Source: a virus. Taken from it: 31,664 bases of DNA. This document shows, in pieces, positions 1-31,664 of the stretch. The notes under the pieces were generated by a model. That model saw only the letters and a program-made list of their open reading frames with translations. It had not been told where the DNA came from and did no database searches. Position 1 is the stretch's first letter; every line of letters begins with the position of its first letter. Location of the stretch: the IMG/VR virus record IMGVR_UViG_3300022602_000288, positions 1 to 31,664 of that record. One strand, written 5' to 3'. Made by a program: the position numbers and the translations under genes.

Positions 1-2
1 TT

Positions 3-269
3 GATATTTGTATTGATCGAAAGTATGTCATTAGAAATTACAAATCAATCATCACAGATATTGGCATCTTTTGTGAATTTACATTAGATGAGTGGAATGA
101 ACACGCTAAAAATATACGTGAGTTATATGAGCCTGAACCACGCAAAGAATGGGTAGGTCTGACGGATGAGGAAATAAAAAACATACTTGATTGTGGTCGT
201 GGTGGTTTAGTCGATATTAAAAAAGCAGAAGCCAAACTCAAGGAGAAAAATTGCACCCGTCAGGACTAA
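3..269 (+). CDS. Small phage protein, 5' end cut off by the window
   Basis: An open frame enters from the left edge and runs 88 codons to a TAA at 267-269, so the true start lies outside the window. The product is hydrophilic and charged. Residues about 46-55 of the visible part read EWVGLTDEEI; a WVGLTDEE motif recurs in many small phage proteins of unknown function (recalled from family knowledge, not searched). The C-terminus is Lys-rich. The Shine-Dalgarno and TTG start of the next gene lie inside its last codons, so the two are probably translated together as the first visible members of the early operon. I assign no function. Confidence comes from the uninterrupted frame, the recognisable motif and the tight coupling with the next gene. 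Confidence 0.6.
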   Translation, partial: DICIDRKYVIRNYKSIITDIGIFCEFTLDEWNEHAKNIRELYEPEPRKEWVGLTDEEIKNILDCGRGGLVDIKKAEAKLKEKNCTRQD

Positions 270-379
270 CACTTGAACGATGGAACTGGCCTTTCAAAAC
301 AGATGCAGAGCGTGAGCAGATTAGGTTGTGGCGAGAGGGCGTACCAAAAGATTTATCAGACACATCAATACCATTTTAA
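251..379 (+). CDS. Small hypothetical protein with TTG start
   Basis: A 42-residue frame begins at TTG 251, five bases after a perfect AAGGAG Shine-Dalgarno (240-245), and ends at TAA 377-379. The translation begins LHPSGLTLERWNWPF and ends with LSDTSIPF. It is rich in Trp and charged residues, with no membrane segment or Cys. It overlaps the end of the preceding gene by 19 bases and is followed after 9 bases by the next start, filling what would otherwise be a gap in a gapless operon. The rare start codon is supported by the very strong ribosome site and by the absence of a suitable in-frame ATG. Function unknown. Confidence 0.55.
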   Translation: MHPSGLTLERWNWPFKTDAEREQIRLWREGVPKDLSDTSIPF

Positions 380-388
380 GGAAAACAA

Positions 389-628
389 ATGAAACAAGAA
401 GGCAAAGTAAAGATCGGTTCCGCATACGAACCTAAGTGGTTTGAACGTAGGGCTACCCAAGGAACTTATAGCGCTAAAAATATTCCACTTGACAATGACC
501 AAATGTGGTTGCAAAATGCACTACTTGATGGTAGAGTACCAACTTATTGGAAAACAAAGATGGCGATAACAGTTGTTAGTATCGTCACAATACTCTACTT
601 TGCATGGGCTTATGGAGTGTTTAAATGA
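389..628 (+). CDS. Small protein with a C-terminal membrane anchor
   Basis: A 79-residue protein starts at ATG 389, preceded by AAGGAAAA. The N-terminal ~50 residues are polar and charged (a WFERRATQGTYSAKN stretch). Residues about 57-75 (MAITVVSIVTILYFAWAYG) form one hydrophobic helix close to the C-terminus, preceded by two lysines. This suggests a tail-anchored inner-membrane protein with most of its mass in the cytoplasm. There is no signal peptide or catalytic motif. It overlaps the following gene by an ATGA junction, so translation is probably coupled. It belongs to the accessory block at the front of the early operon, where phages often carry host-takeover or superinfection-exclusion proteins; applying that role here is inference only. 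Confidence 0.75.
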   Translation: MKQEGKVKIGSAYEPKWFERRATQGTYSAKNIPLDNDQMWLQNALLDGRVPTYWKTKMAITVVSIVTILYFAWAYGVFK

Positions 629-789
629 AAAAGAAAAAAGAAGTAGTTGAATACTGGAAACGCCCTCTGTATAAAGGATTCAAAATGGCAGACGTTGTGC
701 ATAGGCCGGGGGCACTAGATGTATTGAAGTATCCAAGCCGTGTCAGCAATACCTATTTTTATCCAGATGGGCGTGTAGTTAAAATCTAA
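625..789 (+). CDS. Small basic hypothetical protein
   Basis: The start ATG 625 overlaps the upstream TGA (ATGA). The frame encodes 54 residues, beginning MKKKKEVVEYWKRP and ending YFYPDGRVVKI, and stops at TAA 787-789. It is strongly basic at the N-terminus and rich in aromatic residues. The C-terminal NTYFYPDGR segment looks like a beta-turn region. No known domain is recognised. It is followed by AAGGAAAA and the next start at 799, so it fits exactly between its neighbours. The frame is real-looking because it is gap-free in position, overlaps in the same coupled style as the rest of the operon, and fills 160 otherwise empty bases. Confidence 0.65.
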   Translation: MKKKKEVVEYWKRPLYKGFKMADVVHRPGALDVLKYPSRVSNTYFYPDGRVVKI

Positions 790-798
790 GGAAAAGCA

Positions 799-1056
799 AT
801 GGACGAATATAGAAACAAACTCGTTGAACTTGGCAAGCAAGCAGGTATATACAAAAGTAAGTATGGCTTATTGTCAATACGGTTTGCAAAGAAAATCGAG
901 GAAATAGATGCAGTAGTCGCAGAGTGGAAAGCAGCACAGCCCGATAAGTTTTGGAGTGACGATGATCCTGAGTATAAGATCAAGTCGAATCGGTGGCGTG
1001 ACAGACGACTACGTACAAGTGTTCCCCTTAGTGAGATTCGTACAGGTGAACTATGA
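799..1056 (+). CDS. Hypothetical charged helical protein
   Basis: An 85-residue protein starts at ATG 799 with an AGGAAAA ribosome site. The first ~50 residues look alpha-helical, with amphipathic spacing around RFAKKIEEIDAVVAEWKAA. The second half is rich in Arg, Asp and Trp (SNRWRDRRLRTSVPLSEIR). There are no cysteines, membrane segments or catalytic signature. It overlaps the next gene by ATGA. The high charge and Arg-rich tail would be compatible with nucleic-acid or protein binding, but the sequence shows no specific fold and I do not assign a role. Confidence 0.65.
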   Translation: MDEYRNKLVELGKQAGIYKSKYGLLSIRFAKKIEEIDAVVAEWKAAQPDKFWSDDDPEYKIKSNRWRDRRLRTSVPLSEIRTGEL

Positions 1057-1307
1057 ACAAAACCGAAATGGCAAGGCAGATTTTGTCTGACGGTAGGTGG
1101 CATCGTATGAGTGATATAGCCAAAGCAATAGGCGAAACACAAGCCAATGTTCATCAAGTAGTAAATCGGGTTAAAGGTGTCGAGTACAAAATGAAAACGG
1201 TATTCAGGACAAGATGTAAGTATGCCAAACTTATGGATGCCGATACACCAATAGCCTTAGCCAAAAAATACCCCGGAGTTTGGGGTCAACTCTACTGGAG
1301 CACATGA
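1053..1307 (+). CDS. Winged helix-turn-helix-like small protein
   Basis: An 84-residue protein starts at ATG 1053 (ATGA overlap with the upstream stop). Residues about 4-40 fit a winged-HTH layout: a first helix (EMARQILSDGRWHRMSDIAKAIG), a turn, and a recognition-type helix (ETQANVHQVVNRV), followed by a possible wing around VEYKMKTVFRTRCKY. The opening resembles MarR/ROK-type 'ILSDGRWHTMSDIAKALG' modules in phage proteins. It is probably a DNA-binding accessory regulator of the phage or host, acting in the cytoplasm. The C-terminal ~25 residues (PIALAKKYPGVWGQLYW) are not part of the HTH. The assignment rests on pattern only; the target site is unknown. Confidence 0.6.
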   Translation: MNKTEMARQILSDGRWHRMSDIAKAIGETQANVHQVVNRVKGVEYKMKTVFRTRCKYAKLMDADTPIALAKKYPGVWGQLYWST

Positions 1308-1504
1308 TGACCGAGGATGAAGCATTTAAAGAGATGGAAGAGAGGTTGCGTAACGCACCAAGGGTAGTAGGTGCATTGCATGCGGCGACTAAAGCGCAGC
1401 AGTTTGTAGAAGAGACGGGGCAAGAGCTTGGTATCTATACATTACGCAAGGCGTTCGAGTTAGGGTTTATTCGTGGTTATATGGAAGGAAGAGAAACAAA
1501 ATGA
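1307..1504 (+). CDS. Hypothetical acidic helical protein
   Basis: I prefer the ATG at 1307 because GGAG at 1297-1300 is then 6 bases away. An in-frame ATG at 1304 has only 3 bases of spacing, and an upstream in-frame start near 1280 lies well inside the previous gene. The protein is about 65 residues, starting MTEDEAFKEMEERLRN and ending RGYMEGRETK. It is predicted helical and acidic at the N-terminus. The segment ELGIYTLRKAFELGFIRGYMEGR resembles small phage proteins with a C-terminal amphipathic helix. It overlaps the next gene by ATGA. Function unknown; no Cys, no membrane helix. Confidence 0.6.
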   Translation: MTEDEAFKEMEERLRNAPRVVGALHAATKAQQFVEETGQELGIYTLRKAFELGFIRGYMEGRETK

Positions 1505-1875
1505 AAAAGCAAAACAAAGCAGATAAGATTCGTAAATACATGGCTAAGTATCCAGAAGCAAAGCCGTCAACGATTGCACTTGATACGGGTGTAAGTGTGA
1601 ACTATGTGTACTACATACTTTCACAGAATAAGAAAGGCATAGTATCCAAGAGAGAGCAGCAGAAGGCTAGTGTGGCTAGGTTACGCATAAAGAAAGCCCG
1701 TCTGCAAAAGAAATTAGAGAAGCTAGAAACAACACCGCACATCCCACTTAACGAGCAGCCAACGCATACGGTTACTGGTGTAAGTGGACATACTTATGAG
1801 ATGCCTAACTTTTTGCCACAGCAGAAACTATCATTCTTGCAGAAAGTCAGCGGGTTCTTTAAAGGTCTATTCTAA
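1501..1875 (+). CDS. HTH plus coiled-coil protein, possible regulator
   Basis: A 124-residue protein starts at ATG 1501 (ATGA overlap). Residues about 5-45 form an HTH-type unit (KADKIRKYMAKYPEAKPSTIALDTG, then SVNYVYYILSQNKK); the phrase 'KPSTIALDTGVSVNYVYYIL' is the typical resolvase/transposase-like 'A..lGvs..tVy..l' pattern. Residues about 48-78 are a Lys/Arg-rich coiled coil (RLRIKKARLQKKLEKLE). The last ~20 residues are amphipathic and hydrophobic (KLSFLQKVSGFFKGLF). It may bind DNA as a dimer. It is the last gene before a 174-base intergenic stretch with a promoter, so it closes the first transcription block. A regulatory role is inference from the fold alone. Confidence 0.6.
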   Translation: MKKQNKADKIRKYMAKYPEAKPSTIALDTGVSVNYVYYILSQNKKGIVSKREQQKASVARLRIKKARLQKKLEKLETTPHIPLNEQPTHTVTGVSGHTYEMPNFLPQQKLSFLQKVSGFFKGLF

Positions 1876-1879
1876 CAAC

Positions 1880-1951
1880 GCCTAGCATGGTGATACGCCA
1901 ACAGTTACGCCTTGTATATGTGTGCTGTAGCGTGGGTGCAAGTTGCTAGGC
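1880..1951 (+). ncRNA. Possible structured RNA in the intergenic region
   Basis: The 174 bases between 1876 and 2049 hold no gene. Within them a perfect 8-bp inverted repeat, GCCTAGCA (1880-1887) and TGCTAGGC (1944-1951), closes a 72-base unit. Immediately inside is a 5-bp hairpin (1888-1892 with 1896-1900, loop ATA, one G-T pair). Directly abutting it is a 4-bp helix, ACAG (1901-1904) with CTGT (1925-1928). The flush stacking of three helices resembles the acceptor and D-arm side of a tRNA, but no T-arm or 7-base anticodon loop can be drawn, so it is not called a tRNA. It could be a small phage RNA, a leader or processing element, or chance. No U-run follows, so it is not a classic terminator. 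Confidence 0.3.
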
Positions 1952-2021
1952 ATATAGTTTGTCTACTTGTACCCTCCCTCAACACGACGGGGGGCGTGGA
2001 ATATACATAACCCCCCACTCC

Positions 2022-2051
2022 TTGACAAAGTAAAAAGAGGCATCATATAAT
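2022..2051 (+). promoter_or_regulatory. Sigma-70-type promoter, -10 overlapping the VRR-NUC start codon
   Basis: A consensus -35 TTGACA (2022-2027) and a consensus -10 TATAAT (2046-2051) are separated by 18 bases. The 18-base block CTTGACAAAGTAAAAAGA recurs exactly at 8807-8824, which also carries TATAAT, so the element is very unlikely to be chance. The ATG of the nuclease gene starts at 2050, inside the -10 box. A transcript starting about 7 bases after the -10 would begin within the gene. An AAGAGG at 2035-2040 could act as ribosome site on read-through transcripts. Confidence 0.75.
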
Positions 2052-2349
2052 GGCATCTACCCCAGAGAAAAAGGTCAAAGACAAATGCAAAGAGATATTC
2101 AAGAAGCATGGTGTCTGGCACTTCTCTCCTAACATGAACGGACTAGGTAGAGCAGGAGTACCCGATTTGATATGCTGTGTCAATGGGTATTTCTTAGCGG
2201 TGGAATGCAAAGCAGGAAAAGGCAAGACAACAGCACTTCAAGATAGAGAGTTAGCTGCGATACGTGCTGCAATGGGAGCGGCGCTTGTAGTAAATGAAGA
2301 TAACCTAGCAGAGCTAGAGCAAACCATAGAAGGACTACAACTATTATGA
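2050..2349 (+). CDS. VRR-NUC domain endonuclease
   Basis: This 99-residue protein is a stand-alone VRR-NUC nuclease, a PD-(D/E)XK-fold family found in phage replication modules and in FAN1. The basic N-terminal helix (TPEKKVKDKCKEIFKKHG) is followed by the family's NGxGRxGVPDL segment with D39, then VECKAGKG with E52 and K54, then Q64 in the Q-rich helix (TALQDRELAAIRAAMG), and a final beta strand (AALVV). All expected catalytic residues are present. The usual length is 90-120 residues, so it is complete. In the family such enzymes cut branched or structured DNA with Mg2+; here it may resolve replication intermediates next to the DNA polymerase. The start at 2050 is kept because the conserved N-terminal helix begins there, although it overlaps a promoter. 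Confidence 0.88.
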   Translation: MASTPEKKVKDKCKEIFKKHGVWHFSPNMNGLGRAGVPDLICCVNGYFLAVECKAGKGKTTALQDRELAAIRAAMGAALVVNEDNLAELEQTIEGLQLL

Positions 2350-2747
2350 ATGAAGAATTCAGCGCGGGAGTAAAAATACTTCTACAGCGCATGGAAACAA
2401 ACCCCGAAGAATTTTTTGACGCAGGGGGGCATAGCCCAAGAACACAATCCCCTAAATTTGAAGGTTTGATGGAGCAGATTATTAACCACAAGGTTGGTCA
2501 AATGGTGTCCGCAAGCTCGATAACGCCATGTTTTACTCAGGCCGAGTTTGATGCACTCTTTGAGGGGTATAGCAAGATTAGGCGTAAGGCGTTTGATGAC
2601 CATGTTATGTCGCAGATTCTAGACCCAAAGCAAAACGATGGGGTGACGCTAAAGAATATAAAGCACCCAACTAAATTTATGACTATGGCATCCATAACAA
2701 ACGATGCGTTGCGGATATTAGAGAACGAGTTAGTTTTTAAAAGGTAA
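2346..2747 (+). CDS. Conserved phage protein of unknown function
   Basis: A 133-residue protein starts at ATG 2346, overlapping the nuclease stop (ATGA). The N-terminus (GVKILLQRMETNPEEFFD) matches the N-terminus of the protein at 5032-5277 (GIKLLLERRKMYPEEF). The phrase 'LLxRMxxNPEEF' is a recurring opening in proteins of podovirus replication regions. A central segment around ITPCFTQAEFDALFEGYSKIRR looks helical, and the C-terminus is basic. No enzyme motif is visible. Its position between a nuclease and the DNA polymerase suggests a replication accessory role, but this is inference only. Confidence 0.7.
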   Translation: MNEEFSAGVKILLQRMETNPEEFFDAGGHSPRTQSPKFEGLMEQIINHKVGQMVSASSITPCFTQAEFDALFEGYSKIRRKAFDDHVMSQILDPKQNDGVTLKNIKHPTKFMTMASITNDALRILENELVFKR

Positions 2748-2759
2748 ATATCAAATTAA

Positions 2760-4586
2760 ATGAAAATAATTACACTTGATTTTGAATCCTACTACTCGCA
2801 GTCTTATAGCCTATCCAAACTTACAACCGAAGAATATATCCGTGGTAAAGAGTTTGAGGTTATCGGAGTAGCGGTAAAGGTCAATGACGGCGAGACGCAG
2901 TTTTTCTCAGGAACGTATGACAACACAAAGAACTTCCTTAAGAGTTTTGATTTTGAAAACAACCTTGCATTGGCTCATAACGCTATGTTTGATGCTGCTA
3001 TATTGGGTTGGCATTTTGGGGTTAATCCTCGTGGTTGGTTGGATACACTTAGCATGGCTCGTGCAATACATAGCACAGAAGTTGGAGGTAGCCTCGCAAA
3101 ACTTACAGAGTTTTATGGATTGGGTGCTAAAGGTACGGAAGTCCTTAAGGCGTTGGGTAAAAGGCGCTTAGACTTTACCGCCGAAGAAATGGCGCAGTAC
3201 GGGGAGTATTGCAAGAACGATGTAGAGTTGACATGGAAACTGTTTAACTGTATGCGCCCAGACTTTCCCCCTACTGAGCTACGCCTAATTGATCTGACTA
3301 TACGCATGTTTAGTGAGCCGGTGTTAGAACTGAATCAAGGCAAGCTAGAAGCACACATGATGATTATAGCCGATAAGAAGGCAAAACTTCTTAATACTGT
3401 TGGGTTGGACGGACGAGAAAACCTAATGAGCAATGACAAGTTTGCCGAGATGCTACGCATGGTTAAAGTCGAACCTCCTCGTAAGATTAGTCCGATTACA
3501 GGCAAGGAAACATGGGCGTTCTCTAAAACTGACGAAGCATTTAAGGCGTTACTGGAGCATGAAAACCTAATAGTACAAACTCTAGTATCAGCTCGTCTTG
3601 GGCTTAAGTCTACTCAGGAAGAAACACGCACTCAAAGATTCATAGATATATCAGAGCGTGGCACGTTACCTATCCCATTACGTTATTACGCTGCACATAC
3701 AGGGCGATGGGGTGGTGATGACAAGGTAAACATGCAAAACTTAGGGCGTACATCTCCTTTAAAGTATGCAATCCATGCGCCTACAGGGTATTTAATGATT
3801 GATTCGGATTCATCACAGATCGAAGCACGTACTGTGGCATGGTTAGCGGAACAAGACGACTTAGTGGAGGCATTTGAAAATGGGCAGGACGTATACAAAA
3901 TCATGGCTGCTGCTATCTATGGCAAGGCGGAATCAGAAATTACTAAGGAAGAACGCTTTGTTGGCAAGACAACAATTCTCGGTGCTGGTTATGGTATGGG
4001 TGCTGCAAAGTTCAAGGCGCAACTTAAAACATTTGGAGTGGATATTGAAGAAGATGAAGCAAAGCGCATCATACAAGTCTACAGGGAAACATACCCCAAA
4101 ATACCGCAACTATGGAAGCAAGCGTCGAACGCTCTTGAAGCTATCCTTAGCGAACAAACATCTGAAGTCGGTAGAGATGGCGTATTAGTAGTTGACCCCA
4201 AGCGTGGTATCCGCATGCCAAACGGACTATATATCAAGTATCCGAACCTACGCAAGGTAGACAAGGAAGGCGGCGGTGTTGAATACGTCTACGATACCAA
4301 GCGTGGTAAAGCTGTTATCCCTAACAGGATATATGGAGGTAAGGTAGTAGAGAATCTTTGCCAAGGCTTAGCCCGTATTATTATCGGCGAACAGATGTTA
4401 CGTATTGCCAAGAAGTACAGGGTTGTAATGACGGTGCATGATGCGATTGCTTGTATCGTGCCGGAGAACGAAGTTAAAGTAGCACAAGAGTACGTTGAGA
4501 TGTGCATGAGAATGCGCCCCGATTGGGCGTTGGGTTTACCTTTGAATTGCGAGAGTGGACATGGGAGTTCTTACGGAGAATGCTAG
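2760..4586 (+). CDS. Family A DNA polymerase with 3'-5' exonuclease (Leu762 type)
   Basis: This 608-residue protein is the phage replicative DNA polymerase (PolA/T7 gp5-like). The N-terminal DEDDy proofreading exonuclease shows Exo I D7 and E9 (TLDFES), Exo II with D78 (HNAMFDAAIL), and Exo III with Y150 and D154 (YCKNDV). In the polymerase domain, motif A has D350 and E355 (DSSQIEAR, Ser replacing the usual Tyr), motif B has R399, K403, L407 and Y411 (RFVGKTTILGAGYG), and motif C has H560 and D561 (VHDA, with Ala instead of the frequent Glu). L407 aligns with E. coli Phe762. There is no 5' nuclease domain, and T7 gp5 is about 100 residues longer. No strong ribosome site is visible before ATG 2760. 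It probably works with the primase-helicase at 10664 and the ssDNA-binding candidate at 9480. Confidence 0.96.
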   Translation: MKIITLDFESYYSQSYSLSKLTTEEYIRGKEFEVIGVAVKVNDGETQFFSGTYDNTKNFLKSFDFENNLALAHNAMFDAAILGWHFGVNPRGWLDTLSMARAIHSTEVGGSLAKLTEFYGLGAKGTEVLKALGKRRLDFTAEEMAQYGEYCKNDVELTWKLFNCMRPDFPPTELRLIDLTIRMFSEPVLELNQGKLEAHMMIIADKKAKLLNTVGLDGRENLMSNDKFAEMLRMVKVEPPRKISPITGKETWAFSKTDEAFKALLEHENLIVQTLVSARLGLKSTQEETRTQRFIDISERGTLPIPLRYYAAHTGRWGGDDKVNMQNLGRTSPLKYAIHAPTGYLMIDSDSSQIEARTVAWLAEQDDLVEAFENGQDVYKIMAAAIYGKAESEITKEERFVGKTTILGAGYGMGAAKFKAQLKTFGVDIEEDEAKRIIQVYRETYPKIPQLWKQASNALEAILSEQTSEVGRDGVLVVDPKRGIRMPNGLYIKYPNLRKVDKEGGGVEYVYDTKRGKAVIPNRIYGGKVVENLCQGLARIIIGEQMLRIAKKYRVVMTVHDAIACIVPENEVKVAQEYVEMCMRMRPDWALGLPLNCESGHGSSYGEC

Positions 4587-4872
4587 ACCGTTAATTTTAA
4601 TGGCGGAAGAGAAAAATCAAGATGAGCTTTCAATACATGGACGTATAACATTTAAGCAAACCCCTAAGTGTGTTTCGGCAGAGCAATATAAGAAGTGGCA
4701 AGCAGCAGCTAGATGGATACCCCCTCAGAATTATGGTTTTTGCACTGACTGTACTAAGGAATACCAGTCAAAAATGCTTGAAGCCGGAAGGTGTAGCCAT
4801 CCAGAAATTAAGTTTCGTAAACGAGGTCGATTGAAAAACGAAGGGTTTATACCCGCAGAGGAAAACGAATGA
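4561..4872 (+). CDS. Small putative zinc-binding phage protein
   Basis: About 103 residues if ATG 4561 is used; GTG 4555 or ATG 4600 are in-frame alternatives, and no strong Shine-Dalgarno decides among them (a weak GAGAG precedes 4561). The core reads FCTDCTKEYQSKM then AGRCSHPEI: a CxxC pair, then Cys and His about 14 residues later, consistent with one zinc site. The tail is basic (KFRKRGRLKNEG), then acidic at the end. It overlaps the polymerase 3' end by 26 bases and the next gene by ATGA. Similar 'GFCTDCTxEYQxxM...GRC.HP' proteins are recalled from other phages without a known role; DNA or RNA binding is a guess. Confidence 0.65.
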   Translation: MGVLTENARPLILMAEEKNQDELSIHGRITFKQTPKCVSAEQYKKWQAAARWIPPQNYGFCTDCTKEYQSKMLEAGRCSHPEIKFRKRGRLKNEGFIPAEENE

Positions 4873-5024
4873 ACAAATATTTAATCGGTGCATTACTTGC
4901 GGTGATTGCAACGGCAGCGGCAGCTAACTGTATAACAAATGTTATCGTCAACCGAGACGGTACGCACACGGTATGCACCACTTGCTGCACAGATAGCACT
5001 AATTGCGTAACCACTTGCATGTGA
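4869..5024 (+). CDS. Secreted cysteine-rich small protein
   Basis: A 51-residue frame starts at ATG 4869 (ATGA overlap; GAGGAAAAC upstream is a fair ribosome site) and stops at TGA 5022-5024. Residues 1-19 form a clear signal peptide: Lys3, a hydrophobic core (LIGALLAVIATAAAA) and an Ala-rich cleavage region before N20-C21. The mature part of about 32 residues has six cysteines (C21, C36, C39, C40, C46, C50) and many Thr/Asn residues. A lipobox is unlikely because Asn precedes C21. It is probably exported to the periplasm and disulfide-bonded there. It sits among early replication genes, an unusual place for a secreted protein. Function unknown; small Cys-rich exported proteins of similar look exist in aquatic proteobacteria and phages (recalled, not searched). 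Confidence 0.65.
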   Translation: MNKYLIGALLAVIATAAAANCITNVIVNRDGTHTVCTTCCTDSTNCVTTCM

Positions 5025-5031
5025 GGCCGCT

Positions 5032-5277
5032 ATGGATGAAGGCATTAAGTTACTTCTAGAACGCAGAAAGATGTACCCCGAAGAGTTTGTGCGGCGTAAA
5101 GATAGGTTCTATTCTAAATGGGTAGATTTTTTAGATTTATGGAGTATTGACCTTGATGACGCTAGCACTTACAAAAATGTAAAATTATTTGGGAATGGAG
5201 AATTCCATAAGGCAGTTATGCGTAAGCTACTGGAAGAGGAAGAAAAATATTTATCATATCTAGATCAAGCTAGGTAA
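5032..5277 (+). CDS. Hypothetical protein sharing an N-terminal motif with the 2346-2747 product
   Basis: An 81-residue protein starts at ATG 5032, seven bases after the preceding stop. Residues 4-19 (GIKLLLERRKMYPEEF) resemble residues 8-23 of the protein at 2346-2747 (GVKILLQRMETNPEEF), the only clear sequence relation in the window between two early proteins. The rest is helical and charged, with an aromatic stretch (FYSKWVDFLDLW) and a Glu-rich C-terminal helix (RKLLEEEEKYLSYL). It may be a diverged or shortened paralogue, or both may share a short interaction helix. No enzyme motif; function unknown. Confidence 0.65.
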   Translation: MDEGIKLLLERRKMYPEEFVRRKDRFYSKWVDFLDLWSIDLDDASTYKNVKLFGNGEFHKAVMRKLLEEEEKYLSYLDQAR

Positions 5278-5281
5278 AGCT

Positions 5282-5344
5282 ATGGTAAACACCAAGGAAA
5301 GGATGGCAGAATATATGTTGAAGAGCATGTACCCAAATGAATGA
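5282..5344 (+). CDS. Possible 20-residue small protein
   Basis: ATG 5282 lies six bases after AGG in TAGGTAAAGCT and encodes MVNTKERMAEYMLKSMYPNE, ending at TGA 5342-5344, which overlaps the start of the next gene. It would form a single amphipathic helix. It may be a real micro-protein or a coupling leader that brings ribosomes to the 5337 start, which lacks its own clear Shine-Dalgarno. Very short frames arise by chance, so confidence is low. Confidence 0.25.
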   Translation: MVNTKERMAEYMLKSMYPNE

Positions 5345-5525
5345 TGAAGATTTGAGAGACTTGTTTGCAGCGTTTGCTATGCTGAATATGACATGGAAAA
5401 CAGGTGCAGAAGATGAAGATGCAAAAGAATGCTACACAGTAGCGGATGCGATGCTTAGAGCTAAACACGCAGAAAAAGAAATTGGTATTACCGCAGCTAA
5501 ACCTAAACGAAAGAGGACATTATGA
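5337..5525 (+). CDS. Small hypothetical protein with basic tail
   Basis: A 62-residue protein starts at ATG 5337 and overlaps the next gene by ATGA. It is acidic and helical in the first ~50 residues (NDEDLRDLFAAFAMLNMTW and a CYTVADAMLRAKHAE helix) and ends in a basic stretch, KPKRKRTL. A single Cys is present; no membrane segment. The bipartite acidic-helical and basic-tail layout could suit a nucleic-acid or polymerase partner, but nothing specific is recognised. Confidence 0.6.
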   Translation: MNDEDLRDLFAAFAMLNMTWKTGAEDEDAKECYTVADAMLRAKHAEKEIGITAAKPKRKRTL

Positions 5526-5665
5526 GTAGTTGGTTAATCGCCGTTATTGGCATTGTGTATCTTGTGGTAGCAGTAGATTTATTTCGCAAAGGACAAATAG
5601 GACTAGGCATCGCTTTTATAGGCTATGCTCTGGGTAACGTAGGTTTATTTCTGGAAGCAAAATGA
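5522..5665 (+). CDS. Two-helix small membrane protein
   Basis: ATG 5522 overlaps the previous stop (ATGA), with GAGGAC upstream as ribosome site. The 47-residue product has two hydrophobic segments: residues about 4-19 (WLIAVIGIVYLVVAVD) and about 27-44 (GLGIAFIGYALGNVGLFL), joined by a short charged loop (LFRKGQ). Both ends are short. Tiny phage membrane proteins with a final 'GYALxNVGL' helix are recalled from other tailed phages. It is probably an inner-membrane helical hairpin of unknown function; an anti-host or superinfection-exclusion role would be speculation. It overlaps the following gene by ATGA. Confidence 0.72.
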   Translation: MSSWLIAVIGIVYLVVAVDLFRKGQIGLGIAFIGYALGNVGLFLEAK

Positions 5666-5874
5666 AAGGATTTGAACGCTTTGATTTAGAGCAAGCAATT
5701 ATGCACTGCTGGGGTGTTGTCGATGACTTACGTACTCTTAACGAAATAATAGACGACCCAGTCATTATAGGGCTTGCAGAAGTATACGATATGCGGTTTG
5801 ATAAGGCATTTAAACTATTCGAAAAAATGATAGCAGCGGAACACGAAGAAAAAATTAAAAAGGCAAGTAAGTAA
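5662..5874 (+). CDS. Conserved small phage protein (FDLEQxIMxCW type)
   Basis: A 70-residue protein starts at ATG 5662 (ATGA overlap). The opening FERFDLEQAIMHCWGVVDDLRTL is a pattern seen in short proteins in the replication regions of diverse podoviruses and cyanophages. It is followed by a helix around IIGLAEVYDMRFDKAFKLFEKMI and a Lys-rich end. It is all-helical and acidic, with no membrane segment. Function unknown. It shares one base with the next start (TAATG), so the two are translationally coupled. Confidence 0.7.
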   Translation: MKGFERFDLEQAIMHCWGVVDDLRTLNEIIDDPVIIGLAEVYDMRFDKAFKLFEKMIAAEHEEKIKKASK

Positions 5875-6179
5875 TGGTTGAAGCAGCATACCCCCCACTT
5901 AATCTTAAAGACGTAATCATGGAAGAACGACGAAAAGCAGGTGTATATATAGAAGCAAGCGCAGGTGATAAGCAGGTAGGCGGCAACCACTACAAGACTA
6001 TGGGTATCGAGCCTTGGGATGTTGTAGATACTTGGCCTATCGATCAGCAAATTGGTTACTACCGTGGTGGTGCGCTCAAGTACATCATGCGTATGGGTAC
6101 TAAAGATGAGAATGCCCAAGAGGTTGCTAAGGGTCAGCATTACATTGAGAAATTGCTAGAAGTATTAAGGAAGAAATAA
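5874..6179 (+). CDS. DUF3310 family protein (T7 gp1.7-related domain)
   Basis: This 101-residue protein has a variable ~30-residue N-terminus and then a DUF3310 domain. The diagnostic phrase VGGNHYKTMGIEPWDVV is followed by QQIGYYRGGALKYIMRMGTK and the closing helix GQHYIEKLLEVL. The DUF3310 domain is shared with T7 gene 1.7, whose product has nucleoside monophosphate kinase activity, so a role in nucleotide supply during replication is possible. The short length here means that enzyme activity is unproven. It lies between TAATG couplings on both sides, next to a nuclease. Confidence 0.85.
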   Translation: MVEAAYPPLNLKDVIMEERRKAGVYIEASAGDKQVGGNHYKTMGIEPWDVVDTWPIDQQIGYYRGGALKYIMRMGTKDENAQEVAKGQHYIEKLLEVLRKK

Positions 6180-6841
6180 TGGGCTGGTCTTACAGTAGTC
6201 TAAAGACGTTCCAACAATGTCCTAAGAAGTACTACCACTTAAAGGTAGCAAAGGATGTAGAAAATGTCGGCGGTTCGGCGGCAGACTACGGTAAGAAGTT
6301 CCATGAAGCGGCTGAGTTCTACATAAGGGATGGTAAACCCTTACCCAAGGAATTTAAGTTTGCTCAAAAGACATTAGATACGCTTAACAAAATCCCCGGT
6401 AAAAAATACTGCGAGATTGAGTTAGGGATAATAAAGAATAAGCAAGGGAAGTATATCTCTTGTAAGTTCGACGATCCTAATCATTGGTGGCATGGTATTG
6501 CAGATTTACTTATCATCGATGGTGGTGCAGCGTATTTGGTTGATTACAAGACTAGCAAAAATGCAAAGTATGCGGATACTAAACAGCTTGATCTACTGGC
6601 AGCGGGGGTGTTCCTTACGTTCCCTATGGTGCTTGAGATTAAGTCTGCGCTAGCATTTGTTATTAGTAATGAGTTCATAACCAAGGAGCATCATAGCTTT
6701 TACAAGGACGACTATATGCACGTTATGAAGCCTGAGCTTGACCGTCTTGAAGCTGCTATGGCTAACAAAGTATGGAATCCAGTTTCAGGCCCGCTATGTA
6801 AATTTTGCCCAGTTACTAGCTGCGCACACCACAAAGGATAA
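6179..6841 (+). CDS. PD-(D/E)XK nuclease, Cas4/RecB-like, with probable Fe-S cluster
   Basis: A 220-residue nuclease. The N-terminus SYSSLKTFQQCPKKYY is the classic 'S.s.l..f..CP..y' opening with C14. H42 lies in GKKFHEAAEF. The catalytic core has D109 (HGIADLLII), then D122 and K124 (LVDYKTSK), and Q136. The C-terminal CKFCPVTSC supplies C207, C210 and C215. Together with C14 this forms the four-Cys arrangement that binds a 4Fe-4S cluster in Cas4 and AddB-type nucleases. Its likely role is 5' or 3' exonuclease activity on phage or host DNA during replication and recombination. It stands two genes before the SNF2 helicase, a pairing common in replication modules of this type. No cas genes are near, so it is not called Cas4. 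Confidence 0.87.
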   Translation: MGWSYSSLKTFQQCPKKYYHLKVAKDVENVGGSAADYGKKFHEAAEFYIRDGKPLPKEFKFAQKTLDTLNKIPGKKYCEIELGIIKNKQGKYISCKFDDPNHWWHGIADLLIIDGGAAYLVDYKTSKNAKYADTKQLDLLAAGVFLTFPMVLEIKSALAFVISNEFITKEHHSFYKDDYMHVMKPELDRLEAAMANKVWNPVSGPLCKFCPVTSCAHHKG

Positions 6842-6843
6842 GC

Positions 6844-7161
6844 ATGGAAGATTTAGATCAGGTTTCGATTGACACCGCAGTTATCTTAGATGAAAAAGTA
6901 AACGAGCGTGTTAAGAATATAACTAATATTTATTTAGGCGAAGTATTAGGCAAACTAATATCGATGGAGTTCGATAAACGGTTCAACGTCGAGAAGGAAA
7001 AGATGTTGATGGAAGTCGCCATAACCGCAGGTAAAATACTAGGTCGGGCAGCGGATGAAAACCGTAAGCCATTATGGGAGACCGATATAGTGGAGCTTGG
7101 GTTTCCTCCCGTTACTACTACCCACAATATATCAGGAGCCAAAGATGGCCTACAAAAATAA
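6844..7161 (+). CDS. Hypothetical protein
   Basis: A 105-residue protein starts at ATG 6844 after a good AAAGGA ribosome site. The N-terminal two thirds are helical and charged (VILDEKVNERVKNIT, FDKRFNVEKEKMLMEVAI). The C-terminal part (PLWETDIVELGFPPVTTTHN) looks extended. No Cys, membrane helix or catalytic motif is seen. It overlaps the start of the next gene by 17 bases. Function unknown; its place between nuclease and helicase genes suggests an accessory replication protein (inference). Confidence 0.6.
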   Translation: MEDLDQVSIDTAVILDEKVNERVKNITNIYLGEVLGKLISMEFDKRFNVEKEKMLMEVAITAGKILGRAADENRKPLWETDIVELGFPPVTTTHNISGAKDGLQK

Positions 7162-7441
7162 AGCAGATCGTAAGTACGATACCGCCGTAGACTACGAAGA
7201 TACCCCCGAGCAAGTTAAGAATCGTGTTGAACGTAACAAAGCCCGTCGCAAACTAATGAAAGAAGGTAAGGTTCATAAAGGCGACGGCAAAGATGTTGCA
7301 CATATTAAAGCAGCAGATAAGGGTGGCTCTATCAAAGATGGGGTGAAGGTAGAGGATGCGAAGGCTAATCGGTCATTTAAACGTGATGCAAAGCGCAATC
7401 TGGTTTCGGAAGTTAGCACAAGAGAACGCAAACGCAAATGA
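7145..7441 (+). CDS. Basic HNH-like protein, probably degenerate
   Basis: I place the start at ATG 7145 (AGGAG at 7133-7137, spacing about 7), giving 98 residues; a longer frame from 7097 would run deep into the previous gene. The protein is very Lys/Arg-rich. RNKARRKLMKEGKVHKGDGKD-VAHIKAADKGGS followed later by ANRSFKRD fits a small phage family with an HNH-like layout, in which 'GKDVDHIxPLSKGG' and 'NRS' are conserved. Here the Asp of the usual DH pair is Ala (VAHI, H53) and no zinc-binding cysteines are present, so nuclease activity is doubtful. It may bind DNA. It overlaps the helicase start by ATGA. Confidence 0.65.
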   Translation: MAYKNKADRKYDTAVDYEDTPEQVKNRVERNKARRKLMKEGKVHKGDGKDVAHIKAADKGGSIKDGVKVEDAKANRSFKRDAKRNLVSEVSTRERKRK

Positions 7442-8811
7442 AAGATTACAACTGGCCGGGGCAGTTCACGCCGTTTGCTCACCAGAAAATCACAGCATCA
7501 TTCTTAGCGGAAAGACCTAAGGCGTTTTGCTTTAATGAGCAAGGCACGGGAAAGACTGCATCAGTTATATGGGCTGCTGACTATCTAATGAATCTCGGTG
7601 TAGTACGTAGAGTATTGGTAGTATGTCCGTTATCTATTATGAAGTCTGCATGGCAGAACGATTTGTTTAAGTTTGCAGTTCATCGCTCTTGCGATATTGC
7701 TTATGGCGACAGGAAGAAACGGGCAAAGATTATAGGTGGTGACGCTGAGTTTGTCATTATAAACTTTGATGGTTTAGCTATCGTAAAGGACGAAGTGATA
7801 GCCGGAGGCTTTGACCTTATTGTTGTTGATGAGGCATCGGCTTATAAGAACCCAACTACGGAACGATGGAAAGTACTTAGGGATATCAACAAGTCTGTTA
7901 AAGGTCTTTGGATGTTAACAGGTACACCCGCTGCACAGTCTCCGGTGGATGCTTATGGACTAGCTAAATTGGTTAATCCTAAGGGCGTAGCTCCGTTTTA
8001 TGGGCAGTTCAGAGAACAGGTGATGTCTAAGGTTAGCATGTATCGATGGATACCTAAGCCCAACGCAAAAGATATAGTGCATCAAGTATTGCAACCCGCT
8101 ATTCGGTTCGAGAAAGATCAGTGCTTGGACTTACCAGAAGTAACATTCGTAGAACGAGAAGCACCGCTAACTCCGCAGCAATTAAAGTACTACAAGATTT
8201 TGAAAGAGCAGATGCTAATTAGTGCAGCGGGTGAGGAAGTTAGCTCTGCCAATGCAGCAACGAGTATCAACAAACTTCTACAGTTGTCAGGTGGTGCAGT
8301 CTATACGGACACTAGAGAGGTTGTGGAGTTCGATGTATCAAATAGGCTACAAGTTATCCTAGAAGTTGTGGAAGAAAGCTCACATAAGGTGTTGATTTTT
8401 GTTCCCTTTACGCACACCATCGAGTTACTAAAAGATTACCTAACGAAACATGGCGTATCATGCGATATCATAAACGGAGCAGTTGCAGTAAATCGTAGAA
8501 GTGATATTGTTACAGACTTTCAGACGACGGATAAAATTAAGGTTCTTATCATTCAACCACAAGCTGCATCACATGGGTTAACCCTAACAGCAGCTAACAC
8601 AGTTATATGGTATGCACCGGTTATGTCAGTCGAGACGTATCTTCAGGCCAACGCACGTATTAACCGCCCGGGTCAGAAGAATGCAATGACCATAGTACAC
8701 ATAAGAGGTAGTGACGTAGAACGCAAGCTGTACCACATGTTGAGTAATAATATCAACAACCATACGAAAATAATTGATTTGTACCGCCAAGAAATCGCTA
8801 ACGGTTCTTGA
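7438..8811 (+). CDS. SNF2-family (superfamily 2) helicase/translocase
   Basis: A 457-residue ATPase. Walker A is NEQGTGKT (K39), motif II is VVDEAS (D131, E132), motif III is MLTGTPAAQSP (161-167), and motif VI is QANARINRPGQ (R407, R410), preceded by the motif V region QPQAASHGLTLTAANTV. These match phage SNF2/HepA-type DNA translocases, and the length is that of a minimal two-RecA-domain core with no accessory domain. Such proteins remodel forks or displace proteins from DNA, and they co-occur with PD-(D/E)XK nucleases, VRR-NUC and Leu762 polymerases in phage replication modules. The start overlaps the previous stop (ATGA). Its TGA stop lies inside the -35 box of the downstream promoter. 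Confidence 0.94.
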   Translation: MKDYNWPGQFTPFAHQKITASFLAERPKAFCFNEQGTGKTASVIWAADYLMNLGVVRRVLVVCPLSIMKSAWQNDLFKFAVHRSCDIAYGDRKKRAKIIGGDAEFVIINFDGLAIVKDEVIAGGFDLIVVDEASAYKNPTTERWKVLRDINKSVKGLWMLTGTPAAQSPVDAYGLAKLVNPKGVAPFYGQFREQVMSKVSMYRWIPKPNAKDIVHQVLQPAIRFEKDQCLDLPEVTFVEREAPLTPQQLKYYKILKEQMLISAAGEEVSSANAATSINKLLQLSGGAVYTDTREVVEFDVSNRLQVILEVVEESSHKVLIFVPFTHTIELLKDYLTKHGVSCDIINGAVAVNRRSDIVTDFQTTDKIKVLIIQPQAASHGLTLTAANTVIWYAPVMSVETYLQANARINRPGQKNAMTIVHIRGSDVERKLYHMLSNNINNHTKIIDLYRQEIANGS

Positions 8812-8835
8812 CAAAGTAAAAAGAAGCATTATAAT
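8808..8835 (+). promoter_or_regulatory. Sigma-70-type promoter, second copy of the repeated element
   Basis: TTGACA (8808-8813) and TATAAT (8830-8835) are separated by 16 bases. The block CTTGACAAAGTAAAAAGA matches the promoter near 2022 exactly, followed by AGCAT in place of GGCAT. The -35 box overlaps the TGA stop of the helicase gene. The predicted start of transcription, near 8842, gives a leader of about 24 bases carrying AGGAG (8855-8859) for the GTG start at 8866. This promoter would drive the coiled-coil, ssDNA-binding, regulator and primase genes. Confidence 0.8.
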
Positions 8836-8865
8836 AGTAACTCCCCCTTTAATTAGGAGCATGAA

Positions 8866-9261
8866 GTGACTGAGAAGATATCGGCTGAAGAGCTAGCAAA
8901 AGTTTATATTAAGATACGTGATGCAAAGGAAGCAGCGGCTGAAAGACATAAGCAAGAGATAGCCGTATTCAACGAACAACTCGATGCTATATCTGCAGAG
9001 TTGTTAGAAATCTGTAAAGAGTTAGATGCTAGTAGCATACGCACTGGCGCAGGGACAGTTATTCGTAAGGTGACTACTCGCTTTGATACGAATGATTGGG
9101 GTTCGATGTTTCAGTTCATTAAAGAGAACGACGCATACGGGCTATTACAGCAACGACTGCATCAGAATAACATGAAGCAGTTCTTAGAAGAGAATCCAGA
9201 TTTGCACCCCCCGGGGCTGTGGTCGGATAGTCAATACACAATCGTAGTACGTAGGAGCTAA
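8866..9261 (+). CDS. Conserved phage protein with N-terminal coiled coil (Gam-like candidate)
   Basis: A 131-residue protein starts at GTG 8866, set by AGGAG at 8855-8859 (6-base spacing); an ATG at 8861 is out of frame and stops at once. Residues about 5-55 form a long charged coiled coil (KIRDAKEAAAERHKQEIAVF and onward). The C-terminal half has a conserved-looking core: RTGAGTVIRKVTTRF, DWGSMFQFIKENDAY, LLQQRLHQNNMKQFLEENP, then PGL...YTIVVRRS. The coiled coil followed by a small beta domain resembles Mu Gam or Gp157-type host-nuclease-inhibitor families, but the match is loose. It is first in the transcript from the 8808 promoter. Confidence 0.7.
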   Translation: MTEKISAEELAKVYIKIRDAKEAAAERHKQEIAVFNEQLDAISAELLEICKELDASSIRTGAGTVIRKVTTRFDTNDWGSMFQFIKENDAYGLLQQRLHQNNMKQFLEENPDLHPPGLWSDSQYTIVVRRS

Positions 9262-9262
9262 G

Positions 9263-9487
9263 ATGGAAAAGCAAAAGAAGCAACCGGAAATTAGTCCGGA
9301 GGCACAGGCAGCTATTGCTGCACAACAAAGAATCTACTCACAAGAATTAGGTCTTGAATTGCAGCTACGCAATGCTGCTTTGCATGAGGCTGTTGAACAC
9401 GCCTCGACGGACTTAAATCCAAAGAGTGTAGTAAGAATTGCAGAAGTATTCTTAAAATTTCTAAAGACAGGTGAAAGCGATGAGTAA
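9263..9487 (+). CDS. Small helical hypothetical protein
   Basis: A 74-residue protein starts at ATG 9263 after AGGAG, two bases beyond the previous stop. It is Ala/Gln/Glu-rich and predicted fully helical (PEAQAAIAAQQRIYSQELG, NAALHEAVEHAS, and SVVRIAEVFLKFLKTG). The last helix resembles those of small proteins that precede phage ssDNA-binding genes. It overlaps the start of the ssDNA-binding candidate by 8 bases, implying coupled expression and perhaps a physical partnership. Function unknown. Confidence 0.65.
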   Translation: MEKQKKQPEISPEAQAAIAAQQRIYSQELGLELQLRNAALHEAVEHASTDLNPKSVVRIAEVFLKFLKTGESDE

Positions 9488-10373
9488 CATTTCAATCTTC
9501 AATCAAGACGTTCCTGACTTCCTCAAAGGCGGCATCAACGAATTAACTAAGGCACTTGCAGGTGGTGCGGGTGGTAGCAGACGCATTTCTATTCGTGGTG
9601 GTGTATTCCGTAAAGTTGTCAACGGTGAAGAGATTGCAAAGATTAAAGGCCGTGAGCTTAACGTAATTATCGTTAATGCAAACAAGAATATATCTCGTAT
9701 TTTCTACGCAGGTAAATACAACCCTGACGAGGTTGTGCCCCCAACATGTTGGTCTACTGAAGGAATTGCGCCCGATGCTAAAGTTGAAGATAGACAGGCA
9801 GATAGCTGTGCGACTTGTCCTCAGAACATTTCTGGGTCTGGTAGTGGTACTAGCCGTGCTTGCCGTTATCAGCGTAGGGTCGCAGTAATCCTAGAAGGCG
9901 ATATGTCTGGTGACGTATATCAGTTGATGCTCCCATCTAAGTCGATCTTTGGTAAGGGCGAGGGCAACGTACATCCTTTTGAGAGTTATGGTAAGTACTT
10001 GGCTAACAACGGTCGTAACATCAATCAGGTCGTGACGCAAATTGAATTGGATATGGATAGCGATACGCCTAAATTGTTATTCTCACCTGTACGCCATATC
10101 AATGCTGAAGAATGGGCAGTTGTGGAGAGGGCTGGTTCATCACAAGAAGCTAAGAATGCAATTTTGATGACCGTTGCACAAGTTGATGGGGTTAAGAAAG
10201 CATTGCCTCAACCAACCGCTCCCGCTGCAGCAAAGCCAAAAGTAGTCGTGCAAGATGAACCTGAGGAATTTATTCCAGAGCCAGTTAAGCGTGTATCCAA
10301 AAAGCCTGAAGTAGGTTCTTCTGGTAAGCAAGACTTAGCATCTGTAATCAGTGCTTGGGGTGATTTGGAATAA
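9480..10373 (+). CDS. Putative single-stranded DNA-binding protein with zinc-finger-like cysteines
   Basis: I use ATG 9480 (AGGTGAAAGCG upstream), giving 297 residues; an in-frame start at 9471 is less well placed. The N-terminal Gly-rich basic region (GGAGGSRRISIRGGVFRKV) leads into beta-rich sequence. Four cysteines, C90, C110, C113 and C128, are spaced as one zinc site (PPTCW, DSCATCP, RACRYQRR). The last ~60 residues are low-complexity Pro/Ala/Lys followed by an acidic, aromatic end (VISAWGDLE), a layout typical of phage ssDNA-binding proteins whose acidic tail contacts polymerase and helicase. A zinc-containing SSB has a precedent in T4 gp32. Identity by function is inferred from this layout and from the position between replication genes. 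Confidence 0.65.
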   Translation: MSNISIFNQDVPDFLKGGINELTKALAGGAGGSRRISIRGGVFRKVVNGEEIAKIKGRELNVIIVNANKNISRIFYAGKYNPDEVVPPTCWSTEGIAPDAKVEDRQADSCATCPQNISGSGSGTSRACRYQRRVAVILEGDMSGDVYQLMLPSKSIFGKGEGNVHPFESYGKYLANNGRNINQVVTQIELDMDSDTPKLLFSPVRHINAEEWAVVERAGSSQEAKNAILMTVAQVDGVKKALPQPTAPAAAKPKVVVQDEPEEFIPEPVKRVSKKPEVGSSGKQDLASVISAWGDLE

Positions 10374-10609
10374 TGAGCTACGGATACAGTTCGAGGCTTA
10401 TCGAAGCTAATAAGAAAGCTGACGCATCACACCTTGGAGTGTATCTGGGGCGTAAATGTATCAAGCATGATATTCCTGTCACTCAAATTGCAGAGAAGCT
10501 AGGGGTTAGTCGTATGACGGTGTACAACTGGTTTACTGGTTTACATGCCCCACAAGCTGCATGCGTTGAGCTGATTAAAGAATTGCTAGCGTCGTTTAAG
10601 CAAAAATAA
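10373..10609 (+). CDS. Cro/CI-like helix-turn-helix regulator
   Basis: A 78-residue protein starts at ATG 10373 (TAATG coupling). Residues about 22-65 make an XRE-type HTH: RKCIKHDIPVTQIAEKLGVS then RMTVYNWFTGLHAPQ, with the standard 'Q-IA-xx-LGVS-xx-TVY-W-xxG-xxxP' spacing. There is no oligomerisation or cleavage domain, so it is more Cro-like than CI-like. It probably represses or tunes an early promoter, possibly one of the repeated TTGACA promoters. No operator repeats were identified. It lies just before the hairpin and the primase-helicase. Confidence 0.8.
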   Translation: MSYGYSSRLIEANKKADASHLGVYLGRKCIKHDIPVTQIAEKLGVSRMTVYNWFTGLHAPQAACVELIKELLASFKQK

Positions 10610-10620
10610 TATTGGTGAAT

Positions 10621-10641
10621 GCTAGGGGGTTCGCCCCCTGC
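10621..10641 (+). promoter_or_regulatory. Strong GC hairpin with TTCG tetraloop before the primase gene
   Basis: AGGGGG (10624-10629) pairs with CCCCCT (10634-10639) around TTCG; the outer GC (10621-10622) pairs with GC (10640-10641) across one bulged T. A C(UUCG)G-type loop on five G-C pairs is exceptionally stable. Only three Ts follow after a C, so it is a poor rho-independent terminator. More likely roles are transcript stabilisation, partial attenuation, or control of translation of the primase that starts 23 bases later. Confidence 0.6.
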
Positions 10642-10663
10642 TTTGCCGTCTCTGGAACATACG

Positions 10664-13477
10664 ATGGTTAAGATTGACCTTTTGGATACAGTACTCCCCG
10701 AAGAAGGGTGGTACGCTGTGGTTGGAATAAAGGGTACAGTTACCAAGCAGAAGTTTGTTCAAACTCGGGAAGAAGTAGATGCAATAGCCAAGGAATTCGT
10801 AGATAACAATAACAACGTATTTTTTGGATGTGCAAAATACGCTACAAACAAGTCACGCACTAAGGATAATGTTTTAGCACTTAAGAGCGTTTGGTTAGAT
10901 ATTGATTGTGGAGAGGGTAAACCCTACATCGATCAAGCCACCGGACTGGTTGCATTAAGGGAGTTTATCGATCTTGTTGGACTCCCTGCACCTATTATAG
11001 TTAGCTCAGGTCGTGGGCTACATGTCTACTGGACGTTCACCGAAGATGTAACAAGACAACAATGGGAGCCTCTCGCTACCCGTTTGAAGGAACTCTGCAG
11101 TACCCACAAATTTATGATTGACCATGCGGTGATGGAAGCATCTCGCATATTACGCATACCCGGCACATATAACTTTAAGCAAGACCCGCCGTTGCCGGTT
11201 GAGATCATGGAGGTAGGTGCGCCTGTAGAATTCGAGACATTCAAGTCTCTTATTGGGGTAAGGGAACTATCACCAATTTTTGGCACGATCGATCCAAAAT
11301 TTGAACCGAATGAAGTCACACTTGCTGCTATGGGTAACACCGTACAGCGTTTCAAAAACATAATGATCCGTGGGGAGAACGGATGCCAACAACTTAACTA
11401 CGCTTTTATAAACCAAGAAGAAACCCCCGAGCCTTTGTGGTGGTCATCACTTACCGTTGCCAATCAGTGCATCGATAGGGAAAAGGCTATCCACATGATG
11501 TCTAACAAGCATCCAGACTACGACCCTATTGCTACCGAACGTAAGGCTAACCAAGGTGGTGATAACGCAGGGCCGCATAAGTGTGAGACGTTTGAGAAGC
11601 ATAATCCCGGTGGTTGTGATGGCTGTAAGTGGAAAGGGAAAATCCCCGGACCGATTGCACTTAGTAAGGAAGTGGTAGAAGCAGAAGAACCCGAAGAACA
11701 ATCAGGCGAACATGAGTTTACCGACGAACCAACAATAGTTATACCTAAGTATCCGCCCCCATATAAACGAGGGGCTGGCGGTGGAATTTATTTACCCCCG
11801 GGCAAAGATGAAGCCGAACCTATTTGCGTATACGAGCATGACTTGTATGTAGTGAAACTTATGGAAGACCCTGCTGATGGTTTATCAGCTTTGGTTAGAT
11901 TGCATTTACCTATGGATGGGGTTAAGGAGTTTGTAGTCCCCAATTCAATAATCACAGTTAAAGATGAACTACGCAAAGTGCTAGCTAAAAATGGTGTAGC
12001 AGGTTCTACGTCACAGATGGCGCACTTAGCAACGTACATGAATATATTTGTTAAGACACTTCAGTATAGGCATAAGGCAGAAATTATGAGAACTCAATTT
12101 GGATGGGCAGAAAACGATACCAAGTTTATTCTTGGTGATAGGGAAATTAGTAAGGACGGTATATTTGGTAGCCCTCCGTCTTCAGTTACTAAAGCTCTAG
12201 CTCACTATTTGCAGCCAGCAGGTACGCTAGAGAAATGGAAAGAAGTATTTAATATGTATGCTAAGCCCGGGCTTGAAGGTAATGCTTTCGCTGCGCTGAC
12301 TGCCTTTGGCGCACCACTATTTAAACTTACTGGGTTGAAAGGCGCAATCATTAACGTGATGTTCAAGCAAGGTGGTTCAGGTAAATCTACCGCATTGTTT
12401 ATGTGTAATAGCGTATATGGCGCACCAGAAGCACTATGTTCTATTTGGAAGGATACCAACAACGCCAAGATGCAACGCTTGGGCCTACTAAATAACCTAC
12501 CCTATACCGTAGATGAGATCACTAACATCTCTGCCGAGGACTTCTCTGACTTGGCTTATGGTATGTCGCAAGGTCGTGGTAAAGATCGTATGAAAGGCGC
12601 AACCAATGAGCTGCGTGACAACTCTACAACTTGGCAAACCATATCCTTGGCAAGCTCGAACGCTAGCTTCTATGAGAAATTAAGTAGTGCTAAGGCAGGG
12701 GCTAACGCTGAGATGCTTAGATTGTTTGAGTATGAGATTGCCCCGACTGATATTATTTCCGTGGAAGAAGGTAAGCGCATGTTCGACCACCAGCTACGTG
12801 AAAACTATGGGCATGCAGGGGAGATATATTTGCAGTGGTTAGTTAACAATAAGGACGAGGCTAAGCGGATTTTTGATAAGGCCCAGTCTATGATTGACCA
12901 AGCACTAAGACTTACTGCCCCTGAGCGTTTCTGGTCTGGTTTGGTTGCATGTAACATAGCCGGTGGCGTTATTGCTAAACGCTTAAATCTGCATGACTAC
13001 AATATGAACGCCATATTTAACTGGGCTGCTGAAACGGTTAAAGGCATGCGCCATGAGATTAGACCACCCCTTGACGACGCACCTAGCGTTTTGGGCGACT
13101 ATATCAACCGCCACATGCAAAACATCTTGGTAGTGAAAGCCGATAACGACAACCGCACCTCAACTGCATCGTTACCTAGCCTTGAACCTAAGGGGCAGTT
13201 ACTTATCCGATACGAGCCTGATACTAAGCAGCTTTATGTTGTTACCCGAGATTTCCGTTCGGATTGTGTAGAGAGGCAGATCAACTACAAGAATACTTTG
13301 GAAGAGCTTAGGAAGCGTGGATTCTTTAAGGAGACCATGAACAAGCGTATGTCCAAGGGTATGAAGATTGTTTCACCTGCGGTTAACACATTAGTATTCG
13401 ACTGCTCCAATCCGGGGTTCTTGGATATGGACGGCTTGATTGCTCCGCAGATACAAAATGAAGATCGAGCAGGTTGA
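10664..13477 (+). CDS. AEP primase fused to DUF927-type helicase
   Basis: I prefer ATG 10664 (937 residues); the in-frame ATG 10619 would place the hairpin inside the coding region. Residues about 1-200 are an archaeo-eukaryotic primase: WLDIDCG (D79, D81), SSGRGLHVYW (H120), and ASRILRIPGTYNFK as the third motif. A zinc cluster follows: C307, H313, C318, C321 (KCETFEKHNPGGCDGC). After a Pro/Glu-rich linker comes the helicase: Walker A KQGGSGKST (G570-T576), Walker B YTVDEIT (D617, E618) and a sensor LASSNASF. The helicase matches the DUF927 family. The protein probably makes primers and unwinds the fork for the PolA at 2760. It is the main replisome component of this phage. Confidence 0.9.
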   Translation: MVKIDLLDTVLPEEGWYAVVGIKGTVTKQKFVQTREEVDAIAKEFVDNNNNVFFGCAKYATNKSRTKDNVLALKSVWLDIDCGEGKPYIDQATGLVALREFIDLVGLPAPIIVSSGRGLHVYWTFTEDVTRQQWEPLATRLKELCSTHKFMIDHAVMEASRILRIPGTYNFKQDPPLPVEIMEVGAPVEFETFKSLIGVRELSPIFGTIDPKFEPNEVTLAAMGNTVQRFKNIMIRGENGCQQLNYAFINQEETPEPLWWSSLTVANQCIDREKAIHMMSNKHPDYDPIATERKANQGGDNAGPHKCETFEKHNPGGCDGCKWKGKIPGPIALSKEVVEAEEPEEQSGEHEFTDEPTIVIPKYPPPYKRGAGGGIYLPPGKDEAEPICVYEHDLYVVKLMEDPADGLSALVRLHLPMDGVKEFVVPNSIITVKDELRKVLAKNGVAGSTSQMAHLATYMNIFVKTLQYRHKAEIMRTQFGWAENDTKFILGDREISKDGIFGSPPSSVTKALAHYLQPAGTLEKWKEVFNMYAKPGLEGNAFAALTAFGAPLFKLTGLKGAIINVMFKQGGSGKSTALFMCNSVYGAPEALCSIWKDTNNAKMQRLGLLNNLPYTVDEITNISAEDFSDLAYGMSQGRGKDRMKGATNELRDNSTTWQTISLASSNASFYEKLSSAKAGANAEMLRLFEYEIAPTDIISVEEGKRMFDHQLRENYGHAGEIYLQWLVNNKDEAKRIFDKAQSMIDQALRLTAPERFWSGLVACNIAGGVIAKRLNLHDYNMNAIFNWAAETVKGMRHEIRPPLDDAPSVLGDYINRHMQNILVVKADNDNRTSTASLPSLEPKGQLLIRYEPDTKQLYVVTRDFRSDCVERQINYKNTLEELRKRGFFKETMNKRMSKGMKIVSPAVNTLVFDCSNPGFLDMDGLIAPQIQNEDRAG

Positions 13478-13652
13478 CTACAACATTAACTGGCGTAACT
13501 TTAAAGCGGGGTATTCCTTTTTTATACCCTGCATTGCCTGCACAGAGGCTAAAAAGACGTTAAGAGAAGTTGCTAGAAAGGCTAAGATGAACATAGTTAT
13601 GAAGACCGTGATTGAAGATGGCGTCAGGGGTGTGCGTGTCTGGCGAGTTTAA
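13458..13652 (+). CDS. Small basic protein at the end of the early operon
   Basis: ATG 13458 gives 64 residues; a TTG at 13440 is possible but less likely. The start lies 20 bases inside the primase 3' end. The opening DYNINWRNFKAGYSFFIPC and the closing KTVIEDGVRGVRVWRV match a recurrent phage layout, in which a short N-terminal 'NINWR.F..G.SFF.P' leads to a helix (TEAKKTLREVARKAKM) and a final strand 'IEDGxRGxRVWR'. That alpha-beta arrangement and its basic charge would suit nucleic-acid binding. Function unknown. It is the last rightward gene before the terminator. Confidence 0.68.
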   Translation: MKIEQVDYNINWRNFKAGYSFFIPCIACTEAKKTLREVARKAKMNIVMKTVIEDGVRGVRVWRV

Positions 13653-13687
13653 GGTATACTAATTCTGCTTTTCCTTGTGTGTTCTTT

Positions 13688-13713
13688 CCCCCGCCAAGTG
13701 CGGGGGTCTTTTT
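13688..13713 (+). terminator. Rho-independent terminator of the rightward operon
   Basis: CCCCCGC (13688-13694) and GCGGGGG (13700-13706) form a 7-bp GC-rich stem with loop CAAGT, followed by TCTTTTTA. It follows the last + strand gene by 35 bases. The T-tract overlaps the stop codon of the convergent giant gene (13712-13714). No comparable T-tract exists in the opposite orientation, so it mainly stops rightward transcription. Confidence 0.9.
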
Positions 13714-16700
13714 ATTTGGGGATTGCTCTTTGAAGTATCCTAATCAGTGGAGCCATCTTTGCTACTTCACCCATGTTAATGCGATGTCCTTCATACGTCA
13801 CGTAATTACCACCCATTAACGCTTGTATTTTTTTAGAAATTACATCTGGGCCTATAACATGTGAGCTAGCAAAATATCTTTTGTCGTGCTGCCGCAATAA
13901 ATTGATAGCTTTTTGTAAGTCATCGGAAGAACCCTGTTGGATAGCAGCATCGATCTTTTTGTTTACTGTATCTGCAGAAACTTTTGCTTTATGTTCTTCA
14001 GAGGATATATTACGCTCCACTTCTTTTCTAGCCGCCAACTTAGTTGGTTGAAACCCTATAGCTTGTGATGCAATATTTGCAGTGGTAAATTCACTGGGTT
14101 TAATTATCGTACTGGTTCTATTCTTTTCCCCTTCGGTGGCTAGGCGCAACGCAGTTACAAAGTTTTTAATAAGCGGGGGAGTTATATTACTTAACCCTTT
14201 TAGCGTATCCCCATCAGATATTTGCTGAACCCCATCAAGGAATGAAGCGCCTTTTTGTCCTGCAGGCATGGCGTTAGCTTTTAGGAAATTCCAAGTGGTA
14301 TCCTTAAGAGTATCTCCAGATTCAAAGCTACGAATCAATAAACCATTCAATCCAGTATGTGAACCGATGTTCATGCCGGTGGCTTCGGAAATAAGACCTT
14401 TTTGCAATGAACGGGTTATGAAGTTATTACCACCTAAATGGTCAGGCAACCACTCATGTTCAAACCACTGCTTAGAGCTTTCCGATCTGTACCAGTCTTT
14501 CATACGGCGCTTAGTACGTGCCCGTTTATCTTCCTCTGTTGGCGACCAATCCCAATACTTATCTAGCAGGTCAGTAAGCAAGTCATACATGGGCAAGCCT
14601 TCTACACCCGAGAACATAGCAGTCATCAACAAGATACCACCTAGCGTCTTAGCTGCAACAATCTTTTCTTCCCTTGTACTACCCTTCCAGTTAATCATTG
14701 CAAACGCATTGCGGGTAAGCAGTGACATCATTGCAAGTGGGTATTGCTTAAACTGCCCGATTACTTTAGCCCCGGGGCTTTTAAATATTCTTGCACGGCT
14801 AAAAGATTCGTTTGAGCTTAGATACTGGCGGGTTTGTTCTATTGCACTTTGAACGGCTTGATCCATGTTTCCAGATTTGGCAAATTCTAGATCAAATGCA
14901 GACATTAGGGTGATTTCCCGGCTGACTTGTTCAGAAGCATTGAACGCTGCAGACATTACGTTAGCAGCAAACCTAAACCCCTTACGTAATTTGCTGTTAT
15001 ACGTTTCGGAAGATACCTTACCCCGTTGTGTAATAGCACGAGTGAACGTATCTGTAATCGCCCCACGCTCTTTGAACTGCCTGAAAGCCTCTTTACGTAC
15101 AGGATCATTTTGGATAACTGAAGAGTTTTCTAATGTCGGGGTGGTAAATTTAAAATCCCCTTTAGCTGTAGAAGATACAGCACCAACCAAAGACTTCTTA
15201 GTCACCAGTGCCGTGTACTTACTTAGTTCCTTAGCAGCTTTAACTTCCCCATACCTACCGCCCAATGCGGGTAAAACTATTGTAGGTATAGACAACGACT
15301 GCGTAATCGCAGAGCTAATCCCGGTCATCGTAAAATAATAACCAAACGAGCCGATCTTATTAGCTACTTTACCTGCCCATGTTTCTTGTGGTGGGTTCAA
15401 CTCCTCCAATGCACGAGCTTCAATTTCATTAACGAACATACCCAGCTTCCCTTGCATAGGGTCGCCCTTTAATGAGTCTCTTGCACGATCAATACTGGAG
15501 TGAATTTCATCCCCATACCCAAGCTTTGCAATATCGTTAGCAATACGAGTTGAGTAAACCGAGAAGTTACGCAGTACGTCCTCACTAAACCCGGGCACAT
15601 TATCTGCATGTATAAATTGCCTACGGATACTTGCTTCCGGTCCGGTGGTTAGCCAGAATTGGTAGATGTCATCTTTAAGTTCTTTTAGCTTAGCCTCAGA
15701 CACGCCTACCTTACCTTCTTTAGTCTTAGCACCCTGAAGTACACCATCAATAGAGCTGAATACACCCTTCAATAAGTTGCTTGAGGTCTGAATATCTTTC
15801 TCGACTCGATTGCTGTCGTTATCTTCTTTAGCCGCATAAGACTGGAATAACTCTTCACGAGATACACCCAACTCTTTTAGCTTAGCCTTAACGTACTTAG
15901 CACGTTCTTTTTCAGAATCAAACGCCTTAACTATACGACCCTGTTTGGGGTCTTTCATCTCAAACCAATAATCCCCATGCCGCATAAACGGGAAATATTC
16001 TTCGGGTAGGGAGCGTTCAAACTCTTTCTTAATGTCGGAAATAAGTTTTTGTCTATCTTCAGCAGGTATATCTAGCGCTCTGATCTTCTTATCTAGCAAG
16101 TGCCGACGCATCGAGAACATTGTCTTGTAAAACTCTCGCATAGACTTATAGATTTGCTGCGCCCCGGGTATTTGACCAAGTGCATCCCAATGAGTGTATA
16201 CCTCACGTATAGCTTTTTCTCTGTCAGCAAGAGCCTTCATAGCCGTTGCTTTCACTGCATCGCTTGTATTAGGGGCGGCTAAGCGCTCGTTTATCTTAAC
16301 CATCTGCTTATCGTTTTTCAACGCATCATTTATATCGGTATGTGCAGCGGGGCTGAAGTTATTGAGACGAGCCTGTGACGTAGCCATGTGCAGTTTTTGC
16401 ATCAAGGTCTTATGTTTGCTAGCTAGGTCGCTTAACTTTTCTGCAACTTTGTTAGCAGAGTTGAGAATGTTTTGTCTTAACCCGTTCATTTTCTCTACTG
16501 ATACGTTAGCAGCTTGAAGGCCACCAGCAATACCGGGGTCACGCTTACGTATCCAGTGCATTATGTCTGGGGTTGAAAGGCTAAATAAAATCTTACCCAA
16601 AAGACCAGACGGTATGCGATCTAGGTTTTTATCCATTTGTTCTAAGGCGGTGGGCACATCACGCTCACCTTTCATTTCCTCAGAAGCCTTAAATACATTA

Positions 16701-19700
16701 GCAGGGTCGCTAGTATCCGTTAGGGTCTTTTCTGCTTTCGCCAGAGTCTCTTCAGACATTTGGGGTTTGTATTGCATCAACCCCTCGGTAACGAGCATCA
16801 AGTCTTGGAAAGCGTTAACACTCCCTTCAGGCATACCAAATGCGTTAGCCAGCGCACGGACAAATTTAGTAAACAGATTCTTAAAGAACCCCGGCGCACC
16901 CTCTTTAGCTTTACCTTTAGTGTTAGCCAAAAACTCTTGCACATCATATTCAGTCATGCCGTAAGCAACAAACTCTTTGAGGTCGTCTAGGATACCAACA
17001 CCGCCTTTTTCACTGGCAGTGAACAAACGATCTAGCGCAGCGGGGACTTCCTCCCCCATCATTTTGGCTTCTGTATAAGCTGTCGCTGCTTCGTTACGGA
17101 TATCTTTAAGTTCGTCTATTAACCTCTGTAGTTTTGGCGGTACAGGACGGCCTTCTTTAGTTAGCCTTTCGTATTCCGCAATCTGCTCAATGGTTGCACC
17201 ATGCACGGCCTCATGCAGGAATGTTTTAAATGTAAGCCCACCGCCTCCTTCAAACTTATCCCCACGCAGTATTAAATACTTTTTACCATCTTCAGTCGTG
17301 AAGTAAATACCGTTGGCGTCTTTAAACTTGTCTTTTAAACTTTGTCCGCCACGCAGGAAGATATCAGGTAAATCTGCTTCTGATTGGGCAACTATATAAT
17401 TAACGTCTTTAAGGAAAGGTTTAAGTCGTCCACCCAAGACCTTTTCAAATTCCGAACCAGTTTTTACTATATGATCTATAGCAGCCGTTGCGGTTTTAAA
17501 CTTTGCAAGCACTGCACCTCTAGCTAGCTCTATAAGTTTAGAAGCTATAGACAAACGATCAGTAGGTGCATTCTCTCTGGTGCTTAGCCCTTCGGTTGTT
17601 TTGTTTGTTGTAGTAGGTTTACTTGTTTTAGAGAATTGAGTGCGCTCTTGTTTAGCACCCTTAAGTGCAGCAACATTAATAATGTTCTTGTCATTGAATA
17701 CGACAGAATTTTGCGTAGGTATCTTACCGCTTAATTGTTTTTTAAGTTGGGTTATATTTCGATTTTCAGATTTTACATAGATGTCAAACTTTTCTTGTTG
17801 GCTTGTCCAGTAATTTATATTTTCTTCTTTACGTTTATTAAAGGTTGCTAAATACTCAGGATTTTTTAATTGATATGCTTCAGGTTGCTTAGCCCTCCAC
17901 TGGTCTATCATTTTTTGAGCATCGTCACGCATTTTCTCATACTCTTTAACCTTTTTCAGAATTTTATTGATTTGTGTTTGAACTCGTACATCTTTACGAG
18001 AGGGTTGGTCAAAGAACTTAATACCTTTAACACCAAGATGGTCTAAATATAAAGAAACGGCTTCATCATACTTCCTTACCCTTAATGCTTCTTCAAAGTC
18101 AGGATTACCAAAGTTAGGAATATAATCATCTCTCGCAGCTATTTGCAATGCTTTATAGAAGTCTTTACCGGTAGGTGTATCAATACCTCTATCCGTGAAA
18201 TAATCAGGTAAAAAGTTACCTAATTCAAATTGAATTTGTTCAACGACCTTTTTAACTCTTCCGATTTGCCGAGCTAAAGGTTTGTCCCAATTTAACCATT
18301 CATCGTGGGCAATAGCAACATCAATCCGCTTAAGTTGTCCTTCTGGCCTAGAAATATTTGCTTTTATTCCAGCCTCTTCCATTGCATCTAAAGCAGCTTC
18401 TATATTCATTGCAGGAATAGTGTCGAAATTTTGCATTGCTTCCTTACGGGCTTGACTGTAGTCCCCCTTGCTATCAAGAAGTAAATTCTTAGCTTGGATG
18501 AAGTTCCAATTCCCGTATTTAGTTATTAACGCATCAACATCAACATTCCCCAAATCTAAATCTGTTGGTGTAGCTTTTCTAGATACATCTTGCTCCCAAT
18601 AATTATGCCCAATACCCTTACGCTGAGCTAAGTAAGAACCCCATCCAAATGCTTGAGCGCCTTCACCGAAATTCATAAAGGCATGGTTAAAATTTCTAAA
18701 CTGGGCCGCAGTGCCGTGCCATGAACCGCCCATCTCCAAGCGAGCAGCGCCATAAGCTAGATCGATAATATCTTGTACGGTTAACTTATTAGGAGCAAGA
18801 CCTAGCTTTCTTACCGCAATACGGAACATCTGGAAAATCTGGCGTATAAAGTTGCCAAACTCACTTTTTGATTTTAATGCAGTTGGTATTACTCCAGCGT
18901 TATTTGCGATCTCCACAAAATGCCCGATACGTTCAGTTATTTGCTGATTAAGTGGAGTATTGATGTTTGTAACTAAGTCTATTGCTTCTTGGGCGAACTT
19001 ACTTTCTTGTGACCCATCATTTTTCTGTGCCCACGTTTGTATACGATCACCAAGCTTGTTAAGAAGCACAGATGGTAATAGCCCCTGTATCCCTATATGC
19101 ACACCAACTTCGTGTAGGAATACTGCACGACCCGTACCTTTTTGAATATTATCCGCAATCAGATAAGCACGTTTATTTTGTACAAACCCTTTATCCGTAG
19201 AATCCCCGCCGTCTTTTTCCGCTTTTTCCCTAACTTTTTCCGGTAATTCATCCCATGACTGTACAACTGTTAGCTTGATGGGGTTTTCTACAACACCAAT
19301 AAATTCACTTAACTCGTCATCTAACTCAATAGCGTCGTAAGGATCAGTAACTTCCTCCGTAGCAGCAGAGCGTTCCGTTTTATTTTTTGCGTTATCCTCA
19401 TCAATTTTAAGTTGTTTCTTTTCTTCGGCTATTTCTGCTAGTATTTCTGGCTCATCAGCAAAAATTTCTTCGTCGGTTCTTGCCCGTTTAGCTTCAAGTA
19501 AGTCAGCAACTTTCTGTGCTTTATGGGCTTCTTTAGCCTCACGAGTAGATACAACTGGGCCTTCTTTAGCTTCCTGCACGGGCTGCGCTGCTAACTCTTT
19601 AGCTTTAGCTTTGCCTTCTTTTATCTTTGTTTTTCTTTCGGCAGCTTTTTGTCTTTCTTCAGGCGTCATCGCTGCTTCTCTAGCAGCTTTAGCTTGTTCT

Positions 19701-22126
19701 CTAGCTAGTTTATTAGCTGCTTTTTGGGCTTTCTTAGCCTCGGAAGCGGCCTTACGTTGTTCTTTAGCAGCGGCTTTTTCAGCTTTAAGTTTTTCAGCAG
19801 CTTCTCTTTTAGCGGCTTGATCTAGTTTACGTTGCTCGGCTTTAACAGCTTTATCGGCTTTTGCTTTTGCTTCTATTTCTTTAGCGGATACAAAATCTTT
19901 TCTAAAGGTGTCTGCAGCGGTTGGTCTTCCCGTTCTTCTGTTTGCCGCTAGCTGGTTTGCAGCTACTACACGTTCTTCTTCCGAAACTGTTGGGTGTGCT
20001 AATGCTTCTTTGGCTTTGTTAGCAACACTCGACTGCCTACTTGCAGCTAATTGATGCAATGCTTCCAGTGCATTGACACGTTGTTCGTCCGTAGCTACGT
20101 CTGTTTCTAGGGTGTTGATATGGGCGTTTATTTGCCCTAAGTCTCGTTGACGTAGCAAGTCTTGTTCAGATTTAATTTTCTTATCTAGAGCAATTTGCTC
20201 AGGGGTCTTTTCTACCTTTTTGCGACCGGGCGTACCTTTTGGAGCAGCAGCTTGCTCCGCTTCTAGGCGTAACTCTTCTTCAGTTTTAACTTTTCTAGGA
20301 CGTCCACGGCCTTTGGTCTCTGCAGGGGCTTCGGCTTCAACGGTTGCAGGTGCAGTCTCTTTAAGTACTTCAGTCGTAGGCACAGTGGGTACTTCAATAC
20401 CAGCTTCTTTTGCTTTGGTGGTAGCTCGTTGCAATGCTTGCCGTGCCCTAGTACGCCGACTGATTGCAATCTTTTGCGCTTCTGGATTCTTGGGTGCATT
20501 AACGACTTGCTCTTCCGCAGCTTGTAATTCGGCTTGAGCTTCCTGAACCTTAGCTTGTATCGGGTTTACAGGAGTAATTTCCACTGGTGCAGCGGCTGCG
20601 GGGGCTGCAGTTTCTACAGTTTGTACAGGTGCATTGGGTATGGGGGCTGGTTTATTTTGTGTAGCGGCTATTCTAGCTTGTGCATCAGCTAGAGCTTTAT
20701 CCCCCGTAGTGCCTAATGTACTCGGCTGAAGTCCTTTTCCTTCATCAACTCGTCCAACAGGTCCGCTAACGCTAGCCAATCGTTCAGCACCAAGTGCCTC
20801 AGTTCCTCCGGTGGTGGTTCCTCCATTGCTAGGCAGTGGAACGCCTTGCTCACTTGATCTGGTGTCAACTCTAGCAGGTGGTCTGACATTTAGTTCCCCT
20901 CGTTCAAATTCATCGTTAGCAACCGCAGCAGCTAAATCACGGGGTAAATTATGTTCGTCCTGAAGTTCTTTTGCCCGGGCAGCTATCGCAGTTTTTGCGT
21001 CCTCAGGTAATACTATATCAGCATTTATTGGGGCTTTGGCTTCAACTTGCTCTTGTTTTTCTGCCGTATCTAGAGGCATTGTAGGTAGTGGTGTACCCGC
21101 AGCAGAAGTAACTTGCGGTCCGGGCGGTTGTTGATTTTTTAAGGCTAACTGACTTCTAGCGTTTCTTGCTTCTACAACCCCAGCACCTGCACCCATAGCT
21201 GCACCGGAAGTAAACCCTTGGTATAAAGAATCCCCGTACCCTGCTATGGCCTCATCCGAAAATAAGTCCTCGTCCGCTTGCCATCTAGATAAAATATCTT
21301 GCGCAGGGTTAACAAAAGCTTCTTCTATTGCACCTCTTCCTGCACCCTTACCGGCAGTTGCTAATACTGACTTAGCTGAGGTTACTAATTCTTTTTCCGC
21401 CGCTAATTTAGCAGCTTCTGTAGTAGGTACTTTACCCAGCAAATTAACTAGGAGTTTTTTACCTAGCATGAAACCTGTACCGGCTTCCTCCAATAGAGTC
21501 TGTCCTGTAGCTGCAACTGCGGCTTTAAACGTGTTTACATGTACCGGCTCGCCATTTTTTATTGACTCTTGTGCTTGCTCCACTAAGTTTTGCGTATACA
21601 TTTGTGGGTATGTAGCTAAAAAACCCCCAAGTGCTCCACCAACAAGAGTTCCAACACCGGGAACTAAAGAACCAACTGCCGCACCCGCTGCAGCGCCAGC
21701 TATGGTATTTAAAGACTGTGGAGCGCTACCTGCAATAAACCCGGGTACTTGAGTGGCTACCTCACCAGCGGCGGATAAAGCACCTTTTTCTTTATAGGCT
21801 TTAACTACTTCCGGTAAGCTGCTAACATGCCCTTGTTCTCTACTTATAGCTTCAGATTCTTCCGCCGCTTTAATAGCCGCTTTGTCTGCATCTAGTAAAC
21901 TCGAAGCCGCACCTTTATACCCAACCCCAAGACTTTTAACACCTGCAGCTAGCTGGTCTAGTATCCCAGCTTCTTTTTCTTTTTCCTCAAGGGCTTCTTG
22001 TTTGGGTTCTTCCTGCGTAGCGTACTGGGGCAGTATATCTTTTGTTATAGCATTAGTTATGTCTTCATGGGACATATCATCTGGAAAATTAACTACCCCA
22101 ACATTAGGTATGTTTACTGTGGGCAT
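13712..22126 (-). CDS. Giant polyvalent virion protein with ADP-ribosyltransferase-like and zincin-like domains
   Basis: A 2804-residue protein starts at ATG 22126 after AGGTAGGAT. Residues 1-30 (VNIPNVGVVNFPDDMS) are the N-terminal motif of phage internal/ejected proteins. A Gly/Ala-rich hydrophobic segment lies near 140-175. An AT-hook, GRGRPRK, is at 606-612. Residues about 740-850 are a Lys/Ala/Glu coiled coil. A metallopeptidase-like FLHEVGVHIG (H1005, E1006, H1010) is followed by an ART-PolyVal-like domain from WHGT (1136) through GEGAQAFGWGSYLA, GVKGIKFFD and SVVFNDKNI. A true HExxH, FLHEAVHG, is at H1638-H1642. The C-terminal ~800 residues resemble the LPD38 region of large polyvalent proteins (YFPFMRHGDYW), with hydrophobic stretches near 2260 and 2495. 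It is probably packaged, injected and active against host defences or proteins; that role is inferred from the family. Confidence 0.88.
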   Translation of the reverse strand: MPTVNIPNVGVVNFPDDMSHEDITNAITKDILPQYATQEEPKQEALEEKEKEAGILDQLAAGVKSLGVGYKGAASSLLDADKAAIKAAEESEAISREQGHVSSLPEVVKAYKEKGALSAAGEVATQVPGFIAGSAPQSLNTIAGAAAGAAVGSLVPGVGTLVGGALGGFLATYPQMYTQNLVEQAQESIKNGEPVHVNTFKAAVAATGQTLLEEAGTGFMLGKKLLVNLLGKVPTTEAAKLAAEKELVTSAKSVLATAGKGAGRGAIEEAFVNPAQDILSRWQADEDLFSDEAIAGYGDSLYQGFTSGAAMGAGAGVVEARNARSQLALKNQQPPGPQVTSAAGTPLPTMPLDTAEKQEQVEAKAPINADIVLPEDAKTAIAARAKELQDEHNLPRDLAAAVANDEFERGELNVRPPARVDTRSSEQGVPLPSNGGTTTGGTEALGAERLASVSGPVGRVDEGKGLQPSTLGTTGDKALADAQARIAATQNKPAPIPNAPVQTVETAAPAAAAPVEITPVNPIQAKVQEAQAELQAAEEQVVNAPKNPEAQKIAISRRTRARQALQRATTKAKEAGIEVPTVPTTEVLKETAPATVEAEAPAETKGRGRPRKVKTEEELRLEAEQAAAPKGTPGRKKVEKTPEQIALDKKIKSEQDLLRQRDLGQINAHINTLETDVATDEQRVNALEALHQLAASRQSSVANKAKEALAHPTVSEEERVVAANQLAANRRTGRPTAADTFRKDFVSAKEIEAKAKADKAVKAEQRKLDQAAKREAAEKLKAEKAAAKEQRKAASEAKKAQKAANKLAREQAKAAREAAMTPEERQKAAERKTKIKEGKAKAKELAAQPVQEAKEGPVVSTREAKEAHKAQKVADLLEAKRARTDEEIFADEPEILAEIAEEKKQLKIDEDNAKNKTERSAATEEVTDPYDAIELDDELSEFIGVVENPIKLTVVQSWDELPEKVREKAEKDGGDSTDKGFVQNKRAYLIADNIQKGTGRAVFLHEVGVHIGIQGLLPSVLLNKLGDRIQTWAQKNDGSQESKFAQEAIDLVTNINTPLNQQITERIGHFVEIANNAGVIPTALKSKSEFGNFIRQIFQMFRIAVRKLGLAPNKLTVQDIIDLAYGAARLEMGGSWHGTAAQFRNFNHAFMNFGEGAQAFGWGSYLAQRKGIGHNYWEQDVSRKATPTDLDLGNVDVDALITKYGNWNFIQAKNLLLDSKGDYSQARKEAMQNFDTIPAMNIEAALDAMEEAGIKANISRPEGQLKRIDVAIAHDEWLNWDKPLARQIGRVKKVVEQIQFELGNFLPDYFTDRGIDTPTGKDFYKALQIAARDDYIPNFGNPDFEEALRVRKYDEAVSLYLDHLGVKGIKFFDQPSRKDVRVQTQINKILKKVKEYEKMRDDAQKMIDQWRAKQPEAYQLKNPEYLATFNKRKEENINYWTSQQEKFDIYVKSENRNITQLKKQLSGKIPTQNSVVFNDKNIINVAALKGAKQERTQFSKTSKPTTTNKTTEGLSTRENAPTDRLSIASKLIELARGAVLAKFKTATAAIDHIVKTGSEFEKVLGGRLKPFLKDVNYIVAQSEADLPDIFLRGGQSLKDKFKDANGIYFTTEDGKKYLILRGDKFEGGGGLTFKTFLHEAVHGATIEQIAEYERLTKEGRPVPPKLQRLIDELKDIRNEAATAYTEAKMMGEEVPAALDRLFTASEKGGVGILDDLKEFVAYGMTEYDVQEFLANTKGKAKEGAPGFFKNLFTKFVRALANAFGMPEGSVNAFQDLMLVTEGLMQYKPQMSEETLAKAEKTLTDTSDPANVFKASEEMKGERDVPTALEQMDKNLDRIPSGLLGKILFSLSTPDIMHWIRKRDPGIAGGLQAANVSVEKMNGLRQNILNSANKVAEKLSDLASKHKTLMQKLHMATSQARLNNFSPAAHTDINDALKNDKQMVKINERLAAPNTSDAVKATAMKALADREKAIREVYTHWDALGQIPGAQQIYKSMREFYKTMFSMRRHLLDKKIRALDIPAEDRQKLISDIKKEFERSLPEEYFPFMRHGDYWFEMKDPKQGRIVKAFDSEKERAKYVKAKLKELGVSREELFQSYAAKEDNDSNRVEKDIQTSSNLLKGVFSSIDGVLQGAKTKEGKVGVSEAKLKELKDDIYQFWLTTGPEASIRRQFIHADNVPGFSEDVLRNFSVYSTRIANDIAKLGYGDEIHSSIDRARDSLKGDPMQGKLGMFVNEIEARALEELNPPQETWAGKVANKIGSFGYYFTMTGISSAITQSLSIPTIVLPALGGRYGEVKAAKELSKYTALVTKKSLVGAVSSTAKGDFKFTTPTLENSSVIQNDPVRKEAFRQFKERGAITDTFTRAITQRGKVSSETYNSKLRKGFRFAANVMSAAFNASEQVSREITLMSAFDLEFAKSGNMDQAVQSAIEQTRQYLSSNESFSRARIFKSPGAKVIGQFKQYPLAMMSLLTRNAFAMINWKGSTREEKIVAAKTLGGILLMTAMFSGVEGLPMYDLLTDLLDKYWDWSPTEEDKRARTKRRMKDWYRSESSKQWFEHEWLPDHLGGNNFITRSLQKGLISEATGMNIGSHTGLNGLLIRSFESGDTLKDTTWNFLKANAMPAGQKGASFLDGVQQISDGDTLKGLSNITPPLIKNFVTALRLATEGEKNRTSTIIKPSEFTTANIASQAIGFQPTKLAARKEVERNISSEEHKAKVSADTVNKKIDAAIQQGSSDDLQKAINLLRQHDKRYFASSHVIGPDVISKKIQALMGGNYVTYEGHRINMGEVAKMAPLIRILQRAIPK

Positions 22127-22143
22127 ATCGTTATCCTACCTAA

Positions 22144-24564
22144 TTATTGATTTACAGGAACTAACTTTCCATTCACAAAATTAAATTGCCCTGTTTTTTG
22201 GTCTTGTCCACTGCTTATTTCCTTCTTCCTAGCAGATATTTTATCCAAGATACTCTTTTGGTCTTGTTCGTTATCAGTACCCATCAACTGCATAGTAAGC
22301 TTTTGTATTTTTGGGTCTTTGCTAGCTTCCAAAGAAAATTCCTTCTGCTGTGATACGCCCACATTCGGGTGTGTCTGTAAGTTTGCTGCAGTGGATGCCG
22401 TTTGTTTTTGTTCCCATGTAGCTTTTTCAGGATTACCATTAGTCAGTACGCCCAGCGCATTGTTATACGCAATGTGGAAAGGATCGTCCTGTTTATTTTG
22501 CAGTGCGAGTGCTTTTGCATTTTCCGCCCTGATGTTTTCCATTCCCTCTGCATGCGTATAACCTGCTTGGGCACGAGCATTAGCTGCACCTATTTCCATC
22601 TTAGCAACTTGAATCCTAGAATCAATCTCATTCTTAGATATGCCTTCTTTACTGGCTCTATCAAGGAGACCTTGGTAATCTTTACTTGCTTCTTCGAGGA
22701 GTTTAGCATTGTCAGTATATCTAGTACGCTCAACATCAAAACGAGCTTTAGCCATAGCCATCTCTTCTTTCCGTTGCTCTTGAGCGTCTTGCATAGCACC
22801 TTGCACTGCAGCTTCAGAACCCTTACCAATATTAACTGCTCCGTAAGGGGAAGTACCACCTAAGATACCTAATCCGGCCTGTAAAAAGCGCATAGCGGAT
22901 TGTTTTTCTTTGTCCCCAGCGCCTTCTGCTTGGCGTCTTTCTAAATATTCTAATAACCCTTTACCTGAAGTATCTTCCCCAAGGATAGCTCTTTTCTGCG
23001 CCATAATCGAAGCTAAATCAGTATTTGTACTTGTCGGGGATATTTTAGGTTCTTCCTTTTTAACTTGAGGGGCATCACCACCAGAGATATAAGAATCATC
23101 TAACTCGGTTTCACCGCCCGCACCAAATGCAACGATACCACCACCAGCCAAGAACTGAGTGTTACCTGCGGGCGCTGCTGCTACTCCGGGGTTGCGCATG
23201 TTTTCACGAAAGTCAATCTGGCTTTGTGCAGCTTCTGCGGTCTGTGGGTCATTAGCTTTTGGGTTAGCCTTTTGTACTAACTGCTGGTCGCTAAGCCGTC
23301 CAAGCATTGCATCTAGTTTACCTTCAGGGACACCACTGGATATACCGCCTGTGGCCATCGCCTTGACCTTACCACCCTTAGCCATCTTAGATATACCATA
23401 AGCACCTAGACCTAAACCTGTAGCAGTTGATGCAAGACTTGGCGCTGCTTGATATTGCTGGGTAGTGGTAGATTGCATCGGCAGACCACGTAGCATGCTA
23501 TTCATAAACGAAAGCTGTTGTTGTGGGTACTGCTGAGCCATAGCGTAGTTTTGTACGGCTTGATTGATAATGTTTTGTTGCTGTTGTTGCTGCAAACCGC
23601 CTGCCTGTAACTGCGCTTGGTCAATGCCCATCTGCTGATTGTACTGACTGTTACCTAACGTGTTGAGCGTATTAGCACCTTGTAGCCCGAGGTTATACGC
23701 ATTCTGAGCGCCCTGTACCCCTTGCAGACCTAACCCAGCACCTTGCATACCGAGAGCAGCCGCTTGTTGCATGTTTTGCTGAGCGGTGTTATACGCTTGG
23801 TTGTATCCTTGTGAGATCAACTGGTTGGTAGCTAAGTCTTGGTTCTGTTGGTTTAGCCCCTGCATAATAGCCTGACGACCACCACCAAATGCACCTTGCT
23901 GGGTAGCCTGCGCTTGGTTTGCAGCGTTTTGAATACCAAATTGCTGATTAAGTAACTGTTGTTGCGGTGCAAGAGAAGCTTGTAAATATGGGTTCATATA
24001 TGACTGAACCGCATTTGGGTTTTGAGCATTTTGTCCATAAGACATACCAGCCTGCGCACCTAACCCACCATACCCCATAGCAGGATTTGCAGTGCCCATC
24101 GCACCTTGAGAAGCTTGGTTAGCAATATCAGTACCTTGACCAATTTGCCCAGATACCTGCATGTTTTGTATGTTATTGAATGCTTGTTGCTGCAAAGGAC
24201 TAAAACCGGCAAAATAATCAGCAGCATTTGTGCTATATGGCTGATAAGGTTTTACTCCCGTTATTTCTGTAGTACCGGGTTGTGCGTTACCTTGAGCATC
24301 ATAGCCGCCGTTAGCAAGGGGATTACCATTTGCATCGTACCCACCTACACCAGTCTGATTAGTATTAAATAACTGTTGTTGCGTTGCACCAAGCATGGAC
24401 TCCACATACGGCTGGGCATATTGTGGGATATTAGTTTGGGTTACATTTGTTTGGGTTGGTTGAGAGCTTCCACCGCTACTTCCACCGCTCTGTGGTTTAA
24501 TCGTGCCTCCAGCAGACTTGCGGAAAGCCATTTCAGGTAACATAGAGAAGTGGTCGTATCTCAT
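22144..24564 (-). CDS. Gln/Gly-rich internal virion (ejection-type) protein
   Basis: An 806-residue protein starts at ATG 24564, overlapping the upstream stop (ATGA); M12 at 24531 is an alternative without a ribosome site. Residues about 130-380 are extremely Gln/Asn/Ala-rich, with short heptad-like runs (LNQQFGIQNAANQAQATQQ) suggesting long helices. A hydrophobic Gly segment (TATGLGLGAYGISKMAKGG) follows. Double-glycine motifs recur: MAKGGK, MATGGI, LAGGGIVAFGAGG. DDSYISGG also occurs in the protein at 24971. The C-terminal half (about 520-800) is a charged helical region. The layout matches podovirus internal core/ejection proteins (P22 gp16/gp20-like, T7 gp15-like in role only). It is adjacent to the giant protein in the late operon. 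Confidence 0.78.
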   Translation of the reverse strand: MRYDHFSMLPEMAFRKSAGGTIKPQSGGSSGGSSQPTQTNVTQTNIPQYAQPYVESMLGATQQQLFNTNQTGVGGYDANGNPLANGGYDAQGNAQPGTTEITGVKPYQPYSTNAADYFAGFSPLQQQAFNNIQNMQVSGQIGQGTDIANQASQGAMGTANPAMGYGGLGAQAGMSYGQNAQNPNAVQSYMNPYLQASLAPQQQLLNQQFGIQNAANQAQATQQGAFGGGRQAIMQGLNQQNQDLATNQLISQGYNQAYNTAQQNMQQAAALGMQGAGLGLQGVQGAQNAYNLGLQGANTLNTLGNSQYNQQMGIDQAQLQAGGLQQQQQQNIINQAVQNYAMAQQYPQQQLSFMNSMLRGLPMQSTTTQQYQAAPSLASTATGLGLGAYGISKMAKGGKVKAMATGGISSGVPEGKLDAMLGRLSDQQLVQKANPKANDPQTAEAAQSQIDFRENMRNPGVAAAPAGNTQFLAGGGIVAFGAGGETELDDSYISGGDAPQVKKEEPKISPTSTNTDLASIMAQKRAILGEDTSGKGLLEYLERRQAEGAGDKEKQSAMRFLQAGLGILGGTSPYGAVNIGKGSEAAVQGAMQDAQEQRKEEMAMAKARFDVERTRYTDNAKLLEEASKDYQGLLDRASKEGISKNEIDSRIQVAKMEIGAANARAQAGYTHAEGMENIRAENAKALALQNKQDDPFHIAYNNALGVLTNGNPEKATWEQKQTASTAANLQTHPNVGVSQQKEFSLEASKDPKIQKLTMQLMGTDNEQDQKSILDKISARKKEISSGQDQKTGQFNFVNGKLVPVNQ

Positions 24565-24974
24565 ATCTTAAGTTCCACGATTGTATATCGTTCAGTAAAG
24601 TTGTAACGCCGCCATAACCGTGCAACTGATTCTCTCGCTGCACCTTGTATTTTAGTAGCCCCACACCGTTTTAAAGTATCCTTTAATTGCGCAACCGTAT
24701 CTAAAGAAGATATTAATTTGCCGCCAATATAGGTAATAAATGCAACGCGGTCATTCGGCATATTACTAAAACTTACCGTAGCTGCCCCGTGAATAGTTTG
24801 TTTATCGTCAACTGCTACCAATAACATCCACTGCCCACTACTTACAAGCAGCTTAATTTGATCCAGCGTGTAGTCATCCCCACCATATTTCTGGGCTTCA
24901 GCTATATACCCCTCGACCATCGGCCAAGTTTGAGCTATATACTGAGTTCCTACCTGCTGTACATATACTTTCAT
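24561..24974 (-). CDS. GNAT-like acetyltransferase-fold protein
   Basis: A 137-residue protein starts at ATG 24974 (overlapping the upstream gene) and is coupled to the next by ATGA. The order of elements fits a GNAT fold: an N-terminal helix around YIAEAQKYGGDDYTLDQIKLLV, strands SGQWMLLVAV and IHGAATVSF, then VAFITYIGGK with the beta-bulge region, a helix (TVAQLKDTLKRCGATKI), and the closing ESVARLWRRYNFTERYTIVEL with the typical 'lyrr.GF.e' end. The acetyl-CoA-binding Q/RxxGxG/A loop is not clear, so catalysis is uncertain. Similar small GNAT-like proteins sit among the internal virion genes of T7-like phages (gp13 has been described as GNAT-like). Substrate unknown. Confidence 0.7.
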   Translation of the reverse strand: MKVYVQQVGTQYIAQTWPMVEGYIAEAQKYGGDDYTLDQIKLLVSSGQWMLLVAVDDKQTIHGAATVSFSNMPNDRVAFITYIGGKLISSLDTVAQLKDTLKRCGATKIQGAARESVARLWRRYNFTERYTIVELKI

Positions 24975-26473
24975 TTTGGTAAATACTTATCAGCTTTAAT
25001 CTCAGGTGCTTGCTTCTTTTTGCCAGTACGTGCTTTGCGTACATTATCCATCATCTTGTACAACTTCTTAGCCCCTGCATCGCTTGAGCCATTACCCAAA
25101 TGAGATACCACATCTGCAGGGACAACAAACTCATTGTCTGCTAATCTAGCAGGTTGCTTATGTCCGATTGTAGCCGGAATATTGTCACTCATACCATCTC
25201 CGGGGCCTTTTAGCAAGCGACCGCCATCAGAGTAAGAACCTAAATGTCCGATACTACCACCTTGAGCATAGTTTTGGTTTGGGGTGTTGTTAAGTTTATT
25301 CAGGGCAAGCATAGCGTTATAATCCCCACCCCTAGCTTTTGCCATAACTTGCTGCATACCACCTTCTTGCTGTGCTTGGGCTATATAGTTATCAATAGCT
25401 TCCATGTTATTTGTTTTTGCGTTTGCAATACCACCACTAGCCATACGTTGCGCACCGGTATAAGGGTCAACGCTTGCATCAGATACGCTATTTACTATGT
25501 TGTTAGACATCGGGGTATTAATAGCATTAGCAAAAGACTGACGGGGAACACTAGCTTGAGGGAATAACTGGTTCGAACCTAGAGCGTTTTCACGGGACAT
25601 TTGCTCAACAGGGTTAGACACATTACCATTAACCGACGGCACAATCGGCCCGCCCTCTGCATAACGCTTAGCATTCATCAACCCGCCACTAGCTGCATAC
25701 GTAGGTCTATATACATTAGGTGTAGCAGATATTGGGGTGAAGGTATTTGGATTGTAGCTAAACTTACTTAGTGGGCCTGAATAGTTCTGTGTAGGAGGCG
25801 TACCGTACTTTTTGTTGTCTTGGGAAAGCAATGCGTAAGCACCCAGACCACCTGCACCTAGTACGCCAAGTTGACCCCATTTACCTAGACTGTTCCATAG
25901 CCCTTTAAGATTATCTTCGTTTTGTCCTGCTTGCTGGCTTGCTTGCTTAACATTTTGTGTTAGCTTAGAAGGAGTTTGTTCCGCTGGAGTAGGTTGCCCA
26001 TTGTTAAAGCTATCCGTTAGCTGTTGAGAAGTACTAGGTGAACCTCCAGAAACGCCTTCATCTGTTAGTTGTTGAGAAGTACTAGGTGGACCTCCAGAAT
26101 CGCCTTCATCGGTAGTATAAGTTATGCCATCTGAACCAGTGGTAGTACCATATCCACCCCCACTAATATAGCTATCATCCCCAAGGCTACCTAAACCCGA
26201 CGTAAAACCCTGAGGTAATGAACCCGAGTCCATAAATGCTTGAGCGCCAGCATCAGTCAAAGTACCCGCAGCGTCACCTAGTAAACCACCATCCATACCA
26301 CCAGTTGCAACGGAAAGCAAACTTCCTACAGGACTACCACCTTTTGCGGTATTTTCCACCGCACTTTCTGCGGCAATATAAGGAATAGCTTCGGGGGCTA
26401 CGATACCGACTGCAGCTTTTGCGCCCATCTCGACTAAGTTACCTACATCGAACCCACCGTTTTTGCCCGCCAT
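24971..26473 (-). CDS. Virion protein with double-glycine motifs and a conserved C-terminal domain
   Basis: A 500-residue protein starts at ATG 26473 with AAAGGAT upstream. The N-terminal ~200 residues are Gly/Ser/Asp-rich and disordered, with a two-unit repeat (GGPPSTSQQLTDEG then GGSPSTSQQLTD) and DDSYISGG. A hydrophobic segment follows (LGVLGAGGLGAYALL). Motifs of the form YAxGG or MAxGG repeat: AASGGL, YAEGGP, MASGGI, YAQGGS, YSDGGR. The last ~85 residues (LLKGPGDGMSDNIPATIG through KKLYKMMDNVRKARTGKK) form a domain widely found in phage structural proteins; its phrase 'DGMSDxIPA.IGxxxPARLADNEFVVPADVVS' is a strong family signature. It is probably an internal or tail-associated virion protein. 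Confidence 0.8.
   Translation of the reverse strand: MAGKNGGFDVGNLVEMGAKAAVGIVAPEAIPYIAAESAVENTAKGGSPVGSLLSVATGGMDGGLLGDAAGTLTDAGAQAFMDSGSLPQGFTSGLGSLGDDSYISGGGYGTTTGSDGITYTTDEGDSGGPPSTSQQLTDEGVSGGSPSTSQQLTDSFNNGQPTPAEQTPSKLTQNVKQASQQAGQNEDNLKGLWNSLGKWGQLGVLGAGGLGAYALLSQDNKKYGTPPTQNYSGPLSKFSYNPNTFTPISATPNVYRPTYAASGGLMNAKRYAEGGPIVPSVNGNVSNPVEQMSRENALGSNQLFPQASVPRQSFANAINTPMSNNIVNSVSDASVDPYTGAQRMASGGIANAKTNNMEAIDNYIAQAQQEGGMQQVMAKARGGDYNAMLALNKLNNTPNQNYAQGGSIGHLGSYSDGGRLLKGPGDGMSDNIPATIGHKQPARLADNEFVVPADVVSHLGNGSSDAGAKKLYKMMDNVRKARTGKKKQAPEIKADKYLPK
26013..26108 (-). repeat. Two tandem 48-bp repeats inside the virion protein gene
   Basis: Two near-identical 48-base units encode 16-residue repeats: DEGDSGGPPSTSQQLT followed by DEGVSGGSPSTSQQLT. 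The sequence GTTGAGAAGTACTAGGTG occurs at 26023 and again at 26071. The repeat keeps the reading frame and lies in a disordered linker. Confidence 0.9.
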
Positions 26474-26483
26474 AATATATCCT

Positions 26484-26762
26484 TTAGGTCTTAATTTTTA
26501 ATACGTTGCCAGCGGTAGTGTCGTAATAGATATCGCCGGTTTTTAGATTTGCCAGACTTGCTTGTGTCGGAATACCAACAATTTGTGCATTTGTCAATTG
26601 ATTTATAGTGCTTAAGTTTAACGTAGTAGCTTGAAGAGGTCCATTATTGTCAAGCTGTTCAAAATACTGCCGCAAAATTTGCAAGAACTGATCCATAAAC
26701 TTCTTGTCATAATCGACAGGAGCTACAGGTAAACGAGGTGCTATTACGTTTTGGTTAGCCAT
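26484..26762 (-). CDS. Small tail-associated protein
   Basis: A 92-residue protein starts at ATG 26762, sharing a base with the upstream stop (TAATG). The N-terminus (APRLPVAPVDYDKKFMDQFLQILRQYFEQLDNNGP) is a recurrent opening in small structural proteins between the stabilisation protein and the internal proteins of podoviruses. The C-terminus (LKTGDIYYDTTAGNVLKIK) resembles the 'GDIYYDTTxNxLKI' ends seen in phage fibre and neck proteins. It is probably a virion component; the exact location is unknown. A 10-base gap with a ribosome site separates it from the next gene. Confidence 0.78.
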   Translation of the reverse strand: MANQNVIAPRLPVAPVDYDKKFMDQFLQILRQYFEQLDNNGPLQATTLNLSTINQLTNAQIVGIPTQASLANLKTGDIYYDTTAGNVLKIKT

Positions 26763-29185
26763 TATCTTCTTCCATCTGGGCGTACATCGAGTCTAGGACT
26801 ACCTAACTGCCATTGCGTACCCACTTGATCTGAGGACACAATAAGCGCCATCTGACGACCTCTTAACCTGCAATATGCGTATTCGGTAAACTGCTGCACG
26901 TTATAAGTAGATGAGCCAGCATAGTTTTGCAAACTGGTTACTGTTGGGTTATCAGATGAGCCGTAGTTTGCACCGGGGTTTTGACGAGGGAGTACGGTAA
27001 AGTTAACGCTTGGATACGCTGAACCACCAGCCGATTGCACTGAACCATCGAAACTTACGTCGGGGATAATACGCCATACAAATCCAAACGCATGGCCATC
27101 ACCAATATCAAAGTCAGAAGATTGAATATACGCAGCGATTGCATTGGGTGGGTTTGCTGTGCCGTCATCTACTTGAGACTCGTGATAAATAAGTCCTGAA
27201 TTAACAACCCCAATATCAATAACTTCTGCACCAACTTTATGGGTAGCCGCCGTAGTACCATAAGCGCCACGAGAACAACCAGTCAATGTAGTGCTAGTAG
27301 AGCCGCTGTAAATAATCTTTTCTGAACCAATCTCTACTACCCCCGCTGCAGGGAAATTAGATTTGCTATTGACCTTAATAGTAGTATCTGTAAGACCGAC
27401 TGCTTGTGAAACTGTTGTTACCGGTGCATAACCTGCGGCCATTGGGTAAGTACGTAGTGGGCTATCTAACCAAGCTGTTCTAGTAAGGTTGCCGTAGTAC
27501 CAAATCTGCTCTAGGTGGTTATATATAACATAGCTATCAATAACGGTTGAATTAGCAGAACAGTAAAACCACCAAACTTCGTTAAACCCTTCGTTAGTAC
27601 CAGCAAAGAACTGATAAGACTGGGTTAAGTTAATGTTGTCAAACACATACTGGCGAAGCGTACACGGCAGCGTTTGCACCTGACCGGAATACATATAAAA
27701 CTTATCTTGACCCATCCAGTAGGCGACGTTGTTAACCGTAGCGGTTGCATTAGGGCTGGTTATAGATATGTTGTCTGCAAGTAGCGTAAACCCCCAAACA
27801 TACGGAGCGCCTAAATATTGCATCGAATACAAAGCCGCATCTGTCCATATTAGAATTTCTTGACGGGATTGCAGCGCTGTTACGATATATGAACCGTGGC
27901 TAAGGGTATAACTACCTGCTTGGTTTATAGCTGTTGGTGTCCATGTCGCTACACTTTCTTGATCCGACCAACGAATAAGCATCGGGTTTTGTGTAGAAGA
28001 ACCATAGTCATTTACCCCAAATGCAATCACAAATCTTGACGCATCTGAGACCATCATGTAGTTGCAAATTGTGGGGCAATTTGAGTCTGTTAACCACCAC
28101 TGCGTACCGTTCTGGGTATTAGTATTCGTCGAAGAAAGTACTTGTGCAATGTTGACGTTGTTAGGGTTATTATCTACCACCCAGTAATATATCGGGCCAC
28201 CACGAGGGTTAAATAATAAGTTTTGCCCAAAGTTGAACGTACTCCACAACCTTAACTGCTGCCCAATACCTTGAGCTGTAGGCGCTGCAATACCCCAACC
28301 AGTATAAGTTGATGCACTAATAACCTGCGTACCTGAAGTATGTGACACCGCTGCAGTGCCGTTAGTTCCCCGTGTACAACCAGTAAATGTAGTGCCGCCC
28401 ACACCGCTATAAGTAATAAGCTCGCTGTCTATCAAAATAGTACCAGCAGAGGGGAACCCAGTAGTAGATACGACGGTAATAGTAGTAGCGGAGTTAGATA
28501 GCGCACCGTTTAGTGTAGTAGTTGTAGCACCGGGAGACACACCACCCCATTCACCCACACCCCATCCTAAGCCAGTTGTATATATTGCACCGCCGCTAGT
28601 AATCTGATAAGTAGCAGTTACAGCCCCGCCTCCAGTACCCGTATCGCTTGCATTAGCTACAACACCCACTGTTATTGAATACTGCGTTGAGGAGATATAA
28701 GTTATTTGGTATCCCCAAGCCTGATTAAGCACAGAGGCAGTTACATTACCACCAAGGCTAGTAGCACCACTAAAAGTAACAAAGTCACCTGTTTGTGCGT
28801 TATGACCAGCTTGAGTTACAACAATAACCGAGGAACCATTAGTCGCTGCAAAAGATGCGGATGGTGAAGAAATTACTGCTCTTATGGGGGTAACATCATA
28901 TAAATTACCACTGACGCCCAACTGCACATAGAACTTTTGATTAGTACCAATACTTAAGTAATTGTAACCGTTAAGACCAATCCAGTTCCATAAGTCTCTA
29001 CATACTCCTACATATTGTCCGCCAGCAACTGCAACAGTTCCAGCATCTAAAGACCAGCCACCAATCTTCTCTACCTGCCCCGAACGAAAACGAATCTTGT
29101 CGCATTGAAACCAGCCGCCTTCGTTGGTAAGCGTAGTACCTTCTCTATTCACTCCCGGACGAAATTGTAGTTTCTGTAATGGCAT
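26762..29185 (-). CDS. Tail/packaged-DNA stabilisation protein (P22 gp10-like) with duplicated beta domain
   Basis: An 807-residue protein starts at ATG 29185, after GGGGTAA. The N-terminus (LQKLQFRPGVNREGT, then NEGGWFQCDKIRFRSG and EKIGGW) is the strong signature of a widespread podovirus protein annotated as P22 gp10-like packaged DNA stabilisation or tail protein. The body contains beta-propeller-like strands around SRFVIAFG, QSRQEILIWTDAALYSMQY and ATVNNVAYWMGQDKFYMYSG. Two ~70-residue insertions (about 219-290 and 588-659) are copies of one small beta domain ending in GCTRGTNGT or GCSRGAYGT. The protein probably closes the portal and attaches the tail. The late-operon position agrees. 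No protease site is recognised. Confidence 0.87.
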   Translation of the reverse strand: MPLQKLQFRPGVNREGTTLTNEGGWFQCDKIRFRSGQVEKIGGWSLDAGTVAVAGGQYVGVCRDLWNWIGLNGYNYLSIGTNQKFYVQLGVSGNLYDVTPIRAVISSPSASFAATNGSSVIVVTQAGHNAQTGDFVTFSGATSLGGNVTASVLNQAWGYQITYISSTQYSITVGVVANASDTGTGGGAVTATYQITSGGAIYTTGLGWGVGEWGGVSPGATTTTLNGALSNSATTITVVSTTGFPSAGTILIDSELITYSGVGGTTFTGCTRGTNGTAAVSHTSGTQVISASTYTGWGIAAPTAQGIGQQLRLWSTFNFGQNLLFNPRGGPIYYWVVDNNPNNVNIAQVLSSTNTNTQNGTQWWLTDSNCPTICNYMMVSDASRFVIAFGVNDYGSSTQNPMLIRWSDQESVATWTPTAINQAGSYTLSHGSYIVTALQSRQEILIWTDAALYSMQYLGAPYVWGFTLLADNISITSPNATATVNNVAYWMGQDKFYMYSGQVQTLPCTLRQYVFDNINLTQSYQFFAGTNEGFNEVWWFYCSANSTVIDSYVIYNHLEQIWYYGNLTRTAWLDSPLRTYPMAAGYAPVTTVSQAVGLTDTTIKVNSKSNFPAAGVVEIGSEKIIYSGSTSTTLTGCSRGAYGTTAATHKVGAEVIDIGVVNSGLIYHESQVDDGTANPPNAIAAYIQSSDFDIGDGHAFGFVWRIIPDVSFDGSVQSAGGSAYPSVNFTVLPRQNPGANYGSSDNPTVTSLQNYAGSSTYNVQQFTEYAYCRLRGRQMALIVSSDQVGTQWQLGSPRLDVRPDGRR
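27210..27424 (-). repeat. Domain copy 2 in the stabilisation protein
   Basis: This stretch encodes the second copy: TTIKVNSKSNFPAAGVVEI, EKIIYSG and TGCSRGAYGTTAATH. The order and spacing of landmarks match copy 1. It precedes a C-terminal beta-rich region with conserved aromatic residues. Confidence 0.75.
28318..28530 (-). repeat. Domain copy 1 in the stabilisation protein
   Basis: This stretch encodes a ~70-residue beta domain with landmarks TTITVVSTTGFPSAGTILI, ELITYSG and TGCTRGTNGTAAVSH. The domain type is common in phage and surface proteins, and the second copy lies at 27210-27424. The DNA has diverged much more than the protein pattern. Confidence 0.75.
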
Positions 29186-29188
29186 GGT

Positions 29189-29722
29189 TTACCCCAACAT
29201 ATTCTTTGCGTTTGCTTCGACAGTATCTACCCGAGCGAGCCACCCTCTTTCGTAGTGAGGGTCTTGCAACATTTTATAATAATGTCGTTTAGTATCCGAA
29301 TAGCTTGCAATTAGTTCTTCTATAGGTATTTCTTTAGCAACTAGCATTGTAGTCTTATCTACTTCCCCAGTCACAGGCACTGCCAAACACTCTTGTAGCA
29401 ACTTAATTGCCCGCCCCACCCCTGCATTGACACCAAAATCAAACACCATGTAATCAAGGGGTGTTGGCAATTGATCGCAGTCACAAGCATCCCAATACTT
29501 TCTTCTATAGAATGGTGCAACCGTAGCAGGGGTAAGCGCCCGCATATCCTTCCAAGTCACTGGATGTCCGACATACTCTTCCCAAGCACGTTGGGTCACG
29601 CCCAAATTTGTAGACCCTGCACGACCATCGGCTAGTTTATTACCTGAGTCATTTATATCCGTAGTAAATCCGCCCTCACTACGTAGGACTAGCGAAAGGG
29701 AACGATCATAATTACTTTGCAT
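29189..29722 (-). CDS. GH108 family endolysin (muramidase)
   Basis: A 177-residue lysozyme-type endolysin. The N-terminal GH108 domain shows the catalytic Glu in LRSEGGF (E16), followed by DINDSGN and GSTNLGVTQRAW, the family's 'GG.TN.Gvt' block. Later come FYRRKYWDAC, LDYMVFDFGVNAGVGRAIKLLQ and the C-terminal PG-binding-type region (GEVDKTTM through RHYYKMLQDPHYERGWLARVD). It lacks a signal peptide, so it needs a holin to reach the peptidoglycan. It overlaps the i-spanin gene by 11 bases and follows the holin candidate, forming a compact lysis cassette. The ribosome site is weak, so coupling is likely. Confidence 0.92.
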   Translation of the reverse strand: MQSNYDRSLSLVLRSEGGFTTDINDSGNKLADGRAGSTNLGVTQRAWEEYVGHPVTWKDMRALTPATVAPFYRRKYWDACDCDQLPTPLDYMVFDFGVNAGVGRAIKLLQECLAVPVTGEVDKTTMLVAKEIPIEELIASYSDTKRHYYKMLQDPHYERGWLARVDTVEANAKNMLG

Positions 29723-30140
29723 TGTGGATCGCTAGTTGTTGTTGAACCCAACTTTGGAGTTCAGTTAATTGGGCTGTGGTTGCAGCGCATCGTTCAGCAA
29801 GTCCTGCGTCGGCGGGGATTCTAACAATTCTGACGGAGGGCTTGGCATTGGTGGGCATACGGCGGGTACTGGCATCTTTGTTGCGCAACCGCTGAGAATA
29901 ATAATTGTGGACAGCAGCAAGCTTAGCTTCATATTCATTTTTAACCCCTTCATTTACTACTTCATGTTGTTTGGTAATAGATGCAGTCTTTTCTTCCTGT
30001 ACTTTAGCCGCAAGTTCTACACTCTTTTCAAACTCGACAAACTTTTTATGCTCACCTGAATACCCCATGTAATAAGCAAATATAATAACCGCCGCAGCTA
30101 AGCCAATTTTAATCCATGTAAATATCGGTAACGGAAACAT
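29712..30140 (-). CDS. i-spanin (Rz-like)
   Basis: A 142-residue protein starts at ATG 30140. Residues about 6-26 (IFTWIKIGLAAAVIIFAYYMG) form a single N-terminal inner-membrane anchor. Residues about 30-100 are a charged coiled coil reaching into the periplasm (KKFVEFEKSVELAAKVQEEK). The C-terminal part (SVRIVRIPADAGLAERCAATTAQLTELQ) resembles Rz-type ends. A complete o-spanin lipoprotein frame is nested within it in another reading frame, the classic Rz/Rz1 design, which supports the call strongly. It works with the endolysin to breach the outer membrane. Confidence 0.9.
   Translation of the reverse strand: MFPLPIFTWIKIGLAAAVIIFAYYMGYSGEHKKFVEFEKSVELAAKVQEEKTASITKQHEVVNEGVKNEYEAKLAAVHNYYSQRLRNKDASTRRMPTNAKPSVRIVRIPADAGLAERCAATTAQLTELQSWVQQQLAIHNAK
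29765..29938 (-). CDS. o-spanin lipoprotein (Rz1-like), fully nested in the i-spanin gene
   Basis: I set the start at ATG 29938 because AAGGGG lies six bases upstream; an in-frame ATG at 29953 would place that site inside the gene. The 57-residue product has a lipoprotein signal (MNMKLSLLLSTIIILSGC) with lipobox LSGC and lipidated C18. The mature part is Pro-rich (MPVPAVCPPMPSPPSELLESPP), as is typical of Rz1. It lies entirely inside the Rz-like gene in a different frame. It should be anchored in the outer membrane and bind the i-spanin across the periplasm. Confidence 0.9.
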   Translation of the reverse strand: MNMKLSLLLSTIIILSGCATKMPVPAVCPPMPSPPSELLESPPTQDLLNDALQPQPN

Positions 30141-30142
30141 AT

Positions 30143-30397
30143 TTATTCCTCATTCCTAGGCGCACGGGGGTAATCAGGGTCTGGTTCGGTATTACCCTTC
30201 ATCATCACAGCAGCACCATGCGCGCCTGAAATCAACCCAAAAGCTTCTGCAAACTCACGTAAGCTAAGCCCTTTTTCAAACGCTTCATATCCGGCTAGTA
30301 CAAGGACGGCCAGCAGCCCGATGCACCAAGATACCCGTGCGATATCAAAGGTCTTATTATCCTTACCAGTGAGAAGCTGCGTGATTATCTTCTGCAT
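30143..30397 (-). CDS. Putative holin
   Basis: An 84-residue protein starts at ATG 30397 (GGGTAG upstream). It has one clear membrane helix (about 22-38: SWCIGLLAVLVLAGYEA) and a second, weaker amphipathic Ala/Gly segment (about 51-66: EAFGLISGAHGAAVMM). A charged, Pro-rich tail follows (NTEPDPDYPRAPRNEE). The arrangement 'FDIARVSWCIG' and onward matches small phage membrane proteins next to lysis genes. It lies directly upstream of the spanin and endolysin genes, where a holin is expected. A holin role is inferred from size, topology and place; no toxicity evidence is visible. Confidence 0.68.
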   Translation of the reverse strand: MQKIITQLLTGKDNKTFDIARVSWCIGLLAVLVLAGYEAFEKGLSLREFAEAFGLISGAHGAAVMMKGNTEPDPDYPRAPRNEE

Positions 30398-30399
30398 AA

Positions 30400-30588
30400 C
30401 TACCCAAATAACGGTGGTAATACCACCTCAATAGCTACGTTTTGTTTCATTACGGATAAGCTACCACCGCACTCATTGCACTGCAAAGAAACAATTTCAT
30501 GTTCTGTAACATCGTTGTTGCAATGGTTGCACTTAAGTTCAATGCGATGTGCAGGTTCAGCAGATTGTGCAGCTTTGTCGATAATCAT
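30400..30588 (-). CDS. Small zinc-ribbon protein
   Basis: A 62-residue protein starts at ATG 30588. Two CxxC pairs, C20/C23 (ELKCNHCNND) and C37/C40 (SLQCNECGGS), form a standard zinc-ribbon site. The N-terminus is short and polar; the C-terminus is hydrophobic and Pro-rich (IEVVLPPLFG). Zinc ribbons commonly bind nucleic acid or protein. Its place between a tail-associated gene and the holin is unusual for a regulator, so it may be a small structural or lysis accessory protein. Function unknown. Confidence 0.7.
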   Translation of the reverse strand: MIIDKAAQSAEPAHRIELKCNHCNNDVTEHEIVSLQCNECGGSLSVMKQNVAIEVVLPPLFG

Positions 30589-30589
30589 T

Positions 30590-30898
30590 TTATTCCTTAG
30601 AAATAGGGGCTTCCCATAACCACGTTGTTTGATTTAAGGTATATCCTTCACCGGGAGAGGGGGCATAAAACACATCATGTACTGCGTCGTAAATATAGCC
30701 AAGTCCTGCGTAGTTACCACGTAGAGCAACACCACCATCAGGTTGACCATTCTCACCGTAATGAACACCGCCACGGGTATTGTATGAAGTTTGAATCCAA
30801 GTACCGGGGGATGAATCTACAAACGTAGTAAAAAATTCGGGTTCAGCAACAATTCCGTCAATTACTTTGCCATCTAATACTTTTACAAAATGTGCCAT
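30590..30898 (-). CDS. Conserved tail-associated small protein
   Basis: A 102-residue protein starts at ATG 30898 (AAGGAT upstream). Its core SYNTRGGVHYGENGQPDGG and ALRGNYAGLGYIYD, with a final LNQTTWLWEAP, is a strongly conserved pattern seen next to fibre genes of many cyanophages and other tailed phages. It looks beta-rich and aromatic. It probably caps or chaperones a fibre, or is part of it; the function is not established. It follows directly after the Gly-rich fibre gene in the transcript. Confidence 0.82.
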   Translation of the reverse strand: MAHFVKVLDGKVIDGIVAEPEFFTTFVDSSPGTWIQTSYNTRGGVHYGENGQPDGGVALRGNYAGLGYIYDAVHDVFYAPSPGEGYTLNQTTWLWEAPISKE

Positions 30899-30906
30899 GA
30901 TTATCC

Positions 30907-31664
30907 TTATGCTGTATATGTACCAGACGTTGTAAATGTGTGGATTGTGTAGCCGCCAGAAGAAGTAACCGTACCACCTGTTCCACGTTGTGCTCCAGCG
31001 TAAGAAATTACTACAATACCTGAACCGCCTGAACCGCCGTTTGATGAAATTCCACCACCTCCGCCGCCACCACCGGTATTAGCTGTTCCATTACCACCTG
31101 CACTGCTATAACCACCTGCTCCACCGCCGCCAGTACCACCTACGTTACTTCCCGATGGATTTGATCCTGCACCGCCGCCACCGCCACCTGCGTAGTAAGT
31201 TGATGAGCCAGATATTGAACTAGCAATACCAACTCCACCATAACCTGCTCCATCAGCGCCAGAAGCACCAACAGCGCCTCCGCCTCCACCCCCACCACCC
31301 ATTGACCGAGTGCTACCACTTGGGTTTCCTGTACCACCTGCGTAACCTTGACCAGCCGTTCCAGAACCCGCAACTGTGCTTACGTTATAAGAACCTCCGC
31401 CACCCGAACCACCGTTGCCGTTAATCTGTGCGGCTGAACCGTTTTGGCCCGCTCCGCCACCTACAGCAGTAAGTGATAAAGCAGCGATAGACGAATTTGA
31501 ACCAGCGTTTCCGTTAATAGCCCCGCCAGTGCCCACAGTGACAGCATAAGCTGTACCACTAATTAGAGCCGCAACACCGGATAAAACGCCACCCGCACCG
31601 CCACCGCCACCGCCACCACCGCCAGCTCCACCGCCACCACCGCCACCGCCAGCAACAATAAGAT
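30907..31664 (-). CDS. Glycine-rich tail fibre/receptor-binding protein, 5' end outside the window
   Basis: The reading frame stays open to the right edge, so the start is not in the window; a GTG at 31536 lies within the frame and is not the real start. About 252 residues are visible. They open with LIVAGGGGGGGGG and continue through several poly-Gly blocks separated by Ser/Ala/Asn motifs. The C-terminus (SGIVVISYAGAQRGTGGTVTSSG, then YTIHTFTTSGTYT) is a hallmark of many glycine-rich phage fibre ends. Poly-Gly sheets of this kind form receptor-contact tips in some phage adhesins (S16 gp38 is a known example of Gly-rich tips). It probably binds the host surface. Length variation in Gly runs may change host range. 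Confidence 0.88.
   Translation of the reverse strand, partial: LIVAGGGGGGGGAGGGGGGGGGAGGVLSGVAALISGTAYAVTVGTGGAINGNAGSNSSIAALSLTAVGGGAGQNGSAAQINGNGGSGGGGSYNVSTVAGSGTAGQGYAGGTGNPSGSTRSMGGGGGGGGAVGASGADGAGYGGVGIASSISGSSTYYAGGGGGGAGSNPSGSNVGGTGGGGAGGYSSAGGNGTANTGGGGGGGGISSNGGSGGSGIVVISYAGAQRGTGGTVTSSGGYTIHTFTTSGTYTA

Follow-up and report, generated by a model that had tools for sequence, protein, structure and literature searches.

Llp of phage T5 binds FhuA from the periplasm and mediates superinfection exclusion (PMC9586334), and Rtp45 of phage Rtp binds LptDE, also from the periplasm, with exclusion as the outcome (PMC12685063). As these accounts describe them, both proteins alter outer loops, whereby binding of the next phage is prevented (PMC9586334, PMC12685063). 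The analysis reported here concerns a small Cys-rich protein, hereafter M, encoded by a complete linear virus record of 31.7 kb; this whole stretch of DNA is called the window. Three functions had been suggested for M in the initial annotation: modifying the envelope, blocking superinfection or inhibiting periplasmic host enzymes. Among them, superinfection exclusion appears to have the closest published precedents, i.e. Llp and Rtp45 as portrayed in the cited reports.

Llp resembles M, as we picture it, in being small, exported and periplasmic and in coming from a lytic phage, and it has one disulfide (PMC9586334). It differs from M in its lipid anchor, its greater size and its Cys11-Cys58 bond (PMC9586334), whereas M has no lipobox, carries six Cys and spans unrelated phages. 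Rtp45 is also comparable to the predicted M: it is described as having a mass of about 6 kDa, a hairpin that is partly beta-stranded and a disulfide, and as lying on the periplasmic side. It is, however, a lipoprotein with one disulfide (PMC12685063). No sequence link between Rtp45 and M was found in PDB sequences, a collection that may or may not include the Llp and Rtp45 chains. SieA of P22 is, as proposed for M, a phage exclusion protein, and acts at DNA entry; however, the cited account presents it as an inner-membrane prophage protein of 162-164 aa with no signal sequence (PMC10883804), whereas M is a soluble-looking exported peptide.

In the window, the early genes occupy the plus strand (about 250-13,480) and the structural and lysis genes the minus strand. 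The features considered here are the following:

2022-2051, plus strand: perfect sigma-70 consensus promoter (TTGACA-18-TATAAT), heading the block that includes the polymerase and M
2760-4586, plus strand: family A DNA polymerase, two genes upstream of M (phrog_17, E 2.4e-90)
4561-4872, plus strand: protein of about 103 aa with a Cys/His cluster, its stop overlapping the ATG of M; no family match
4857-4862, plus strand: AGAGGA ribosome-binding site read from the sequence, 6 nt before the ATG of M
4869-5024, plus strand: M gene (51-aa six-Cys protein), supported by the ORF list, homologues and purifying selection
4869-4925, plus strand: putative signal peptide MNKYLIGALLAVIATAAAA, residues 1-19, with AxA before N20-C21 and no lipobox
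4926-5021, plus strand: mature domain of 32 aa, C-x14-C-x2-CC-x5-C-x3-C-x, from the alignment and a model of pLDDT 91.1
5032-5277, plus strand: 81-aa hypothetical protein from the ORF list, downstream of M
8808-8835, plus strand: second perfect sigma-70 promoter (TTGACA-16-TATAAT), heading the next block
29712-30140, minus strand: Rz-like inner spanin, weak match (phrog_739, E 0.0063)
29765-29953, minus strand: Rz1-like lipoprotein frame inside the Rz-like gene (phrog_3198, E 1.3e-4)

The two perfect sigma-70 promoters compare with 0.02 expected in shuffled sequence. They are near-identical (TTGACAAAGTAAAAAGA...TATAAT) and both are present, in the same order, in L001, the nearest relative of the window. 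The M gene lies 2.8 kb downstream of the first one. The -10 box of this promoter overlaps the ATG called at 2050; the true start of the first gene in this block may therefore lie further downstream. The proposal that M is made early is thus backed by its operon position and by the perfect consensus at 2022-2051, both of which would fit early expression. The neighbours of M had also been given as a zinc-binding protein on one side and a hypothetical gene on the other: this gene order is correct, but zinc binding is not borne out, the product of 4561-4872 having no significant family match. The same block encodes a 47-aa protein with two hydrophobic segments (5522-5665), which is 83% identical in L002.

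The 51-aa ORF at 4869-5024 on the plus strand, with its signal peptide and six Cys, has the coordinates, strand and features given in the initial annotation. Its ATG and the upstream stop overlap over 4 nt. Of 100 Markov-1 randomised windows, 3 contain an ORF that begins like a signal peptide and has five or more Cys beyond residue 18; hence, the composition of M alone is only mildly unusual. Comparison with L001 revealed 3, 2 and 17 differences at codon positions 1, 2 and 3, respectively; in the mature part, 15 changes are synonymous and 3 non-synonymous. Over the whole family, pooled dN/dS reaches 0.26 in the mature part (104 pairs, pS < 0.6) and 0.60 in the signal peptide (260 pairs), values that are averages and not independent tests since the pairs are related by descent. 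As judged from these substitutions, M is under purifying selection. Furthermore, the frame and the six Cys are kept in all 58 unique proteins of a first set of relatives, whereas each of the other five frames is interrupted by a stop in 51 to 58 of these members. Because the frame and the Cys are conserved and the changes are biased to third positions, the coding status of M can be considered as settled. A 57-aa antisense ORF overlaps the gene.

M reads MNKYLIGALLAVIATAAAA-NCITNVIVNRDGTHTVCTTCCTDSTNCVTTCM, residues 1-19 being the putative signal peptide, followed by a mature part of 32 residues that contains all six Cys. According to a rule-based check of the sequence, residues 1-19 carry a Lys close to the N-terminus, continue with a hydrophobic core and finish with AxA, i.e. 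the features of a Sec signal peptide of the signal peptidase I type, so that export is predicted. The AxA site is found in 79/79 complete relatives, where AxA plus one or two residues precede the first Cys. A reading of M as a lipoprotein was rejected, since the same kind of check detected a lipobox before the first Cys in none of these 79 relatives.

AlphaFold modelled full-length M with a pLDDT of 75 and a helix at residues 3-19, and the mature part (47-row alignment) with a pLDDT of 91.1 and a pTM of only 0.46. The predicted mature fold is a three-stranded sheet (strands 2-8, 14-21 and 27-31), in which the hairpin registers taken from the DSSP strand limits of the model place residue 8 opposite 14 and residue 21 opposite 27. 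In mature numbering, the facing Cys pairs would be 2-20, 17-31 and 21-27 and would form three disulfides, a pairing derived from the strand limits. Neither the full-length model searched against the PDB nor the mature model searched against the PDB (Foldseek) and BFVD and by VIA-align gave a match at E 0.001 or better. The best VIA-align hits (Z 3.9) are generic three-stranded meanders from unrelated proteins, and the M profile gave one chance match (E = 1) among PDB sequences. The missing structural match is no proof of a new fold, and the folds listed are uninformative on function.

A scan of IMG/VR with the single protein yielded one relative, L001 (92%). In 80 loci sharing the polymerase, screening short ORFs for Cys richness and a signal-like start brought out more distant relatives. 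A profile of seven members was then used to scan IMG/VR, where 127 stretches were confirmed and 80 kept; the fetch patterns of this first set covered part of the Cys. A second profile, with the single pattern CTTCC (three of the six Cys), confirmed 310 stretches, of which the best 80 were kept; the counts of 127 and 310 overlap and were not merged. The homologue search called for at the outset therefore did find relatives, and frame and Cys were not lost among them: 79 of the best 80 loci of the second set have all six Cys, AxA and no lipobox, and the 80th is interrupted by a contig end. All 58 proteins of the first set have the order C-x13/14-C-x2-CC-x4-6-C-x3-C-x-end, two of them with an extra Cys in the signal peptide. 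A six-frame profile search of the loci then in hand left a clean gap, with no members having four or five Cys.

Composition was analyzed over the union of both sets, i.e. 102 unique members. In all of them the last Cys is penultimate and the chain ends one residue later, with F (77), Y (11), M (8), N (5) or V (1); the protein of the window ends in methionine. The net charge of the mature part is +1 in 81 members, 0 in 18 and -1 in 3. Cys represents 20% of the mature residues, and His and acidic residues are scarce.

No useful explanation of this family came from the curated collections (Pfam, PHROGs, NCBIfam and PADLOC). For instance, the 58 members had no match in PHROGs, none in Pfam at E 0.01 and, in NCBIfam, two chance-level matches of one member each (E 0.0064 and 0.008). 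The family is thus real, large and unnamed in the libraries searched, and M is more widespread, as far as sequence searches can tell, than was first supposed. Word searches of the open-access literature did not find the family; a description outside that scope is possible. The view that exported early phage proteins are rare does not hold against the IMG/VR scans, which gave 310 stretches for M and 118 for a second family presented below. All in all, we are highly confident that M represents a genuine, exported-looking early protein family.

Among 50,697 phage records, the only carriers are MW202462 and MW202544, two environmental genomes from Manatee Spring, and no named isolate was among them; with the protein of the window or that of L012 as query, the same records gave no match, and the other matches, to Salmonella virus SeLz-2 and to Prevotella Lak phages, have E values (7 to 10) to be expected by chance. 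In MW202462, the M gene (33818-33958, i.e. L162 755-895) is unannotated and a hypothetical protein is called on the opposite strand. M was not found in the plasmids searched. A scan of genome contigs (narrow pattern, 18 stretches) retrieved one locus, L161, in a Runella MAG. Positions 1-1040 of this locus carry homologues of two window gene clusters beside M, followed by Runella genes, so L161 looks like a phage fragment or remnant, or a mis-assembly or chimera. When 295 genomes of its class were searched, this MAG was retrieved again, and otherwise there was just one weak match, located within an open frame of 2057 aa. The genome sample was without Pseudomonadota, and a phage-only distribution is valid for the collections searched; L161 may leave room for a cellular origin of M.

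M is absent, as far as could be found, from the sister phages L003-L009, whose polymerase is 78-79% identical. In L006, L007 and L008, a homologue of the gene downstream of M directly follows the polymerase. Since sister phages without M join the polymerase to this downstream gene, M and its upstream neighbour are accessory. Overall, M is carried by 6 of the 80 polymerase loci, many of which are truncated. Over a neighbourhood survey of 88 rows (in which L082 is the window again, L002 is L001 again and L161 is the Runella MAG), the gene preceding M belongs to 17 different clusters, including the polymerase, a SNF2 helicase, early proteins of 300 and 131 aa, a ParB-like protein of 279 aa and an SSB-like protein. 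Recombination genes of the Erf and YqaJ types adjoin M in other phages.

With L161, L082 and L002 set aside, 147/149 loci have an identifiable upstream ORF; it overlaps the start of M or ends at most 20 nt from it in 126 loci. The upstream protein has an acidic ...[IVL]PF tail, which is typical of SSB proteins, in 50 of the 147 loci. In L123, the upstream protein has a match to an SSB PHROG (1.3e-14), and two other upstream proteins with such tails gave no SSB match when scanned. No tyrosine integrase was detected in 20 carrier records, the control search being positive in 14/14 genomes; therefore, the carriers look lytic, although several of these records may be fragments.

The minus strand of the window encodes, at 29189-30140, a GH108 endolysin and Rz/Rz1-like spanins. 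Because these lysis genes look to be of the Gram-negative type, the host of the window should have a periplasm. For the window, these spanin-like genes suggest a Gram-negative host; the Rz family PF03245 was detected in 0/20 carrier records.

We propose that M is a non-lipidated early protein of the periplasm with a conserved envelope component as its binding target and with superinfection exclusion as its most likely purpose, a reading to which we give a probability of roughly 40%. Export, disulfides, periplasmic location, ligand action and exclusion would then form the following chain. M would be made early in a lytic infection, from a host-type promoter, and exported by Sec, with its signal peptide cut by signal peptidase I. 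In the periplasm, the 32 residues of the mature protein would fold as a three-stranded sheet, fastened by three disulfides, and would act as a ligand of a conserved host envelope protein. Since the sheet, of about 30 residues, is small, rigid and without plausible catalytic residues, M probably acts by binding. Once bound, it may act from the periplasmic side to block a receptor or the entry step and thereby prevent injection by later phages. Exclusion proteins usually match one receptor. M, however, is well conserved among phages whose replication modules are unrelated, as might just as well be expected if its target is a general host factor, and this counts against exclusion, as does the fact that M, unlike Llp and Rtp45, has no lipobox.

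This conservation of the mature part across unrelated phages is also what favours, as it points to a general target, a somewhat unlikely but credible second reading: M would inhibit a periplasmic machine of quality control or assembly (e.g. a protease, a sensor of stress or the complex that assembles outer-membrane proteins), so that the envelope would be kept productive or the envelope-stress response blunted, and excluding other phages would not be its purpose. Rigid sheets stapled by disulfides are common inhibitor scaffolds. Moreover, the aromatic residue that ends most chains (F in 77/102 and Y in 11/102), one residue after the last Cys, resembles the ends of outer-membrane proteins. However, the protein of the window ends in methionine and others in N or V, and since these non-aromatic ends amount to 14/102 the terminal aromatic residue is not essential.

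It is quite unlikely that M tunes lysis from the periplasmic side as does the T4 antiholin RI, which is itself small and exported and has the periplasmic domain of the holin as its binding partner. The 47-aa membrane protein with two segments in the block of M would suit such a role, but it was found in only 1 of 80 polymerase loci (L002, on the same contig as L001). In addition, M lies far from the lysis genes, which are on the opposite strand, and it moves between replication operons without any accompanying lysis gene. RI acts on the T4 holin and differs from M in fold and Cys content.

Very doubtful too is the view of M as a peptide with metal or redox activity (CxxCC...C...C) instead of a disulfide-stapled ligand. 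Its high Cys content and the CxxC pair within CTTCC would be expected of such a peptide, but Cys exported to a Gram-negative periplasm normally oxidise, the six Cys stand in facing pairs of the predicted sheet, and M is poor in His and acidic residues.

The case for a secreted toxin or antimicrobial peptide directed against other cells or competitors, which we regard as highly improbable, relies on the small size, Cys richness and exported look of M and on its Cys order C-C-CC-C-C, which many animal toxins share. This order, present in the 58 and in the 102 unique members, is that of the inhibitor cystine knot and is common to M and knottins. However, the loop sizes of M (13-14 residues in the first loop and 2 in the second) differ from those of knottins. 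The hairpin registers of the model suggest facing pairs I-III, II-VI and IV-V, and not the I-IV, II-V and III-VI of a knot. Furthermore, the net charge of +1, 0 or -1 in 102/102 members is unlike that of cationic antimicrobial peptides, and no immunity gene was seen accompanying M in the neighbourhood survey. Finally, that the M ORF is untranslated has a practically negligible probability: an antisense ORF overlaps it, but conservation of frame, Cys and signal peptide across relatives, the dN/dS of 0.26, the third-position bias, the ribosome site and the stop-start overlap all argue for translation.

If superinfection exclusion or another periplasmic function of M is confirmed, there would be consequences beyond this locus. 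The early phage takeover proteins studied so far are mostly cytoplasmic, and a large, strongly conserved family of exported mini-proteins moving among the early operons of unrelated lytic phages would open the periplasm as a site of takeover or phage competition. Mature M, at about 30 residues, is easily synthesised, which puts its target and its disulfide pattern within direct experimental reach; if the stapled sheet does bind a conserved envelope protein, it could serve as a useful ligand. The case of MW202462 also illustrates how small exported genes escape annotation.

A second exported Cys-rich family, unrelated to M, has four Cys around RGG[MI]CCW and no Pfam match. It was encountered in sister polymerase loci at the following positions:

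L017, 5018-5167: RGG[MI]CCW-family gene
L029, 5025-5186: RGG[MI]CCW-family gene
L030, 678-821: RGG[MI]CCW-family gene

In IMG/VR, 118 stretches of this family were confirmed, and 80 loci (L236-L315) were collected. Over 83 motif loci, the upstream gene often ends in ...VPF (AGDVPF in 16). This family uses genomic sites similar to those of M, often behind SSB-like tails. The two families were found together at no locus (157 M loci and 83 RGG[MI]CCW loci); in whole records, the second family was detected in 0/34 records of M (positive controls 3/3) and M in 0/20 records of the second family, a search without control. Such mutual exclusion may simply reflect that both families are uncommon. Tentatively, and with some reserve, we suggest that lytic phages of Gram-negative bacteria have a dedicated early slot, often immediately behind an SSB gene, for interchangeable exported Cys-stapled mini-proteins, belonging to at least two unrelated families (M and RGGxCCW) and aimed at a periplasmic target common to many hosts. 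If so, this slot would be an overlooked arm of host takeover, or of phage-phage exclusion, outside the cytoplasm.

Apart from these genes, a 2804-aa open frame with no Pfam match, located on the minus strand of the window (13712-22126), takes up about a quarter of the record.

Follow-up and report, generated by a model that had tools for sequence, protein, structure and literature searches.

The analyzed window, comprising the whole 31,664-nt stretch of DNA, is a 31.7-kb IMG/VR fragment that carries replication genes on its plus strand (a family A DNA polymerase, an SNF2 helicase, and a DUF927 primase/helicase) and virion and lysis genes on its minus strand. One of the minus-strand genes is a single intact open reading frame encoding a polyvalent, ejection-type protein of 2804 aa (Table 1), in agreement with the preliminary description of this locus. 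The four motifs singled out in that description, GRGRPRK, HEVGVH, WHGT, and HEAVH, were confirmed at residues 606-612, 1005-1010, 1136-1139, and 1638-1642, respectively. They are not chance occurrences, as the residues of both zincin domains and the ART domain and the position of GRP[RK] are conserved across relatives. The whole 2804-aa protein used as a query against viral contigs gave no match, whereas queries with individual segments did find relatives.

The gene lies directly downstream of a gene whose 806-aa product is a relative of the DNA-ejection proteins of phrog_4287 (E = 3.1e-7); nine of the 12 homologues of this product match phrog_4287 as well, the best at 7e-16. This is the gene order of a podovirus large ejection protein. 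No profile match was obtained between the 806-aa protein and phiKMV gp36, and no homology was found between its gene and the positional counterparts in seven other phages. The 31.7-kb fragment yielded no capsid, portal, or terminase gene, so we can only infer a podovirus morphology.

Table 1. Features of the 2804-aa protein gene and the gene upstream of it, with residue ranges, window positions, and supporting evidence.
Feature	Residues (aa)	Position	Strand	Evidence
Whole gene, polyvalent ejection-type protein	1-2804	13712..22126	-	Intact ORF; ATG at 22126, AGGA-type purine stretch before ATG
N-terminal region, glycine-zipper-like stretch at ~140-172	1-330	21137..22126	-	Glycine-zipper (Pfam) and virion/tape-measure (PHROG) matches, all sub-threshold
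Segment kept in L014	333-472	20711..21130	-	62% aa, 73% nt identity
AT-hook motif GRGRPRK	606-612	20291..20311	-	Pfam AT_hook, conserved position
Zincin-1; HExxxH motif HEVGVH at 1005-1010, candidate third ligand E1065	~950-1128	18743..19279	-	Conservation, profile alignment, model
ART domain; H1137, Y1165, D1479; coiled-coil insertion ~1380-1472	1129-1498	17633..18742	-	Sub-threshold PF18760 at 1136-1199, conservation, BFVD
Zincin-2; HEAVH at 1638-1642, candidate third ligand E1718 (KEFVAYG)	1542-1788	16763..17503	-	Conservation, profile, fold
LPD39-like region	1876-2045	15992..16501	-	PF18858 19.9 bits, cut-off 27
PLxRFG/tail-700 domain, helical; motif reads PFMRHG	2043-2754	13865..16000	-	NCBIfam NF032893
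Upstream gene, 806 aa, DNA-ejection-protein relative		22144..24564	-	phrog_4287

Homologous N-termini are present in 40 zincin-1-carrying relatives among the matches listed, and the first ~35 residues are 71% identical to one relative. This identity, the glycine-zipper-like stretch, and the weak matches to virion proteins are faintly suggestive of the N-terminus of an injected protein, as had been proposed. An N-terminal FPDxMS tag is shared by few proteins (5 of 215 big ORFs). The AT-hook (PF02178) scored 15.9 bits, below the Pfam gathering cut-off of 17.4. GRP[RK] occurs 211-241 aa upstream of HExxH in 16 of 59 non-redundant zincin-2 relatives and only twice elsewhere in 133,097 residues, and this conserved position supports a genuine AT-hook despite the sub-cut-off score. 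In the window protein the AT-hook precedes HEAVH by ~1030 aa, and the excess of ~780 aa over the spacing in the relatives corresponds to a unit made up of a coiled coil, zincin-1, and the ART domain.

Zincin-1 belongs to a family that is large in phages (207 matching loci in one scan) and in which the HExxxH form is found in 97 of 100 sequences. H1005, E1006, and H1010 are invariant across the 99 aligned rows; conservation of E1065 is 97%. A profile built from HExxxH members only matched JC1 gp69 (HEAFH) and a protein of Klebsiella phage ZX1 (HELFH), whose canonical HExxH domains align to it with a one-residue gap exactly inside the motif. The predicted model places HEVGVH in a helix that follows a strand core and E1065 in a second helix, the arrangement of the HEXXXH clade. 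The obtained conservation and the gapped alignment rule out HEVGVH as a decayed HExxH; HExxxH reads as a conserved and presumably functional insertion variant of a zincin. The earlier suggestion of a different zincin subtype or an inactive one thus gives way to a motif that is neither new nor dead, since polyvalent metallopeptidases of the HEXXXH type, for which a bend in the helix was proposed, were described by Iyer et al. (2017; PMC5512222). A profile comparison of zincin-1 with zincin-2 detected no relationship over their motifs.

The block that begins at WHGT had been described as ART-PolyVal-like. On the window protein itself, PF18760 (ART-PolyVal) scored 15-16 bits against a cut-off of 31.2; however, 34 of 52 relatives match this family at E <= 1e-3, with 104 bits in relative L069. 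All three residues of the ART active site are present, namely H1137 in strand 1, Y1165 in strand 2, and D1479 in strand 5. H1137 occurs in 154 of 154 aligned rows, the His-Gly of WHGT in 153-154 of 154, and Y1165 in 98%, and D1479 lies within NSVVFND, whose counterpart in relatives is N.V.FNDK. Between DQPSR and the last strand, NSVVFND, lies a coiled coil of ~95 aa, a layout that recurs in several relatives. Structural matches in BFVD include ART-PolyVal-like proteins (E = 2e-10, for a searched model that also held zincin-1). We describe the block as a divergent, ART-PolyVal-like domain of the H-Y-D type and, at its own score, do not file it as a Pfam member.

HEAVH, the sole HExxH in the 2804-aa protein, proved to be a canonical metallopeptidase-like motif as described previously: HE..H is kept in 30 of 30 aligned divergent relatives, together with E1718 (100%), which stands 76 residues after HEAVH. 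In the model, three strands are followed by the HEAVH helix and a second helix with E1718, as in HEXXH-type zincins. The zincin-2 profile matches PDB entry 9sfn_G (E = 7.8e-26), a 1337-aa internal virion protein in which both metal-ligand motifs align, and the segment matches the PHROG of the N4 virion RNA polymerase (vRNAP) at 8.6e-15, so that the zincin-like domain is homologous to both. phiKMV gp37, the large internal protein following gp36, also has 1337 aa and HEAVH; from the equal lengths we infer that the 9sfn_G chain represents gp37, either from phiKMV itself or from a phage close to it. No relative turned up when cellular genomes were scanned with zincin-2.

The C-terminal part had been called LPD38-like, which was not borne out. 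It matches NF032893 (PLxRFG/tail-700) at E = 5.8e-79 and 266 bits against a cut-off of 100, whereas LPD38 (PF18857) gave no hmmscan match at E <= 10 and none in a dedicated search, whose controls also gave none. We accordingly reject LPD38 and assign the region to PLxRFG/tail-700, preceded by an LPD39-like stretch; in relative L014, LPD39 (PF18858) reaches 33 bits, above its cut-off of 27.

Two models were folded, one of the zincin-1-ART region and one of residues 1545-2740 (zincin-2 to the C-terminus), with mean pLDDT values of 82-84 (83.5 for the latter). The zincin and ART assignments are not refuted, since profile matches exist and both zincin motifs and the ART domain fall in mostly confident parts of the models rather than in disordered regions. 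Foldseek comparison of both models with the PDB returned nothing at E <= 0.001. Among the chains passed on from Foldseek, VIA-align of the zincin-2-C-terminal model placed the PhiM1 ejectosome and N4 vRNAP at the top (Z 7.2 each), followed by catalytic domains of zincins with solved structures (Z 6.6; 150 residues, 4.7 Å) and, further down, the T7 core protein (Z 4.4). These model-based Z values are modest (<8) and draw their weight from the agreement with the sequence matches. The zincin-1-ART model gave no PDB fold match; its coiled coil swamped the VIA-align search, making it uninformative on the zincin and ART folds.

Among the ORFs examined, zincin-2-tail-700, zincin-1-tail-700, and zincin-1-ART-tail-700 proteins are all common. 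Among the matches listed, the ART domain directly follows zincin-1 in 73 ORFs, and zincin-1-ART-tail-700 without zincin-2 was seen 17 times; relative L069 has the order ART-zincin-2-tail-700. Zincin-1, ART, and zincin-2 occur together only in the window protein among the matches listed (best 80 per scan). A further 76 zincin-2-tail-700 ORFs, many of them overlapping the earlier set, included none with zincin-1 or a window-type ART. Because each scan comprised the best 80 of more matches, these counts do not prove that the combination is rare. The domain order may thus be a new variant, as suggested earlier, to the extent that the combination was not seen among the relatives listed, although its parts are already known.

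The nearest relative among the matches listed is L014/L203 (IMGVR_UViG_3300025450_000125), whose DNA is 89% identical to the window over positions 11753-13720, up to the end of the 2804-aa gene. Within the gene, identity of ~88% at the amino acid level and 83% at the nucleotide level is confined to residues 1539-1786, precisely zincin-2, with about 60% at residues 333-472 and ~40% in the C-terminal rest. The L014 protein has 2112 aa and no zincin-1-ART; a different, LYRG-type ART-like domain lies upstream (PF18760 at 22.2 bits, below the cut-off). Such a mosaic is the trace that whole-domain exchange by recombination would leave. Strong purifying selection acting on zincin-2 alone would be a less probable cause, given that zincin-2 is only 30-37% identical in other relatives. 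The ~780-aa difference spanning the coiled coil, zincin-1, and ART could reflect either gain here or loss elsewhere.

We favor, with moderate confidence, the reading that an uncultured and probably podovirus-like phage has turned its large ejection protein, an internal virion protein, into a polyvalent effector carrier of 2804 aa. The analysis shows homology of the domains, conservation of the catalytic residues, folds predicted by modelling, the gene context, and the mosaic pattern between relatives. Its scaffold, consisting of zincin-2 and then the long helical LPD39-like and PLxRFG/tail-700 region, would be packaged in the capsid. By homology and gene order, the protein would be delivered with the DNA via a channel formed with the upstream ejection protein, and the AT-hook could hold it on the incoming DNA. 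The payload would lie between the AT-hook/coiled-coil linker and zincin-2, as a unit of ~780 aa in which zincin-1 is directly followed by the H-Y-D ART. Once inside, the ART would most likely ADP-ribosylate host proteins, as T4 Alt does. The metallopeptidases may either cut the polyprotein, freeing its domains, or cleave host targets. By analogy, packaging in the virion and injection are likely because of the ejection-protein neighbor, because JC1 gp69, a giant protein with a zincin-1-type zincin, is present in CsCl-purified virions (51 unique peptides; PMC9144972), and because N4 vRNAP, with an HExxH domain C1 and a helical C2, is reported to be ejected into the host (PMC12633501). The preliminary description had assigned such proteins to countering host defense. 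The window protein is indeed polyvalent and most likely virion-packaged, with an ART-like and two zincin-like domains. Since the HEAVH domain is part of an ejection-protein scaffold also present in phiKMV gp37 and N4 vRNAP, countering host defense is just one role among several that the protein could have.

The zincins might instead be self-processing proteases that act in the head or on entry and have no host target, with the ART as the sole effector, a real but minority possibility in our judgment. The placement of zincin-1 directly before the ART and of zincin-2 directly before the scaffold would suit such processing; according to Iyer et al. (PMC5512222), cleavage of P1 DdrB precedes its packaging, and autoproteolysis is proposed as a general role. 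However, the same authors describe N4 vRNAP, which has a zincin-2-type domain, as packaged unprocessed, and in the N4 study (PMC12633501) the purified protein is reported to show no sign of being degraded. It appears unlikely that the zincins are effectors cleaving host (e.g., defense) proteins after injection. Zincin effectors are known in other conflict systems (PMC5512222), and the zincin-2 segment looks swapped between relatives, as expected for an effector under changing selection, but in loci that were themselves found via zincin-2 this domain occurs in many scaffolds without another recognized effector and in phiKMV-type ejection proteins, suggesting a scaffold role.

We consider it distinctly unlikely that zincin-2 persists in the ejection scaffold as a mere structural remnant devoid of catalysis, leaving zincin-1-ART alone active: the available text on N4 vRNAP does not report proteolytic activity for C1 (PMC12633501), but both histidines and both glutamates of zincin-2 are invariant in 30 divergent relatives, which is unusual for a remnant. 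Identification as a DarB-like antirestriction protein is very improbable. The C-terminus does match DarB-like phrog_10089 at 6e-34, but this match is limited to the C-terminal scaffold; the 2804-aa protein itself showed neither a methylase nor a helicase module, and the SNF2 helicase is encoded by a separate gene (7438-8811).

Within the favored reading of an ejection protein turned effector carrier, a more tentative proposal, to which we give somewhat less than even weight, is that the protein serves as a plug-in carrier. Zincin-1 plus ART, another ART class, and even zincin-2 would be swapped by recombination on a fixed scaffold of AT-hook, coiled coil, and tail-700, and sister phages would inject different enzymes. 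Each part is a known type of phage weapon; the combination of zincin-1, ART, and zincin-2 and the signs of swapping between close relatives are new.

The polyvalent proteins described by Iyer et al. (2017; PMC5512222) share with the window protein the multidomain build, zincins including the HEXXXH clade, the H-Y-D ART, and the injected-effector logic, whereas the window protein has two zincin types flanking an ART on tail-700, an order unseen among the relatives listed. phiKMV gp37/9sfn_G shares the zincin-2 domain with its HEAVH and KE(F/L)VA glutamate, but no zincin-1, ART, or PLxRFG/tail-700 match was detected in it. N4 gp50 vRNAP is likewise a giant, injected protein with an HExxH C1, a large helical C2, and the zincin-2 PHROG match; unlike in N4, an RNA polymerase domain was not found in the window protein. 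The window protein links the polyvalent-effector and podovirus-ejectosome literatures, and the occurrence of one HExxH domain both in ejection proteins of solved structure and in giants laden with effectors suggests that an ejection protein could double as an enzyme delivery vehicle.

The DarB-like/PLxRFG giant proteins of Klebsiella phage ZX1, Skulduggery, Pavtok, and JC1 (gp69) share the PLxRFG scaffold (ZX1 and others) and/or the zincin-1-type zincin. They are longer than the window protein, and several are annotated with a methylase or helicase; those of ZX1, Skulduggery, and JC1 have canonical HExxH in place of HExxxH, and JC1 gp69, unlike the window protein, gave no tail-700 match. With the same scaffold and zincin-2 but no zincin-1-ART, L014/L203 provides a natural comparison, in which the neighboring DNA is nearly the same and the payload differs.

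The first ~35 residues of the 2804-residue polyvalent protein are common to its relatives at the loci L029, L210, and L212 and follow the pattern VNIPNVGxVNFPDxMSxxDIxxAIxxDILPxY. The rest of the N-terminal region is mostly not common to these proteins, and the shared stretch is possibly a short targeting tag. The ART-like domain in the protein of the sister phage L014 differs from that of the window and scored 22.2 bits, under the Pfam cut-off. ART domains of the window type were observed in a large protein of L006 (vir555, a Methanomicrobiales virus with an assigned archaeal host), where the domain is followed by a HEIGH motif and the gene adjoins an internal virion protein gene, and in a solo 347-aa protein encoded by L039, a plasmid of the bacterium Teredinibacter purpureus.

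The family profile of the 137-aa protein weakly matched acetyltransferases (PDB 1vkc, E 0.002). Judged by its position, this protein may be an internal virion protein of the GNAT-like type. In the 807-aa protein, a segment of ~60-70 aa is present twice (about residues 221-283 and 589-656), and both copies matched baseplate/tail-fibre PHROGs. The 131-aa protein is encoded amid replication genes, an unusual location for a head gene.

Coordinates of the additional features in the window and in the sister phage
Feature	Sequence	Position	Strand	Remark
137-aa gene	window	24561-24974	-	small; two genes upstream of the 2804-aa protein gene
131-aa protein	window	8866-9261	+	match to PHROG 13900 'minor head protein'
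807-aa virion structural protein	window	26762-29185	-	baseplate/tail-fibre PHROG matches
ART-like domain, LYRG...FTSDNPYIASSYA	L014	6840-7442		in sister phage's protein
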